Positions 1-56,433 of a stretch of 56,433 nt of DNA are shown here, in pieces. Each line of letters begins with the position of its first letter. Position 1 is the first letter of the stretch. The stretch lies in assembly GCA_016192435.1 (NCBI GenBank), contig JACPUD010000055.1, forward strand, positions 1 through 56,433, in the 5' to 3' direction. This DNA is from Rhodocyclales bacterium. Its GTDB lineage: Bacteria; Pseudomonadota; Gammaproteobacteria; Burkholderiales; Rhodocyclaceae. The position numbers were made by a program, and so were the translations under genes. Below the pieces are notes generated by a model. The model was given only the letters and a program-made list of their open reading frames with translations. It was not told the DNA's origin and ran no database searches.

Positions 1-759
1 CGCATCGGTGATGCCGGCGAGCCCGGCGGCATTCGACAGATCGGTGGTGGTTCCGGCCTGATTCGGATAGCCATTACCGATGAAAATGATGAAATTCTTG
101 GCGCAGCCGTCGTTGGCGGTGCTGGGCGGCAAGTAAGTGGTAGAGGTGGAGGTGGCCAGCGAATTTCCCGCCAGGGCGCCGGCCGGCTGCTTGGTGGTAT
201 TGACGGTGCTGCCGGTGTAATCGCGCAGGTCGAGCGAGCTGCCGCTGGGCAGGTCGGTGGTGCCGAAGCGGGCGAAGCCGTTGAAGTAGCGATAGGCCGC
301 ATTCATCATGCTGTCATAGACGATGGACGAGGTATTGACCTTGTCGTCGTTGTCGCCGTCGCCGCCGAAGTTGGTGACCATGGTGTTGAGCATGCTGGTG
401 AAGGCGGTCTTGTTGGTGCCGCTCATCTCGCGCACGGCGAAGCGCACATAGCCGCCGTTGGAGCCCGCCGCCATCAGCAGCCCGACATTGATGTTGTCGC
501 CCAGGGTGGAGATGATTTCCGACATCGCCTGCAATTCGGCTTCGCCCTGCTTGGTGCCGGAAGGAAGCCAGCCCTGGTTGGCTGCGGCCCAGTTGGTCGA
601 GTTATCGAGCACGATCAGCACATTGGCCTGGGAACCGGTGGCGGCTTCGCCGCCGACATAGAGATCGATGTCTTCGGCCAGCGAGGGGGTCATCGTCCCG
701 AGACTGACGGCGGCAGCCACGGCGATGACGCTGTGGCGCAGGGATTGGGGAATGTTCAC
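1..759 (-). CDS. pilY1: PilY1-type pilus-tip adhesin, N-terminal part (runs off the window)
   Basis: The reading frame is open from a GTG at 757-759 to the window edge, so the gene is partial. The start is fixed by a GGAGG ribosome site seven bases upstream. The product begins with a signal peptide (MNIPQSLRH, hydrophobic core, cleavage near SLAED). A von Willebrand A-like segment follows, with a degenerate MIDAS-like DNSTN, and then the text NFIIFIGNGYPNQ that recurs in PilY1 N-termini. PilY1 proteins sit on type IV pili with the minor pilins, modulate retraction and act in adhesion and surface sensing. It is the last visible gene of minor-pilin cluster 1, 16 bases after pilX. The beta-propeller half must lie outside the window, so its completeness cannot be judged. 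Confidence 0.85.
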   Translation of the reverse strand, partial: MNIPQSLRHSVIAVAAAVSLGTMTPSLAEDIDLYVGGEAATGSQANVLIVLDNSTNWAAANQGWLPSGTKQGEAELQAMSEIISTLGDNINVGLLMAAGSNGGYVRFAVREMSGTNKTAFTSMLNTMVTNFGGDGDNDDKVNTSSIVYDSMMNAAYRYFNGFARFGTTDLPSGSSLDLRDYTGSTVNTTKQPAGALAGNSLATSTSTTYLPPSTANDGCAKNFIIFIGNGYPNQAGTTTDLSNAAGLAGITDA

Positions 760-775
760 GATTTAACCTCCGACT

Positions 776-1324
776 TCATGAGCAACGATAGGAAGAATCG
801 TTGGAGTACACGGTCGCCGCGCCGTTGTCCATGCGGATGCCGGTGCCCTGGGTGATCGCGACATTGGCGCCGAACCAGCCTTCCCTGACAGTGGCGGTGA
901 TCTCCCAGACCGTGGTGGAACAGGCGGATACCGGGTTGGAAATCGTGTCGTAGCATTTCAGGTCTTCGCTGTTGCCGATATCCAGCACGGTGTTCATGAT
1001 CGGCGTCACTTGGCGGATACAGGGGCGGGCCACCGCGACGTTGTAGGTTTTCCCGGCATCCACCGCGACGGTCCAGTCGCGCTCGGTGCCGGCGACGTCG
1101 TCGGTGAAGTTGCTGCTCATCACCTGGTCCAGGGCGTGCTGGGCCGCGCCCATGGCCTCGCTGCGCATCTGCATGTTGTTGATGGTGCGCAAATTCACGG
1201 TGCCCATCTTGATCGCCGACAGCGCCAGCAAGGTCATCACCATCAGCATGAACAGGCTCAGCAGCAGCACCGAGCCGCGCTCTGCGGCACGCCGCGACGC
1301 CATCCGGATTGGAATTGATTTCAT
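776..1324 (-). CDS. pilX: PilX-like type IV pilus minor pilin
   Basis: The 182-residue product starts MKSIPIRMASRRAAERG and continues with a hydrophobic helix (SVLLLSLFMLMVMTLLALSA), the class III leader and N-terminal helix of PilX-type minor pilins, which lack the Glu5 of major pilins. Prepilin peptidase should cut after the Gly. Two cysteine-containing stretches in the C-terminal half may form a disulfide. The ATG at 1324 overlaps the pilW stop (ATGA), which argues for translational coupling and against the longer upstream frame. PilX works with PilV, PilW, FimT/FimU and PilY1 in a priming complex at the pilus base or tip. The sequence is poorly conserved outside the helix, so the assignment rests mainly on gene order and the leader. 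Confidence 0.8.
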   Translation of the reverse strand: MKSIPIRMASRRAAERGSVLLLSLFMLMVMTLLALSAIKMGTVNLRTINNMQMRSEAMGAAQHALDQVMSSNFTDDVAGTERDWTVAVDAGKTYNVAVARPCIRQVTPIMNTVLDIGNSEDLKCYDTISNPVSACSTTVWEITATVREGWFGANVAITQGTGIRMDNGAATVYSNDSSYRCS

Positions 1325-2706
1325 GGCACCACATCCTCCCTGCGTCCGGCCATGTTGACTACCTTGATGGTTGATCCCGAGGACTTGTAGCGGTAGCTGC
1401 TGCCGTTCGTACCCCGGGCATTCAAGGTCGCGGCCGGCACCGAGATCGAACCGAGCACGAATTCCTTGTTGTTCGTATAGGCATTGGTCACCTCCGGGTC
1501 GCGCACGATCACCCACAGTTTGATCGACATGACATCCTGCCAGTTGGTGGCGCCGCCCCAGGGATCGGTCAAGGCCGTGCCGGTGGTCGACCCGTTCGGC
1601 ATCAGGCGCTCCGGATCGGTGGTCGCACGGCCATAGGCATCGACCGAACCTTCGATCAGCGCATAGGGGGTCCAGGAGACGCCGCCATCGGAAACCGTGC
1701 CGCTGGTGTGCGTCGGCGCGGCGATGCCGGTGGTGCCGCCCGCCGCCGTCACATACAGGCGATCGAGATTCCGGCGTCCGGCACCGGCCAGGACCACGGT
1801 GTTCGCCGTCCATTGGTAACCCGAGGGATCAATGCCGTATTCCAGGTGCAGATCCATCACGTGCGGTGCGATGGTGACCGGCGTGGTGCCGCCGGCGCTG
1901 GTGTCGATCATTTTCAGGGTCGGAATGCCGTCGCCGGACTCGTTTTCCGATGCGACGTAGTAGATGCGGGTGATCAGTTCCCAGACCGGGGCGCGGTCGG
2001 CGGCAAGCGCGGAACAACCCAGGCGCCGCAATCCGGTGGGCGAGGTGCTGCCGGTAGTCACCGTGAAATCGTTGGTGCCGATTTCGGTTTCGCAGGCGGA
2101 CACCTGCAGGTAGGTCTTGGCCGCACTGAGCGTGCCGGCGATCGCGTCCGCCGTCACGGCCGTCGTCTTGGCGCGGCGGATCACCAGGATGTCGGTGCCC
2201 GCCTGATAGTTCGGCAGGCAACTGGTGATACCGCTATCGATGGTCTGGGTGGCGCCGCCATCGTCGTGTGCTTCGAATCCCAGGATCGGCACCGGTATCC
2301 TGACGGTGCCGGTGCCCAGATTGGTCCAGCCCTGGGTCAGGGCCGCGGCGGTGCATCCGCTACCTGCATCTTCCAGGGCCGACACGGCTTGCCATTGCAC
2401 CGAATTCCAGCGTCCCGCCGGGGTGTAGTTGCCCCAGAACCCCGCCAACCGGATGTCCTCGGCCATGGTCTCGATCGAGAAGCGCGCATTCTCGATCTTC
2501 TGGCCTTCGCGATCCACCTGCTGGCGGGTGGTTACGGTCGAGGCGAACAGTCCCGCCAGCGCCGACAGCAGCACCATGGCAATACCCATCGCCACCAGCA
2601 CTTCGGCGAGCGTGAAGCCGGCCTGTGCATCCGGATGAAAGTTGGCGCTGGCGACCCGGCGCCGCCGGCCAGCCTGTCCGCTGTTCGATTTACCCATGAT
2701 GCTCAT
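1321..2706 (-). CDS. pilW: PilW-like type IV pilus assembly minor pilin
   Basis: The product has 461 residues. The N-terminal leader ends in QAG and is followed by FTLAEVLVAMGIAMVLLSALAG, a prepilin-peptidase site and transmembrane helix. The next segment (ENARFSIETMAEDIRLAGFWG) is characteristic of PilW. The large globular domain matches the usual PilW size, being much bigger than PilV or PilX. I chose the ATG at 2706, five bases after the pilV stop; an alternative ATG lies at 2697. The gene overlaps pilX downstream by four bases. One copy of the 21-bp dispersed element sits in the leader region at 2641-2661 and encodes RRVASAN just before the processed helix. Confidence 0.85.
   Translation of the reverse strand: MSIMGKSNSGQAGRRRRVASANFHPDAQAGFTLAEVLVAMGIAMVLLSALAGLFASTVTTRQQVDREGQKIENARFSIETMAEDIRLAGFWGNYTPAGRWNSVQWQAVSALEDAGSGCTAAALTQGWTNLGTGTVRIPVPILGFEAHDDGGATQTIDSGITSCLPNYQAGTDILVIRRAKTTAVTADAIAGTLSAAKTYLQVSACETEIGTNDFTVTTGSTSPTGLRRLGCSALAADRAPVWELITRIYYVASENESGDGIPTLKMIDTSAGGTTPVTIAPHVMDLHLEYGIDPSGYQWTANTVVLAGAGRRNLDRLYVTAAGGTTGIAAPTHTSGTVSDGGVSWTPYALIEGSVDAYGRATTDPERLMPNGSTTGTALTDPWGGATNWQDVMSIKLWVIVRDPEVTNAYTNNKEFVLGSISVPAATLNARGTNGSSYRYKSSGSTIKVVNMAGRREDVVP
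2641..2661 (-). repeat. Dispersed 21-bp element, copy 1 (inside pilW)
   Basis: Read on the gene strand this is CGCCGGGTCGCCAGCGCCAAC. It matches the consensus CGCCGTRTCGCCAGCGCCAAC seen at five other places in the window. Here it is in frame and encodes RRVASAN within the PilW leader peptide. The polarity relative to the gene is the same as in every other copy. Confidence 0.6.
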
Positions 2707-2710
2707 CGTT

Positions 2711-3349
2711 TCACCCACTGAGATCCGCCACCCAGATGCGCCGGCTGATTCCGCGCCGCCCCGTGGTGATCGCCGTGTCGCCACAAGTCAGGTCGGAGGC
2801 CACGGCGCCCGTGGCGTCGCGGCCCTGCCAGACGACATTGATTTCATAGACGCTGGTGGCCTGCAGGAACACACAACCGCGGGCACCGGCCAGGCCGCCG
2901 ACCTTGGATGCGCTGCCGGTGGTTTCGCCGATGCCCTTGAGCGCCAGGTCCCATTCGCAGATGTCGCTTTCGGCCACCGAGTTCTTCGTGCCGCCCTGTG
3001 CCGTGGTCTTGCAGCACTCGGCCTGATCGGCGAGATCGGACGGGTTGCCGGTCACACAGGAGTTCGTGTAGGCGGTGCCGAACACGATCTTGCTGCCGCC
3101 GCTGCGCTGATCGTAGGTGGCGCTGCCGGCAGGCGCCTTGAGCTGGGCCAGGTTGGATTCCATGCGATCGGCCATTTCGTTGACCAGCATCAGCGCCTGT
3201 CCCCGCGAGGCGGATTCGACCTCGGCGGTCAGCGCACGGGCCTGCAATCCGACCAGGCCCAGCAGTCCGACCGCGATCACGAACATGGTGATCAGCACCT
3301 CGAGCAGCGAATAGCCGCGATGCGTCGCTGGCATGGTTGTGCGCTTCAT
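2711..3349 (-). CDS. pilV: PilV-like type IV pilus minor pilin
   Basis: The 212-residue product has a short leader ending at THRG, then YSLLEVLITMFVIAVGLLGLVGLQ with Glu5, a standard prepilin processing site and transmembrane alpha-1 helix. After it come the ALMLVNEMADRMESN residues typical of PilV. Cysteine-rich C-terminal text (CVTGNPSDLADQAECC) suggests a disulfide-bonded head domain. Its ATG overlaps the fimT stop by four bases and it is followed four bases later by pilW, the usual fimT-pilV-pilW-pilX-pilY1 order. The paralogue in cluster 2 (14172-14687) shares the helix but little of the head. Confidence 0.85.
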   Translation of the reverse strand: MKRTTMPATHRGYSLLEVLITMFVIAVGLLGLVGLQARALTAEVESASRGQALMLVNEMADRMESNLAQLKAPAGSATYDQRSGGSKIVFGTAYTNSCVTGNPSDLADQAECCKTTAQGGTKNSVAESDICEWDLALKGIGETTGSASKVGGLAGARGCVFLQATSVYEINVVWQGRDATGAVASDLTCGDTAITTGRRGISRRIWVADLSG

Positions 3350-3903
3350 GTACAGGCCCCCACCTTGGTGCTGGCATTGCCCGCCGTGTCGATCGTCACG
3401 CAGCGGGTCAGCAGGTTGCTCGTGTCGTCGTTATCCACCCTGATCTTGACCGCGCTGCCGGAACTCAGGCGTCCGGTGCGGCCGAAGGTGATGACGCAGG
3501 GTGTGGCGCTGCACGAAAACACGGTGTAGGTGACGTTCGCCGTCGCGGCATTGACGCGCATCACGTCGCCCCCCGGGGCGCTGACGCTGCAAGCCGAACT
3601 GCTGGTGAAGACGATGCACCAGCCATTGTTGTAGTTGCCGCTCTGCGCCACGATGGAAATCGATGCGCCCGCCGTAGTTCCGTACTTGACGGCCTCGCTG
3701 CGCGCCTGCATGACCGTCGTCACCAGGTCGAAGGTGGCGCTTTTCATCTTCTGCGTATCCATCAAGGAGCGCAGGCCGGGCATGCCGATGGCCAGCAAAA
3801 TGCCCATGATGGCGGTCACCACCAGCACTTCGATCAGTGTGAAGCCGGTGCAAGCTTGCCGTCGCGGCATCTGCGCGACAGTGACGGAGGTCGTGGCGTT
3901 CAT
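3346..3903 (-). CDS. fimT: FimT/GspH-type minor pilin
   Basis: The product has 185 residues. The leader ends QACTG and the helix FTLIEVLVVTAIMGILLAIGMPG carries Glu5. The following LRSLMDTQKMKSATFDLVTTVMQARSEA matches the FimT/GspH pattern, in which a conserved region after the helix contains LxxARSEAV. FimT proteins are minor pilins; in some species FimT binds DNA during natural transformation, but whether this one does cannot be read from the sequence. The ATG at 3903 lies seven bases after the pilE-like stop, and the gene overlaps pilV by four bases. An upstream in-frame extension exists but would bury the leader, so it was rejected. Confidence 0.8.
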   Translation of the reverse strand: MNATTSVTVAQMPRRQACTGFTLIEVLVVTAIMGILLAIGMPGLRSLMDTQKMKSATFDLVTTVMQARSEAVKYGTTAGASISIVAQSGNYNNGWCIVFTSSSACSVSAPGGDVMRVNAATANVTYTVFSCSATPCVITFGRTGRLSSGSAVKIRVDNDDTSNLLTRCVTIDTAGNASTKVGACT

Positions 3904-3910
3904 GGCCGCA

Positions 3911-4399
3911 TCACCATTGCGCCAGCGGCATGCGCAGGCCGAACTGATTGACATACAGCGTGGCCTCGCCGGCCTGAATCGTGCCGCTGCGCGCGATTGC
4001 CGTCGCCTGATAGGTCGGCATGCTGGCGAGATTGACGTTGGTGGCCGTCGTCGTCGGCGCGCAGATCGCAAAGTTGTAGGCTGCCAAGGCCTCCTGCGGC
4101 AACGTGACCCCCAGCGCCGAAAACATCGTCGTCGAGTTTGCCGTGCAGTCGGCGGTCGGCAAAGTGCCCGGATCCGCAGGGCAGGCGGCAGTGCAATTGA
4201 GGAAATAGCCGCGATTCTGTACGACGTACTGCTCCTGGCGACTGGCAATCTCCATCAGCACAGCCTTGGCGGCTGCCTTGTTGGAGCGGATCAGGTACTG
4301 GTTGTACTGCGGAATGGCGATCGCGACGAGAATGCCGACGATCGCCACAACGACAATCAGTTCGACCAGGCTAAAACCGGATGAGAACCTATTTCGCAT
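3911..4399 (-). CDS. pilE: PilE-like type IV pilin
   Basis: With the ATG at 4399 the product is MRNRFSSG followed by FSLVELIVVVAIVGILVAIAIPQY, a classical type IVa pilin leader with Glu5 and Pro22. The downstream segment KAVLMEIASRQEQYVVQNRGYF is typical of PilE-type minor pilins. Cysteines flank the head domain, and the C-terminus ends in an aromatic residue (PLAQW). It is the first gene of cluster 1, reading towards fimT-pilV-pilW-pilX-pilY1. ATGs at 4429 and 4453 give longer leaders with no better ribosome site; I preferred the usual short leader. Whether this is a minor pilin or the major subunit cannot be decided here, but the operon setting favours a minor pilin. Confidence 0.8.
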   Translation of the reverse strand: MRNRFSSGFSLVELIVVVAIVGILVAIAIPQYNQYLIRSNKAAAKAVLMEIASRQEQYVVQNRGYFLNCTAACPADPGTLPTADCTANSTTMFSALGVTLPQEALAAYNFAICAPTTTATNVNLASMPTYQATAIARSGTIQAGEATLYVNQFGLRMPLAQW

Positions 4400-4937
4400 T
4401 TGAGCAATCTTCAATTCGGCGGATGACATTCTTATTGTGCTGTAGTTATGCAACTATAACGAGAGCAATGCTTAGTGACATCCTGACAATATGCAACTAG
4501 TAACACAATCAGGAATCGCCGAATCGCCATAAGGTAAACCTGATGCAAGCACTAAGCGAGCCGCATGCGCGCGGGAAAGTCGAACGCGACCAATTCAAGA
4601 GGGCCGCCGCGTCATTTCGAGCCTCGCCTTCGCCTTGCACGGCTTGAATCGATTTTGTGTAGCCGTGCAACTACCTCAGTGTCACAGAAAAATCTGCGAT
4701 TGTCGTTGCCAAACATGATTAACGCGTCAAGCGTCCTGGAGCAAGATGCATTCTTGCCATACCGAGCGGATTTCAGATGATCTGGTCCAAGAACCTTGCG
4801 CTTGACCTGGCGCCGATCCAGGTCGTGACTGCCGCAAGTGCCAAGGCGAGGCAGTCCGCGCCCGGCCGCGGGTCGGCCCTCGACCGCGGTGGGCCGCTGG
4901 TCGCCGCGCACTGCCGGATGCTGCCGCTACGGCCTGG
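4400..4937. other. Intergenic region between divergent pilE and sensor kinase genes
   Basis: This stretch of about 540 bases separates pilE (minus) from the NarX-like kinase (plus) and is more AT-rich near pilE. It must hold promoters for both directions. I looked for sigma-54 sites (GG-N10-GC with TTGC) on the pilE side and for sigma-70 pairs and found none with correct spacing. Short open frames in it have no ribosome sites and look random. Confidence 0.5.
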
Positions 4938-6377
4938 ATGTTGATGTTCAGCCGCCGGCAAACCATTCACAGTCGCCTGATGCTGGCGTACAAGCTCCTG
5001 CTCGGCAGCTTGTTGCTGGTGGTCGGGCTTGGCGGATTGTTCTATATTTTTGTTGCCGAGCGCGCGGAGGTTCGCGAATCGGCCCACGCGGCGGCCGGCA
5101 TACTGGCCAGCCAGAGTTCGGCTGCGCTGATGTTCGGCGATAGCCAGGTGCTGCAGGAGAACCTGGAATCGCTGAAGGGTCTGGAGGGTTTGCATTGGGC
5201 GGCCATCGTACCGACCGCCATCGACCTACCGCTCCCGGCAATACGCTTAGGCGCTGCCCCGGTGGATCTGCCGGGTGTTTTAGCCGGCCTTGCCGACCGG
5301 CGGGAACGCATGGACCTCTTCAGTCTGATCGTGCGCGCGCCGATTTCGCACCAGGGCATCGAGCGCGGCCAGTTGCTGCTGGCTATGGATCTGCGCTTCG
5401 AGGTGTTCGAATTCGTCAGAATCTGCGTCGCCGCCGTGGCATTGCTGGTCGCTGCCTTCCTGCTGGGGCAGGTGGTGTTTCGCCGTATCGTGCGATCGAT
5501 AGTCGCGCCGCTGGATGACCTGATCCGGGCCACCACCTCGATTGCGCAGCAAGCCAGCCGCAACGTCCGGCTTGAGGAGGTGCGGCAATCGACGGTCGAA
5601 TTCACCGACGAAGTCGGGCAGTTGGCCGACGCTTTCGATCTGATGCTCGACGCCATAATTCGCCACGATCGGCTGGAGCGCGATCATGCGCAGCAACTGG
5701 AACAGACGGTCGAAAATCTGCGCTCGCTGTCGGCACGCATGCGCGCCGTACGCGAGGAGGAGCGCACCCGGATCTCGCACGAGATTCACGACGAACTCGG
5801 CCAGCGCCTGACGGCGCTCAAGTTCGCGATAGCCCGACTGGATGCCGGCAAAGCGGGTAACGGCATCGCGGCCCAGGTTGATGAATTGATCAAGGTGGTG
5901 CGCAGCATCTCGTGGGATCTGCGCCCGAGCCTGCTCGATTCGCTCGGATTGGTCGCGGCAATCGAGTGGCAGGCCCAGGACTTTTCCCGCCGCATGGGAA
6001 TCCGTTGCGGTGTCGATCTGCCGGACGAAGCAATCGACATTGCGCCCGAAATGGCGACCGACCTGTTCCGCGTTTGCCAGGAATTGCTGACCAATGTGTC
6101 GCGTCACGCCCACGCCAGCCGCGTCGATATAATTCTTGAGACGACCGACGAAGCAATTCACCTGGAAGTCAAGGATAATGGCTGCGGCATGCAGGCGCGC
6201 GACCAGAATCGTCCGGCGCTGGGTCTCCTGGGCATACGCGAACGGGTGGAAAGCTGGGGTGGACGCCTCGACATCGAACCCGCCAACGGTACTGCAAGCC
6301 CGAGCGGCACGCGCATTCACATCATGATTCCCCGCGGCCGCAGCGGCGCGCCGATATCTACGGAGCAAGCACCATGA
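4938..6377 (+). CDS. NarX/DegS-class sensor histidine kinase (HisKA_3) with CHASE8-like input
   Basis: The 479-residue membrane kinase has TM1 at about residues 16-38, a periplasmic part of about 115 residues and TM2 at about 160-180. A HAMP-like stretch follows (about 182-235), then a HisKA_3 dimerisation helix with phospho-His at about 284 (HEIHDELGQ), and an ATPase domain (NVSRHAHA, DNGCGM, GLLGIRERV). The extracytoplasmic text (AAGILASQSSAALMFGD) resembles CHASE8 domains, an inference by eye. The gene overlaps the LuxR-type regulator by four bases (ATGA), so the two form a standard kinase/regulator pair. It lies between the two minor-pilin clusters, so surface appendage control is a reasonable but unproven role. 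The stimulus is unknown. Confidence 0.85.
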   Translation: MLMFSRRQTIHSRLMLAYKLLLGSLLLVVGLGGLFYIFVAERAEVRESAHAAAGILASQSSAALMFGDSQVLQENLESLKGLEGLHWAAIVPTAIDLPLPAIRLGAAPVDLPGVLAGLADRRERMDLFSLIVRAPISHQGIERGQLLLAMDLRFEVFEFVRICVAAVALLVAAFLLGQVVFRRIVRSIVAPLDDLIRATTSIAQQASRNVRLEEVRQSTVEFTDEVGQLADAFDLMLDAIIRHDRLERDHAQQLEQTVENLRSLSARMRAVREEERTRISHEIHDELGQRLTALKFAIARLDAGKAGNGIAAQVDELIKVVRSISWDLRPSLLDSLGLVAAIEWQAQDFSRRMGIRCGVDLPDEAIDIAPEMATDLFRVCQELLTNVSRHAHASRVDIILETTDEAIHLEVKDNGCGMQARDQNRPALGLLGIRERVESWGGRLDIEPANGTASPSGTRIHIMIPRGRSGAPISTEQAP

Positions 6378-7009
6378 AGATCCTGCTGGTCGATGACCAT
6401 CCTGTCGTACGGCAGGGAATCCGCCTCATGCTGATGACCGACCCCGATCTGGAAATTTGCGCCGAAGCCGTCAATGCAGCGGCGGCGATCGATCTGCTGC
6501 GCAAGACCGAATTAAGCATCGACCTGGTGATCCTCGACCTGAATCTTCCGGATCAGAACGGCCTGGTGGTGCTGCAGGAGTCCGTCCGGCGCAGACCCGA
6601 GGTGCCGGTGCTGATCATGAGCATCCAGCCTGAGGAACACATGGCAGTACGCGCATTGAAACTCGGCGCCAGCGGCTACCTGAGCAAGGAAGCCGCCCCG
6701 GAAGAACTGCTCAAGGCCGTCGCCACCCTGCGCCGCGGCAAGAAATACATCAGCGCCTCGCTGGCTGAATGGCTGGCGCTGGATGTCAGCGGCCGCCGCG
6801 AGGTTCTGCCGCACGAACGGCTTTCCGATCGCGAGTACCAGGTGCTGTGCCTGCTGGCCGCCGGCAAATCGGTCTCCGAGATCGCCGAAGGACTTTCGCG
6901 CAGCCCGAACACCATCAGCACCTACCGCGCCCGCATTTTGCACAAGATGGGCATAGACACCAATGCCGGCCTGACGCAGTACGCCATCCAGCACCAGATC
7001 ATCAGGTAG
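6374..7009 (+). CDS. LuxR/NarL-family response regulator
   Basis: The 211-residue product starts MKILLVDDHPVVRQG, a receiver domain with acidic pocket DD at 7-8, phospho-acceptor Asp at about 55 (VILDLNLP) and a conserved Lys in YLSKEA. The C-terminal helix-turn-helix (LSDREYQVLCLLAAGKSVSEIAE, then SPNTISTYRARILHKMG) is the GerE/LuxR type that binds DNA as a dimer after phosphorylation. It overlaps the upstream kinase by four bases and is presumably its partner. The targets cannot be identified from the sequence; the divergently placed pilin cluster 1 and the nearby cluster 2 are obvious candidates. Confidence 0.9.
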   Translation: MKILLVDDHPVVRQGIRLMLMTDPDLEICAEAVNAAAAIDLLRKTELSIDLVILDLNLPDQNGLVVLQESVRRRPEVPVLIMSIQPEEHMAVRALKLGASGYLSKEAAPEELLKAVATLRRGKKYISASLAEWLALDVSGRREVLPHERLSDREYQVLCLLAAGKSVSEIAEGLSRSPNTISTYRARILHKMGIDTNAGLTQYAIQHQIIR

Positions 7010-7157
7010 GTGCTTGACGAAGCCGGCCGCCTCAAGCATCGGCGGGCGCGGAAGGGCGTGGTGCAAGACCAGCCACCATGTCATGCCCTGCGCGCAAATC
7101 CGGCCGCGCCAGGAATGATGCTGTTCGGCACCGCATCAAGACGACGGCAGGCTTCTG

Positions 7158-7544
7158 CTATTTCTGCTTGCTATCCAGTGCTCGCGTCAGGAGTTCGATC
7201 TCGTCTTCGATCGCAAGCAATTCCTCATTCATTCCCTTGGCGCCTTCTTCGATCTTTTTCCGACGTTTTTGAGCTTCGGCAATCTCGGCCTTGATCTTCG
7301 ACTGCAGGGCCAGGTCCATCTTCTTTTCCGCCTCGCTCGCAGCCTGCTCCATCTTGAGCAACCAGTCGCGGGACTTGTCGCTGGCCGCCTGATCACCTCC
7401 CGCGCGCAGCAGCAACATACGAATCTCCTCGGCGCGCTCTTGTTTGCCTGCGATGCGCTCTGTCAGTTCGGCAACAGAGAGTTTGTCGTAGTTCGCTTCC
7501 GACTGCTTGCCGAACAGCCCACCAAACAAAGAACCAAATCCCAT
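7158..7544 (-). CDS. Small coiled-coil protein of unknown function
   Basis: The 128-residue product starts MGFGSLFGGLFGKQSEANYDKLSV and is followed by long charged helices rich in Glu, Lys and Ala (about residues 25-125), with heptad-like spacing that predicts a coiled coil. There is no signal peptide or membrane segment beyond a short glycine/phenylalanine-rich N-terminus. A strong GGAGG ribosome site seven to eight bases upstream of the ATG supports it as a real gene. It is convergent with the LuxR-type regulator and lies 58 bases upstream of the pilE of cluster 2 on the same strand orientation. I do not recognise a family and assign no function. Confidence 0.7.
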   Translation of the reverse strand: MGFGSLFGGLFGKQSEANYDKLSVAELTERIAGKQERAEEIRMLLLRAGGDQAASDKSRDWLLKMEQAASEAEKKMDLALQSKIKAEIAEAQKRRKKIEEGAKGMNEELLAIEDEIELLTRALDSKQK

Positions 7545-7602
7545 TTTGAAACCTCCGTCATGAAGTGAATCCGGAAACGACGCGGGCTAAGCGCCACGCA
7601 AA

Positions 7603-8019
7603 TTACCAGGCGACGGTTCCCCACAAGCGCTGCCCGGCTTCATTGATCGATATGGCCCCATCGGTCGCCTGCGAAGTCCCCGCCACCGGCGTTGCGGTGA
7701 GCGTGTAGGTAACCGCGGCGCTGGGTGTCACCGAGAGGGTGTACTTGCCGTCCTGAGTTGTGCCGCTGGTCCGCCCCAGGCCTCCAGCGGACGTTCCGGT
7801 ATAGGCACTGGTGACATTCAGCGCATAGGCGCTCGAATTGAGAAAGATCTTCTCCTGGATGCTGGCCAGTTCGAGCAATTCGGATTGGGCCGCCGAACGC
7901 GATGCCTTCCGGATGTAATCCTGATAGTTGGGCACCGCGATCGCCAGCAGGATGCCGATGATGGCTGCTGCAATCATCAATTCGACCAGGGTGAAACCTC
8001 TTGCTCCGGTTCTTTTCAC
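7603..8019 (-). CDS. pilE: PilE-like type IV pilin, cluster 2
   Basis: A GTG at 8017-8019 with a GAGGAG ribosome site eight bases upstream gives a 138-residue prepilin. Its leader is VKRTGARG, followed by [24 protein letters not shown] with Glu5. The segment after the helix ([24 protein letters not shown]) is the typical PilE minor-pilin continuation, and the product ends [10 protein letters not shown]. The longer ATG-start frame would add a 17-residue hydrophilic tail before the leader and lacks a ribosome site. It is the last gene of cluster 2, 67 bases after pilY1. In cluster 1 the pilE gene comes first, so the two clusters are not simple duplicates. Confidence 0.85.
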
Positions 8020-8086
8020 GTCCGTGACTCCTCTCGGTGTATGGCTGTTGGTACTGCGTATTTCCGGCAAACTTCCCGGTAGCCTG

Positions 8087-11000
8087 TCAGGGCCGGATCA
8101 ACTCGCGCCACGAAATGCGCCCGGTACGCGGTTGCAAGCCGCGCTCGTCGCCGCCGGAAGTGGTCTTCCCGCCGTCGGCGGCAATGATTACCGTGGTATC
8201 GCTGGCGACGTTGGGATCGGTTCCGTTGTCGATCGTCGGCGGCGTGTATTGCGTGCGGATGGTCACCGTGCCGTCTTCGTTGCGCGTCTTGGTGATGATC
8301 TGCACCTTGCCGTCGTCGCACCTCGTGGTGCGCACCTCCACATTTCCGGTACTGGTGAAGGTGGTGGTACAGCCGGTGCCGAAGTTCTCGATCTTCGGGT
8401 CGGTGCCCAGATTGGTGGTGGATGCCGCGGTGCATTTTTGCGTCCCCGGCGCCGGCGTGGTCGTGTCGGATGCGCCGCAGGGGCGCATATCCGTCACTCC
8501 GAGCTTGGTCCACCCGGTGTTTCCGTAACACTGACTCGGCGTTTCGCTATGCCAATAGATGGCATATTCCGCCAGCAGGCGGTTATGGTAGGCGGTGGAC
8601 TTGAGGCGCCAGCCATACTCCGGCCGTCCGGGCACCGCCATTTCGATTTCGCTGTTGTCCGTGTTGGCGCTGATCACCTGCAGCCCGAGGGAGCCGTTCA
8701 AGCGCACGCCGGTTGCCGTCGCCGGGGTGGTGCCGCTGTTGTAACCCTTGGTGCCGTTGCCGGTGGCCGTCACCGTCGCCGGCGGGATGACAGGCCGGAT
8801 CATGTTGCCGTCATAGATGCCGGCCGACGACATGACACAGCCCGCCTGGGTCGGATGCAAGCCAACCCGCACGTCGGCCGGCAGGCCTTGGTAGCCGGCC
8901 CACCAGTCCTTCTGGTCGAAGGCGTCGGTCGGCATGTTGAAGGCAAGGCTGCCGATGGTGGCAAGGGTGTAGGTCGGCAGGTCGGCCAGATCGAGCGTCG
9001 CCGAGGTCGTGTAGGTCTTGACCGGAATGTAGCCCTGGTCGACGTTGTACACGTAGCTCGGATCACCGATATGCAGTTGTACAGCGGGGCTCAGATACTG
9101 ATTCTGCACGATGACCTTGAACTGGGCGTTCGAATCTGTTCCGATGGCCCTCACCAGGTCGTGCACACCCGCGCTGCCGTCAAGAAAATTGATGCCGGTG
9201 CGATCGTACTTGTCGTCATATTCATGCACGTGGTTCTTGGTTTGGCATTTGGCGTCCCAAGCTCCGGTACACGCCGCAGAGCCTGTCACGGTGGTGGTGC
9301 CGTCGACCCCGCCGCTGAAGGCGACCGTGGTCAGCGCCGGGGCGAAATCGGTCCAGCCGCCGCCGCCGCCGGCCACGAAGGAAACGCTGGTGGGCTGTAT
9401 GTCGTAGGCCGGTTGTGCGGCCACCGCGGCAGAACCGGAGGTACCGCCGGACGTTGCGGACGTCGTATAGGTGACCGAACTGAAACTGCTGCTGCTCCCC
9501 ACCTGTACGCTCGACCCGTTGCTGTAGGTCGATGTATTGACCAGGCATACCGTGGTACTGGGCTCGGCTGCGCACAGGGGCGTGATGCCGTTGCCGCCGA
9601 TATAGGCCTTTACCGATCCGCCGGTTCCGGTGTCGGCAACGACCGCGGCGGCAACCTGGGCCGCCGTCTTGTTCCTGCCGGGCTCGATGTCGCCGCTGTT
9701 AACATTGATTCCACCCACCCTGATGCTGCGACCGGAGACGTCGTCGTTGATTCTCGGTGTTCCGAAACCACTGGTGGTTCCGCCGTCGAAGCGGATGAAG
9801 CCGGTCGGCCTCGTCGCCGGAACCTCGGGAGACTCCGCGACCGGCGCCGCCGCGCTGCTGGTGACCACGATGGCCTTGGCGGCCCCGCCGGTGGTGGTCG
9901 CGGTAAAGGTGATGGTGTCGTTGGGCACGTTGGTCGTGGTGATCGTCTTGCCGAATCCGGTCGGAGTAGACAGCGCGGCCGAGAGTGTGGTCGCGATATC
10001 GCTTTCCGACGATCCCGCCAGAAAATTCACGGTGCCGGGAAGGATCGAACTGCCGCCGAAACTGACGTCCGTGATGCGGGTGTTCAGTCCCGCAGGCTGT
10101 GCGCCGATGACGATCTTGCTGATCGCCGGCGTGGCCGGGACCACCGGCTCCGAGGTGCCGGCCCCGATGGTGAGCGTCTTGCCGTTGTAGAAGGTGCCGA
10201 TTTGCGGCGCTGTGATGGTGATGGTCGAGCCCGAAACGGTCGCGCTGAAGCTGCCGGTAACCTTGTTCTTGATGGTGGTGGCATTGGTGGTGGTCGCCGT
10301 GCCGTTGCTGATATCGCTGGTCGTCAGTGCCGGAAAGACGGTGACGCCATCCAGCGAGATGATGCCTAGCGTGGCCGCCACGCCGGCAAGCTGACCGCTG
10401 GTGCCGACGGTAATGGTGGCCGTGGCCTTGGTGCCGCCCGAGGTCGACGACGACCCGTTGTAATAGTTATCGACGTCGAAATGCCCGCCCGCGACGCCGC
10501 GTCCGCCCGCGGTCAGTTCGGTGATCACCGGGAAGCTGACGTCGGGGCTCTGGTTGAACAGGGTGTCGTTGAGCGTGACCAGCTGCACCAGAATCGGCTG
10601 CGATTCGACGCCGATATCGAGGAACTTGCCGACCGGAATGCCTGCCGAGTGAGGAATGGGCCGACCGACGCGGCCGATGGCGACGGTGTCGCCGACCAGT
10701 CCGCCGGCGATCACGTCGCCGACGACCTTGCCCGGAGGGGGCGGGTCGTCGTAGGCCGTATAAACATCGGTGGCGACATAGGTGTCGCTGGCCACGTACA
10801 GAATTCGGTCGCTGTCGTTGAGCAGCAGGTCGGCGCTCAGGTCGAGGAAGGGCTGGTTCTTGTTGCCGCCGGAAAGGTAATCCAGCTCCATCAGCCAGTT
10901 CTCGCCGTACACCGTCGTCGAGGTGCCCGAGATCAGGGTGCTGACCGTAGGATTGTGGCTGGTAAAGTAAAAGCGCTGGTTGGCGACATAGCTGCCTTCG

Positions 11001-12547
11001 CCGACCACCTTTTCCCCTGCCGGCAGGGCGACCCGCCAGCCTTTGTCATTGGTCCAGTCCATCGGATTCGTGGTGACCTGGCGCACCCGCGTGGTGCCGA
11101 AGACCCGCTCGGTCAGGGTCTGCGTCACGATAGTGCCGCCGACGGCCCCATCCCAGATTCCATATGCGTAGTGCACGGTGCTGTCGGTGGTATCCGCGGT
11201 GGTGAACATCGCCCCGGTGGCGAAGTTGATCATGTAGCCGCCGTTCGGATGCAGCGAAACCGCGGGGGTGCCGGTGATCGGCTGGCCGGATGCGAACAGG
11301 GCGGTGGCGGTGTCGGTGGCCAGGGTGAACTTCCACAGGGTGCCGTAGAGGTCTCCGGCAAAGACGAGGTCCACGGAACCGTCGTTGTCGGTATCCACCG
11401 CGACCGGAGTGAAAATCCCGTTCGGGCTGGCGAATGTTCCATTGGTTCCGGCCTTGATCCCCTTGATGCGCTGGCCGGTATTCGCATTGATGACGTACAG
11501 GTAGGCACCGTAGTCGCCGCCGTTGTTGTAGCCGTTGCCGATGATGACGGCATCGACTCCCGTCACCTTGGTGACGGTCGGCGTGCCGTAGGTGTAGCCC
11601 AGATTGGCGTATGCGCCGGCGGTGTCCGGCGCGGCGTAATTCACCGTGGTCGGGGTGATTTCCCAAAGCGCCTTGGCGGCGACATCGGCTTCGCTGGCCG
11701 CGGTCAGGCCGGCGCTGCCGGTAATGTTCAGCGCATACAGGCCCTTGCCGCCCGCGCCCAGGCCGCCCACCAGGATTCGTTTGCTGCCGGACAGTATGGT
11801 CGCGACGTTGATCTGGCCGTCGACGTAGTAGTCGCGCACGAACGGAATGGTGGAAAGATTCTTGACCTTGGACAGCAGCATCGATGGCACATAGGCCCAG
11901 CGCTCATCGCCGCCGCTCACCTGGTCTGCATTGATGGCATGCAGCATGCCGTCGTTGGCGCCGACGAAAATCGTCGGGTTGCTGCTGTCGCCCACGAAAT
12001 AGGGTCGTGAATGCACGATGTCGCCCAGCGCGGATGCCCGCTGGTGAAAGCTGCCGACGCCGAGCTGAACTTCGTTGGCGCGGTCGCCGCGCAGGTAATT
12101 GAGGATATCCGGACCGAGCGTGGCGTCGCCGATCAGGGCTGCCTGCGCGGCTGAAAGGCTGCTCGTTCCGCTCCAGCGAAACGCGGTGCCGGTGCCATCG
12201 TCCTTCATGGTGGCGATGAAACGCCCGGTGTCGAAATTCTGGGCATCGATGTGCGTCGCCGCGCCGCCGGCCCAGGTTTCCGCGTCGGCAGAAAACTCTC
12301 CCGCCGCATTTATCCTGTAGGCGTACAAGTTTCCGCTGTAGAACTCCTTCTCGTACTCGGTGCGGAAAAGCGTCTCGGTCCCCGACCTGAGGTTGAAATC
12401 GCTGACCTCGTTCTGCGCAATGTAGCCGGTTGGTTGAGTAGCCGGATTGAACGCGGTCAGCGCGATGGCAAGACGGATCATGGCCGTGGCAAGAATCAGG
12501 AAGAAAAGTCCTCCTGCCCAGTACTCTTTCCTGGTCGAAGCGATCAT
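8087..12547 (-). CDS. pilY1: PilY1-type protein lacking the vWA domain, with a long inserted module region
   Basis: The product has 1486 residues. The ATG at 12547 has AAAGG nine bases upstream. An N-terminal hydrophobic segment ([21 protein letters not shown]) could be a signal or anchor. The protein starts at the region that normally follows the vWA domain in PilY1 ([14 protein letters not shown], then [15 protein letters not shown]) and continues with the beta-propeller and a calcium-loop motif (DTDNDGSVD). A Ser/Thr/Gly-rich block of about 450 residues with three degenerate modules is inserted before a C-terminal part that ends in the typical PilY1 text [11 protein letters not shown]. PilY1 controls pilus extension and retraction and adhesion. 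The vWA domain linked to mechanosensing is absent, so its role may be partial. Confidence 0.85.
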
Positions 12548-12561
12548 GATGCCCATCCTTT

Positions 12562-13128
12562 CTAACAGCTCAACACGCTGTAATTCGTCTGTACAAATCT
12601 GGTCGCGTTCCGCGCGCTGACGCCGCGCGCCGTGACCCGGTAGATGTTGACCTGGCTGCACGCCGTACTCTTGCGCCCTCCCGAGGACACGTCGTCGCCG
12701 AGCAACTTGACGTTCTGCGCGAGCAGTTCGACCAGGTAGCGTTGCGACCCGCCGGTACTGGTAGCCGCCTCGATTGAATTGGTGTTGTCCCAGGTCATGG
12801 TCAGCACGTCGTTGGCGGGAGCACTCAAACCCGCAAGGTGCCCGACGGGATGCAGATGCGGTGTGCTTGCGCTGGAATAGGTGGTAAATCCGCCATTCAG
12901 ATAGTTGCTTCCTGTGGCCAGCCAGTTCTCGGCCTCAACCACGGCGGTTTCGGAGCTGCTCATTGCCGTTGACTGGAACTGCAGGTTGCCGGCGAGCTTG
13001 AACTGGATGTCGGAAATACTCATCGACGTGACGCCGATGATCATGATCAGAATCAGGATCAGCAGGCTCGAAATCAGGGCCGAGCCGCCTTGTTCGAGGC
13101 GGGCGGCAAAAGCGGGTTTGGACTTCAT
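12562..13128 (-). CDS. pilX: PilX-like minor pilin, cluster 2
   Basis: The product has 188 residues from the ATG at 13128, ten bases after the pilW stop. The leader (KPAFAARLEQGG) precedes SALISSLLILILIMIIGVTSMSIS, a PilX-type hydrophobic helix without Glu5. The next text (LQFQSTAMSSSETAVVEAENWL) matches the PilX pattern in which small residues and AxxxAE follow the helix. Two cysteines, one near the middle (STACSQV) and one at the very C-terminus (SVLSC), could pair. It lies directly upstream of pilY1 (gap of 14 bases), as in most pilV-pilW-pilX-pilY1 operons. A longer frame reaching 13191 would start inside pilW and has no support. Confidence 0.8.
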   Translation of the reverse strand: MKSKPAFAARLEQGGSALISSLLILILIMIIGVTSMSISDIQFKLAGNLQFQSTAMSSSETAVVEAENWLATGSNYLNGGFTTYSSASTPHLHPVGHLAGLSAPANDVLTMTWDNTNSIEAATSTGGSQRYLVELLAQNVKLLGDDVSSGGRKSTACSQVNIYRVTARGVSARNATRFVQTNYSVLSC

Positions 13129-13138
13129 GCCGCGGGCC

Positions 13139-14167
13139 TCAGTTGCGCAGGTGAACCACGGCGGAGCGCAAGTTGCGGCGAAATCCGTCATTCACCGTAT
13201 AGCTCACGTCACCCATCGTATAGGTGCTGGTGTTGGTGTAGCCCGGCTCCGCGGTGGCGCTGCGCGCGAGGATCCAGACCCGTACCGTGTCGACGTCGTC
13301 CCATTCGGTCACTGAGGTATCGACCGACGAACCGGAGATGGCGCTGGCGTTGTAGTAGCGGGTATTCAGGTCCGTGGTGTGGCGTCCGTACTGCACCTGC
13401 AGGTGTTCGATGCCGTTGGCGACCAGCTCCGGCGTCATCGATCCGTCGGCCTGCAACGCAATGCGGTACAGCGCCGGCAAGCTCGCATCGTCGGTCGAAG
13501 AACCTATGCCGTACACAAAGGTCTGCAGCGTGAAATCGTCCAGACCCTGCGACGGCGTGCCCGTGATGCAGGGCACCTTGTCGAATGGCGCGGCATAGCC
13601 CGAAACCGGCGATGCGCAGCCCGTCGCGGGAACGCCGCGAAAGATCTCGCCGGCGTTGTAGGTGGAACGGAAATACAGCGTATTGGCCGCCAGCGCAGTG
13701 ACCGGAATGCTCGCCACCTTGCGAATCACCAGAACGTCGCCGCGCAAATAGGAGCCCGCCGGAATGCAATTGGCAGTGAATGGATTGCTGTCGTTCGCCC
13801 CCCACACCCCTTGCCGCAGATTCGAAACGAAACTCCCGGCCGCGGCGCCCGCGGGGAGACACTCGCCGGTAATCGGCGTGATAACGGTGGTCGGCACCGT
13901 CGGTTCGGCCCAGCTATTGCCGCGAAACCCGGCGTGACGCAGATCGTTGAGCATCGTGTCGAGCGCATAGCGGCCGTCGAATTCGATCTCCGATGTACGT
14001 CGGTTGGAACTCGCGCTGGTCCAGCTGCTGGCCAGCATGCCGAGCAGGGCAACTATGATCACCAGGCCGATGGTCATGGCAACCATCATTTCGATCAGGC
14101 TGAAGCCCATGACCCTGCCCCTGGTCATCGCAGGGCGCTGGCGCGGCATGGCAGCAGGCGTATTCAT
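13139..14167 (-). CDS. pilW: PilW-like minor pilin, cluster 2
   Basis: The 342-residue product has a leader ending RGRVMG followed by FSLIEMMVAMTIGLVIIVALLGML with Glu5. The downstream RTSEIEFDGRYALDTMLNDLRHAGFRG is the conserved PilW segment, also seen in the cluster 1 copy. Four or more cysteines in the head domain (GECLPAG, NCIPAG, TGCASP, PCITG) suggest disulfides. It begins four bases after the pilV stop and ends ten bases before pilX. It is about 120 residues shorter than the cluster 1 PilW, with divergence concentrated in the head domain. Confidence 0.85.
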   Translation of the reverse strand: MNTPAAMPRQRPAMTRGRVMGFSLIEMMVAMTIGLVIIVALLGMLASSWTSASSNRRTSEIEFDGRYALDTMLNDLRHAGFRGNSWAEPTVPTTVITPITGECLPAGAAAGSFVSNLRQGVWGANDSNPFTANCIPAGSYLRGDVLVIRKVASIPVTALAANTLYFRSTYNAGEIFRGVPATGCASPVSGYAAPFDKVPCITGTPSQGLDDFTLQTFVYGIGSSTDDASLPALYRIALQADGSMTPELVANGIEHLQVQYGRHTTDLNTRYYNASAISGSSVDTSVTEWDDVDTVRVWILARSATAEPGYTNTSTYTMGDVSYTVNDGFRRNLRSAVVHLRN

Positions 14168-14171
14168 GATT

Positions 14172-14687
14172 TCAGTCGAGGATCGTTCGCGTCAGGGTGT
14201 AAGACTCGGCGATCGCGGCGACGCTCGTGTCGGAGGTCTTGGTGCGGCGGTCGATCCAGCGCACGACGATCGTGTAGGTGCTTGGCGTACCGGCGACGGT
14301 CTGGGTTATCGACCAGGAACTTTGCGGCAGCGCCGTGCTGACTGTATTGGCCCATTGGGCGAGGTCATAGGCGGCCAGCGCCGCCTGGGCGCAGGCTGTG
14401 GTTTCGCATGTCGTGTCAACGGCGGGCGGAATACTGGTGAGGGCGACGGCATACGAACCCGCAATCGCCGCCGGCGCATTGTTCTCCATGCGTTCGGCCA
14501 GATCCTGCGCCAGAAACACCGCGTGACTGCGCAGTACGCCACCCTGCCCCAGCCGCATGGCGGACATCTGCAGGCTTGCCGTGCCGAACAGGGCAATCGC
14601 GATGATCACGATGGAGACAAGAACTTCAATCAAGGACATGCCCTGTTGATCGGCGCGAGTGAAGGATCTCGATGCGGGAGTATTCAT
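14172..14687 (-). CDS. pilV: PilV-like minor pilin, cluster 2
   Basis: The product has 171 residues from the ATG at 14687, eleven bases after the fimT stop. The leader ends RADQQG and the helix MSLIEVLVSIVIIAIALFGTASLQ carries Glu5. The next block (LAQDLAERMENN) is the PilV signature that follows the helix, comparable to VNEMADRMESN in cluster 1. Two cysteines (CETTAC) lie close together in the head. PilV is a component of the minor-pilin priming complex. The C-terminus reads SYTLTRTILD, a plausible strand. The upstream in-frame extension to 14762 overlaps fimT and lacks a ribosome site. Confidence 0.85.
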   Translation of the reverse strand: MNTPASRSFTRADQQGMSLIEVLVSIVIIAIALFGTASLQMSAMRLGQGGVLRSHAVFLAQDLAERMENNAPAAIAGSYAVALTSIPPAVDTTCETTACAQAALAAYDLAQWANTVSTALPQSSWSITQTVAGTPSTYTIVVRWIDRRTKTSDTSVAAIAESYTLTRTILD

Positions 14688-14698
14688 GATGGTGCGGG

Positions 14699-15196
14699 CT
14701 ACTGACTGGAGACCCGCCCGGTTGCCGCGACGGTGATGATTCGCGGCGTGGCCCCGGCCCACGTACCCCCAAGGGTCAAGCTTTCCGCCACTGCGCTGCC
14801 GCTCGCATTGAAGCGGATCACCGCAGCACTGCCGACGAGGGTCAGCCTGCTATCCAGTGCGGGCCGCCTGTTGATGATGTCGGCCGCAGCGCAATCGTTG
14901 TCGCTATCTTCGTCGGCACACACCAACCAGCCGTTCTGCCAGTCGGCGCCGGTGCCGCAAGCGGTTCCGCCGGCGTTGCGGACGCAGACCAGGGCGCGCC
15001 GGTTGCGCTTTATCGCTTCGGCGCGTGCCTGGTTCAAGTCGCCCACGAGCAGCGTTATGGCAGATGTGCGGCGGGAACTGTTGGTGAAATCCGTGAACGC
15101 GGGCAGCGCAATGGCGAACAGAATCGCCATCACCGCCAGGACGATGACCAGCTCGACCAGTGTGAATCCGCCATTGGCACTTCTGCCGAATTTCAT
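14699..15196 (-). CDS. fimT: FimT/GspH-type minor pilin, cluster 2
   Basis: From the ATG at 15196 the product has 165 residues. The leader is KFGRSANGG and the helix FTLVELVIVLAVMAILFAIALPAF carries Glu5. The following SAITLLVGDLNQARAEAIKRNRRALVCVRN is diagnostic of the FimT/GspH family, and the G-D-W-NGW-C text in the head (GADWQNGWLVCAD) is the typical GspH/FimT core. It is the first gene of cluster 2. ATGs further upstream (15256, 15262) would give a leader over 30 residues long; the region upstream of 15196 has only a weak ribosome site, so the exact start is open. Confidence 0.85.
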   Translation of the reverse strand: MKFGRSANGGFTLVELVIVLAVMAILFAIALPAFTDFTNSSRRTSAITLLVGDLNQARAEAIKRNRRALVCVRNAGGTACGTGADWQNGWLVCADEDSDNDCAAADIINRRPALDSRLTLVGSAAVIRFNASGSAVAESLTLGGTWAGATPRIITVAATGRVSSQ

Positions 15197-15412
15197 TTGT
15201 CTGAATCGCACATTGAAGACAGACGCATGATTCAACTTCGCGGCGTTCTGCGCCATCAGCAAACGCGGAATTTAAATAGGGGTAATCTGATCCGGCTTCG
15301 GTGCAAAGCACTACAACCATGTCGCGGTTCAATTCATCTCAATCGCATGGCGCAAACCGAATCGCGCCGCGCAGCAGCCGGGGCCGGCGGGCTCGCGCGT
15401 CCTGGCTCTGTC

Positions 15413-15418
15413 TATAAT
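15413..15418 (+). promoter_or_regulatory. Candidate -10 box for the kinase-TonB-receptor-YfiR-cyclase operon
   Basis: A perfect TATAAT lies 35 bases upstream of the GTG start of the kinase gene, in a GC-rich context where such a hexamer is rare by chance. No good -35 is visible at 16-18 bases upstream, so an activator may be needed. The predicted start of transcription is near 15425, leaving a leader of about 28 bases. Confidence 0.45.
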
Positions 15419-15452
15419 CGCCCCAAGCCCTGTCTCTGGAGTTTCCCCGCCC

Positions 15453-16706
15453 GTGTCGCTCGCTCATGCCGCAACGGACATCACCGTCGCATCATCGCGG
15501 CAGTTGACGCTTTCCGCGATGGTGCTGATCGGCATCACTCTGGCGCTCATGATGGCCTTTGCTTTCTGGTCGTGGCGTCGGCGCCAGGGACTGACGACGC
15601 GTCGTCGCCAGGCCGAGCTGGCCCTGCGCGCTTCGGAGGACCGGCTGCGCCAGCTGTCGAGCCAGCTGCCGGTGGCCTTGTTCGAATACCTCGCCGCACC
15701 GCAGCCGCAATTTCGCACCATCAGCGACGGCGTGGCGAAGTTGCTGCCCTGCACGGCGGCGGCCGTCCTCGCCGATCCCGCGGTATTTTTTGCCGGCATA
15801 CATGCCGACGACGTCGCCGGCCTGGTCTGGCGCCAGGCCGCGGCGACGGCGCACGAGTTCGAATGGATCGGTCGCAGCCTGCTCGCCGGCGATGGCGCAC
15901 GCTGGCTGCAGATCCGCGCCACGGCGGAAATCGCGGCCGACGGCACGCGCGCGGTGCACGGCGTGATCCTCGACGTGACCGCGCTCAAGCAGGCGCAGCA
16001 GGATCTCGAACGTTCACGCCAGGAACTGCGGCAACTGGCCAGCCACCGAGAATCACGCATCGAGCAGGAGCGCGCACGCCTGGCGCGCGAGTTCCACGAC
16101 GAACTGGGTCAGGTCCTGACCACCGCACGCATGCATCTGCAAATGCTCGAACGCAGCCTGCCGGCCGACTCCACCGCGGCACGCGAGGCGGCGCGCAACA
16201 GCGAGGCGATGATTGCCGAGGCCTACCGCAGCGTGAAGGCGATCGCCTCCGACCTGCGGCCGGCTGCGCTCAATCTCGGCCTCACGGCGGCGGTGGAATG
16301 GATCGCCGCGCGCATGCTCGGCGCGGCAGGCATCCGTTATGGCATTTCATTTACCCGGGTCGCGGACAGTCTCGACGACGACTATGCGATCGCGCTGTTC
16401 CGCATCATCCAGGAATCGCTCTCCAACATCGTCCGCCACGCGGGCGCGCAGAACGTCGACATCACGCTGAGCCATGACCGGGGTGAAATGCGCCTGCTGC
16501 TGGAAGACGACGGCAGGGGCTTCGATGTGCCAGGAGTCGACCATGCCACGCACTTCGGCTTGCTCGGCATATCCGAGCGCGTCACTGCACTCGGCGGCAT
16601 ACTGGAAATCGACAGCAGCCGCGGCAGCGGCACACGACTTTCCGTGACGCTGCCGCAGGTTCCACTCAAGGCGGATCACGCAGACAGGAGCACCAACTCA
16701 CCATGA
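15453..16706 (+). CDS. PAS-containing sensor histidine kinase, HisKA_3 class
   Basis: The 417-residue product starts at a GTG. A single membrane segment lies at about residues 18-40, followed by a PAS-like domain (about 55-180, ending VHGVILDVTALKQAQ, the typical PAS exit). A coiled linker and a HisKA_3 helix with phospho-His at about 215 (EFHDELGQ) come next, then an ATPase domain (NIVRHAGA, EDDGRGFD, GLLGISERV). Only one membrane pass and no obvious periplasmic domain point to sensing inside the membrane or cytoplasm. The gene overlaps its LuxR-type partner by four bases. It is the first gene of an apparent seven-gene plus-strand run, which suggests that this pair controls, or is controlled with, the TonB receptor/c-di-GMP module downstream. 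Confidence 0.85.
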   Translation: MSLAHAATDITVASSRQLTLSAMVLIGITLALMMAFAFWSWRRRQGLTTRRRQAELALRASEDRLRQLSSQLPVALFEYLAAPQPQFRTISDGVAKLLPCTAAAVLADPAVFFAGIHADDVAGLVWRQAAATAHEFEWIGRSLLAGDGARWLQIRATAEIAADGTRAVHGVILDVTALKQAQQDLERSRQELRQLASHRESRIEQERARLAREFHDELGQVLTTARMHLQMLERSLPADSTAAREAARNSEAMIAEAYRSVKAIASDLRPAALNLGLTAAVEWIAARMLGAAGIRYGISFTRVADSLDDDYAIALFRIIQESLSNIVRHAGAQNVDITLSHDRGEMRLLLEDDGRGFDVPGVDHATHFGLLGISERVTALGGILEIDSSRGSGTRLSVTLPQVPLKADHADRSTNSP

Positions 16707-17335
16707 TCAGGATCATCATCGCCGACGACCACATGCTGTTCCGCGTCGGCCTCAGGCAGATGCTGCATTCCTTCGCCGGCATCGAAGTGGTGCAGGAAGC
16801 CACCAATGCGGCGGAAGCGCTGGCGGCGGCAAACGCCGGCGGTGCCGAACTGATCATCATGGACCTGACCATGCCCGGCGCCTCCGGCACCAGCCTGATC
16901 GAGCAGATCCGCAGGGCGCAACCCGGCCTGCCGATACTGGTGCTGAGCATGCACGACGAACCGGGCACGGTGCGGCGCGCCCTGCAGGCCGGCGCTTCCG
17001 GCTATATCACCAAGGGATCGAGTCCGGATACGCTGTTCACCGCCGTGACCCGGGTCGGCGCCGGCGAACGCTTCATCGATCCCTCGGTCGCCGCGTCGCT
17101 GGCTTTCGATGCGGCGGCCCCCGCCGGCGGCGCGGCGCACCAGAGCCTGAGCCCGCGCGAATGGGAAGTGCTGCGCCTGATCGCGCAGGGCGTGATGCTG
17201 AACCAGATCGCCGAACTGCTGCACCTCAGTCCGAAGACCGTCACCACCCACAAGACCCACCTGATGGAAAAACTTGGCATCGGCAATAATGCCGACCTGA
17301 TCCGCTACGCCATCGAACACAGGCTCTTCGATTGA
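16703..17335 (+). CDS. LuxR/NarL-family response regulator
   Basis: The 210-residue product starts MIRIIIADDHMLFRVG, a receiver domain with phospho-acceptor Asp at about 54 (IIMDLTMPG) and Lys in YITKGSSP. The C-terminal LuxR helix-turn-helix spans LSPREWEVLRLIAQGVMLNQIAELL and LSPKTVTTHKTHLMEKL. It overlaps the kinase by four bases and the TonB-like gene by another four (the TTG start of the latter lies across its stop), so all three are probably translated from one message. The targets are unknown; autoregulation of the operon is plausible. Confidence 0.9.
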   Translation: MIRIIIADDHMLFRVGLRQMLHSFAGIEVVQEATNAAEALAAANAGGAELIIMDLTMPGASGTSLIEQIRRAQPGLPILVLSMHDEPGTVRRALQAGASGYITKGSSPDTLFTAVTRVGAGERFIDPSVAASLAFDAAAPAGGAAHQSLSPREWEVLRLIAQGVMLNQIAELLHLSPKTVTTHKTHLMEKLGIGNNADLIRYAIEHRLFD

Positions 17336-17874
17336 ACTCATCGCGCCTGGCCTGGCCCTTGGCGATCTCGCTGGCGCTGCACCTTGGCCTCGGCTGGCTG
17401 CTGTCCGCGGATAGCGCCGGTCACCTGGCGCGCAGCGCGAAGGCAGTCACGCTGACCGTGGTCCTGGCGGGCAAGGAGCGCGCCGAGACCCCGACGGTTA
17501 CAGCTGCGGCACCTGCTGCCGCGACCCCGCCGACGCCGACGGCCGCCGCCGTTGCGGCCGCCGATGCCGCCGGAAATTTGACGCGCAAGGCGCGTTTCCT
17601 GGTCACGCCGGACCTTGCGGACCTGGAAGAGATTGCAGTGCCATTTTCCGGCAGCCTGACCCTGCGTCTTCATGTCAGCGCACTGGGCACGGTTGACCGC
17701 GTCATGGTGGTCAAAAGCGACCCGGTGCCGAAGGAATTGCTCGACGGTCTGATCAACCGTTTCTCGCAGGCGCGCCTGACTCCGGCGCAGGAGGGAGCGC
17801 AGGCCGTGGCCAGCACGCTGGAAGTGGTGATCCGTTATGAAGCGCCGCCGGCACTGCCTCTGCGCGAGCGCTGA
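17332..17874 (+). CDS. TonB-like periplasm-spanning protein
   Basis: The product has 180 residues. The TTG at 17332 overlaps the regulator stop and is the only start before the membrane helix (SSRLAWPLAISLALHLGLGW), which has the LALHLGL text of TonB N-termini that contact ExbB/ExbD. An Ala/Pro/Thr-rich linker (about residues 50-85) replaces the usual Pro-Lys spacer. The C-terminal region (about 105-175: GSLTLRLHVSALGTVDRVMVV, then LTPAQEGAQAVASTLEVVIRYE) fits the TonB/energy-transducer fold. Next comes a TonB-dependent receptor 70 bases downstream, so it probably energises that receptor. No exbB or exbD is present in the window. It is shorter than classical TonB (about 240 residues). Confidence 0.7.
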   Translation: MNSSRLAWPLAISLALHLGLGWLLSADSAGHLARSAKAVTLTVVLAGKERAETPTVTAAAPAAATPPTPTAAAVAAADAAGNLTRKARFLVTPDLADLEEIAVPFSGSLTLRLHVSALGTVDRVMVVKSDPVPKELLDGLINRFSQARLTPAQEGAQAVASTLEVVIRYEAPPALPLRER

Positions 17875-17944
17875 ACTGCTCTGCATATGGTGCGAATGAG
17901 CGTAATATCCGTGCCCTAGGGATGCGATCGTTCGGACCACGCGC

Positions 17945-19906
17945 ATGCAATTCAGGCTGAAACTTTCGATGGGGCTCATCGCGGCGTGCGGGATGCCGGC
18001 GGCGCTCCTTGCGGCGGATGATGTCTCCGGCATGAAGCTGGAGGATCTGCTGGGCGTCGAAGTGCAGGGCGCCTCGCGTTATGCCCAGCCGCTGGCGGAA
18101 GCGCCTGCCACCGCCACGGTAATTCCCGCCGAAGACATACGCCGCTTCGGTTTCCGCGACATCGGCGAGGCGCTGCAATCGGCGCGGGGGGTGTACACCA
18201 GCCACGACCGCGGCTACTCCTACCTTGGCGTACGCGGTTTCAGCCGGCCCGGCGACTACAACTCGCGCATCCTGCTGCTGGTGGATGGCGCGCGCAGCAA
18301 TGATCCGATCTACGACCAGGCGATGGTCGGCGCCGAAGCGCCGGTCGATATCGACTGGATCAAGCGCCTCGAATTCGTGCCCGGCCCCTCGTCCGCCAGC
18401 TATGGCGGCAATGCCCTGTTCGGCATCGTCAATGCCGTGTTGTGGACCGGCGCCGACCTCAACGGCAGCCGCGTTGCGCTCGATGCCAGCGATGGCCGCG
18501 GCCGCCGCGCCAGCCTGCTCTCGGGCGGGCGCAACGCCGCGGGCCTCGACTGGGTGGCCGGCGTCAGCGCCTACCGGCGCGAAGGCGACGATCTCTATTT
18601 CGCCGAGTACGATGCGCCGGGCGTCGGCGACGGCATTGCGCACCGGCTCGACGGCGAGCGCTACCTCAAAGCCATGTTCAAGGGCAGCTGGGAAAACTGG
18701 CGCGGCAGCGCGACGTTTTCGCGGCGCCGCAAGGAGGTGCCCACGGCCTATTACGGCACCGTATTCGATGCGCCGGGCAACTTCGTGCAGGAGACCGAAT
18801 ATCACCTCGACCTGGCCCATACCTCGACCCTGGCCGACGCGCTGGACCAGCAGTGGCGCGTGCATTTCGGCCGCTACGCGTTCGACGGCGAATACCCCTA
18901 CCCGGCCACCAACCGCGACGAGGCGCGTGCCGACTGGTGGAGCGGCGAATGGCAACTGACCTGGACCGGCTGGCGCAATCACCGCCTGCTCGGCGGCATC
19001 GAGGCGCGCAGCTACGTGCGCATGGAGCAGCACAATTTCGACCTCGACCCCCGCTTCGACTATCTCGACGACCGCCATCGGGGCCGTACCGCGGCGATTT
19101 TCGTGCAGGACGAGTGGCGCATCGCGCCGGGCTGGCTGGCCAATCTGGGTCTGCGCATCGATAGCCAGAGCACGGCGCCCTCGATCGCCTCGCCGCGCGC
19201 CGCCCTGATCTGGCATCCGCGCGACGATATCACCGTCAAGCTGATGGGCGGCCGCGCCTTCCGCGCGCCCAACGACTACGAACGCCATTATGGCGACAGC
19301 GGATTCTCGCAAAAGGGCAATCCCGACCTGAAGCCGGAACGCATCCGCACCCGCGAGCTGGCGCTCGATTACACGCCGACGCCGAGACTGCGCCTTGGCG
19401 TCGGCCACTACCAATATGTCCTGCGCGACCTGATCGACCAGGAAACCGACCCCGCGGACGGCCTGCTGGTGTTCCGCAACCGGGACCAACTCTCGGCGCG
19501 CGGCTGGGAAACCGATTTCGAATCCCTGCTGGAAGGCGGCTGGCGCGTGCGCGGCAGCCTTGCCTGGCAGGCGATCACCCAGCCCGGCGGCGAAGCGGTC
19601 AATTCACCGCGACGCCTGGGCAAGCTGCTGATCGACGGCCCGCTCACCGCACTCGGCGCGACGCTGGGCTTAAATCTGCAGGCGGTCGGCGCGCGTCGCA
19701 GCCTGCTCGGCAGCGTTGCCGGCTATGTCACCGGCAATCTGGTGCTGCGCCAGGCGCGGCAAGGCGGCTACGGCCGATGGAGCCTCGGCGTCTACAACCT
19801 CGGGGACACGCGCTATCGCGATCCTCTCGGCCCCGAGGCCGCACCTCTCGATACCCTCGAACGCGACGGGCGGCAGTGGCGCCTGCGCTGGGAACTGGAG
19901 ATCTGA
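17945..19906 (+). CDS. TonB-dependent outer-membrane receptor
   Basis: The 653-residue product has a signal peptide (to about residue 24, ALLAAD) and a plug domain containing ATATVIPAEDIRRFGFRDIGEAL and SYLGVRGFSRPGDYNSRILLLVDGAR. A beta-barrel with repeated amphipathic strands follows, and the C-terminus ends in RLRWELEI. It belongs to the smaller receptors for vitamins, metals or peptides; the substrate cannot be read. The TGA overlaps the next ATG (TGATG), coupling it to the YfiR-like gene, and a TonB-like gene lies upstream. Receptor plus YfiR plus GGDEF in one unit suggests that ligand occupancy of the receptor feeds into c-di-GMP. No N-terminal signalling extension for a sigma/anti-sigma system is present. 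Confidence 0.85.
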   Translation: MQFRLKLSMGLIAACGMPAALLAADDVSGMKLEDLLGVEVQGASRYAQPLAEAPATATVIPAEDIRRFGFRDIGEALQSARGVYTSHDRGYSYLGVRGFSRPGDYNSRILLLVDGARSNDPIYDQAMVGAEAPVDIDWIKRLEFVPGPSSASYGGNALFGIVNAVLWTGADLNGSRVALDASDGRGRRASLLSGGRNAAGLDWVAGVSAYRREGDDLYFAEYDAPGVGDGIAHRLDGERYLKAMFKGSWENWRGSATFSRRRKEVPTAYYGTVFDAPGNFVQETEYHLDLAHTSTLADALDQQWRVHFGRYAFDGEYPYPATNRDEARADWWSGEWQLTWTGWRNHRLLGGIEARSYVRMEQHNFDLDPRFDYLDDRHRGRTAAIFVQDEWRIAPGWLANLGLRIDSQSTAPSIASPRAALIWHPRDDITVKLMGGRAFRAPNDYERHYGDSGFSQKGNPDLKPERIRTRELALDYTPTPRLRLGVGHYQYVLRDLIDQETDPADGLLVFRNRDQLSARGWETDFESLLEGGWRVRGSLAWQAITQPGGEAVNSPRRLGKLLIDGPLTALGATLGLNLQAVGARRSLLGSVAGYVTGNLVLRQARQGGYGRWSLGVYNLGDTRYRDPLGPEAAPLDTLERDGRQWRLRWELEI

Positions 19907-20442
19907 TGTGGCGGCGGCTATGCCGGACGATCCTGTCGGCATGGCTGCTGGCCTGGTCCTGCCATGCCGCGTGGGCTGCTGAAGCCGTCGACGAAAACGA
20001 GGTCAAGGCGGCGGTAATCTACAACCTGCTGCTGTTTGTCCAATGGCCGCCGCTGGCGACGCCGGCGCCCCGCTTCCACTTCTGCGTACTCGACGAAGGC
20101 GCGCTGACCTTGGCGTTGCGTCGCCATGAGGGAAAAAAGGTACTGGGGCAGACACTCGATATCAGTCGCATCGGAACCACACCCGAGGAACTCGACCGCT
20201 GCGCCGCGGTGATGGTGGAAGCCGGCAGTGCCGGCCTGCTCGCCCGATTCGGTGCCTTGGCCCGCACCCGCGCGCTGCTGGTGATTGCCGATGGGGCCAA
20301 CGCCATCGACCGCGGCGCCATGATCGGCCTGCATACCGATGGCGGACGCGTGACCTTCGACATCAACTACGGCGCGATGAAAAGAAGCGGCCTCGTGCCC
20401 AGTTCGAAAATCCTGAAACTTGCGCGCACCCTGATCGAGTGA
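19906..20442 (+). CDS. YfiR-like periplasmic protein (DUF4154)
   Basis: The 178-residue product has a signal peptide (WLLAWSCHAAWA, cut near AEAVDE). The mature part begins ENEVKAAVIYNLLLFVQWP, a hallmark of YfiR/DUF4154 proteins (K-x-A-x-x-x-x-x-F-x-x-F-x-x-W-P), and ends with GRVTFDINYGAMKRSGLVPSSKILKLAR, also characteristic. Cysteines at FCVLDEG and LDRCAA may correspond to YfiR disulfides. In Pseudomonas, YfiR is the periplasmic inhibitor of the membrane diguanylate cyclase YfiN, released by YfiB. Here the cyclase follows four bases downstream and the outer-membrane partner appears to be the TonB-dependent receptor; no YfiB/OmpA-like gene is present. The start overlaps the receptor stop. 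Confidence 0.85.
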   Translation: MWRRLCRTILSAWLLAWSCHAAWAAEAVDENEVKAAVIYNLLLFVQWPPLATPAPRFHFCVLDEGALTLALRRHEGKKVLGQTLDISRIGTTPEELDRCAAVMVEAGSAGLLARFGALARTRALLVIADGANAIDRGAMIGLHTDGGRVTFDINYGAMKRSGLVPSSKILKLARTLIE

Positions 20443-20446
20443 GGTC

Positions 20447-21571
20447 ATGACCCATACGCGCCTGCTCAACTACTGGCGGCTCAGTCTGGTGTCGACCGGC
20501 AGCGCCCTGCTGATGGCCTTGCTGATGCTGCTTGGCTACCACGCGCACAGCCTGCGCGAGCACCTGCAGAACAACCTGACCATGCAGGCACGCCTGCTGG
20601 GCGCCAATCTCACGGCGGCCATCGTATTCGAGGACAGTCGCACGGCCACGGAGATCATCGGCACCGCCGACGCATCGCCGATCATCATCGAGGCTGCCGT
20701 GTATCGCGCCAACGGCAGCCTGATGGCGCGCTTCCAGCGCCCGGAAGCGCAACGCCAGCTCGGCGAGGAGGCCCCGGCCGCAGGACATGTGTTGTCGTTC
20801 GTCGATCTGCGGCTGGCGCTTCCCGTGCACCTGGAAGGACGCTTCGTCGGCAGCATTGCCTTGCGTGCCTCGCTGCGCGACCTGTATGGCGAACTCGGGC
20901 GGGTTTTCGGCAGCATGCTGCTGATCCTGACGGCTTCCGCACTGCTCGGAACCTATGCCAGCCGCAAGATGCGCCTGCAGATGATCGCGGCGGAAAACGA
21001 AATCGAGCGCATGGCGCTGTACGACCGGGTCACCGGGCTGCCCAATCGCCATGCCTTCGAGCTGAGTCTGGCCCAGGCGCTGCAGCGTCACGCGCGCAAC
21101 GGCGGCGGATCGGCCTTGCTTTACATCGATGTCGACGGTTTCAAGACGGTCAATGACCAGTTCGGCCACCAGGTCGGCGATGCGGTACTGAAAGCCGTCG
21201 GTGTGCGGCTGGAAAGGGCGCTGCGCGGCGCCGATATCGTCGCGCGCATCGGCGGCGACGAGTTTGCCGTGATATTGAGCGATACCGCGATCGCCGAAGA
21301 TGTCGAGCGCGTAGCGGCGAACCTGGTGCGGATTGCCGCCCAACCCTTCGCCACCGGTGGCGCCCCGGCGCAGATCGGATTCAGCATCGGCATCTGCATG
21401 ATTCCGCAATCCGCGGCGGATATCGATAGCGCGCTGCGCAACGCCGATCTGGCGATGTACCACGCCAAGCAGATGGGCAAGAGCACTTACCAGTTCTTTG
21501 CGGAAGCCATGGTGGCGGATGCCAGACGGTCCCAGGAAGGCAACTGCGGCCCGGCCCTGGCCAGGGAATGA
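20447..21571 (+). CDS. CHASE8-GGDEF diguanylate cyclase (YfiN-like)
   Basis: The product has 374 residues. TM1 lies at about 13-32 and a periplasmic CHASE8-like domain at about 35-145 (ANLTAAIVFEDSRTATEII). TM2 is at about 152-170, followed by a short linker without a clear HAMP domain, then the GGDEF domain (LPNRHAFE, DVDGFKTVND, GGDEF at about 269-273). The catalytic motif is intact, and an allosteric inhibitory RxxD (RGAD at about 260-263) lies five residues before it, so product inhibition is expected. YfiN/TpbB has the same plan plus HAMP. It should make c-di-GMP when YfiR releases it. It sits four bases behind yfiR. The genetic context with pilus clusters fits control of attachment and motility. 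Confidence 0.88.
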   Translation: MTHTRLLNYWRLSLVSTGSALLMALLMLLGYHAHSLREHLQNNLTMQARLLGANLTAAIVFEDSRTATEIIGTADASPIIIEAAVYRANGSLMARFQRPEAQRQLGEEAPAAGHVLSFVDLRLALPVHLEGRFVGSIALRASLRDLYGELGRVFGSMLLILTASALLGTYASRKMRLQMIAAENEIERMALYDRVTGLPNRHAFELSLAQALQRHARNGGGSALLYIDVDGFKTVNDQFGHQVGDAVLKAVGVRLERALRGADIVARIGGDEFAVILSDTAIAEDVERVAANLVRIAAQPFATGGAPAQIGFSIGICMIPQSAADIDSALRNADLAMYHAKQMGKSTYQFFAEAMVADARRSQEGNCGPALARE

Positions 21572-21623
21572 CCGGCTGCCGGCGCCATCCAGCCTGCCGG
21601 CATGACGAATCGAGGAGTCGCAG

Positions 21624-22811
21624 ATGAAGGCGAGCAACGACGAAACCCGCGGACTCGGCCTGGCCCCGGCCACGGCCGGCGATTACCGCGAACTGGCGCG
21701 GCGGCGGCTGCCGCGCCACCTGTTCGATTACCTCGACGGCGCCGCCTACGAGGAAGTCACCGCGCAGGAGAACCGGCAGGCCTTCCACCGCCTGCGTCTG
21801 CGCCAGCGCGTGATGCGCGACGTCTCGCAGTTGAACTTCGCCACGCGCGTGCTGGGCCAGGATCTGGCGCTGCCCCTGGTGCTCGCCCCGCTCGGCCTGG
21901 CCGGCGTCATGGCGCGCCGGGCCGAGGTGCAGGCGGCCCGTGCCGCCGAGGGCGCCGGCGTGCCCTTCTGCGAATCGACGGTTTCGATTTGCTCGATCGA
22001 GGAAGTACGCGCCGCCACCGCGGCGCCTTTCTGGTATCAGCTCTACGTCATGCGCGACCGTGGCTATGCCAGGGAACTGATGGCGCGGGCGCAGGCCGCC
22101 GGCTGCCCGGTGCTGGTGCTGACCGTCGACCTCGCGGTGATGGGTGCGCGCTACCGCGACATCCGCAACGGCATGGGCGGCGGCCTGTCCCTCGGCGGCA
22201 AGATAGCCAAGGTCTGGGACCTGGCATCGCATCCGCGCTGGCTGCTCGACGTCGCCGTCCGCGGCAAGCCGTTGATGTTCGGCAACCTGACCATGGCGGT
22301 GCCCGATGCGCACAGCCTGCCGGCCTTCAAGGCCTGGGTCGATAGCCAGTTCGACCCGCGCATCACCTGGGCCGACCTGGACTGGGTGCGGGAAAACTGG
22401 CCGGGCAAGATCCTGCTCAAGGGCATCCTCGACGTGGACGATGCGCGCCTGGCGGCGTCCGCCGGGGCCGACGGCATCGTCGTCTCCAACCACGGCGGCC
22501 GCCAGCTGGACAGCGTCGCTGCCAGCGCCGATGCCTTGCCGCGCATCGTCGACGCGGTCGGCGACGAACTCGAAGTGCTGCTCGACGGCGGCGTCAGGAG
22601 CGGACTCGACGTGGTCAAGGCGCTGGCGCTGGGCGCCAGGGCCTGCATGCTCGGCCGCGCCTGGGGCTATGCCGTCGCCGCGCGCGGCGAAGCCGGCGTC
22701 GCCCACATGCTCTCGGTGATGCGCAGTGAAATGGCCGTGGCGCTGGCGCTGTGCGGCGTCAGCGAGGCGACGGCGCTGGATCGGTCAGCGCTGCTCGATA
22801 CATCGCCGTAG
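21624..22811 (+). CDS. lldD: FMN-dependent alpha-hydroxy-acid (L-lactate) dehydrogenase
   Basis: The 395-residue product covers the complete (beta/alpha)8 FMN fold. It starts with YRELARRRLPRHLFDYLDGAAYEE and contains the active-site segments PLVLAPLGLAGV, FWYQLYV, LTVDLAV, ILLKGILDVDDA and SNHGGRQLD (catalytic His and the FMN/substrate-binding Arg), plus LLDGGVRSGLDVVKALALGA for phosphate binding. It oxidises L-lactate or a related 2-hydroxy acid at the membrane, passing electrons to quinone. It lies 52 bases after the cyclase gene on the same strand and could be the last gene of that operon or separate. The stop codon TAG falls inside copy 2 of the 21-bp dispersed element. Confidence 0.88.
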   Translation: MKASNDETRGLGLAPATAGDYRELARRRLPRHLFDYLDGAAYEEVTAQENRQAFHRLRLRQRVMRDVSQLNFATRVLGQDLALPLVLAPLGLAGVMARRAEVQAARAAEGAGVPFCESTVSICSIEEVRAATAAPFWYQLYVMRDRGYARELMARAQAAGCPVLVLTVDLAVMGARYRDIRNGMGGGLSLGGKIAKVWDLASHPRWLLDVAVRGKPLMFGNLTMAVPDAHSLPAFKAWVDSQFDPRITWADLDWVRENWPGKILLKGILDVDDARLAASAGADGIVVSNHGGRQLDSVAASADALPRIVDAVGDELEVLLDGGVRSGLDVVKALALGARACMLGRAWGYAVAARGEAGVAHMLSVMRSEMAVALALCGVSEATALDRSALLDTSP

Positions 22812-22824
22812 TGCCAGCGCCAAC
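22804..22824 (+). repeat. Dispersed 21-bp element, copy 2 (over the lldD stop codon)
   Basis: The plus strand reads CGCCGTAGTGCCAGCGCCAAC, two mismatches from the consensus, and includes the lldD stop TAG. It lies in the 25-base gap between the convergent lldD and hyfI genes. Confidence 0.55.
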
Positions 22825-22836
22825 TCTTGCCCGCGG

Positions 22837-23349
22837 CTACTTGGTCGTGCTGATCGCCGCCAGGATGCCCTGCATCAGCGCCAGCGGCGTCGGCGGGCAA
22901 CCGGGAATGCGCAGGTCGACGCCGACCACGTTGTCCACCGCGCCGCAGCTCGCATAGCTCTCGCCGAAGACCCCGCCGTTGCAGCCGCAGTCGCCCACCG
23001 CGACGACCAGCTTGGGATCGGGCGTGCAATCGTAGGCGATGCGCAGCGCATTCTCCATGTTGCGCGTCACCGGGCCGGTCACCAGCAGCATGTCGGCATG
23101 GCGCGGACTGGCGACGAACTTGATGCCGCGGCCTTCGAGGTTGTAATAGGGATTGTTGAGCGCGTGGATCTCCAGCTCGCAGCCGTTGCAGGAGCCGGCG
23201 TCGATTTCGCGGATGGTCAGGGCGCGGCCGAGCACCTTGAGGATTTCGTCGTGCAGGCGGTCGATCTCGCGCTGTGGCCCGCCCTCGGCTTCGGGCATCG
23301 GCTCGGTGAGGATGCCGGTGCGGAAGATGTGTCTGAGCAAAGGGATCAT
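22837..23349 (-). CDS. hyfI: Hyf/complex I small subunit (NuoB/HyfI-like) with a 4Fe-4S site
   Basis: The 170-residue product keeps the four cysteines of the N2-type 4Fe-4S cluster: the CNGC pair in AGSCNGCELE, one in VGDCGCNGG and one in RIPGCPPTP. This is the NuoB/HyfI/HycG family, which hands electrons between the large subunit and quinone or ferredoxin at the membrane arm. It is the last gene of the hyfB-C-E-F-G-I run. A 164-base gap with a repeat separates it from hyfG, unusual in this tightly packed operon. The start is the ATG at 23349, with no clear ribosome site. Since the partner large subunit lacks a NiFe site, the cluster likely serves a different electron input. Confidence 0.88.
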   Translation of the reverse strand: MIPLLRHIFRTGILTEPMPEAEGGPQREIDRLHDEILKVLGRALTIREIDAGSCNGCELEIHALNNPYYNLEGRGIKFVASPRHADMLLVTGPVTRNMENALRIAYDCTPDPKLVVAVGDCGCNGGVFGESYASCGAVDNVVGVDLRIPGCPPTPLALMQGILAAISTTK

Positions 23350-23365
23350 ATGAAAAAATCAGTTC

Positions 23366-23496
23366 AATCCGCAGATTTCGCAGATTGCGCAGATTGAACA
23401 GCGGTATGTAGACGACGCCGAACGCCTCGGACAGATGATGCGCCCTTGTTCGCCATCGCCGCCATGATCTGCGTAAATCTGCGGAATCTGCGGACA
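23366..23496. repeat. Inverted array of TCTGCGGA-type octamers between hyfI and hyfG
   Basis: The left arm (23366-23396) carries three copies of CGCAGATT at a 9-bp spacing. The right arm (23466-23496) carries three reverse copies, ATCTGCGTA, ATCTGCGGA and ATCTGCGGA. The arms are inverted relative to each other around a 69-base spacer, so the RNA could fold into a long hairpin. Similar AATCTGCG arrays occur between genes in other Proteobacteria (general knowledge). It lies inside an operon. Confidence 0.6.
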
Positions 23497-23513
23497 AATC
23501 AATGTTTGCAGGA

Positions 23514-25094
23514 TCACAGGTCGGCTCCGCTGTAGGAGAGGTTGAAGGACTTGTTGATCAGCGGGAAGTCGGGAACGATGTCCTTCATCACCGCGTGCTC
23601 CAGTGCCGGCCAGGCCTGCCATGACGGATCGTGCGGATGCACCCGGGCCAGCCTGCCGTCGGCGGCGAACTGGACGCCGACCAGCACCTCGCCGCGCCAG
23701 CCTTCGATCGCACCGAGGCCGCTGGCATCGCCCAGCGGAGCGACTTCGACCCGGATCTCGCCGCCCGGCAGGCCGAGTGCAATTTCGCGCAGCAGGCGCA
23801 GCGATTCGTAGATCTCGTCGAAGCGCACGGCGACGCGTGCGGCGACGTCGCCGCGCTCGTCGGTGACCGGCCGCACGCCGAGCTGGGCATAAGGCGCCGG
23901 CGGCGTGTAGCCCTGACGATGCGCGCGGCCGTCGAGCAGGATGCCGCTGGCACGGGCGGCCATGCCGGACAGCGACAGCTCACGTGCCAGGGCGGTGTCG
24001 ATCGCGCCGGTGGTGGCGAAACGATCCTGCAGGCCGGCATGCGCGTCGTAGAGCGCGCGCAGCTTCCGGACTTCGCCACGAACGACGCCGCACTGCTCGA
24101 TCATGGCGGCGAGCGCCGCGGCGTCGACATCCATGACGACGCCGCCCGGCACGATGCGGTCCATCATGAAGCGGTGACCGAACAGCTGCTGGTTCAGACG
24201 CAACCAGTCTTCCTTGAGGCGCATGAACTGGGTCAGGCCGAAGGCGAAGGCGGCATCGTTGCCCAGCGCACCGAGGTCGCCCAGGTGATTGGCGACGCGC
24301 TCGCGCTCGAGCATCAGCGCACGCAGATGCAGTGCGCGCGGCGGCGGCTCGACCCGGCACGCGGCCTCCACCGCATCGGCATAGGCCCAGGCGTAGGCGC
24401 AGGTGGAATCGCCGGAGACACGGCCGACCAGGCGCGCGCCATGCGCGAGGTCGGCGCCGATCAGCAGCTTCTCGACACCCTTGTGCTGGTAGCCCAGGCG
24501 CTGTTCCAGGCGCAGCACGCGCTCGCCGACCACCGAGAAGCGGAAATGGCCCGGCTCGATGATGCCGGCATGGATCGGACCCACCGGAATTTCGTGGGCA
24601 CCCTCGCCGCCGACCTTGACGAACTCGTAGTCGCTGGGGAAATTGGCGAAGCCGGCGCCCATCCCCACCTCATGCACGGCATCGTGACGCAGCGGATACC
24701 AGTCCGCCGGCCAGGCGCCGTGGCGCAGCCAGGGCCGCTGGTCGCTGCCGTCGGTGGCGATGCCGACCAGATCGCGGGTGGCGCGCTGCATGCGATTCGC
24801 GGCGGGGAAGATGCCCGACAGGTCGGGATAGACCGGGCACCGGTCGCCCTCGGCCGCGAGGTCGAGGCTGAGCCAGGGCCAGCCCTCGTCGAGGGCGAAC
24901 ACGCAATGTAGGCGGTAACCGGCGCCCTGCTGCCGCCTGTCCTCGCCCCACAGCGCGGCCAGGCGACCCTGGTGGCGATGCACGGAAATCGCGAAGCGCA
25001 GCAGGTCCTCGCCGTCCGCGGCACGACCGCGCCACACCGGAGCACCCAGCCCCGGCTGGCGGACGAATTCGATGGGTTCGGCGTGGAAGATCAT
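23514..25094 (-). CDS. hyfG: Hyf/Ehr large subunit (NuoC-NuoD fusion type) without NiFe-binding cysteines
   Basis: From the ATG at 25094 the product has 526 residues. A NuoC-like N-terminal part (about 1-160: LLRFAISVHRHQGRLAAL, PVYPDLSGIFPAANRMQRATRDLVG) precedes a NuoD/NiFe large-subunit part (EIPVGPIHAGIIEPGHFRFSVVGE, LGYQHKGVEKLL, LMLERERVANHLGDLGAL). In true group 4 hydrogenases the two CxxC motifs bind the NiFe metals. Here the first site reads GRVSGDSTC and the C-terminus ends NLSYSGADL, with no CxxC anywhere. It therefore cannot be a hydrogenase by the known mechanism and fits the energy-converting hydrogenase-related (Ehr) class. The frame extends upstream through a repeat to 26648, but that part overlaps hyfF in another frame. 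Confidence 0.85.
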   Translation of the reverse strand: MIFHAEPIEFVRQPGLGAPVWRGRAADGEDLLRFAISVHRHQGRLAALWGEDRRQQGAGYRLHCVFALDEGWPWLSLDLAAEGDRCPVYPDLSGIFPAANRMQRATRDLVGIATDGSDQRPWLRHGAWPADWYPLRHDAVHEVGMGAGFANFPSDYEFVKVGGEGAHEIPVGPIHAGIIEPGHFRFSVVGERVLRLEQRLGYQHKGVEKLLIGADLAHGARLVGRVSGDSTCAYAWAYADAVEAACRVEPPPRALHLRALMLERERVANHLGDLGALGNDAAFAFGLTQFMRLKEDWLRLNQQLFGHRFMMDRIVPGGVVMDVDAAALAAMIEQCGVVRGEVRKLRALYDAHAGLQDRFATTGAIDTALARELSLSGMAARASGILLDGRAHRQGYTPPAPYAQLGVRPVTDERGDVAARVAVRFDEIYESLRLLREIALGLPGGEIRVEVAPLGDASGLGAIEGWRGEVLVGVQFAADGRLARVHPHDPSWQAWPALEHAVMKDIVPDFPLINKSFNLSYSGADL

Positions 25095-25138
25095 GCTTAA
25101 CGTAATGAAATACACAAACCACTGCGCCCTGTGACTTT

Positions 25139-25192
25139 CGAGCGCAGCGAGCCATTCAGGAACCCCCCGCGAGGGGGGCGAAGGGGGGCGGG
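25139..25192. repeat. C-rich hairpin repeat between hyfG and hyfF (copy in inverse orientation at 32787-32841)
   Basis: The core is CCCCCC-GCGA-GGGGGG (25163-25178) flanked by GAGCGCAGCGAGC on the left and GCGAAGGGGGGCGGG on the right. The reverse complement of 32787-32841 matches it nearly base for base, with a few changes such as GAGCGTAGCGAGC. It lies in a 176-base gap inside the hyf operon that otherwise holds nothing recognisable. Confidence 0.65.
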
Positions 25193-25270
25193 TCGAGCTT
25201 CCCCGCTCATGGCAAAGCAAAGGTGCAGGCGTTTCATGATTTGCGGGCGGCAGCCGAGGCCATGAGCGTG

Positions 25271-26722
25271 CTAGCCGAGCATGCGCGAGGCTTCGTGGAA
25301 CCAGCGCGTCAGATAGGGTGGAATGTAGAGCCCGAGCATCAGCACGATACCAAGATGCAGGAACACCGGCGTGATCGCCGGCGCATGCGGCAGGCGTTTG
25401 GCCTCGGTCTCGCCGAACACCATGGGCTGCACCTTGCCGAAGATCGCCGCGAAGGCCACGCCGAGGCCCAGCAGCAGGATCGGCGTCGCCCACGGGTGGT
25501 ACTTCATGGCATGGGTGAGGATCATGAACTCGCTGGCGAAGACGCCGAAGGGCGGCATGCCGAGGATGGCCAGCGTACCCAGCATCAGACCCCAGCCGAT
25601 CAGCGGATTGATCTTGATCAGGCCGCGGATGTTCTCCATCAGCTGGGTGCCGGTCTTCTGCGTGGCGTGGCCGACGGCGAAGAAGATCGCCGATTTGGTC
25701 AGCGAATGCATGGTCATGTGCAGCAGACCGGCGAAATTGGCCACCGGGCCGCCCATGCCGAAGGCGAAGGTGATGAGGCCCATGTGCTCGATCGAGGAAT
25801 AGGCGAACATGCGCTTGACATCCTTCTGGCGCGACAGGAAAAAGGCCGCGACGAGCAGCGTGAACAGGCCGAAGCCCATCATCAGATTGCCGGCGAAATC
25901 TCCGGGAATGGCGCCGTCGGCCAGTACCTTGCAGCGCAGGATGGCGTAGAGCGCGACGTTCAGCAGCAGGCCCGAGAGCACTGCCGAGACCGGCGTCGGG
26001 CCTTCGGCATGGGCGTCGGGCAACCAGTTGTGCAGGGGCGCGAGGCCGACCTTGGTGCCGTAGCCGACCAGCAGGAAGATGAAGGACAACGCCATGATGG
26101 TCGGCTCGAGCTGGCCCTTGACGTCGATCAGGTGGGTCCACAACAGCGCGTTGCCGCTTTCGCCCAGCACGCGCTCGGCGGCAAAGTAGAGCAGGATGGT
26201 GCCGAACAGCGCCTGAGCGATACCGACGCCGCAGAGGATGAAGTATTTCCAGGCCGCCTCCAGGCTGGCCGGCGTGCGATAGAGCGACACCAGCAGCACC
26301 GTGGTCAGCGTCGCCGCTTCCATCGCGACCCAGAGGATGCCGAGATTGTTGGTGGTCAGCGCCGCCAGCATGGTGAACATGAAGAGCTGGTACATGCTCT
26401 TGTAGAGCCGCAGGCGCGGCGCGCTGAGCTTGCCGTGCTCGCGCTCGTTTTTCATGTAGGGGCCGGAGAATATGCTGGTGGTCAGGCCGACAAAGGCGGT
26501 CAGCGCGACGAAGAACACATTCAGCGAATCGATGAAAAACTGCTCGCCGAAGGCGAAACGCGGACCGTTGGCGATGATTTCGACGGTCAGGCCGGCCGCC
26601 GCGGCAAAGGTGCCGAGACTGGCGATGATATTGAGGTTGGGCGCCCACTCGCGTTCGCCGACCACGGTCAGCAGCGCGCCGCTGACGAGGGGTATGGCGA
26701 GCATCAAAATGAAGAAATCCAT
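25271..26722 (-). CDS. hyfF: Hyf membrane subunit F, Mrp/NuoN-like antiporter homologue
   Basis: The 483-residue, strongly hydrophobic product has about 13-14 membrane helices. Features of the proton-translocating antiporter-like family are visible: LLVGYGTKVGLAPLHNWLPDAHAEGPTPVSAVLSGLLL (Lys and the PxH-W-PDAHxxxPxPxSxxLSG motif), VKRMFAYSSIEHMGLI and LHMTMHSLTKSAIFFAVGH. The Glu in WVAMEAATLTTVLL corresponds to the helix 5 glutamate. It forms one ion-pumping module of the membrane arm. The ATG at 26722 lies five bases after the hyfE stop, within a minus-strand operon. The gap of 176 bases to hyfG holds a C-rich repeat. Confidence 0.9.
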   Translation of the reverse strand: MDFFILMLAIPLVSGALLTVVGEREWAPNLNIIASLGTFAAAAGLTVEIIANGPRFAFGEQFFIDSLNVFFVALTAFVGLTTSIFSGPYMKNEREHGKLSAPRLRLYKSMYQLFMFTMLAALTTNNLGILWVAMEAATLTTVLLVSLYRTPASLEAAWKYFILCGVGIAQALFGTILLYFAAERVLGESGNALLWTHLIDVKGQLEPTIMALSFIFLLVGYGTKVGLAPLHNWLPDAHAEGPTPVSAVLSGLLLNVALYAILRCKVLADGAIPGDFAGNLMMGFGLFTLLVAAFFLSRQKDVKRMFAYSSIEHMGLITFAFGMGGPVANFAGLLHMTMHSLTKSAIFFAVGHATQKTGTQLMENIRGLIKINPLIGWGLMLGTLAILGMPPFGVFASEFMILTHAMKYHPWATPILLLGLGVAFAAIFGKVQPMVFGETEAKRLPHAPAITPVFLHLGIVLMLGLYIPPYLTRWFHEASRMLG

Positions 26723-26727
26723 GAGCG

Positions 26728-27396
26728 TCAGTTGTCCTTCAGCTGTTCCATGTTGCGGATGTCGAGGCTGTCGAACTGGTCGCGGATCTGGAAGAAGAAC
26801 ACGCCGAGAATGATCACGCCTACCAGCACGTCGAGCGCGATGCCGAGCTCGACCACCATCGGCATGCCGTAGGTGGCGCTGGTGGCGGCGAGGAACAGGC
26901 CGTTTTCCATCGACAGGAAACCGACCACCTGGGTGATGGCCTTCTGCCGCGTGATCATCATCAGGAAGGCTAGCATCACCACCGCCAGCGCGATGCCCAG
27001 CGTGCCGCGCGTGATGGTATGGGACAGCTCGGAGATCGGCAGGGCGACGTTGAAGGCGACCATGACCAGCACGATACCCACCAGCATGGTGGTCGGGATG
27101 TTGATCAGCGCCTCGACCTCGCTCTTGACGTTGAGCTTGCGCACCAGCCGATGCAGGATCCAGGGCAGCAGCAGCACCTTGAGCATGAAGGTCAGGCCGG
27201 CCGAGTAATACAGGTGCACCTGGCTGGTGGTCACCGCCGCCACCAGGGTTGCCAGGCACAGCGTCAGTCCCTGCAGGGCGAACAGGTTGACCAGCGCCAG
27301 AATTCGCCGCTGCGCCAGCATGGCGAAAGCCAGCAGCAGGATCACCGCGGCGAAGAGGTTGATGAGTTGGGCGGAGAAGGGAATGGCGGAGCTCAT
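26728..27396 (-). CDS. hyfE: Hyf membrane subunit E (NuoK-containing)
   Basis: The 222-residue product has about seven membrane helices. HyfE is the fusion-type subunit whose C-terminal part resembles NuoK; the region ITQVVGFLSMENGLFLAATSATYGMPMVVELGIALDVLVGVIILGVF carries the Glu of the SMENG motif and the Glu of VELGIALD, both known in NuoK/MnhC-like proteins as part of the proton path. The ATG at 27396 overlaps the hyfC stop by four bases (ATGA). The length and order (C then E then F) match hyf operons. It links the antiporter-like subunits to the quinone-proximal module. Confidence 0.9.
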   Translation of the reverse strand: MSSAIPFSAQLINLFAAVILLLAFAMLAQRRILALVNLFALQGLTLCLATLVAAVTTSQVHLYYSAGLTFMLKVLLLPWILHRLVRKLNVKSEVEALINIPTTMLVGIVLVMVAFNVALPISELSHTITRGTLGIALAVVMLAFLMMITRQKAITQVVGFLSMENGLFLAATSATYGMPMVVELGIALDVLVGVIILGVFFFQIRDQFDSLDIRNMEQLKDN

Positions 27397-28349
27397 ACTC
27401 TGGCCTCCAGCAGCAGGCGCACCAGCAGCCCAAGCACCGCCAGCATGAAGGCAGTGCCGAGAAACTCGGGGGCGCGGAAGATGCGCATCTTGGCGCTGAT
27501 GGTCTCGATCACCGCGAGCAGGAAGCCGCCGATGCTCAGTTTGAACAGCAGCAGCGGTATTGCCGCGACCAGCGCCAGGAAGCTGTCGCCCGGCGCGATG
27601 CCCCAGGGGAAAAACAGCGCCAGGCCAAGACAGGAGTAGGCATAGAGCTTGAGGCTGGCCGCCCATTCGAGCAGCGCCAGATGGCGGCCCGAATATTCGA
27701 GGATCATCGCCTCGTGGATCATGGTCAGTTCGAGGTGGGTGGCCGGATTATCCACCGGCACGCGGGCGTTCTCGGCGAAGGAGACGAAGGTGAAGGCGAT
27801 GCCGGCAAAGGCCAGGCTGGGGTAGATCACCAGCTCGCGATGGGCCAGGGTCTCGACGATGGTGGCCACCGAAGTCGACTGGGCGATCATGGCCAGGGTG
27901 AAAATCACCATCAGCAGCGCCGGTTCGGCGAGGAATCCAATCAGCATTTCACGGCGGCCGCCGAGACTGCCGAAGGAAGTACCGACATCCATCGCGGCGA
28001 GCGAAATGAAAATCCGCGCCAGGCCGAACACGCCGACCAGGGCCAGGGCGTCGGCAGCCGGCGCCAGCGGCAGATCGGTGGACAGCGTGGGAATGATGGC
28101 GCAGGCCAGCACCATGCAACCGAAGACCACGAAGGGCGCGACGCGGAACAGGGACGAAGCGCCATGCGCCAGCACCACATCCTTGTGGAACAGCTTCTGC
28201 AGCATGTAGTAGGGCTGCAGCAGCGGCGGCGCACTGCGGCTTTGCAGCCAGGCCCGGCATTGCCCCACCCAGCCGGAAAGCAGCGGCGCCAGCGCCAGCG
28301 CCAGCAGGATCGCGAAGGCCTGACCGAGGAGTCCGGAAATGCTGATCAT
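27393..28349 (-). CDS. hyfC: Hyf membrane subunit C (NuoH/HycD-like)
   Basis: The 318-residue product has eight membrane helices and the HycD/NuoH pattern: GRRxxxxGFLAEPALL (here GGRREMLIGFLAEPALLMV), a long loop FAENARVPVDNPATHLELTMIHEAMILEYSGRHLALLEWA and a late charged helix. The acidic loop (ENARxPxDNPxTHLELTMxHE) is strongly conserved and forms the junction between the peripheral iron-sulfur arm and the membrane arm. The start at 28349 overlaps the hyfB stop (ATGA). A 1001-residue frame extending upstream is an artefact running antisense-like across hyfB in another frame. Confidence 0.9.
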   Translation of the reverse strand: MISISGLLGQAFAILLALALAPLLSGWVGQCRAWLQSRSAPPLLQPYYMLQKLFHKDVVLAHGASSLFRVAPFVVFGCMVLACAIIPTLSTDLPLAPAADALALVGVFGLARIFISLAAMDVGTSFGSLGGRREMLIGFLAEPALLMVIFTLAMIAQSTSVATIVETLAHRELVIYPSLAFAGIAFTFVSFAENARVPVDNPATHLELTMIHEAMILEYSGRHLALLEWAASLKLYAYSCLGLALFFPWGIAPGDSFLALVAAIPLLLFKLSIGGFLLAVIETISAKMRIFRAPEFLGTAFMLAVLGLLVRLLLEARV

Positions 28350-30379
28350 GGCCGTGCCACCAGCAGGAGTACGAGGAGGGTGATGAAGCTGTACATCAGA
28401 TAGACCGCGATGCGCCCGCCCTGCAGGGTGGCGATCAGCGTCGACAGCCGGGCGGCCAGCCTGGCCAGCGGCAGGTAGAGCCAATACCAGAAATGGTCCT
28501 CGACCTTGACGCTGTAATGCGGCGCAGTGTCGCGCGCGGTCGGGAAATGGCGCAGCATGCGGAACATCGGTTCGAAAATGCGGCGGATCGGCTGGCTGAA
28601 GCCCTCGGCGGTATCCTGCGCGCGCGGGCCCTGGAAGTAGTAGCCGCAGTCCCAGGCCGTGGTGCGGCGCACGCGGCCATGGTAGAGATAGCGCACCAGC
28701 CAGCGGCCGAGCAGCAGCGTGGATGCGATGGTGACGAGGAATATCATCGGCTCGTAGCTCGCGCGTTCGGGCGAGATCGGCGCCAGCATCCACCAGCCCT
28801 GCTCGTGCAGCTTGTCGGCCAGCCCGGTGCCGAGCAACTGGCGCGTGGCGGCATCGATGCGCAGGATCACCGTCGAGGGCAGGATGCCAAGTAGCAGCGT
28901 GATCAGCGCCAGCCATGCCAGGCCGGCCTTTTCCCAATTGCCGGCATCGTGGGCGTCCTTGAGACCCGGCTCGCGCATCTGGCCGAGGAAGATGATGCCG
29001 TAGAACTTGACCATGGCGAAGCCGGCCAGCGCCGCGACGAGGACCACCAGCGCCGCCGCCACCGGCACCACCATGTTGAGCCAGGGATGCGGCAGGCCGG
29101 GCGAGAACAGGAAGCTTTGCAGCAGCAGCCACTCGGACACGAAGCCCGACAGCGGCGGCAGGCCGGCACTGGCTATGACGCCCGCCAAGGCCAGCCAGGC
29201 GACCCAGGGCATGCGATGGATCAGGCCGCCGAGCTTGCCCAGGCTGCGCTCCTTGGTCGAATGCAGCACCGAGCCGGTGCACAGGAACAGCAGGCTCTTG
29301 AAGGCGGAATGGGCCAGGCAGTGATAGAGCACCGCGGTCATCGCCAGCGCCGCCAGCGACTCCATGCGATAGGCATGGAAAATCAGGGTCAGGCCGATGC
29401 CGACGGCAATCAGGCCGATGTTCTCGATCGAGGAATAGGCCAGCAGCCGCTTCATGTCGCTTTGCACCGTGCTGTAGAGCACGCCGAACAGCGCAGTGAC
29501 CAGACCGACCCCCAGCGCGACGACGCCCCACCACCATATCGTCGTGTGCAGCAGGTCGAAGCTCACCCGCAGCAGGCCGTAGATCGCGGTTTTCAGCATC
29601 ACGCCGCTCATCATCGCCGAGACCGGCGAGGGTGCGGCCGGATGCGCCTCGGGCAGCCAGACATGCAGCGGCACCAGGCCGGCCTTGGCGCCGAAGCCGG
29701 CCAGCGCCAGCAGGAAGGCCGCCGAGGCCCAGAACGGCGACAGCTCCTGCGCGCGCATGCCGGCGAAACTGTAGTCGCCGGCGCCCCCGGTCATGACGCC
29801 GAAGGAGAGCAGGATCGCGATGGCGCCGATATGGGCGATCAGCAGGTAGAGGAAGCCGGCGCGGCGTATCTCGGCGTGCTGATGGTTGGTGGTGACCAGG
29901 AAGAAGGACGACAGCGCCATGGTCTCCCAGGCCACCATGAAGGCATAGGCGTCGTCGGCCAGCAATACCATCAGCATGCTGGCGAGGAAGGCGTGGTATT
30001 CGAGGCAGAGCACGCCGGGCGCGGTACCCTCGCCTTCCCTGAAGTAGCCGGCGGCGAAAATCGAAATTCCCGCCGCGGCGAAACCCAGCAGCAGGGCGAA
30101 CAAGGCGGAAAGCTTGTCCAGGCGCAGGTGGAAGGGCAGGTCCGGCAGGCCGATGGCCAGCACCGCGGTCTGTGCCGGGCCGCCCAGCGCCGCCAGTGCC
30201 GTCAATCCCACCAGCATGCCGACGAGGGCGCCGAGCGGGAACAGGATCTTGCTGATGAAGCGCGTATTGCGCGGCGCCGCCAGCCCGCACAGCCCGACAG
30301 CCAGCCAGGCGCAGGCGGCGATCAGGAGGGCGTCGATGGACAGCGGCGTGGACATGGATGGCAAGGGAAGCAAATGCAT
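28346..30379 (-). CDS. hyfB: Hyf membrane subunit B (NuoL/Mrp-like ion pump)
   Basis: The 677-residue product has about 16 membrane helices. Conserved antiporter-type text is present: MVAWETMALSSFFLVTTNHQ with the helix 5 Glu, FGAKAGLVPLHVWLPEAHPAAPSPVSAMMSG with the pumping Lys and the PxHxWLPEAH loop, MKRLLAYSSIENIG, and CLAHSAFKSLLFLCTGSV. The long C-terminal extension (TAWDCGYYFQGPRAQDTAEGFSQPIRRIFEPMF) is typical of HyfB/HycC. It is the first hyf gene and lies 64 bases downstream of the SulP gene on the same strand, so both may be one transcript. An ATG at 30355 (MSTPLS) is an alternative start; neither has a clear ribosome site. Confidence 0.9.
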   Translation of the reverse strand: MHLLPLPSMSTPLSIDALLIAACAWLAVGLCGLAAPRNTRFISKILFPLGALVGMLVGLTALAALGGPAQTAVLAIGLPDLPFHLRLDKLSALFALLLGFAAAGISIFAAGYFREGEGTAPGVLCLEYHAFLASMLMVLLADDAYAFMVAWETMALSSFFLVTTNHQHAEIRRAGFLYLLIAHIGAIAILLSFGVMTGGAGDYSFAGMRAQELSPFWASAAFLLALAGFGAKAGLVPLHVWLPEAHPAAPSPVSAMMSGVMLKTAIYGLLRVSFDLLHTTIWWWGVVALGVGLVTALFGVLYSTVQSDMKRLLAYSSIENIGLIAVGIGLTLIFHAYRMESLAALAMTAVLYHCLAHSAFKSLLFLCTGSVLHSTKERSLGKLGGLIHRMPWVAWLALAGVIASAGLPPLSGFVSEWLLLQSFLFSPGLPHPWLNMVVPVAAALVVLVAALAGFAMVKFYGIIFLGQMREPGLKDAHDAGNWEKAGLAWLALITLLLGILPSTVILRIDAATRQLLGTGLADKLHEQGWWMLAPISPERASYEPMIFLVTIASTLLLGRWLVRYLYHGRVRRTTAWDCGYYFQGPRAQDTAEGFSQPIRRIFEPMFRMLRHFPTARDTAPHYSVKVEDHFWYWLYLPLARLAARLSTLIATLQGGRIAVYLMYSFITLLVLLLVARP

Positions 30380-30443
30380 ATTTTAGCAGCGGTGGCATTT
30401 TCGGCGCCGGCGCGACGGCAATGACACCGACGAAATACCTTCG

Positions 30444-32570
30444 TCATTTCTTCAGCAGCGTCGAGGCATGTTCCCGGCCGGCCGCCGAGGCCGCCGCGTA
30501 GGCCGCCTCGATGGCCAGGTCGGCGGTGGCGAAGATGTTGTCGCGGCCGATGTACTCGAAAAGGTGCGTGGCGTGCATGACGTCGATCACCTGCTTCTTG
30601 AGGCCGGAGAACAGCACCGTGATGCCGCTGGCACGCAGGCGCTCGACCAGGTGGCGCACCACCTCCTCGCCCGAGGCGTCGAGTTCGTTGATGCCGTCGC
30701 CGACCACCAGCAGGTAGGCCACCTGCGGGTTGCTGGCGACGGCTTCGAGCAGGGCGTCCTCGAAGTAGGACACGTTGGCGAAGTAGAGGCGACCGTCGAA
30801 GCGCACCGCGACCACCACGCGCGATTCGGGCAACTGATTCACCTTCACGTCGCGCAGCGTGCCGTCGTAGTAACGGCCGAGGATGGCGACGCGCGGCGTC
30901 ATGGTCCGGTAGAGATAAAGCAGGATCGCCAGCCCGGCGCCGAGCATGATGCCCTTGTCAAGATGCGGGGCAAACGCCAGGGTGGCGACGAAGGTGACCA
31001 CCGCGGCGATGCCGTCGTGCCGATTGGCCTGCCAGGCGTGCTTGATGGCATCGAAGTTGATCAGGCCGATCACCGCCATGATGATCACGGCGGCAAGCAC
31101 CGCCTGCGGCAGGTGGTAGAGCAGCGGCGTCAGGAACAGCAGGGTCAGCAGCACGAAGACCCCGGTGATGACCGAGGACATGCCGGACTTGGCGCCGGCG
31201 TTGATATTCACCGCGGAGCGCGAAAAGGAACCCGAGACCGGGAAAGACTGGGTCAGGCTGCCGACGATATTGGCCAGGCCCTGGCCGATCAGTTCCTGGT
31301 TGGGGTCGATTTTCTGCCGGGTCTTGGCGGCGATGGCCTTGGCGATCGAGATCGCCTCCATGAAACCGACCAGCGAGATCACGATGGCCGCCGAAAGCAG
31401 GCTGACGAAGGCTTCCCAGGAAAATTTCGGCAGGCTGACGGAAGGCAGGCCCTCGGGAATCCGGCCGACCACCTGGCCGCCGCCGGTCAGCCGGATCTCG
31501 CCTGCGGCCCCATGCACCGTCCGCGTGATGCGCCAGCGGTGGCCCTCGGTCTGCAGCCCCGACGGCACCTTGCCCTGGGCGAAGTAGGTCGCCGGCTTGC
31601 CGTCGCCGGCGGGCACCTGCTCCAGCACGGTGGCGCGAATGGCGCGGCTGCGGCGGCGGTTTTCGTCCTCGCGATCCTTGAGCTGCAGCTTGAGCAGTTC
31701 GATCTCGTAGCGTAGGCGGGCCACATCGTGAGCCGTTTCGCTGCCGGCCTTCTGCAGTTTCTTGAGTTCGGCATTGGCGGCGGCAAGCTGGTCGTTGATC
31801 TCCCTGATGCGCGCCTCGGTGCGCACGAATTCGCCGAGCAGCGTCTGCGCCTCGGGTTCGGCGATCTGCTCGATGGTCGCGCTGGCGCTGCGCTCGAAGC
31901 CGATCTGCCACGAAACCACGGTGGTCAGGGCGACGGCGATCAGCACGCCGGGCAGCTTCGGCGCTTTTTTGCGGATAACCCACATGATGGCGATCGCCGC
32001 GGCGCCCATGGCCAGGGTCGGCAGATGCGTGTCGCCGACCAGTTGCACGACGCCCCAGATGTCGCTGATGAAGGACTCCGAGCGCCCCATCGGCACACCG
32101 ATCAGCTTGTTCACCTGGGACAGGCCGATGATGATCGCCGCCGCGTTGGTGAAGCCGACGATGACCGGGTGCGAAAGGAAATTCACCACCACGCCGAGCT
32201 TGAACACGCCCAGTGCAAGCTGGAAGATGCCGACCATCAGCGCCAGCATGATCGCCAGCGCGACGAAGGCTTCCGAGCCCGGCGCCGCCAGCGGCGCCAG
32301 CGAGGATGCGGTGAGCAAGGAGGCGACCGCCACCGGCCCGGTGCCGAGCTGGCGCGAAGAGCCCCACAGCGCCGCGACGATCACCGGCAGGAAGGCCGCA
32401 TAGAGTCCGTAATAGGGCGGCAGGCCGGCCAGTTGGGCGTAGGCCATCGACTGCGGCACCAGCACCAGCGCCACGGTGAGGCCGGCGATGAAGTCGGCGC
32501 GCAGCGTCGCCCCGGCATAGGGAAACCAGCTCAGGAAGGGCAGGAAGCGTTGCAGCAAGGGCGATCTCAT
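30444..32570 (-). CDS. SulP-family anion transporter with STAS domain and an inserted coiled coil
   Basis: The 708-residue product begins with the SulP core (DFIAGLTVALVLVPQSMAYAQLAGLPPYYGLYAAFLPVI, then SRQLGTGPVAVASLL) and ends with a STAS domain (about 575-700: VVVAVRFDGRLYFANVSYFEDALL, then NELDASGEE). SulP proteins move sulfate, bicarbonate or dicarboxylates. Between residues about 225 and 365, where the paralogue at 37159-38916 has only a short loop, there is an insertion with a predicted coiled coil (about 248-312, TEARIREINDQLAAANAELKKL). It should lie between two membrane segments. The gene is 64 bases upstream of hyfB. Upstream, at 32619-32651, lies an 11-bp direct-repeat promoter motif. 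The substrate is unknown. Confidence 0.85.
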   Translation of the reverse strand: MRSPLLQRFLPFLSWFPYAGATLRADFIAGLTVALVLVPQSMAYAQLAGLPPYYGLYAAFLPVIVAALWGSSRQLGTGPVAVASLLTASSLAPLAAPGSEAFVALAIMLALMVGIFQLALGVFKLGVVVNFLSHPVIVGFTNAAAIIIGLSQVNKLIGVPMGRSESFISDIWGVVQLVGDTHLPTLAMGAAAIAIMWVIRKKAPKLPGVLIAVALTTVVSWQIGFERSASATIEQIAEPEAQTLLGEFVRTEARIREINDQLAAANAELKKLQKAGSETAHDVARLRYEIELLKLQLKDREDENRRRSRAIRATVLEQVPAGDGKPATYFAQGKVPSGLQTEGHRWRITRTVHGAAGEIRLTGGGQVVGRIPEGLPSVSLPKFSWEAFVSLLSAAIVISLVGFMEAISIAKAIAAKTRQKIDPNQELIGQGLANIVGSLTQSFPVSGSFSRSAVNINAGAKSGMSSVITGVFVLLTLLFLTPLLYHLPQAVLAAVIIMAVIGLINFDAIKHAWQANRHDGIAAVVTFVATLAFAPHLDKGIMLGAGLAILLYLYRTMTPRVAILGRYYDGTLRDVKVNQLPESRVVVAVRFDGRLYFANVSYFEDALLEAVASNPQVAYLLVVGDGINELDASGEEVVRHLVERLRASGITVLFSGLKKQVIDVMHATHLFEYIGRDNIFATADLAIEAAYAAASAAGREHASTLLKK

Positions 32571-32618
32571 GTCCCGGAATACGTTCCATGCGTCCGGGAA
32601 TTTGGCCCAACCCCGTTC

Positions 32619-32651
32619 TTGACGCTGTCTTGACGAAGCGGCAAATATTAA
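32619..32651 (+). promoter_or_regulatory. Direct-repeat activator site plus -10, site A
   Basis: TTGACG (32619-32624), five bases, TTGACG (32630-32635), ten bases including GGCAAA, then TATTAA (32646-32651). Two other sites (34729 and 44388) have exactly the same spacing. This is the geometry of OmpR/PhoB-class boxes, an 11-bp period ending ten bases before the -10. Read in this direction it points away from the SulP gene, into a region with hairpins but no gene. Confidence 0.6.
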
Positions 32652-32729
32652 CAGTGCCTATTGCACTCAGGACAACAAGGTTTTTATTCCGCAATCAGGG
32701 AAGCGTATTCCGCCGTGCCGCCAACGCCA

Positions 32730-32770
32730 ACTTTGATGATGCGGGAAACATCACCCCGCATCATCAAAGT
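32730..32770. other. Perfect 16-bp inverted repeat
   Basis: ACTTTGATGATGCGGG (32730-32745), a nine-base loop, then the exact reverse complement (32755-32770). No run of T follows on either strand, so it is not a standard intrinsic terminator, though the stem is very stable. It lies about 70 bases downstream of the start predicted from site A and could end or shape a short transcript. Confidence 0.65.
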
Positions 32771-32786
32771 CGGCCCTTCTCAAAGG

Positions 32787-32841
32787 CCCGCCCCCCTTCG
32801 CCCCCCCTCTCGGGGGGTTCCTGGTTTGCTCGCTACGCTCG
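32787..32841. repeat. C-rich hairpin repeat, second copy
   Basis: The stem is CCCCCC-TCTC-GGGGGG (32802-32817) with flanks CCCGCCCCCCTTCG and TTCCTGGTTTGCTCGC. It is the reverse complement of the copy at 25139-25192 with few differences. The two copies bracket hyfF, hyfE, hyfC, hyfB and the SulP gene in inverted orientation. Confidence 0.65.
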
Positions 32842-32871
32842 ATGAAAGCAGCGATGCAATATGGGTGGCTT

Positions 32872-34590
32872 TCACGTTGCCTGGCTTTCGGCCACGGCCA
32901 GCGGAGCGATGGCGCCCAGTGCGGCGGCGAGCTCGGCGTCCTCCAGCACCCGGACCAGCAGCGCCGCGTCCTGCACCTCGAAGTTGCCGCGGTACGCGCG
33001 CAGGTAGGCTAGGCCGCTGGCGCGATCGACGAATTCCAGCGTCGCGATGCGCCGCACGCATTCCCTGAGGAAGGCGGCATTCGCGGCGACCGTCAGGTCG
33101 GACGCGGCCGGATACAGCTCGGCCGGCGCGCCGGCATGGATGTCGACCTTTTGGTAGCGCTCGATGTCGATGAAGGCGGCCGGGTCGTAAATCACCATGC
33201 GTTCGCGGTCGCCGCTGGCGATGGTCTTGGGAAAGTTGCCGCGCGCCACGCGGTTGTCGAGGAAGACGTAGCGGTACTCGGGGCGCGGGCTGGCCAGCCA
33301 CTTGAACAGGATCTTCGGCATGCCGCGATAGGCCTCCACGCCGTGCGCCAGGAAATCTTCCACGGCCTTGTAGCGGCCGCGCTCCAGCGCCCGCTGCCAG
33401 CCGCGCCGGACAGTCTCCTCGGGCGGCGTGACGATGAAGTACATATACATGGTGTGCACATAGCGCGCATAGGTGTCGTGCAGCACGCGCGCCACCTTCT
33501 CGGCGGTGAAGCTGTCGAAGCGGAAGCGGTCGACCAGCAAATGCGGAATGGCGTGTTCGCGATTGGCCTTGTCGCGGATGTAGCGATCGAGCTTGCCGTC
33601 GATCACCATCAGTTCGCGGCTGGTCAGGTGGCCGGCATATTTGCGCGCCGGCCCGAGCGATTCGTAGTCGAGCAACTGGCGCCGCCAGACATCCGGGCTG
33701 ATCGTGGCGTAGCCATCGGCGGCGATGCCCTGTTCGCGCAGGACCTGCTTCAGCATCGGCCGCAGCGAGCTCTTGCCGGCGGCGGAGGCGCCCTTGAGGC
33801 TGATCAGCACCGGCGCCGCTTGCGTGGCGACGCGCGCATAGCCTTCCGCGTCGATCGCCGCCGCGACGCAAGGCGCGATCAAAACCCCGATCGACTGGCT
33901 GCCCTGGTTGTTGCAGACGTGGCGCGTGACCAGCTTCGCCAGCAGCTCCCGGTCCGCGCCGAGGCGGCCGCGCTTGCCGGCGATCGCGCCGAGCACCCGG
34001 TAGAGGCTCTTGTACACCGCGCGCCGCAGCGGATCGGCGGCGCCCAGGCCCAGCGTCTTGTAGCCGGCGACGATGCGGTACTCGCGCTCGGCGGGCGACT
34101 CGGACGGCGCACTCGGGCGCTGCTCCCGGCGCCAGCGGCCAAACCAGCCGCGCGCGGGGGGCGGCGCCGGCGGCGGAAACAGCGTTTCGGCGAGGATCTG
34201 GCTTACCAGCGCCGCGGTACGCTGGCTCAGTTCGGCATAGGCAGCTTCGATTTCGGCCATGTGCGGAGCGACGTAGGCGTCGCGGATCCGGGTCGCGATG
34301 CGGCGGAAATTGCGCCCGAAGTCCTCTTCCTCCTCACCCTCGGCGACGGCGATGTCGGCCGTGACGCGGATGATGATTTCATGCAGCGCCAGCCTTTGCG
34401 GGCGGAATACCGTGAGCTCCTCGTGCGGCAGGCCGGTCAGCGCGACGAGTTCGTCGATCTCGGCGACGCCGGTGAAGGCGCACTCGGGCCGCAGGATGGT
34501 TTCGAGCGCACGGAAGGCCGCGGGTATGCCCGCGCCGACGCCCGGATTCCAGGCCGAGGCTTCGCCGGCGGAGGCGATCGCGCCGCCCAT
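32872..34590 (-). CDS. Zeta-toxin-like P-loop protein with a long N-terminal extension
   Basis: The 572-residue product has a GGGAGG ribosome site seven bases before the ATG. The Walker A is LKGASAAGKSSLRP at about 264-278. Downstream text (DGYATISPDVWRRQLLDYESLGPARKYAGHLTSRELMVIDGKLDRYI) resembles zeta toxin/chloramphenicol phosphotransferase-like kinases, where the Asp after a serine-rich strand is catalytic. A later stretch (YMYFIVTPPEETVRRGWQRALERGRYKAVEDFLAH) matches zeta-type lid helices. The N-terminal 250 residues are mostly helical with no recognised domain. It is far longer than typical zeta toxins (about 280 residues), and no epsilon-type antitoxin gene adjoins it. A housekeeping kinase role is as likely as a toxin role. 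Confidence 0.6.
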   Translation of the reverse strand: MGGAIASAGEASAWNPGVGAGIPAAFRALETILRPECAFTGVAEIDELVALTGLPHEELTVFRPQRLALHEIIIRVTADIAVAEGEEEEDFGRNFRRIATRIRDAYVAPHMAEIEAAYAELSQRTAALVSQILAETLFPPPAPPPARGWFGRWRREQRPSAPSESPAEREYRIVAGYKTLGLGAADPLRRAVYKSLYRVLGAIAGKRGRLGADRELLAKLVTRHVCNNQGSQSIGVLIAPCVAAAIDAEGYARVATQAAPVLISLKGASAAGKSSLRPMLKQVLREQGIAADGYATISPDVWRRQLLDYESLGPARKYAGHLTSRELMVIDGKLDRYIRDKANREHAIPHLLVDRFRFDSFTAEKVARVLHDTYARYVHTMYMYFIVTPPEETVRRGWQRALERGRYKAVEDFLAHGVEAYRGMPKILFKWLASPRPEYRYVFLDNRVARGNFPKTIASGDRERMVIYDPAAFIDIERYQKVDIHAGAPAELYPAASDLTVAANAAFLRECVRRIATLEFVDRASGLAYLRAYRGNFEVQDAALLVRVLEDAELAAALGAIAPLAVAESQAT

Positions 34591-34690
34591 CAGCGTCCTC
34601 CCGGCAAACAGCGGATCTTGCGTCTCATGTCCCGTCCTTGTGCAGCGCCCAGCATAGCCGATGGCGCAAGGGTCGCCGCCGGCTCCGGGA

Positions 34691-34711
34691 GTTGGCGCTG
34701 GCGATACGGCG
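34691..34711 (-). repeat. Dispersed 21-bp element, copy 4 (upstream of the zeta-like gene)
   Basis: On the minus strand it reads CGCCGTATCGCCAGCGCCAAC, identical to copy 3. It lies between the divergent zeta-like and TauE operons, about 20 bases from site B, and is oriented with the zeta-like gene. Confidence 0.6.
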
Positions 34712-34728
34712 CCGGCGCATCCCGCGTC

Positions 34729-34761
34729 TTGACGTTTTCTTCACGGAGCAAATGATATTAG
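34729..34761 (+). promoter_or_regulatory. Direct-repeat activator site plus -10, site B (TauE-USP operon)
   Basis: TTGACG (34729-34734), five bases, TTCACG (34740-34745), ten bases (GAGCAAATGA), then TATTAG (34756-34761). The predicted transcription start near 34768 leaves an 88-base leader before the ATG at 34857. The layout is identical to sites A and C, and the orientation fits the downstream operon. Confidence 0.7.
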
Positions 34762-34856
34762 CAATCCTTAATAGACCATAACCGCAGCAGGACTTTACCG
34801 AGTCCGCGGCTTATTCCACGGCGCAGGCGCGGCCGTTTGCCAAAGGGGAAGGATTC

Positions 34857-35201
34857 ATGGACCTGCACAAGGCGCATTGGGGCAAAACCATCTTCTGGGG
34901 CGTCGCCACGGCCGCGCTGTACACAGCGATGTTCTCCTGGTCCGACCTGGTCCTGCACCTGGCACACACCACGCCCGATGCCTGCATCGTCGACCAGGGC
35001 GGCACCACGCTCTACTATCACAAGGCCGACGCCGCCGCCTGCGCCGCCAAAGGCGGCCACTTCGAGTCCGGCGTCTGGTGGCATGTGCTGCTGCCGATCC
35101 TGCTCGCCTTCGCCATATCGATCGTCCATGGCGCCTTCACCGGCCTGTTCTGGGAGGCCATGGGCCTCAAGCCCGCCGCCCGCGACGAAGCCAAGGAATA
35201 G
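34857..35201 (+). CDS. Small two-helix membrane protein upstream of the TauE-USP gene
   Basis: The 114-residue product has a strong AAGGGGAAGGA ribosome site. One membrane helix lies at about 12-32 (FWGVATAALYTAMFSW) and a second at about 73-95 (WWHVLLPILLAFAISIVHGAFTGLFW). The loop between has two cysteines (ACIVDQGG and AAACAAKGG) that could form a periplasmic disulfide. The stop is eight bases before the TauE-USP start, so the two are almost surely co-transcribed, and this gene is the first behind promoter site B. I do not recognise a family; an accessory subunit of the permease is an inference from position only. Confidence 0.8.
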   Translation: MDLHKAHWGKTIFWGVATAALYTAMFSWSDLVLHLAHTTPDACIVDQGGTTLYYHKADAAACAAKGGHFESGVWWHVLLPILLAFAISIVHGAFTGLFWEAMGLKPAARDEAKE

Positions 35202-35208
35202 CCGGGCC

Positions 35209-37131
35209 ATGGAAGCCACCCAGTTCATCGAACTCAATGCCGCGACGGTATTCCTGCTGGTGCTGATCGGCTTCATCGGCGGCATGGTCTCGGGCTTCAT
35301 CGGCTCCGGCGGCGCCTTCGTGCTGACGCCGGCAATGATGGCGCTGGGCGCGCCGGCCATGGTGGCGGTGGCTTCGAACATCTGCCACAAGTTCCCCAAG
35401 GCGCTGGTGGGCGCCGCCAAGCGCCACAAGTACGGCCAGGTGGACGTCAAGCTCGGCCTGATCCTCGGCCTCTTCGCCGAAGCCGGCATGCTCGCCGGCA
35501 AGCACCTGATGGTCGGTATCAGCCAGGCCTTCGGCAAGGTCGGCACCGACCTCTACGTCTCGGCGATTTTCATCGTGGTGCTGGCAGCGGTCGGCGGCTT
35601 CGTCCTGCGCGACTACCGCAAGCTGCGCCACGCGCCCCCCGACGAGGAACACGTGGTGCCGCCGCTGGCGCTCTGGGTACGGTCCATCGTCATCCCCGGC
35701 ACCATGGTGCACTTCGCTGCCATCCAGGGTCGCGTCTCGCTGCTGTTCGTGATTCCGATCGGCTTCGCCACCGGCCTGCTGGCCTCGGCCATCGCCGTCG
35801 GCGGCTTCATCGGCGTGCCGGCCATGATCTACATCCTCGGCGTGCCGGCGCTGCTGGCCTCCGGCACCGAACTGGTGATCGCCTTCGTCATGGGCCTCGG
35901 CGGCACCTTCCTCTATGGCCTCGAAGGCGCGGTCGACGTGCGCCTGTCCATGCTGATCCTGCTCGGCTCGCTGTTCGGCATCCAGCTCGGCGCCATCGGC
36001 ACCACCTACGTCAAGGACTACCAGATCAAGCTGGTGATGGCGACGATCATGCTCACCGTGCTGTTCTCGCGGATGTTCTACATCCCCGGCTACCTGTCGC
36101 AACTGGGCATGATCGCGCCGCTCGACCACGGCAGCATCGCCACGCTGAAGACACTGGGCGACAGCGTGCTCGCGGTGGCGCTGATCCTCGGCGCGGTGAC
36201 GGTGCTGACCTCGCTCACCAAGGGCATCGCCGAACACCGCAAGGCCGACTTCGCGCGTCAGCTGGCGGCGGGCCTGGCCGCCTTCACGCCCGCCCAGGGC
36301 GGCCTCGAACGCGGCGGCCGCTGGCGCCGCATCCTGCTCGCCACCGACGGCTCCGACTACAGCGAGGGCGCGATCCGCGTCGCCGCGGCGCTGGCGCGGC
36401 GCAACGATGCCCGCCTGTTCATCGCCAGCATCGCCGTCTACAACCCCGAATACGCCAGCACCGTGCCGGGGCTGGAGCAGGCGGCGCTCGACCAGGCCGG
36501 GCGCAATGTCGCGGGCGCCGTGCAGGCCGCCGCCGGCATCGAGCACGACGTGGTGATCGCCGAGGCCGAAGATCCCTATCGCGGCATCGTGGACGCCGCC
36601 AGCGAGGATCGCGCCGATCTGATCGTCATGGGCCGGCGCGGCAAGCGCGGCCTGGCGCGGGCCATGGTCGGCGACGCCACGGCGCGCGTGATCGGCCATG
36701 CGCCCTGCAACGTGCTGGTCGCGCCGCGCGGCGCCGCGGACTGGCGCCAGGGCATCCTGGTCGCCACCGACGGCTCGCGCCACGGCGACGCCGCGGCGCA
36801 GCTCGCCGGACAGCTGGCACTGGCGTGGTCCTTGCCGCTGACGGTGGTCTCGGCGGTGCTGCCCAGCCACAACGAACAGCGCCGGCGCGAAGCCGTCAGC
36901 GCCATCGACCGCGTCAAGGCCGGCCTCGCGGCGCTGCCGGTGACGGTGACCGGCATCGTCGCCGAAGGCCGCCCGGAACAGGTGATCCTCGACCAGGCGG
37001 GCAAGGCCGGCGCCGACCTGATCGTCATCGGCACCCACGGCCGCACCGGCCTCGACCGCCTGCTGATGGGCAGCGTCGCCGAACGTGTGATCGGCTTCGC
37101 CGCCTGCCCGGTGCTGGCGGTGAAAATATGA
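35209..37131 (+). CDS. TauE/SafE-type permease fused to two universal-stress domains
   Basis: The product has 640 residues. The N-terminal 340 are a TauE/SafE-type permease with about eight helices (LIGFIGGMVSGFIGSGGAFVLTPAMMALG, the repeated half GFATGLLASAIAVGGFIGVPAMIYILG). These families export sulfite or sulfonates or move related anions. The C-terminal 300 residues hold two USP domains. The first is RRILLATDGSDYSEG to GRRGKRGLARAMVGDATARVIGHAPCNVLV; the second is QGILVATDGSRHGD to GTHGRTGLDRLLMGSVAERVIGFAACPVLAV. Both keep the G-x2-G-x9-G nucleotide-binding loop. An ATP/ADP-sensing cytoplasmic regulator on the permease is the natural reading. It follows the small membrane gene by seven bases and belongs to the site B operon. 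Confidence 0.88.
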   Translation: MEATQFIELNAATVFLLVLIGFIGGMVSGFIGSGGAFVLTPAMMALGAPAMVAVASNICHKFPKALVGAAKRHKYGQVDVKLGLILGLFAEAGMLAGKHLMVGISQAFGKVGTDLYVSAIFIVVLAAVGGFVLRDYRKLRHAPPDEEHVVPPLALWVRSIVIPGTMVHFAAIQGRVSLLFVIPIGFATGLLASAIAVGGFIGVPAMIYILGVPALLASGTELVIAFVMGLGGTFLYGLEGAVDVRLSMLILLGSLFGIQLGAIGTTYVKDYQIKLVMATIMLTVLFSRMFYIPGYLSQLGMIAPLDHGSIATLKTLGDSVLAVALILGAVTVLTSLTKGIAEHRKADFARQLAAGLAAFTPAQGGLERGGRWRRILLATDGSDYSEGAIRVAAALARRNDARLFIASIAVYNPEYASTVPGLEQAALDQAGRNVAGAVQAAAGIEHDVVIAEAEDPYRGIVDAASEDRADLIVMGRRGKRGLARAMVGDATARVIGHAPCNVLVAPRGAADWRQGILVATDGSRHGDAAAQLAGQLALAWSLPLTVVSAVLPSHNEQRRREAVSAIDRVKAGLAALPVTVTGIVAEGRPEQVILDQAGKAGADLIVIGTHGRTGLDRLLMGSVAERVIGFAACPVLAVKI

Positions 37132-37158
37132 CGGTCGTGCGCCGGCGCGGCGCCACCA

Positions 37159-38916
37159 TCATGCGGCATGCAGAATCGGGGGCGAAGTAGCCGGCTCCGA
37201 CGACGATCGCGGCAGGGACTGCCACAGCTTTTCGAGCGCGTCCCGGTCGGTCGGGAAGATGTTTTCGGCACCGATCGCGTCCGTCAGGCCGGTACGATCC
37301 ATGACGTCGGCCACCTGCTGCTTAATGCCGCTGAAGACCAAGGTAACGCCGCTGGACTTGAAACGGGCGACCAGGTTGAGCAGCATTTCCACGCCCGAGG
37401 CGTCGATGTCGTTGATGCCGCTGGCCTTGACCAGGATGCAGGTCATTTCCGGATTCTCCCGCTCCAGTCGCAGCAGCGCGTCCTCGAGGTAGGCAACGTT
37501 GACGAAGCGCAGCGCGCCATCGAAGCGCAGGGCTCCGAGACTTGAATGCAGCGGCGGTAGTTGGTGCCTTTCGCTGTCGCGCAGGGTTGCGTCGCTATGC
37601 ATGCCGAGCAGGGCGATACGCGGCCGCATCATGCGATAAAGCAGCAGCGACAGTGACAGGATGATGCCGGTCAGGATTCCGTTCTGGATGTTGGGTGCAA
37701 ATGCCAATGTCGTGACAAAGGTCACCGCCGCCGCGATACCGTCGTCGCGCTTGGCGCGCCAGGCATTGGCGAGGGCGCGAAGATTGATCAGGCCGAATAC
37801 CGCCATCATGATGATTGCGGCCAGAACCGGCTTGGGCAAATGATAGAGCAAGGGTGTCAGGAACAGCAGCGTCAGCAGCACGAACAGTGCGGAAATTATG
37901 GACGACAGCCCGGTTCGGGCATCAGCGGCAAGATTCAAAGCCGAGCGCGAAAAAGAGCCGCTGACCGGCATGGACTGGCTGAAGGCCGCCGCCACCTTGG
38001 CCAGCCCCTGGCCGATCAGTTCCTTGTTCTGGTCCCAGGGCTGACGCGTTTTGATGGCGATCACCTTGGCGCTGGACATGGCTTCCATGAAGCTGATCAG
38101 GGCTATGACGAAGCCGGCGGGCAGCATGTCCATGGTGGCCTTCCAGCCAACCGGCGGCACGCTGAATTCAGGAAGGCCGCGCGGTATCTCGCCGATGACC
38201 CTGCCGCCAAGCTCGGCGTAGTTTACGAGGTAGCTGGCGCCCGTCAGCAATGCCACGGTTATCAGCACTCCCGGGAGTTTCGGCGCCAGCCGTTTGAACC
38301 CGGCCAGCATGACAATCGCCGCGGCGCCGAAGCCGAGTGACAACTCGTGCAGGGTGTCGATATGGGAAATCACATGCCATATGTCGGCCAGGAAATGCTC
38401 GGAATTGTGCATCGAGATGCCCAGCAGCGCGGGCAATTGCGAGAGGCCGATGATCAGCGCGGCGGCGTTGATGAAGCCCATCAGCACTGGATGCGAGAGG
38501 AAATTGAGCAGCACGCCGATACGCAGCACGCCGAAGGCAATCTGGAACAGCCCAGAAATCAGGGCCAGCAGGATCACGTAGGAGTAGAAGGCATCGCTGC
38601 CGTGGGCCGCCAGTGGCGCGATGCTGGCGGCGGTCAACAGGGAGGTCATCGCGACCGGTCCGGTGGACAACTGCGAAGAGGAACCGAACAGCGCACCGAT
38701 GATCGTCGGCAGCAGTGCCGCATAGAGGCCGTAATAGGCCGGTACGCCGGCCAATTGCGCGTAAGCCAGCGACTGCGGAATGGCCACCAGCGACACGGTG
38801 ATCCCGGCGAGCAGATCGCGCCGCAGAGTATCCCCGTTGCGCAGCACGCGCAGCGAATCAGACAGCGAACGCAAGTATTGGGCGGCCGATAACGGCAGGG
38901 ACACGCCAACGCCCAT
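37159..38916 (-). CDS. SulP-family anion transporter with STAS domain
   Basis: The 585-residue product contains DLLAGITVSLVAIPQSLAYAQLAGVPAYYGLYAALLPTI, SSQLSTGPVAMTSLL, FLSHPVLMGFINAAALIIGLSQL and SFSRSALNLAADARTGLSSI, all typical SulP core text. A C-terminal STAS domain (about 460-570) has NDIDASGVEML, with the Asp-x-Ser loop. It is about 60% similar by eye to the transporter at 30444-32570 but lacks the coiled-coil insertion. I chose the ATG at 38916 because it overlaps the stop of the small upstream gene as TGATG; an ATG at 38922 is the alternative. It is convergent with the TauE-USP gene. No direct-repeat box of the A/B/C type was found upstream. Confidence 0.87.
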   Translation of the reverse strand: MGVGVSLPLSAAQYLRSLSDSLRVLRNGDTLRRDLLAGITVSLVAIPQSLAYAQLAGVPAYYGLYAALLPTIIGALFGSSSQLSTGPVAMTSLLTAASIAPLAAHGSDAFYSYVILLALISGLFQIAFGVLRIGVLLNFLSHPVLMGFINAAALIIGLSQLPALLGISMHNSEHFLADIWHVISHIDTLHELSLGFGAAAIVMLAGFKRLAPKLPGVLITVALLTGASYLVNYAELGGRVIGEIPRGLPEFSVPPVGWKATMDMLPAGFVIALISFMEAMSSAKVIAIKTRQPWDQNKELIGQGLAKVAAAFSQSMPVSGSFSRSALNLAADARTGLSSIISALFVLLTLLFLTPLLYHLPKPVLAAIIMMAVFGLINLRALANAWRAKRDDGIAAAVTFVTTLAFAPNIQNGILTGIILSLSLLLYRMMRPRIALLGMHSDATLRDSERHQLPPLHSSLGALRFDGALRFVNVAYLEDALLRLERENPEMTCILVKASGINDIDASGVEMLLNLVARFKSSGVTLVFSGIKQQVADVMDRTGLTDAIGAENIFPTDRDALEKLWQSLPRSSSEPATSPPILHAA

Positions 38917-39206
38917 CACCATGATTCTTCCATGCTGCAGTTTTGCGGCACCAGGCAGCCGGCCACCCGGATCTTGCCGCGCCGACAATGGCGACTTAAC
39001 GCCGGTTCGGTGGCCGCTGGATGAAACTGGCGGGGGCGCTGCATGAGCTTCCGTGCCCGACTCTGCGCCCCCTGAAACCAGCGTTGTTCGACTTCGACAA
39101 GATGACGCTCCGCCATCAGATGCAGTGCTTCTCCAAGATTACCGGCATTGGCAAACTCGGTCATGCGTGAAAGTCGATCGATAAAATCCCGAACAAATGC
39201 GTGCAT
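38916..39206 (-). CDS. Small protein upstream of and coupled to the SulP gene
   Basis: The 96-residue product has a GGAAGG ribosome site five bases before its ATG at 39206, and its stop overlaps the SulP start as TGATG, both signs of a real coupled gene. The N-terminal half (MHAFVRDFIDRLSRMTEFANAGNLGEALHLM) is probably helical. The C-terminal half is basic and contains three cysteines. No membrane helix or known domain is visible. It may be a regulator or a leader frame for the transporter. The second half could simply be low-constraint sequence, so confidence is moderate. Confidence 0.5.
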   Translation of the reverse strand: MHAFVRDFIDRLSRMTEFANAGNLGEALHLMAERHLVEVEQRWFQGAQSRARKLMQRPRQFHPAATEPALSRHCRRGKIRVAGCLVPQNCSMEESW

Positions 39207-39312
39207 GTGACCTTCCGTGATTGAACGACAAGAAAGGGAGCCCTATGCAGCGACCGTGCCCATCGGGCAAGCACTTGTTCCATAGGTATTTTGATTGCCC
39301 CACCCATCCTGT

Positions 39313-39331
39313 GCAGCGTTTTCAACGCTGC
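39313..39331. other. Short palindrome in the divergent region between the SulP unit and the kinase gene
   Basis: GCAGCGT-TTTCA-ACGCTGC, a seven-bp perfect stem with a five-base loop. No T run follows. It lies in the 260-base divergent region (39207-39467) and could be an operator or a weak hairpin. I found no correctly spaced sigma-54 or sigma-70 pair in this region. Confidence 0.35.
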
Positions 39332-39467
39332 GATATGCAACACACGAGCGCCCATCGGGAGCCGGATAATCTTTGCAAACCCTTGCAGCAAGCTTATCTA
39401 TAGTAATCGCCACACTCGTTCGATCGTATGTTGCATAATGCGACACACTTGCAAACGCCCTGATCCG

Positions 39468-40961
39468 ATGAAGCTTTTTGGCTTGCACCCTTCGTTGCGC
39501 GGAAAAATTGCCTTCGCCTACGCGGCTATCGCGTCACTGACGCTGGCGATTTCCCTGTTCGCCTACGAGGAATTGCGTTTGCTGGAGGACAAGATCCTGC
39601 TCGGCGAGCGAGTTTCGGAACTGTTCGATACCGCCCTCGAAATTCGTCGCTTCGAGCGCAATTTCTTTCTCTACAGGCAGGACGCCGACTATCGGGAAAA
39701 TGTCGACTACAGCAACAAGATGCTCAGGTTGCTCGACAGCAATGCCAAGGATTTCATCACGCTCCGCGCGGGGCAAAGTCTGGCTGAACTGCGCGGCGAA
39801 CTGACCCGCTACCGGCAGGCGATCGATGCCTGCTTCGTCGCCAACCGCGAGCAGCCCGGCCGCCTGCGGCAATTGGAGCCGCAGGTACGGGGCGCCGGGC
39901 AAAACATCGTCGCCGCCAGCGAAGCGGTGGTGACAGCCGAGCGCCAACTGGTCAAGTCCTCGCTGTCGTCGTTCAGGATGATCCTGTTCTTTTCAGTAGC
40001 CGGCGTCGCGTTACTGACGATTGCGGTCGGCCAGGCGCTGTCGCGCCGCGTGGTGCAACCGCTGAAGCAGATCGAGGACAACCTCAATGCCGTGGCCCGT
40101 GGCAAACGGGGAGCATTGGCCATGCCCGGCGAAGACCGGGAAATCGTTTCGATCGTCACCGCCTTCAACCAGATGCTGAAGGAACGGGAGGAGCGCCAGA
40201 GGCATTTGCTGCGCTCTGAAAAGCTCGCCGCGATGGGCACCATGGTGGCCGGTGTGGCGCACGAATTGAACAATCCGCTGTCGAACATATGGTCTTCCTG
40301 CCAGATCCTGCTGGAAGACCGGGCGCCGATCATCGGCAGTCCGCAACGCGACATGCTGCGGCAGATCGACGAACAAAGCGTGCGCGCCCGCAACATCGTG
40401 CGCTCGCTGCTCGATTTCACCGCCGAGCGCCCGTTTCGCGCGGAGATGCTGCCGCTGGAGGCTCTCGTGCGCCAGACCCTGCGTTTCATCAAGGACGATA
40501 TTCCGCACGGGCTGGAGATTACGCTGGATATCCCGGCCAATTTCGTCGTCCAGGCCGATCCGCAAAGGCTGCAACAGGCGTTGCTTAACCTCACAAGGAA
40601 CGCCATGCAAGCTGCCGGCGAAAACGGCCGCGTGATGATCGCTGCCAGCCGGCATGCCGTCGGCGCCACCGCACCCGCGGACCCGGGCCTTGCGCCCTGC
40701 CGTGAGACGGCCGCGGTCGACATCCGCGTCAGCGACGACGGCCCGGGAATTCCCCCACAGATCCTGCCGCGCATCTTCGATCCGTTCTTCACCACCAAGG
40801 AGGTTGGCAAAGGCATGGGGCTCGGCCTGTTCATCGTCTACCAGATTGTCGAAGAGCACGGCGGCTGCATCTCGGCAGCCAACGAAAATGGTCGCGGCGC
40901 CACCTTTGTCATGCGCCTGCCGCAAGGCGGTGAAAGTACATATGCACATGAAAAAACCTGA
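39468..40961 (+). CDS. Membrane sensor histidine kinase (NtrB-like, HAMP)
   Basis: The product has 497 residues. TM1 lies at about 12-32. A periplasmic helical domain of about 140 residues (ELFDTALEIRRFERNFFLYRQDADYREN) looks like a four-helix-bundle sensor. TM2 is at about 172-190, followed by HAMP (LSRRVVQPLKQIEDNLNAVARG), then the H-box with His at about 265 (MVAGVAHELNNPLSNIW) and an ATPase domain (LLNLTRNAMQAAG, VSDDGPGIP, FFTTKEVGKGMGLGL). The HELNNPL form is typical of kinases paired with NtrC-type regulators, and such a gene overlaps it by 20 bases. The start has no visible ribosome site. The stimulus is unknown. Confidence 0.87.
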   Translation: MKLFGLHPSLRGKIAFAYAAIASLTLAISLFAYEELRLLEDKILLGERVSELFDTALEIRRFERNFFLYRQDADYRENVDYSNKMLRLLDSNAKDFITLRAGQSLAELRGELTRYRQAIDACFVANREQPGRLRQLEPQVRGAGQNIVAASEAVVTAERQLVKSSLSSFRMILFFSVAGVALLTIAVGQALSRRVVQPLKQIEDNLNAVARGKRGALAMPGEDREIVSIVTAFNQMLKEREERQRHLLRSEKLAAMGTMVAGVAHELNNPLSNIWSSCQILLEDRAPIIGSPQRDMLRQIDEQSVRARNIVRSLLDFTAERPFRAEMLPLEALVRQTLRFIKDDIPHGLEITLDIPANFVVQADPQRLQQALLNLTRNAMQAAGENGRVMIAASRHAVGATAPADPGLAPCRETAAVDIRVSDDGPGIPPQILPRIFDPFFTTKEVGKGMGLGLFIVYQIVEEHGGCISAANENGRGATFVMRLPQGGESTYAHEKT

Positions 40962-42321
40962 CCGAATCCTGATTGTCGACGACGAGGAAATCGCCGTGCG
41001 CAACTTGAGCCACGTCATGATGGCGGAGGGCTACGAGGTCACCACGGCGCATAGCGGCAGCGAAGCACTGGCGTTGCTCGAAAGCCGGCAGTTCGACCTG
41101 CTGCTGACCGACCTGCGCATGGAGAGGATCGACGGCATGGTTCTGCTCAAGGCCTGCAAGGAACTCCACCCGGACAGCGAAGTTATCGTCATCACCGGTT
41201 ATGCCACTACGGAAACCGCGGTACACGCGATGAAACTCGGCGCCTTCCATTACATCGCCAAGCCCTTCCATTTCGACGAAGTCAGGAAAGTCGTCGCCGA
41301 AGCGCTGGAAAAATTGCGGCTGCGTCGTGAAAACCAGCGGCTGCGAGCCGAGATCGCCAGCTACCGCGGCAAGGCAAAATTCATCACTCAGGATGCGGCC
41401 ACCCTGCGCATGCTCGACCTGGCGCGACAGATCGCCCCCACCGACTGCAACGTCCTCGTTACCGGCGACAGCGGCACCGGCAAGGAACTGCTGGTGCAGT
41501 TCCTCCATCGCCACAGCGGCCGCCACAGCGGCCCCCTGGTCGCGGTCAATTGCGGCGCCTTCAACAAGGAATTGTTCGCCAACGAGCTTTTTGGTCACGA
41601 GCGCGAGGCCTTCACCGGCGCCGCAAGCGCGCGCAAGGGCCTGATCGAAGCTGCGTCGGGAGGCACGCTGTTTCTCGACGAAATCACCGAGATGCCGCCG
41701 GAGATGCAGGTCAAGCTGTTGCGCGTCATCCAGGAGAGGGAGGTGCTGCGTCTGGGCGCCACCGTACCGATCAAGGTTGACCTCCGCGTCGTCGCTGCCA
41801 CCAATCGCGATATCGCGCAGGCTGTCGCGGACCAAGTTCTTCGCCCGGACCTGTACTTCCGCCTCAATGTGGTCACTCTGCACATTACCCCGCTGGCGCA
41901 GCGGCCTGACGACATCCCGTTGCTGGCGCAGCATCTTCTGCACAAATTCTCGCTGCAGATGGATAAGCCAGTCTTGGCGATCACGCCCGATGCACTCGAA
42001 CGCCTGCAGGCCTATGCCTTCCCCGGCAACGTGCGCGAACTGGAAAATATCATCGAGCGCGGGGTGGCAATTTCCGTCGGCGACACCCTCGGGCTGGAGC
42101 AGTTGCCACCTCATCTGCGATCCGGCGAGCTCGCCGTTTTCCGCAAGAAGAATGGCCGCATACCGACCCTGGACGAGCAGGAGCACGATTACATCCGCTG
42201 GGTGCTCGACGCAGTCGGTGGCAACCAGACTCTCGCCGCACAGGCGTTGGGCATCAACCGCAGCTCGCTCTGGCGCAAGCTCAAAACCAGGAGCGCCGAT
42301 GACCATCCCACACCCCAATGA
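40942..42321 (+). CDS. NtrC-family sigma-54-dependent response regulator
   Basis: The product has 459 residues. The receiver has DDE at 13-15 and phospho-Asp at about 57 (LLTDLRM). The AAA+ domain has Walker A GDSGTGKELL, Walker B GGTLFLDEITEM and the arginine-finger region LRPDLYFRLNVV. The C-terminal Fis-type helix-turn-helix reads GGNQTLAAQALGINRSSLWRKLK. The sigma-54 contact loop reads EAFTGA instead of the usual GAFTGA; substitution at the first Gly is known in natural family members and may be tolerated. It overlaps the upstream kinase by 20 bases. Its targets should have -24/-12 promoters, but I found none by eye in the intergenic regions here. Confidence 0.9.
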   Translation: MHMKKPDRILIVDDEEIAVRNLSHVMMAEGYEVTTAHSGSEALALLESRQFDLLLTDLRMERIDGMVLLKACKELHPDSEVIVITGYATTETAVHAMKLGAFHYIAKPFHFDEVRKVVAEALEKLRLRRENQRLRAEIASYRGKAKFITQDAATLRMLDLARQIAPTDCNVLVTGDSGTGKELLVQFLHRHSGRHSGPLVAVNCGAFNKELFANELFGHEREAFTGAASARKGLIEAASGGTLFLDEITEMPPEMQVKLLRVIQEREVLRLGATVPIKVDLRVVAATNRDIAQAVADQVLRPDLYFRLNVVTLHITPLAQRPDDIPLLAQHLLHKFSLQMDKPVLAITPDALERLQAYAFPGNVRELENIIERGVAISVGDTLGLEQLPPHLRSGELAVFRKKNGRIPTLDEQEHDYIRWVLDAVGGNQTLAAQALGINRSSLWRKLKTRSADDHPTPQ

Positions 42322-42327
42322 CGCCGC

Positions 42328-42348
42328 CGCCGTATCGCCAGCGCCAAC
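42328..42348 (+). repeat. Dispersed 21-bp element, copy 3 (after the ntrC-type gene)
   Basis: CGCCGTATCGCCAGCGCCAAC, a perfect consensus copy, starting seven bases after the stop of the NtrC-type gene and 27 bases before the OmpR-type regulator start. Confidence 0.6.
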
Positions 42349-42374
42349 TCTCACCACTGCAAAATAGTCCGGCC

Positions 42375-43133
42375 ATGCCCACAGCAGCATCCCTCAACCA
42401 TTCGCCGCAGAAAACCGCGCCCCTGAAAATCCTGGTGGTCGAGGACAACCCGGATCTGGCCGCCAACCTGGTCGATTACCTGGAAGCACGCGGCCATCTG
42501 GTGGATGCGGCCGGCGACGGCCTGAGCGGACTGCATCTGGCCAGCAGCCAGAGTTTCGACGTGATCCTGCTCGACCTGATCCTGCCCGGCATGGACGGCA
42601 TCGCGCTGTGCCGTCGTCTGCGTGAGGAAGTCGGCAAGGCGACGCCGATCCTGATGCTGACCGCGCGCGACACCCTCGACGACAAGATCGCCGGCCTCGA
42701 AGCCGGCGCCGACGATTACCTGGTCAAGCCCTTCGCCCTGCGCGAGGTGGCCGCGCGCATCCTGGCGCTGGCAAGACGCGCCCAGGCCAGCGTGGCGCAG
42801 GGTGAGTTGCGCGTGGCCGACCTGTGCTTCGACACCGCGACCTTGCGCGTCACGCGCGGCGGCCGTGACATCGCCCTGCCGCCGATCCCGCTGCGCATGC
42901 TCGAAACTCTGCTGCGCGCCTCGCCGCGCGTGCTCGGCCGCGAGGAAATGGAGCGCGCCATCTGGCACGACGCGCCGCCGGATTCCGACGCCCTGCGCAG
43001 CCACCTGCACCTGCTGCGCGCCGCGATCGACAAGCCTTTCCGCCAACCCTTGCTGCACACCCTGCGCGGGCTCGGCTGGCAGATCGCCGCACCCGAACCG
43101 GCCGACCCCGCCGACGATGGCACGCCGCCGTAG
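42375..43133 (+). CDS. OmpR/PhoB-family response regulator
   Basis: The 252-residue product has a receiver domain (KILVVEDNPDLAANLVDYL) with phospho-Asp at about 67 (VILLDLILPGMDG), Thr in LMLTARD and Lys in YLVKPFALREV. The C-terminal winged helix (about 155-235) includes FDTATLRVTRGGRDIALPPIPLRMLETLLRASPRVLGREEMERAIW and ends DKPFRQPLLHTLRGLGWQI. This class binds direct repeats with an 11-bp period and often contacts the polymerase next to the -10. The three TTGACG-N5-TTSACG boxes in the window fit that class, and one lies immediately upstream of the neighbouring SulP-USP gene, so this regulator is the best local candidate to bind them. It overlaps its kinase by 17 bases. Confidence 0.9.
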   Translation: MPTAASLNHSPQKTAPLKILVVEDNPDLAANLVDYLEARGHLVDAAGDGLSGLHLASSQSFDVILLDLILPGMDGIALCRRLREEVGKATPILMLTARDTLDDKIAGLEAGADDYLVKPFALREVAARILALARRAQASVAQGELRVADLCFDTATLRVTRGGRDIALPPIPLRMLETLLRASPRVLGREEMERAIWHDAPPDSDALRSHLHLLRAAIDKPFRQPLLHTLRGLGWQIAAPEPADPADDGTPP

Positions 43134-44391
43134 TCTTCGTCTGCGCGTCGCCATGGCCTTCGCCGGCCTGGGCGCCGCGCTGAGCCTGCTGCTTAGCCTC
43201 GGCATCTGGTTCGCCACCCTCGACGTGTCGCAGCGACTGATGGATCAGACGCTGAAGGCCGAGCTGGAGGACTACATGGCGCGCCGCGCGCGCAATCCGA
43301 ACTCGCTGCCGCCGGCCGCCGCCAGCCTGCGCGGCTATTCCATGGCCTCCGGCTCCTCGGGCGCCGACCTGCCGCCGTCCCTGCGCGCCCTGCCTGCGGG
43401 CCAGCACGAAATCGAACTCGACGGCATCCCGTATCGCGCGGCGGTCGCCGAACAGGACGGCAGCCGCTATGTGATCCTGTTCGACGAGGTGCGGCAGAAG
43501 CGCCGCCAGCAGCGCTTCCTCGGCTACCTGGTGGCCGGCGCGGTAATGATGACCCTGCTCGCCGCGGTGGGCGGCCTGTGGCTGGCCGGGCGCGTGATCG
43601 CACCGGTCACCGAACTGGCGCGGGCGGTGACCGAGGCCGACCCGGAAAGTCCGCCGCGCCTGCCGGCCATCGCGGCCGCCGCCGCCCCGGGCGACGAGAT
43701 CGACGAACTGGCGCATGCCTTCGAGCGCTACCTGGCGCGTCTGGCCGCCTTCGTCGAGCGCGAACGCAGCTTCGCCGCCGATGCCAGCCACGAACTGCGC
43801 ACGCCGCTGGCGGTGATCCGCGGCGCCGCCGAGGTGCTCGCCGAAGACCCGGGGCTGGACTCAGCGCAGCGCGAACGCGTGGCGCGCATCGAACGCGCGG
43901 CCGAGGAAATGGCGCAACTGATCGCCGCGCTGCTGCTGCTGGCGCGCGAGGACTACGCACCGCTCGACGAAACCTGCGATGCGACGCGCCTTGCCGCTGC
44001 CTGCATCGAGCGCTATCGCACGCTGGCGGCGTCGCGCGGCACGACGCTGAAACTCGACGCACCGGCGACGGTGGAACTCAAGGTGCCGCCGGCGCTGTTT
44101 GCCATCGTCATCGCCAACCTGGTGCACAACGCGGTGGCCCATACGCGCGATGGCGTCATCGCGGTCGCGCTCGACCCCGCGTCGCTGACGGTGGAGGACA
44201 GCGGCAGCGGCATCGGCGACGAGGCGCTGGCCCGCGTCTTCGAGCGCCACTACCGCGGACCCGAGAGTGCCGGCACCGGCATCGGCCTGTTTCTCGTCAA
44301 ACGCGTCTGCGACCGCCTCGGCTGGCAGGTCGCGCTGCGCAGCGATCTCGAGAAAGGCACTACGGTCACCCTGGGCTTCACGACTTCTTGA
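43117..44391 (+). CDS. Sensor histidine kinase (HisKA, OmpR partner)
   Basis: The 424-residue product has TM1 at about 12-33, a short periplasmic domain of about 100 residues (DVSQRLMDQTLKAELEDYM) and TM2 at about 136-158. HAMP-like text follows (GRVIAPVTELARAVTEADPE), then the H-box with His at about 225 (FAADASHELRTPLAVIRG) and an ATPase domain (NLVHNAVAHT, VEDSGSGIGD, TGIGLFLVKRV). Unusually, the G2 region HYRGPESAGTGIG and the short N-box leave a compact ATPase domain. It overlaps the regulator by 17 bases in another frame. Its stop codon is inside the first TTGACG of promoter site C, which belongs to the next gene. Confidence 0.88.
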   Translation: MARRRSLRLRVAMAFAGLGAALSLLLSLGIWFATLDVSQRLMDQTLKAELEDYMARRARNPNSLPPAAASLRGYSMASGSSGADLPPSLRALPAGQHEIELDGIPYRAAVAEQDGSRYVILFDEVRQKRRQQRFLGYLVAGAVMMTLLAAVGGLWLAGRVIAPVTELARAVTEADPESPPRLPAIAAAAAPGDEIDELAHAFERYLARLAAFVERERSFAADASHELRTPLAVIRGAAEVLAEDPGLDSAQRERVARIERAAEEMAQLIAALLLLAREDYAPLDETCDATRLAAACIERYRTLAASRGTTLKLDAPATVELKVPPALFAIVIANLVHNAVAHTRDGVIAVALDPASLTVEDSGSGIGDEALARVFERHYRGPESAGTGIGLFLVKRVCDRLGWQVALRSDLEKGTTVTLGFTTS

Positions 44392-44420
44392 CGCTACCTT
44401 CACGCGGCAACGCCTAGCAT
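44388..44420 (+). promoter_or_regulatory. Direct-repeat activator site plus -10, site C (SulP-USP gene)
   Basis: TTGACG (44388-44393, overlapping the kinase stop), five bases, TTCACG (44399-44404), ten bases (CGGCAACGCC), then TAGCAT (44415-44420). The spacing is identical to sites A and B. The predicted start is near 44427, about 50 bases before the ATG chosen for the SulP-USP gene. Confidence 0.65.
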
Positions 44421-44479
44421 GACCGTTTGCTCCCGGCATCCTGCCGGCTTTGAGTCAACATTACGATCTGCTAATATTC

Positions 44480-47101
44480 ATGGCTTCCGTCCTGCCACAG
44501 TCCTTCGGCGACACGCCGACTCCCGCCAACATGAAACTGCCTGCCGGCCCGCTGGCCAGACTTTTCCCCTTCCTGTTGTGGTGGCCGCTGATCACCCGCC
44601 GCTCGTTGCGCGACGACCTGCTGGCCGGCTTCAGCGGCGCCCTGATCGTGCTGCCGCAGGGCGTCGCCTTCGCCACCATCGCCGGCCTGCCGCCGCAATA
44701 CGGCCTCTATGCGGCGATGATGCCGGCGGTGATCGGCGCGCTGTTCGGGTCGAGCTGGCACCTGGTCTCGGGGCCGACCACGGCGATTTCGATCGCCGTT
44801 TTCGCCGCGCTGTCGCACCAGGCCGAACCCGGCTCGGCGCAGTACATCAATCTGGTGCTGACGCTGACCTTCCTGGTCGGCGTGTTCCAGCTGGTGCTGG
44901 GACTGGCGCGCATGGGCGCCCTGGTGAATTTCATTTCGCACACCGTGGTGATCGGCTTCACCGCCGGCGCGGCGATCCTGATCGCGGCGAGCCAGGTGCG
45001 CAATTTCTTCGGCATCGACATTCCGCGCGGCACGCCCTTCTACGAAATCATCCGCCAGTTGATCGTGCAGGCCGGCAACATCAATCCCTGGGTCGCCGCC
45101 ATCGGCGGCGTCACGCTGGCCACCGGCATCCTCGCCCGCCGCTACCTGAAGAAGATTCCCTACATGATCGCGGCGATGATCGTCGGCAGCATCGTGGCGG
45201 AAATCCTCAACCTCTGGCAGGGCCAGGATTCCACCGGCATCAAAACCGTCGGCGCCCTGCCCGCCCAGTTGCCGCCGCTGTCGATTCCCGACTTCTCGCT
45301 CGACACCTTGCGCCATACCCTGGGCCCGGCACTGGTCATCACCATGCTGGCGCTGACCGAGGCAGTGTCGATTTCGCGCGCCATTGCGGTGCGCTCCGAG
45401 CAGCGCATCGACGCCAACCAGGAATTCATCGGCCAGGGCCTGTCCAACCTGGTCGGGTCGTTTTTCTCGGCTTACGCATCGAGCGGTTCCTTCAACCGCA
45501 GCGGAGTGAACTACGAAGCCGGCGCGCGCACACCGCTGGCCTCGATCTTCGCCACGGCCTTCCTGCTGCTGGTGCTGCTGCTGGTGGCGCCGCTTGCCGC
45601 CTACCTACCGAATGCGGCCATGGGCGGCATCCTGTTCCTGGTGGCCTGGGGCCTGATCGACTTCCACCACATCACGCATATCTGGCACACCAGCAAGGCC
45701 GAATCGGTAATCCTCGGCGCGACCCTGGTCGGCACCCTGTTCAATCTCGAAGCCGGGATATTCATCGGCGTCTTCCTCTCGCTGGTGATGTATCTCTACC
45801 GCTCGTCGAAGCCCGAGATCGTGCCCCTGGTGCCGGCGCCCGAGGAAGGCGCCTATCACTTCGTGCGTGCCAAGGGACGGCCCGAGTGCCCGCAACTGCG
45901 CATCGTGCGCGTCAACGGTTCGGTGTATTTCGGCGCCGCCAGTTACGTGCAGCAGGCCTTGCAGCAGATCGACGAGGACAACCCACAGCAGAAATCGGTG
46001 CTGATCGCTGCCGCCAGCCTCAATACCATCGACATCGCCGGCGCCGAAATCCTGGCGCAGGAAGCGCGGCGGCGGCGGCGCCTGGGCGGCGGCCTGTATT
46101 TCTACCGCCTGAATCAGGCGAACCACCAGTTTCTGCGCCAGGGCGGCTACACCAAAGACATCGGCGAAGGCGCCTTCTTCCCGGTGATGACCGACGTCAC
46201 CAGCGCGCTGTACTGGACTCTCGACCCGGACATCTGCCGCACCTGCAAGACGCGCATCTTCAAGCCCTGCACCGGCAAGCTGCTGCCCGACGGCTTCCGC
46301 CGCCAGCGCCTGCTGCTGGCCACCGACGGCAGCGAGTTCAGCCATGCGCCGCAGGAAATCGCCATCGCGCTGGCCAGGAGCTTCGGCGTCACGCTCGACG
46401 TGATGACCTCGGTGCCGACCGCGGAAGATGATGAAATGGCCCGCGCCCGGCTCGCGGTGGCCACCCGCACGGCGCTGGTGGCCGGGGTCCATGCCGAGGA
46501 AATCGTGCGCCACGGCAAGCCGGCGGTGAAGGAAGTGATCGCCGCCGCCAAGGCGGCCGACACCAACATCCTGATCATCGGCCGCCGGCCGCCGCGCGGC
46601 GACCTCAAGGAACGCCTGCTGGGCGACATCGCCGAGCAGATCATCGACCAGGCCCACTGCCATGTGCTGATCGCCGGCTGGCAGTCGCACATGTGGCGGC
46701 AGCGCATCCTGGTCGTCTGCGACGGGTCGATGGACAGCGACCGCGTCGCCGAACTCGCCGGCCAGATCGCCAAAACCACGCGCACCCCGCTGACCCTGGT
46801 GGCGACGGTGGCCATCGACAAGGACCGCGAGAACGCGGTCGACGATCTGGCGCAGAAGGCCGCCCGGATCCGCGTCGAAGGCATCGAATGCGACAGCCTG
46901 ATCGTCGAAGGCACTCCGGAGCAGGCGATCCCGGCCGCGGCGCATCAACTCGGCGCCGATCTGGTGGTGATCGGCTATCAGCAGAGCCTGGGCCGCGGCA
47001 TGGCCGACCAGGTCATCGGCCGCCTCGACTGCGCCGTGCTGGTGGTGCGCTCCGGCGCCGAGGCGCCGGCCATCGACAGCGCGGTGGCGAAACAGGCCTG
47101 A
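44480..47101 (+). CDS. SulP transporter fused to STAS, a Cys-rich linker and two universal-stress domains
   Basis: The 873-residue product begins with a SulP core (DDLLAGFSGALIVLPQGVAFATIAGLPPQYGLYAAMMPAVI, SSWHLVSGPTTAISIAV, NRSGVNYEAGARTPLASI). A STAS domain follows, in which the usual Asp-x-Ser is DIAG (NTIDIAGAEIL), so the Ser is replaced. A linker has C586-x2-C589-x7-C597 (CRTCKTRIFKPC). Two USP domains follow (RLLLATDGSEFSH, and RILVVCDGSMDSD to YQQSLGRGMADQVIGRLDCAVLVV). The domain order is rare compared with SulP-STAS alone. Starts at 44450 (TTG) and 44531 are alternatives. It parallels the TauE-USP-USP protein and is preceded by site C. Ion transport gated by nucleotide or stress state is the natural inference. 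Confidence 0.87.
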   Translation: MASVLPQSFGDTPTPANMKLPAGPLARLFPFLLWWPLITRRSLRDDLLAGFSGALIVLPQGVAFATIAGLPPQYGLYAAMMPAVIGALFGSSWHLVSGPTTAISIAVFAALSHQAEPGSAQYINLVLTLTFLVGVFQLVLGLARMGALVNFISHTVVIGFTAGAAILIAASQVRNFFGIDIPRGTPFYEIIRQLIVQAGNINPWVAAIGGVTLATGILARRYLKKIPYMIAAMIVGSIVAEILNLWQGQDSTGIKTVGALPAQLPPLSIPDFSLDTLRHTLGPALVITMLALTEAVSISRAIAVRSEQRIDANQEFIGQGLSNLVGSFFSAYASSGSFNRSGVNYEAGARTPLASIFATAFLLLVLLLVAPLAAYLPNAAMGGILFLVAWGLIDFHHITHIWHTSKAESVILGATLVGTLFNLEAGIFIGVFLSLVMYLYRSSKPEIVPLVPAPEEGAYHFVRAKGRPECPQLRIVRVNGSVYFGAASYVQQALQQIDEDNPQQKSVLIAAASLNTIDIAGAEILAQEARRRRRLGGGLYFYRLNQANHQFLRQGGYTKDIGEGAFFPVMTDVTSALYWTLDPDICRTCKTRIFKPCTGKLLPDGFRRQRLLLATDGSEFSHAPQEIAIALARSFGVTLDVMTSVPTAEDDEMARARLAVATRTALVAGVHAEEIVRHGKPAVKEVIAAAKAADTNILIIGRRPPRGDLKERLLGDIAEQIIDQAHCHVLIAGWQSHMWRQRILVVCDGSMDSDRVAELAGQIAKTTRTPLTLVATVAIDKDRENAVDDLAQKAARIRVEGIECDSLIVEGTPEQAIPAAAHQLGADLVVIGYQQSLGRGMADQVIGRLDCAVLVVRSGAEAPAIDSAVAKQA

Positions 47102-47122
47102 CGCCGGGGCGCCAGCGCCAAC
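47102..47122 (+). repeat. Dispersed 21-bp element, copy 5 (directly after the SulP-USP stop)
   Basis: CGCCGGGGCGCCAGCGCCAAC begins one base after the SulP-USP stop codon. It is the most divergent copy in the central three bases. Confidence 0.5.
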
Positions 47123-47174
47123 TTTCCGGCCGCTGCGCCATAATCGGGCATTCCCCCACCACAGGAAGCCCGCC

Positions 47175-47831
47175 ATGGGACACCGCCTCTCGAAAATCTA
47201 CACCCGTACCGGCGACGCCGGCACCACCGGCCTCGGCGACGGCTCGCGCACCGCCAAGAATTCCGCCCGCGTCGCCGCCATGGGCGACATCGATGAGCTC
47301 AACTCGCTGCTCGGCGTGATCCTCTGCGAGGAGCTGCCGGCCGACGTCCGCGAGCTGTTCACCGGGATCCAGCACGACTTGTTCGATCTCGGCGGCGAAA
47401 TCTCGATACCCGGCGCGACGCTGCTCAAAGCCACGCAGCCGGCGCGACTGGAAGCCGCCATCGACCGCTACAACGCCGATCTCGGCCCGCTCAAGGAATT
47501 CATCCTGCCGGGTGCAGGAATTCCCCTTCCCCCCAGCCCCCTTCCCGAAGGGGGTGACGACGGTTCGCGGACTGCGTCCGCTCCGGGTGGTGAAACGCGC
47601 GACTCGGGGCGGCCCAGCGCCGCGCGCGCTGCCGCGCTGACCCACCTCGCGCGCACCGTCTGCCGCCGCGCCGAACGCATGACAGTGGCACTGGCCGCCG
47701 AGGAAGCCGTCTCCGACGCGGGGCGGCAATACCTGAACCGCCTCTCCGACCTGCTGTTCGTGCTCGGCCGCTGGCTCAACAAGGCCGCCGGCGGTGGCGA
47801 CGTGTTGTGGCAGAAAGGCAGGAACGCCTGA
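47175..47831 (+). CDS. PduO-type cob(I)alamin adenosyltransferase with a repeat-derived insertion
   Basis: The 218-residue product begins with the PduO signature KIYTRTGDAGTTGLGDGSR (P-loop-like ATP site) and ends with RTVCRRAERMTVALAAEE and YLNRLSDLLFVLGRWLN, all standard for the five-helix trimeric enzyme that adenosylates cobalamin. Between EFILPG and AARAAALTHLARTVC, where the family normally continues directly with GG-x-xAA, there is an extra stretch of about 35 residues (IPLPPSPLPEGGDDGSRT) encoded by a C-rich hairpin repeat. The reading frame stays open. The insertion lies in a loop before the third helix, so activity may survive. The real start is the ATG at 47175; a CATAAT at 47139 may be the -10. 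Confidence 0.88.
   Translation: MGHRLSKIYTRTGDAGTTGLGDGSRTAKNSARVAAMGDIDELNSLLGVILCEELPADVRELFTGIQHDLFDLGGEISIPGATLLKATQPARLEAAIDRYNADLGPLKEFILPGAGIPLPPSPLPEGGDDGSRTASAPGGETRDSGRPSAARAAALTHLARTVCRRAERMTVALAAEEAVSDAGRQYLNRLSDLLFVLGRWLNKAAGGGDVLWQKGRNA
47514..47618 (+). repeat. In-frame repeat insertion inside the adenosyltransferase gene
   Basis: About 105 bases interrupt the conserved coding sequence. The left part holds the hairpin CCCCCTTC-CC-GAAGGGGG (47537-47554) and C-rich text of the same kind as the intergenic repeats at 25139 and 32787. The insertion length is a multiple of three, so the frame is preserved. Exact borders are estimated from the family consensus remembered, not from an alignment. 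Confidence 0.55.
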
Positions 47832-47862
47832 CGCTGCGCGCCGCCGGCGCCCCGCACGGCGA

Positions 47863-50565
47863 TCAGGCCTGAATCGGTGCGGGCTGCAGATCGAGCGTGC
47901 AGCGCACGATGCCGGCTTCTTCGGCGCGCCCGAAACTGAAGCCGAAGGCCTTGAGCAGGTTCAGCATCGGCTGGTTGTCGTACATCACGTCGCCGGTGAA
48001 GCTGCGGATGCCGCGCGCGGCGGAATAGTCGATCATCTTGCGCAGCAGGCCGGAGCCCAGACCCTGGCCCTTCAAGTCGGAGCGGATGATGATGGCGAAT
48101 TCGGCGACAGGGCTGTCCGGTGCGGCGACGGCGCGCACCACGCCGAGGGTTTCCGGCTTGCCGTCGGCGCCGGTGGCGCTGGCGATGAAGGCCATTTCGC
48201 GGTCGTAGTCGATCTGCGTCAGGCGGGCCATGTCGCGGCGCGGAAGCTCCTTGATGTAATGGAAGAAGCGGTAGACCAGGTCCTGCTCGCTCATCTGCGA
48301 GAGGAAGGCATAGTGGGCCGCCTCGTCTTCCGGGCGTATCGGGCGGAACAGCACCGGCCGCCCGTTGCGCAGCGTAGCCGCCTGTTCCAGCGCCTGCGGA
48401 TAGGGCTGGATCGCCAGGCGGTAGGGGTTGATCGGTGCCGCGGATAACTGGATGTGGGCATCGACCACGGTCACGCCCAAGTGGTCGGCGAACAGCGGAT
48501 TGATGTCGAGTTCGACGATCTGCGGCAAGTCGATCAGCAGTTGCGAGACCTTGGTCAGCACCAGGGCGATCGCCTCGCGATCCGCCGCCGGATAGCCGTG
48601 GTGGGTCTCGAGCAAGGCCGCGGCACGGCTGCGACGGATCAGGTCATGGGCCAGCGGCAGGTTCAGCGGCGGCAATCCCACCGACATGTCGCGGAAGACT
48701 TCCACGGCGCGTCCGCCTTCGCCGAAAATGATCAGCGGGCCGAACAGCGGATCGCTGGCGACGCCGACGATCAGTTGTCGCGCCTGGCCGCGCGGGACCA
48801 TGGCCTGGACGTTGAAACCACCGATCGTCACCTCGGGGCACATCAGGCGCGCCCGCTCGATCATGCCGCGGGCGGCGGCAGCCACCGCCTCGGCGGTTTC
48901 CAGGTTGAGCGCGACGCCGCCGATGTCCCACTTGCGGCGCAGGTCGCGCGACATCACGGTCAGGGCCACCGGCAGGCCGATGCGCTGCGCAAGCTGCGCC
49001 GCCTGCTGCGGATCCGCCGCCGGGTAGGTCGGCACGACGGCGATGCCGTAGGCGGAAAAGATGGCCTTCGATTCCGCCTCGGTGAGCCGGGTTCTGCCTT
49101 CTCCCAGCGCTCCGCCCACGATGCTGCGCGCGCCCTCGACGTCGGGGCTGAAGCTGCTGGGGATCGACGGCGGCACCTGCATCAGCAGCTCGCGCGCCAA
49201 ACGATGATTGTCGATGTGGAGAAAAGCCCGCGCCCCATGCCCCGGCGTGGCGAAGGTCGGAATGCCGGCGTCGACGAAGCGCATGCGTTCGGCGCCGACG
49301 CTCTCGTCACCGATCCAGCAGGTCAGCAGGTTGCAGGTGATGGATTGCGCGGCCTTGATCACCGTCTCGGCGATGTCGCGGCTATTGGTGAGCGCATTCG
49401 GCGTGTGCATCACGAGTATCGCGTTGGCCGCGTTTTCCTCGCAGAGCGCCTTGAGCACCGCCGCGTAGCGCTCGGCGCTGGCGTCCACGCGAATGTCGAT
49501 GGGATTGCGGCCGTCCCAGCTCGGCGGCAGGATGCGCCGCAGCCGCGCCACGGTCTGCTCGCTCAGCGCCGGCATCGCATAGCCGCCCAGATACAGGCTG
49601 TCCTCGGCCATGATGCCGCCGCCGCCGCCGTTGCTGATGGCCACCAGGCGGCTGCCGCTCATCGGCCGCGAACGCACCACGGTCTCCACGGCGCCGAACA
49701 GTTCGTCGAGATGCTCGACGCGCAGGATGCCGGCGCGGCGCAGCACCGCGTCGAACACGTCGTCGCTGCTGATCAGGTTCGGCATGTCGAGGAACAGCGG
49801 ATCGGCAACGGCCGGCAGGTGCGGCGCGCGGCCGGCCTTGATCGCCACCACCGGCTTGTTGCGCGCCGCCGCCCGCGCCGCCGCCATGAAGCTGCGCCGG
49901 TCGCGGATCGATTCGATGTAGAGCAGGATGGCCTGGGTATCCGGATCACTGGCGAGAAAATCGAGGACTTCGCCGAAGCCGATATCCAGCGCGTCGCCCA
50001 GCGAGACGAAGTGGGAGAAGCCGACCTTCTTCGGCAGCGCCCAGTCGAGCACCATGGTGCCGACGGCATCGGACTGCGAAACAAAACCGAGCTTGCCCGG
50101 CTGCACCCGCATCTGGGAAAAGGTGGCGTTGATTCCCGACTTCGGCACCACGATGCCCAGCGTACTGCCGCCCAGCAGGCGCACGCCCTGGCGCCGCGCG
50201 GCTTCGAGGATCACCTCGGCCAGCGGTCGCCCCCCGGCGTCGAGCGTGGTCGACAGATAGCCGGCCATGATGATCGCGGCGCGCGTGCCGCGACGGCCGA
50301 GATCGTCGATCAGGGCGGGAATCGTCGCCGCCGGCGTGCAGATGATCGCCAGGTCGGGCGTCTGCGGCAGGGCCGCAATCGTCGGGTAGGTCAGCACCCC
50401 GGCGACCGCCTCGCGCTTCGGGTTCACCGGCATGATGACGCCGCCGAATCCGCCGGCCAGCAGGTTGCGCATCAGCACGTTGCCGATCCGCTGCGGGCGC
50501 GCACTGGCGCCGATCACGGCAATGCTTTGCGGATTGAACAGGCTTTGCAGGAAATGGAAACTCAT
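47863..50565 (-). CDS. Pat-like protein: NDP-forming acyl-CoA synthetase fused to a GNAT acetyltransferase
   Basis: The 900-residue product contains a CoA-binding domain (LFNPQSIAVIGASARPQRIGNVLMRNLLAGGF), a succinyl-CoA ligase-like domain (GFVSQSDAVGTMVLDWA, LLYIESIRDRRSFMAAAR), an ATP-grasp part (about 480-700: LTEAESKAIFSAYGIAVVPT, VIFGEGGRAVEVFRD) and a C-terminal GNAT domain (about 730-890: LRNGRPVLFRPIRPEDEAAHYAFL, GQGLGSGLLRKMIDYSAARG). This is the plan of the protein lysine acetyltransferase Pat/YfiQ, which acetylates acetyl-CoA synthetase and other enzymes and usually has an inactive synthetase part. Whether the synthetase part is active here cannot be judged. It is convergent with the adenosyltransferase gene. 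Confidence 0.88.
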   Translation of the reverse strand: MSFHFLQSLFNPQSIAVIGASARPQRIGNVLMRNLLAGGFGGVIMPVNPKREAVAGVLTYPTIAALPQTPDLAIICTPAATIPALIDDLGRRGTRAAIIMAGYLSTTLDAGGRPLAEVILEAARRQGVRLLGGSTLGIVVPKSGINATFSQMRVQPGKLGFVSQSDAVGTMVLDWALPKKVGFSHFVSLGDALDIGFGEVLDFLASDPDTQAILLYIESIRDRRSFMAAARAAARNKPVVAIKAGRAPHLPAVADPLFLDMPNLISSDDVFDAVLRRAGILRVEHLDELFGAVETVVRSRPMSGSRLVAISNGGGGGIMAEDSLYLGGYAMPALSEQTVARLRRILPPSWDGRNPIDIRVDASAERYAAVLKALCEENAANAILVMHTPNALTNSRDIAETVIKAAQSITCNLLTCWIGDESVGAERMRFVDAGIPTFATPGHGARAFLHIDNHRLARELLMQVPPSIPSSFSPDVEGARSIVGGALGEGRTRLTEAESKAIFSAYGIAVVPTYPAADPQQAAQLAQRIGLPVALTVMSRDLRRKWDIGGVALNLETAEAVAAAARGMIERARLMCPEVTIGGFNVQAMVPRGQARQLIVGVASDPLFGPLIIFGEGGRAVEVFRDMSVGLPPLNLPLAHDLIRRSRAAALLETHHGYPAADREAIALVLTKVSQLLIDLPQIVELDINPLFADHLGVTVVDAHIQLSAAPINPYRLAIQPYPQALEQAATLRNGRPVLFRPIRPEDEAAHYAFLSQMSEQDLVYRFFHYIKELPRRDMARLTQIDYDREMAFIASATGADGKPETLGVVRAVAAPDSPVAEFAIIIRSDLKGQGLGSGLLRKMIDYSAARGIRSFTGDVMYDNQPMLNLLKAFGFSFGRAEEAGIVRCTLDLQPAPIQA

Positions 50566-50755
50566 GGCGAGACCATCATGACGGATTGGGAATGGGCCAC
50601 CGGCGCCGGAGCGTACATGCTACGTCATCGTACCCGCTCGCCTTGCCATGCAGCGTCCGCAAGCGGCAAATAGTGGCGCCTGGGCCGCGGCGGCCACCGC
50701 CCTCCGGCGAGCTAAAGCCTACTTTTTAGTATGGTTTTAAGTTTATGTTTTATAA

Positions 50756-50797
50756 CTGATTTACATCAATTTCTCGGCGCTGTGAAAGATGCATAGT
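50756..50797 (+). promoter_or_regulatory. FNR/ANR-type site and -10 upstream of the DUF2249 gene
   Basis: CTGAT-TTAC-ATCAA (50756-50769) matches the FNR consensus TTGAT-N4-ATCAA in nine of ten positions. CATAGT at 50792-50797 is a suitable -10. With a start near 50804 the box centre would be at about -41.5, the position of class II FNR activation. The next gene starts at 50828. Confidence 0.65.
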
Positions 50798-50827
50798 GGG
50801 CTCACCCTAACCCACAGGTACAACGTC

Positions 50828-51079
50828 ATGCATGTTCATCTCTCCCCCGATTCGATCTATCCCTTCGACGCCCGCGGCATCGCCAAGCGTTTTCGCCATG
50901 CCGCGATTTTCGGTGCGCTCGACGCGCTGCGCGCCGGCGAAACCATGCGTTTCGTCAACGACCACGATCCGCTGCCGCTGCTCGATCAGTTGGTGCAGCG
51001 CTATGGCGATGCGGTGGAAATCACCTACCGCCAGCGCGAGCCGGGCAACATCGTGATCGACTTCATCAAGAAGCAATAG
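50828..51079 (+). CDS. DUF2249-domain small protein
   Basis: The 83-residue product reads ARGIAKRFRHAAIFGALDALRAGETMRFVNDHDPLPLLDQLVQRYGDAVEITY, the DUF2249 core (RRRHxxIxxxxxxLxxGExxxFVNDHDPxPLxxQL). Such small proteins occur beside nitrite, nitrate and NO respiration genes and hemerythrin-like proteins. The biochemical function is not established. The ATG at 50828 lies about 24 bases after the predicted FNR-driven transcription start. The stop is four bases before the next gene, so the two form a small anaerobically induced unit. A longer frame from 50789 would overlap the promoter and was rejected. Confidence 0.85.
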   Translation: MHVHLSPDSIYPFDARGIAKRFRHAAIFGALDALRAGETMRFVNDHDPLPLLDQLVQRYGDAVEITYRQREPGNIVIDFIKKQ

Positions 51080-51083
51080 GACG

Positions 51084-51701
51084 GTGCAGACGCCGGCCTT
51101 CTACGCTCAGGTACGCCGCCTGAGCGTGTATGACCCGCTCGCCGAGTTCCTCGGCGCGGCGGAAAATGGCCGCATCGAATACGCTTACCTCGATGCGGTC
51201 AAGCTGGCCGGCCACTCCTGCCCCACGGTGGCCTCCGCCTACTGGATGACCTTGAAGGCGCTGACCAGCCTGTACCCCGACTCATTGCCGGGGCGCGGCG
51301 GAATTCGCGTCGAGTTTCGCCAGGATCAGTTGTCGGGCGTCACGGGCGTCATGGCCAATGTCGTCACCCTGCTCACCGGCGCCACCCATGACACCGGCTT
51401 CAAGGGCCTCGGCGGACGTTTCGACCGGCGCCGGCTGCTGTATTTCTCGGCCGAGGTCAGGGAGGAAATCCGCTTTACCCGCATCGATACCGGCCAGGCC
51501 GTCGACATCGCGGCGCGCCTGCAGTCGGTGCCCTTCGCGCCGCAAACCATGGCGCTGATGCAGAAGTGCCTCGACGGCAGCGCCACACCGGAAGAAACCG
51601 CCGAATTCCGCGAATGCTGGCAGGCACGGGTGCGCACGCTGCTGCTGGAGCATGGCGACGATCCCGAGGTGTTTGTGCTGCGCCCGGTGAGCGAACCGTA
51701 G
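51084..51701 (+). CDS. FmdE-like domain protein downstream of the DUF2249 gene
   Basis: The 205-residue product starts with GTG (51084), four bases after the DUF2249 stop. The text YLDAVKLAGHSCPTVASAYWMTLKALTSLYPD has the H-x-C-P placement of the FmdE family, and GGIRVEFRQDQLSGVTGVMANVVTLLTGATHDTGFKGLGGRFDRRRLLYF continues its core. Family members lie next to molybdopterin or NO-related genes, but their function is unclear. The stop codon lies inside the first unit of the 13-bp tandem repeat that follows, so the C-terminus may have been trimmed or extended by repeat expansion. The family name is a by-eye match and should be treated as tentative. Confidence 0.55.
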   Translation: MQTPAFYAQVRRLSVYDPLAEFLGAAENGRIEYAYLDAVKLAGHSCPTVASAYWMTLKALTSLYPDSLPGRGGIRVEFRQDQLSGVTGVMANVVTLLTGATHDTGFKGLGGRFDRRRLLYFSAEVREEIRFTRIDTGQAVDIAARLQSVPFAPQTMALMQKCLDGSATPEETAEFRECWQARVRTLLLEHGDDPEVFVLRPVSEP

Positions 51702-51946
51702 GGCGAACCCGTAGGGCGAACCCGTGGGGCGGACCCGTGGGGCGGACCCGTGGGGCGGACCCGTGGGGCGGGCTGTAGGGCGGACTTCAGTCCGCCATCC
51801 ACCTCTGGCCGACTGAAGTCGGCCCTACACCGCCATCCACCCCTGGCCGACTGAAGTCGGCCCTACACCGCCATCCACCCTTGGCCGACTGAAGTCGGCC
51901 CTACTCGGCCCTACTCGGCCCTACTCGGCCCCACATCGCCATCCAG
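51696..51946. repeat. Tandem repeat block: six 13-bp units, three 38-bp units and three 10-bp units
   Basis: The sub-arrays are as follows. Unit one is CCGTGGGGCGGAC, six copies at 51696-51773, the first two being CCGTAGGGCGAAC. Unit two is 38 bp, about three copies from 51793, each holding the inverted pair GGCCGACTGAAGTCGGCC. Unit three is TCGGCCCTAC, three copies near 51906-51935. The palindromes GACTTCAGTC and GACTGAAGTC suggest stem-loops. The GTAGGGCGGACTTCAGTCCGCC type is a widely dispersed intergenic repeat in Proteobacteria (general knowledge). Confidence 0.7.
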
Positions 51947-52477
51947 CTAGCGGATGCGCGAGCGCCGGGCTTCCATGCAATCCATGAGTTGGGCACTGAC
52001 GCTGCGCAGCCGCTGGTTGAGCAGCATCAGCAGTTCCATCATCAGCTTGACGCCGATGCGCGGCTCTTCGGCGATGATGCGCGACAGGCTTTCGCGATCG
52101 AGCACCGCGACTTCGACCGTGTCGAGCGCGACGCAACTGGCGAAGCGCGGCTCGCCGTCGATCAGCGACATCTCGCCCAGCGTCTTGCCTGGACCGGCGG
52201 TGCCCATGATCTGCGCCAGGCCGCGCACGTCCTTCTTGACGATCTCGACGCTGCCGTCGAGCAGCAGCAGCATGAAGTCGCCGTTGTCGCCCTCGCGGAT
52301 GATCTCGGTGCCCAGCGGCGCGCGGTAACAGCGCATGTAGCGGGCGAGGCCTTCCAGCTCATCCGGCTCGAAGTCCTCGAACAACTGGATGACCTCGATG
52401 ATCTCGCGGATGCGGCCGACGAAGGGCACGGCATCGCCGAGATACTCGACATTCGGGATTTGGTCGATCGCGCTCAT
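51947..52477 (-). CDS. Cyclic-nucleotide-binding domain protein without DNA-binding domain
   Basis: The 176-residue product has a CRP-type beta-roll (about 28-150): LFEDFEPDELEGLARYMRCYRAPLGTEIIREGDNGDFMLLLLDGSVEIVKKD, then PGKTLGEMSLIDGEPRFASCVALDTVEVAVLDRESL. The phosphate-binding-cassette text GEMSLIDGEPRFAS is close to the cNMP-binding signature (GE-x-xL-x6-R-x-A), with Arg retained. A C-terminal helix follows (LMMELLMLLNQRLRSVSAQLMDC), but there is no helix-turn-helix. It probably binds a cyclic nucleotide or acts as a dimeric regulator of a partner. It is two bases after the UbiA-type gene, so the two are co-transcribed. Confidence 0.82.
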   Translation of the reverse strand: MSAIDQIPNVEYLGDAVPFVGRIREIIEVIQLFEDFEPDELEGLARYMRCYRAPLGTEIIREGDNGDFMLLLLDGSVEIVKKDVRGLAQIMGTAGPGKTLGEMSLIDGEPRFASCVALDTVEVAVLDRESLSRIIAEEPRIGVKLMMELLMLLNQRLRSVSAQLMDCMEARRSRIR

Positions 52478-52479
52478 GG

Positions 52480-53370
52480 TTATGGCATTGTAACTCCGCC
52501 CAGCAGCGCCAGCACCAGCAGCAGCCAGCCCGCCGTGGCCGCCAGCAGGTGCGGGTCGGAGAGCAGGTCCTGCGCCGGATCGCCGCCGCCGCCGCGGGTA
52601 TGCAGGCGCCACAGGTAGCGCAGCATGCCGTAGAGCACGAAGGGCACGGTCGCGATCAGGCCGCGCGTGCCGTGCAGGGCGACGGTTTCCGCGCTGACGG
52701 TATACAGCGCGTAGGAAATCACCGTGCCGGCCGCTGCGATGCCGATGAACTGATCCAGCATCGGCGCCGTGTAGTGTTCCAGCACGCGGCGGTGGCCGGC
52801 GCTTTCCTCCAGCAGCGCCTTGAGTTCGGCGCGGCGCTTGGCGAAGCCGAGGAACAGCGTCAGCATCAGGCCGCACAACAGCAGCCATTGCGAAGGCGCG
52901 ATATCGAGGCCCAGGGTGCCGGCCAGGATGCGCAGCATGAAACCCGACGCGATGATGAATACGTCGAGGATCACGACGTGCTTGAGGCGGTAGCTGTAGG
53001 CGATGTTGAGCACGACGTAGGCGAGGAAGATCCAGGGCGCGGAACCGGCCCAGAGCCAGGCGATGCCGCCGCCTGCCAGCAGCAGCGCGGCGGCCAGAAC
53101 GACGGCGGCGGCCACGCTGACGGTGCCCGCCGCCAGCGGCCGGGCCTTCTTTTTCGGATGTAGCCGATCCTGCTCGCGGTCGATCAGGTCGTTCATCACA
53201 TACACGGCCGAGGCCAGCAGGCAGAACGCGGCGAAGGCGGCCAGCGCCTGCCCGAGCTTGACCGGATCGGTCCAGGCATGGCCGAACAGCAGGCCGACGA
53301 AGACGAAGCCATTCTTCAGCCACTGGTGGGGCCGCAGCAAACGCAGCAGCGCCGGAATCAGCGGCGACAT
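52480..53370 (-). CDS. UbiA-family prenyltransferase (decaprenyl-phosphate phosphoribosyltransferase-like)
   Basis: The 296-residue product has about nine helices and the UbiA motifs: NDLIDREQDRLHPKKKARPLAAG (first Asp-rich motif NDxxDxxxD) and a second Asp-containing site near FLGFAKRRAELKALLEESAG. The HPKKKARPLAAG text and lack of a quinone-biosynthesis setting fit the decaprenyl-phosphate phosphoribosyltransferase branch, which attaches ribose phosphate to a polyprenyl carrier for surface glycan building. It overlaps the GT39-like gene by 13 bases, which suits a polyprenyl-linked sugar pathway. The start was chosen at 53370 (GGTGGAAGC before the ATG); the frame opens to 53397. The exact substrate is not certain. 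Confidence 0.8.
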   Translation of the reverse strand: MSPLIPALLRLLRPHQWLKNGFVFVGLLFGHAWTDPVKLGQALAAFAAFCLLASAVYVMNDLIDREQDRLHPKKKARPLAAGTVSVAAAVVLAAALLLAGGGIAWLWAGSAPWIFLAYVVLNIAYSYRLKHVVILDVFIIASGFMLRILAGTLGLDIAPSQWLLLCGLMLTLFLGFAKRRAELKALLEESAGHRRVLEHYTAPMLDQFIGIAAAGTVISYALYTVSAETVALHGTRGLIATVPFVLYGMLRYLWRLHTRGGGGDPAQDLLSDPHLLAATAGWLLLVLALLGGVTMP

Positions 53371-54878
53371 GCTTCCACCGCAAAGTATCGATCGCACATA
53401 TAGCAGGCAGTTTGCGGCAGCCAGGCCGGAATCGCATAGTACTTTTGCCGCACCTTCGCCAGCACGCCTTCGCGGTAGGCCGCATAGTCGAAGCCCACGG
53501 CCTTGACGCGCCAGAAACGCGCGCCGCGGATCTCGAAGCTGTCGCTGCTGACCTCGCGGAAATACTTGCGGTAGTCATCGAGATTCGGCGCCGATTTCCT
53601 CAGGATCAGAAAATTGCGGCCCGCCAGCGCACGGAAATCCGTCACCAGATCGTCGTGACGCGCATGGCTCGACGCCTCGCCGAAGACCACCACGTACTGG
53701 CGCAGGTTGTAGCCCAGGGTCACGGCATTCGAATAGCCGTCCATCGCCAGCACCCAGTCCTGCCGGTACGGTTCCAGTTCACGCGCCAGCGCCTGGTGCT
53801 CGAAAGTCAGCACGATGCCGTCATAGAGGCGGGTCTTCTGCCAGGTTTCCAGCGGCACGCGCGAAACGACCAGGATCGCCGCGATGTGGAACGTGGCGAA
53901 GCCGACGAAGAACAGCCCGAGCCGCCGCAAGCTGGCCGGCGCCAGGCGCAGCGTGAGCCAGATCAGGGCGAAGGGGACGAAGGACAGCAGCCAGTGCAAA
54001 CCGATTTGCTTGACCAGGGCGAGCAAGGCGAACAGCAGGAAGGGCAGCCAGGCCAGGGTCGTCAGCGCCGGGATGGCCAAAGAGTTGGCGCTGGCGACAC
54101 GGCGCCCGTCGTCGCGCAAGCGCCAGGCCAGCCAGAGCACCGGCGGCCCCAGCACATAAATCAGCGTCAGGGCATAGAGCAGCGGCGTCTTGATCGACCA
54201 GCCGGCATCGCCGTGGCGATTGACGAAGTTGAACATGTAGTTCGGCCAGCAGTTGGCGCTGTTCCACCAGGCCATCAGCGCCAGCGCCGGCAGCGTGCAG
54301 GCGTAGGCGATGGCCAGTCCCGCCCAGGCGCCGGGCGTGCGCCTGCGCAGCACGTCGACCAGATAGGCGAAGCCGAGAATCGCCGCGAAGTACTTGGAGA
54401 GTACGGCACCGGCCAACAACAGGCCGGCGGCCAGATACCACCTTGGCGCGTCGTCCTGCGACGCACGAACCCAGGCCAGACCGGAGAGCACGCTGCAATA
54501 GATCAGCGGCGTGTCGGTGGTGATGAACACATTCCAGACATTCACCGGCGCCAGCAGCACCAGCGTCGCCGCCCACAGCCTGCGTTCCTCTCCCAGCCCG
54601 GCGGCGACCAGTCGCGGCAGCGCCCAATACACCGCGAGGGCGAGCAGCGCCGGCTGCAGGATCACCGGCAGGCGCAGCCACCATTCGGCGTCGCCGAACT
54701 GCAGCAAGGCGGCGAGCCACCAGCCGATCAGCGGCGGATGGTCGTAAAAGCCCCAATCCGGCTTCCAGCCCCACCAGATGAAATAGGCCTCGTCGCCGCT
54801 GATCGGAAACGCCGCCGCCAGCCAGAAGCGGAAGGCCAGCGTGAGGACCAGCAGCGCGGCGAACAGGCGGCCGGTCAT
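53358..54878 (-). CDS. GT39-type polyprenyl-sugar glycosyltransferase (ArnT/PMT-like)
   Basis: The 506-residue product starts with helix one (LFAALLVLTLAFRFWLAAAFPISGDEAYFIWWG) holding the Asp-Glu pair of GT39/GT83 enzymes that take sugars from polyprenyl phosphate. About eleven more helices follow, then a soluble C-terminal domain (about 400-506: AMDGYSNAVTLGYNLRQYVVVFGE). Asn and Asp residues in NVFITTDTPLI match family loops. It probably transfers a sugar to lipid A, protein or glycan in the periplasm. Copy 6 of the 21-bp element lies inside it (encoding RRVASAN in a loop between helices). It begins seven bases after the DAHP synthase stop. Confidence 0.8.
   Translation of the reverse strand: MTGRLFAALLVLTLAFRFWLAAAFPISGDEAYFIWWGWKPDWGFYDHPPLIGWWLAALLQFGDAEWWLRLPVILQPALLALAVYWALPRLVAAGLGEERRLWAATLVLLAPVNVWNVFITTDTPLIYCSVLSGLAWVRASQDDAPRWYLAAGLLLAGAVLSKYFAAILGFAYLVDVLRRRTPGAWAGLAIAYACTLPALALMAWWNSANCWPNYMFNFVNRHGDAGWSIKTPLLYALTLIYVLGPPVLWLAWRLRDDGRRVASANSLAIPALTTLAWLPFLLFALLALVKQIGLHWLLSFVPFALIWLTLRLAPASLRRLGLFFVGFATFHIAAILVVSRVPLETWQKTRLYDGIVLTFEHQALARELEPYRQDWVLAMDGYSNAVTLGYNLRQYVVVFGEASSHARHDDLVTDFRALAGRNFLILRKSAPNLDDYRKYFREVSSDSFEIRGARFWRVKAVGFDYAAYREGVLAKVRQKYYAIPAWLPQTACYMCDRYFAVEACRR
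54084..54104 (-). repeat. Dispersed 21-bp element, copy 6 (inside the GT39-like gene)
   Basis: On the gene strand it reads CGCCGTGTCGCCAGCGCCAAC and encodes RRVASAN in frame, the same peptide as copy 1 in pilW. It falls in a loop between predicted membrane helices. Confidence 0.6.
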
Positions 54879-54885
54879 GGCGCGC

Positions 54886-55953
54886 TTACTTTTCGGCCAG
54901 GGCTACGCGGCGCGCCTTGACCGCGTTGGCGAGGATCTCCAGCGCCACCAGCGTGTCATCCCAGCCGAGACAGGCATCGGTGACCGAAACGCCGTATTCG
55001 AGCGGCTTGCCCGGGCTCAGGTCCTGGCGGCCTTCCTTGAGATGCGATTCGATCATGACGCCGAAGATACGGTCTTCGCCGGCCGCCATCTGCGCCGCAA
55101 TGTCGCGCGCGACGTCGATCTGGCGCTTGAACTGCTTGCTGCTGTTGGCATGCGAGAAATCGACCATGACGCGCGCGGCAAGGCCGGCCTTGCCCAGTTC
55201 GATGCATGCCGCATCGACCGCGGCGGCATCGTAGTTCGGCGCCTTGCCGCCGCGCAGGATGACGTGGCAATCCTCGTTGCCGTTGGTCGAGACGATGGCC
55301 GAGTGGCCGGCCTTGGTCACCGAAAGGAAATGGTGCGGGCTGGCCGCGGCCTTGATCGCATCGACGGCGATGCGGATGTTGCCGTCGGTGCCGTTCTTGA
55401 ACCCGACCGGACACGAGAGGCCCGAGGCCAGTTCGCGATGCACCTGCGATTCCGTGGTGCGGGCGCCGATCGCGCCCCAGCTGATGAGGTCGGCCGTATA
55501 TTGCGGCGTGATGGTGTCGAGGAACTCGGTACCGCAGGGCAGGCCCAGTTCGTTGATCTCCCACAAGAGCTTGCGCGCCAGGCGCAGGCCGTCGTTGATA
55601 CGGAAGCTGCCGTCCATGCGCGGGTCGTTGATCAGGCCCTTCCAGCCGACCGTGGTGCGCGGCTTCTCGAAATACACCCGCATCACGATCACCAGGTCGT
55701 CGGCCAGGCGATCCATTTCCTGCCGCAGCCGGCGCGCGTATTCCATCGCCGCTTCGTAGTCGTGGATCGAACAGGGGCCGACGACGACGACCAGCCGGCC
55801 GTCGGCGCCGTGCAGCACGCGATGCACGGCCTGGCGCGCCTGGTAGGTGGTCTCGGCCGCGGCATCGGTGGTGGGAAACTCGCGCAGGATGTGGCCGGGA
55901 GGCGAGAGTTCCTTGATCTCGCGGATGCGTACGTCGTCGGTTATATGCTTCAT
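54886..55953 (-). CDS. aroG: 3-deoxy-7-phosphoheptulonate (DAHP) synthase, class I
   Basis: The 355-residue product covers the whole AroF/G/H fold: VVVVGPCSIHDYEAAMEYA (PEP/metal Cys in GPCSIHD), MRVYFEKPRTTVGWKGLINDP, WGAIGARTTESQVHRELASGLSCPVGFKNGTDG, and GVMIESHLKEGRQD with metal-binding Glu and His. It condenses PEP and erythrose 4-phosphate, the first step of aromatic amino-acid synthesis. The length matches the feedback-inhibited isozymes. It lies seven bases upstream of the GT39-like gene on the same strand, which may be fortuitous co-transcription. The start is ATG 55953. Confidence 0.95.
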   Translation of the reverse strand: MKHITDDVRIREIKELSPPGHILREFPTTDAAAETTYQARQAVHRVLHGADGRLVVVVGPCSIHDYEAAMEYARRLRQEMDRLADDLVIVMRVYFEKPRTTVGWKGLINDPRMDGSFRINDGLRLARKLLWEINELGLPCGTEFLDTITPQYTADLISWGAIGARTTESQVHRELASGLSCPVGFKNGTDGNIRIAVDAIKAAASPHHFLSVTKAGHSAIVSTNGNEDCHVILRGGKAPNYDAAAVDAACIELGKAGLAARVMVDFSHANSSKQFKRQIDVARDIAAQMAAGEDRIFGVMIESHLKEGRQDLSPGKPLEYGVSVTDACLGWDDTLVALEILANAVKARRVALAEK

Positions 55954-56137
55954 GCTTTGGCCTGGATGCGGGCAAAAATGCAATTCTACCGGAGGAGCCC
56001 GCCACGCCCGGCCCGCGGGGAACAACAATCCATGCCGCGCCAACGGCCGTTGTGGCGCAACCCGGCATGCACCCGGCCCAATTCGCCAAGCGCGCACGAC
56101 AGGGGTATGCTTTCGCCGTAACAAAGGGAGGTGAACC

Positions 56138-56433
56138 ATGTTCCAGGTACGCATCCACGGCCGCGGCGGCCAGGGGGTGGTGACCGCGGCGGAAATGCTC
56201 TCGGTCGCGGCTTTCGACGAGGGGCGCCACGCCCAGGCCTTTCCCAGCTTCGGCTCCGAGCGCATGGGCGCACCGGTGGTGGCCTTCTGCCGCATTTCCG
56301 ACCGCGAGATCCGCCTGCGCGAGCCGATCATGGAGCCCGACGCGATCATCATCCAGGACCCGACCCTGCTGCACCAGGTCGACGTCTTCGCCGGCCTGAA
56401 GCAGGACGGCTACATCCTGATCAACACCAACAA
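56138..56433 (+). CDS. 2-oxoacid (pyruvate-type):ferredoxin oxidoreductase gamma subunit, N-terminal part
   Basis: The gene runs off the window after 98 codons. An excellent AAAGGGAGGTG ribosome site precedes the ATG. The text [64 protein letters not shown] is the conserved start of the gamma/POR_N-like subunit, with the [11 protein letters not shown] loop that binds CoA. The enzyme oxidises a 2-oxoacid with CoA to acyl-CoA, CO2 and reduced ferredoxin, an anaerobic reaction. In three- or four-subunit enzymes the delta, alpha and beta genes would follow outside the window. The 184-base gap to aroG holds the divergent promoters, not resolved here. Confidence 0.9.

What the first reader, a model, noticed from the sequence alone, without database searches (positions are those of the whole stretch)
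32619..44420. One OmpR/PhoB-type promoter layout shared by three anion-transporter loci
Three intergenic sites have the same architecture with no deviation in spacing: TTGACG-N5-TTSACG-N10-TANNAN (32619-32651, 34729-34761, 44388-44420). The direct repeat has an 11-bp period and ends ten bases before the -10, which is how PhoB/OmpR-class activators are placed. A conserved GCAA follows the second repeat in all three. Two sites head the TauE-USP operon and the SulP-USP gene; the third lies between the SulP and zeta-like genes. An OmpR-type regulator and kinase lie directly upstream of site C. I infer a regulon in which this pair controls USP-fused SulP/TauE permeases. The motif is seen; the link to this regulator is inference.
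Basis: partly seen in the sequence, partly recalled or inferred. Interest (0 to 1): 0.8.

Follow-up and report, generated by a model that had tools for sequence, protein, structure and literature searches.

The report
Local ColR-like regulon of anion transporters
Three matching DNA docking sites beside anion-transporter genes are real and very probably belong to the neighbouring sensor-regulator pair: the pattern occurs nowhere else in this genome, follows that regulator through related bacteria, and is mostly missing or decayed where the regulator has been lost.

Summary
In detail: the motif occurs three times in the window and nowhere else in the 3.52-Mb assembly. Site C has a third unit inside the kinase gene; the 'conserved GCAA' is not supported. 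In the genus all 9 motif-bearing genomes are among the 12 with the regulator's orthologue; none of the 19 others has the motif. In 13 chosen regulator-bearing genomes, 19 of 19 hits lie in the cluster. The transporter SulP-A also occurs in 17 genus genomes without the regulator: 1 of 17 keeps the box, and two show decayed boxes beside intact neighbouring elements. The box has the 11-bp TTNAC geometry published for ColR, but the kinase lacks the ColS metal motif and the regulator's tie to ColS-type pairs is unresolved in a tree. Best reading: an autoregulated, cluster-confined regulon of a ColR-like pair that activates TauE-USP and SulP-USP. Site A points away from SulP-A and overlaps a reverse -10, so SulP-A may be lowered. 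Binding, transcript starts, signal and substrates are untested.

The parts
32618..32651 (+). Site A: CTTGACG-N4-CTTGACG (32618-32635), N10, -10-like TATTAA (32646-32651)
   Evidence: same place next to SulP-A in 9 of 9 genus genomes where SulP-A sits in the regulator cluster
32645..32653 (-). Reverse extended -10 (TGTTAATAT) for SulP-A, overlapping the + strand -10 of site A
   Evidence: sequence; CTG(C/T)TAATAT kept upstream of SulP-A in several relatives, lost in others such as G008 and G011
32674..32710 (.). Conserved block AACAAGGTTTTTATTCCGCAATCAGG-N3-GCGTATTC of unknown role, at a fixed distance from site A
34728..34761 (+). Site B: CTTGACG-N4-CTTCACG (34728-34745), N10, -10-like TATTAG (34756-34761); heads small membrane gene and TauE-USP
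   Evidence: also in L030 and L032
44376..44420 (+). Site C: three CTTNACG units (44376, 44387, 44398), N10, -10-like TAGCAT (44415-44420); heads SulP-USP; first unit inside the kinase gene
   Evidence: a near-site after the kinase in 22 of 32 chosen clusters
44468..44479 (+). CTGCTAATATTC, extended -10-like element before SulP-USP, present also in genomes without the regulator
   Evidence: once in own assembly; relatives
42375..43133 (+). OmpR-family response regulator, ColR-like box geometry; proposed binder of sites A, B and C
   Evidence: Response_reg plus Trans_reg_C; phyletic link
43117..44391 (+). Sensor histidine kinase; QKRRQ where ColS has FExRE
   Evidence: HisKA and HATPase_c, HAMP below its cut-off
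30444..32570 (-). SulP-A: SulP permease with STAS domain, next to site A
34857..35201 (+). Small membrane-type protein (114 aa), first gene after site B; no Pfam or NCBIfam match
   Evidence: membrane character by eye
35209..37131 (+). TauE permease fused to two USP domains
44480..47101 (+). SulP permease with STAS and two USP domains; start may be 44531
   Evidence: start by comparison
32872..34590 (-). Zeta-like gene between sites A and B; 5' end faces site B
   Evidence: weak Zeta_toxin match at the Pfam cut-off (22.7 against 22.3 bits)

Best explanation
The three sites are operator-promoters of the ColR-like regulator encoded at 42375-43133. The phosphorylated regulator binds two to four head-to-tail CTTNACG units spaced 11 bp apart. 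The last unit ends 10 bp before a -10 hexamer, so bound regulator sits where a -35 would be and recruits RNA polymerase. This raises the small-membrane-gene/TauE-USP transcript (site B) and SulP-USP (site C). In relatives the same kind of site heads the regulator-kinase genes, directly or through TauE-USP, so the system is autoregulatory there; in the window SulP-B and an NtrC-type pair lie in between. Site A adjoins SulP-A; its -10 overlaps a reverse extended -10 for SulP-A, so activation in the + direction would compete with, and probably lower, SulP-A transcription. Shown by sequence: motif, spacing, confinement to the cluster, phyletic link to the regulator, decayed boxes in two genomes without it. 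Inferred: binding, phosphorylation dependence, activation at B and C, autoregulation, the effect on SulP-A. Unknown: signal and transported anions.
For: Exact motif 3 times, all here, control 0; generalised box: 19 hits in 11 of 13 chosen regulator-bearing genomes, all in the cluster, control 0. Genus: motif in 9 of 12 with the orthologue and 0 of 19 without (p 1.1e-5). Family sample: 5 of 16 with a regulator of at least 66% identity and 2 of 281 others (p 4.6e-6). 32 chosen clusters: 40 near-sites in 26.7 kb of expected intervals, 3 in 585 kb elsewhere. SulP-A with box: 9 of 11 genomes with the regulator, 1 of 17 without (p 7e-5). Decayed boxes beside kept neighbouring elements in G010 and G028. 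Arrays of up to four units still ending 10 bp before TA (by eye). ColR consensus with the same half-sites and 11-bp period (PMC2689224, passages).
Against: No binding or transcription data. The sites and the regulator lie in one cluster, so joint inheritance explains part of the association; relatives are not independent and the Fisher tests ignore that. 10 of 32 chosen clusters have no near-site after the kinase by the scan, and L068, L069, L070, L113 and L128 have none in any interval (arrays are visible by eye in L068 and L070). G048 and G039 carry the regulator but give no strict hit. G003 keeps a box without an intact regulator. In the family search the reversed control hit once in each of three genomes, against 12 true hits in seven. 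P. putida ColR was reported not to regulate its own gene (PMC2689224, passages). At site A the + direction has no gene to serve in the window. In the window the regulator genes are not directly behind a site.
Confidence: 0.75

Rival explanations
1. The boxes belong to another OmpR-family regulator of the genome, and the local pair is only a neighbour.
For: Other OmpR-family regulators exist, one of 40% identity in the own genome. Many OmpR-family boxes share an 11-bp period, for example the PmrA box (PMC3973317, passages).
Against: No motif in the 19 genus genomes lacking the orthologue, though several of them carry 40-50% relatives. SulP-A survives without the regulator but the box mostly does not. 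Boxes are confined to the regulator cluster.
Confidence: 0.1
2. The local regulator binds the sites, but mainly as a repressor, at least at site A: it blocks SulP-A, and the + strand -10-like hexamers are only relics.
For: At A the box lies downstream of the reverse SulP-A -10 and the + direction leads only into the antisense of the zeta-like gene in the window, L029, L030 and L032. CTGCTAATATTC is a separate promoter-like element before SulP-USP.
Against: The 10-bp spacing and TA of the + strand -10 are kept at B and C too, at 1.5 bits per base against about 0.3 in flanks (partly by construction). In compact relatives the + direction leads to the regulator operon.
Confidence: 0.12
3. The three sites are copies of one promoter by recent duplication, alike by descent and without shared control.
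For: Sites A and B share similarity beyond the box (by eye), so B may be a copy of A.
Against: Site C shares only repeats, spacing and TA. Across relatives the flanks carry 0.25-0.33 bit against 1.7 in the repeats (partly by construction). Boxes are decayed in two genomes without the regulator while neighbouring elements are not.
Confidence: 0.03

Closest known systems
ColRS of Pseudomonas putida (ColR box, PMC2689224; ColS metal sensing, PMC4074579; passages of both read)
   Same: Two TTNAC half-sites at an 11-bp period; the window sites differ from the ColR core by 1 (B), 2 (A) and 3 (C) letters, all in the T-track (counted by eye). OmpR-type regulator plus two-pass kinase. One relative with a 54% regulator has the exact motif before a sulfatase-like gene (G223; gene name by eye), which would suit an envelope role.
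   Different: Targets are anion permeases with USP domains; the kinase lacks FExRE; the layout suggests autoregulation, which was not seen for P. putida ColR; no real ColR sequence was compared.
PmrA and QseB-type regulators (PmrA box, PMC3973317, passages)
   Same: Head-to-tail half-sites with an 11-bp period; some relatives here have CTTAACG units (L108-L110).
   Different: Half-site sequence differs; model scores far below cut-off: PmrA 149.8 of 330, QseB 140.2 of 345 bits.
PhoB
   Same: Same fold family and direct-repeat activation logic (recalled).
   Different: TIGR02154 scores 158.1 of 296.2 bits.
Bidirectional promoters of E. coli (PMC12825309, abstract and passages)
   Same: At site A the + (TATTAA) and - (TAATAT) hexamers overlap; predicted starts lie about 20 bp apart, near the reported commonest 18 bp.
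   Different: No transcription measured here; the paper studied E. coli promoters, none with an OmpR-family regulator in the passages seen.

Membership tests
ColRS two-component system | OmpR-family regulator (receiver plus winged helix) with a two-pass histidine kinase | tested here: met
   Pfam; two membrane spans judged by eye from the sequence
ColRS two-component system | ColR box: two TTNAC half-sites at 11-bp period around a T-track | tested here: inconclusive
   Half-sites and period met; T-track has 1 to 3 mismatches (by eye)
ColRS two-component system | FExRE (ExxE) metal motif at the end of the ColS periplasmic loop | tested here: not met
   Window QKRRQ; 0 of 27 SulP/TauE-linked kinases read match [FIM]ExRE
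ColRS two-component system | Common descent with ColR | tested here: inconclusive
   No named ColR in the set. Careful tree of 83 of 91 regulators: SulP/TauE-linked rows in a 35-row group (92/83, which also holds two ExxE rows and others), 22-row group with most FExRE kinases apart (99/95); deep forks unresolved (quick tree of 91)
ColRS two-component system | Envelope or lipid A genes as targets | tested here: not met
   Window sites head or adjoin permeases; envelope-type neighbours only in a few relatives (by eye)
PmrA / QseB / PhoB / CopR equivalogs | NCBIfam curated cut-off | tested here: not met
   149.8 of 330, 140.2 of 345, 158.1 of 296.2 and 173 of 279.2 bits
Bidirectional promoter (site A) | Overlapping symmetrical -10 hexamers | tested here: met
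   Sequence of 32645-32653; the reverse hexamer is lost in some relatives, for example G008 and G011
Bidirectional promoter (site A) | Measured divergent transcript starts about 18 bp apart | not testable with these tools
   Only predicted: about 32658 (+) and 32638 (-)

The most novel reading that the evidence does not exclude
Promoter capture: in several relatives without the regulator between them, SulP-A and SulP-USP stand back to back, each with its own CTGCTAATAT-type -10. A ColR-like regulator-kinase cassette entered between them, and its operon took the reverse complement of the SulP-A -10 as its own -10, with a new ColR-type box in front. This made a bidirectional switch in which the signal raises TauE-USP, regulator, kinase and SulP-USP and lowers SulP-A, exchanging one anion permease for USP-fused ones. 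The direction of change (insertion rather than loss) is not shown.
Probability: 0.3. Interest if true: 0.62.

Novelty: new variant of a known kind. Interest (0 to 1): 0.47.

Why it matters
It gives an uncharacterised regulator-kinase pair a defined operator, a short closed target list and natural comparisons with genomes that lack the regulator, so binding and promoter logic can be tested directly. It ties a ColR-like system whose kinase lacks the known metal motif to USP-fused anion permeases whose substrates and control are unknown here, and site A is a test case for regulation at a bidirectional promoter.

Tried and rejected
Conserved GCAA after the second repeat: rejected (register differs at A; not generally kept in relatives).

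Generic PhoB, PmrA, QseB or CopR assignment: model cut-offs not met.

Site A as promoter of a separate + strand gene or small RNA: not supported. In L029, L030 and L032 the antisense zeta-like gene ends about 80-100 bp after the site. An inverted repeat near 32735-32775 in the window was seen by eye only and not folded.

CTGCTAATATTC as part of the regulator box: rejected, because it is present in genomes without the regulator and its distance to site C varies.

Placing the regulator as sister of ColS-type pairs: a quick tree and a careful one without eight long or doubtful rows leave the deep forks unresolved.

Named relatives by a scan of genome contigs (80 loci kept, close kin may be left out): all 80 loci scanned. 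L147 has a SulP gene beside a 60% regulator and no near-site; L177 has SulP-like pieces near a 43% regulator and no near-site; L162, L188 and L197 have a site with one mismatch not beside SulP (in L188 behind the kinase, in L197 before the regulator). Plasmid records gave 4 records, all under 60% identity.

Literature: searches listed nothing on a two-component system controlling SulP-USP or TauE-USP genes; only listings were looked at there, and most subscription journals are not in that library. Structure prediction and fold search were not used.

Limits: several relatives are incomplete assemblies, so absence of the regulator can be an assembly gap; in G010 and G028 the gene next to the SulP-A promoter was read and is not the regulator. 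G029's SulP-A lacks its 5' part, so its promoter was not really read although it is counted among the 17. The 32 clusters and the 13 genomes were chosen by me among those fetched or listed.
Full report
What is in the sequence. The three sites are exact and evenly built, and the exact motif occurs nowhere else in the assembly. Two mismatches add nothing in the window and three places elsewhere in the assembly, fewer than the four of the reversed control. With the C that precedes each unit, CTTNACG-N4-CTTNACG is found four times in 3.52 Mb, all here. The fourth shows that site C is a triple array whose first unit lies in the kinase gene; the kinase stop codon lies in the second unit.

Genes. SulP-A (30444-32570, -), zeta-like gene (32872-34590, -), small membrane-type protein (34857-35201), TauE-USP (35209-37131), SulP-B (37159-38988, -), an NtrC-type kinase and regulator (39468-42321), the OmpR-type regulator (42375-43133), its kinase (43117-44391), and SulP-USP (44480 or 44531 to 47101).

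Relatives. In clusters of the same genus and of other genera the layout is compact: SulP-A, a site, then either regulator-kinase directly or small membrane gene, TauE-USP, regulator and kinase, then in most a site, then SulP-USP (for example L026, L027, L028, L031, L033, L037, L108, L109, L118). The window differs by the zeta-like gene between sites A and B, shared with L029, L030 and L032, and by SulP-B plus the NtrC-type pair between TauE-USP and the regulator. Several relatives have three or four tandem units, the last still about 10 bp before TA by eye (L112, L115, L116, L119, L137, L068, L070). Scanning 32 chosen clusters with one mismatch allowed gives 40 sites in 26.7 kb of expected intervals and 3 in 585 kb elsewhere; two of those three, L107 and L114, lie before SulP-USP behind a broken kinase gene. 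22 of 32 clusters have a near-site after the kinase; the misses are L068, L069, L070, L107, L113, L114, L120, L125, L128 and L129. Across aligned sites the repeats carry about 1.7 bit per base and the -10 about 1.5, against 0.25-0.33 in flanks (17 rows for A, 22 for C). This is partly by construction, since the sites were chosen by the consensus; L032 was dropped as a near copy of L030, and L068 and L070 were dropped from set C.

Link to the regulator. In the genus, 9 of 31 genomes have the exact motif, reversed control 0, and 12 of 31 have a regulator orthologue of at least 68% identity; all 9 are among the 12 (p 1.1e-5). In the family sample 7 of 297 genomes have the motif (12 hits; the reversed control hits once in each of three other genomes). 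Of the 7, 5 are among the 16 with a regulator of at least 66% identity (p 4.6e-6). The two others are G176, where the contig ends near the site (one search list loci, L034), and G223, where a 54% regulator starts about 105 bp away and the site heads a sulfatase-like gene (gene name by eye). In 13 chosen regulator-bearing genomes the generalised box gave 19 hits in 11 genomes, all in the cluster, none with the reversed pattern; G048 and G039 gave none. The tests treat genomes as independent, which they are not.

Separating regulator from transporter. SulP-A orthologues occur in 28 of 31 genus genomes. A two-unit box without mismatch lies within 400 bp upstream in 9 of 9 genomes where SulP-A sits in the regulator cluster, in 0 of 2 where the regulator lies elsewhere (G017, G023), and in 1 of 17 without the regulator (G003) (9 of 11 against 1 of 17, p 7e-5). 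G003 shows only a broken regulator and kinase copy (L271), its SulP-A is broken too, and its site A has an altered -10. In G010 the cassette is absent, SulP-A and SulP-USP stand back to back, and the second unit reads TTGTGG; in G028 the units read TTGAGG and TTTGCG. In both, the AACAG after the -10 and the conserved block remain, and in G010 CTGCTAATATTC remains too. In G017, G018 and G002 SulP-A and SulP-USP are divergent with no regulator between them. CTGCTAATATTC heads SulP-USP in all three, and a matching element heads SulP-A in two of three, with a variant in G018. So CTGCTAATATTC looks like a promoter element independent of the regulator.

What the regulator is. NCBIfam models of PhoB, PmrA, QseB and CopR score well below their cut-offs. 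The published ColR consensus (PMC2689224, passages) has the same half-sites and period; the T-track has one mismatch in B, two in A and three in C (by eye). In a quick tree of 91 regulators all 28 SulP/TauE-linked ones fall in one group of 33 (SH-aLRT 92). In a careful tree of 83 they fall in a 35-row group (92/83) that also holds two rows with an ExxE kinase. A separate group of 22, in which 15 kinases read [FIM]ExRE, the ColS metal motif (PMC4074579, passages), is well supported (99/95), but the forks between the groups are unresolved. The window kinase reads QKRRQ at that place, near relatives mostly QKRRE-like. The pair is therefore ColR-like in its box, does not meet the ColS sensing feature, and its descent is open.

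Mechanism. The 10-bp gap from last unit to -10 suggests activation from the -35 position at B and C (inference from known OmpR-family promoters, recalled). At A the + hexamer TATTAA overlaps the reverse hexamer TAATAT with its TG; predicted starts are about 20 bp apart. Work on E. coli bidirectional promoters finds that strongly activating one direction can lower the other (PMC12825309, abstract and passages). Hence the suggestion that the regulator raises its own operon (in relatives) and the USP-fused permeases and lowers SulP-A. None of this has been measured.

What stays open: signal, substrates (SulP-A and SulP-USP match solved SLC26/SulP structures of varied substrate), the role of the conserved block, and whether the zeta-like gene is transcribed from the reverse side of site B.

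Noticed in passing
44468-44531: CTGCTAATATTC ends at the annotated ATG of SulP-USP (44480), and several relatives have no ATG there, so the real start is probably 44531.
   Followed up: partly
32674-32710: A conserved block (AACAAGGTTTTTATTCCGCAATCAGG..GCGTATTC) lies at a fixed distance from site A; related sequences stand upstream of SulP-A even in genomes without regulator or box. Role unknown.
   Followed up: partly
L119 and L137, after the kinase gene: Four-unit arrays stand before OmpA-like lipoprotein genes (names by eye) instead of SulP, so the regulator group may also serve envelope genes.
   Followed up: partly
39468-42321; L116 482-3252; L267 5440-7167: An NtrC-type kinase-regulator pair recurs near these permease clusters in two relatives, broken in L267; its targets were not sought.
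   Followed up: no
32735-32775: A long inverted repeat in the gap between site A and the zeta-like gene, seen by eye.
   Followed up: no
L110 7733-9688: In G101 another multi-span permease gene (SLC13-like, by eye) lies between SulP-A and the site, on the SulP-A strand.
   Followed up: no
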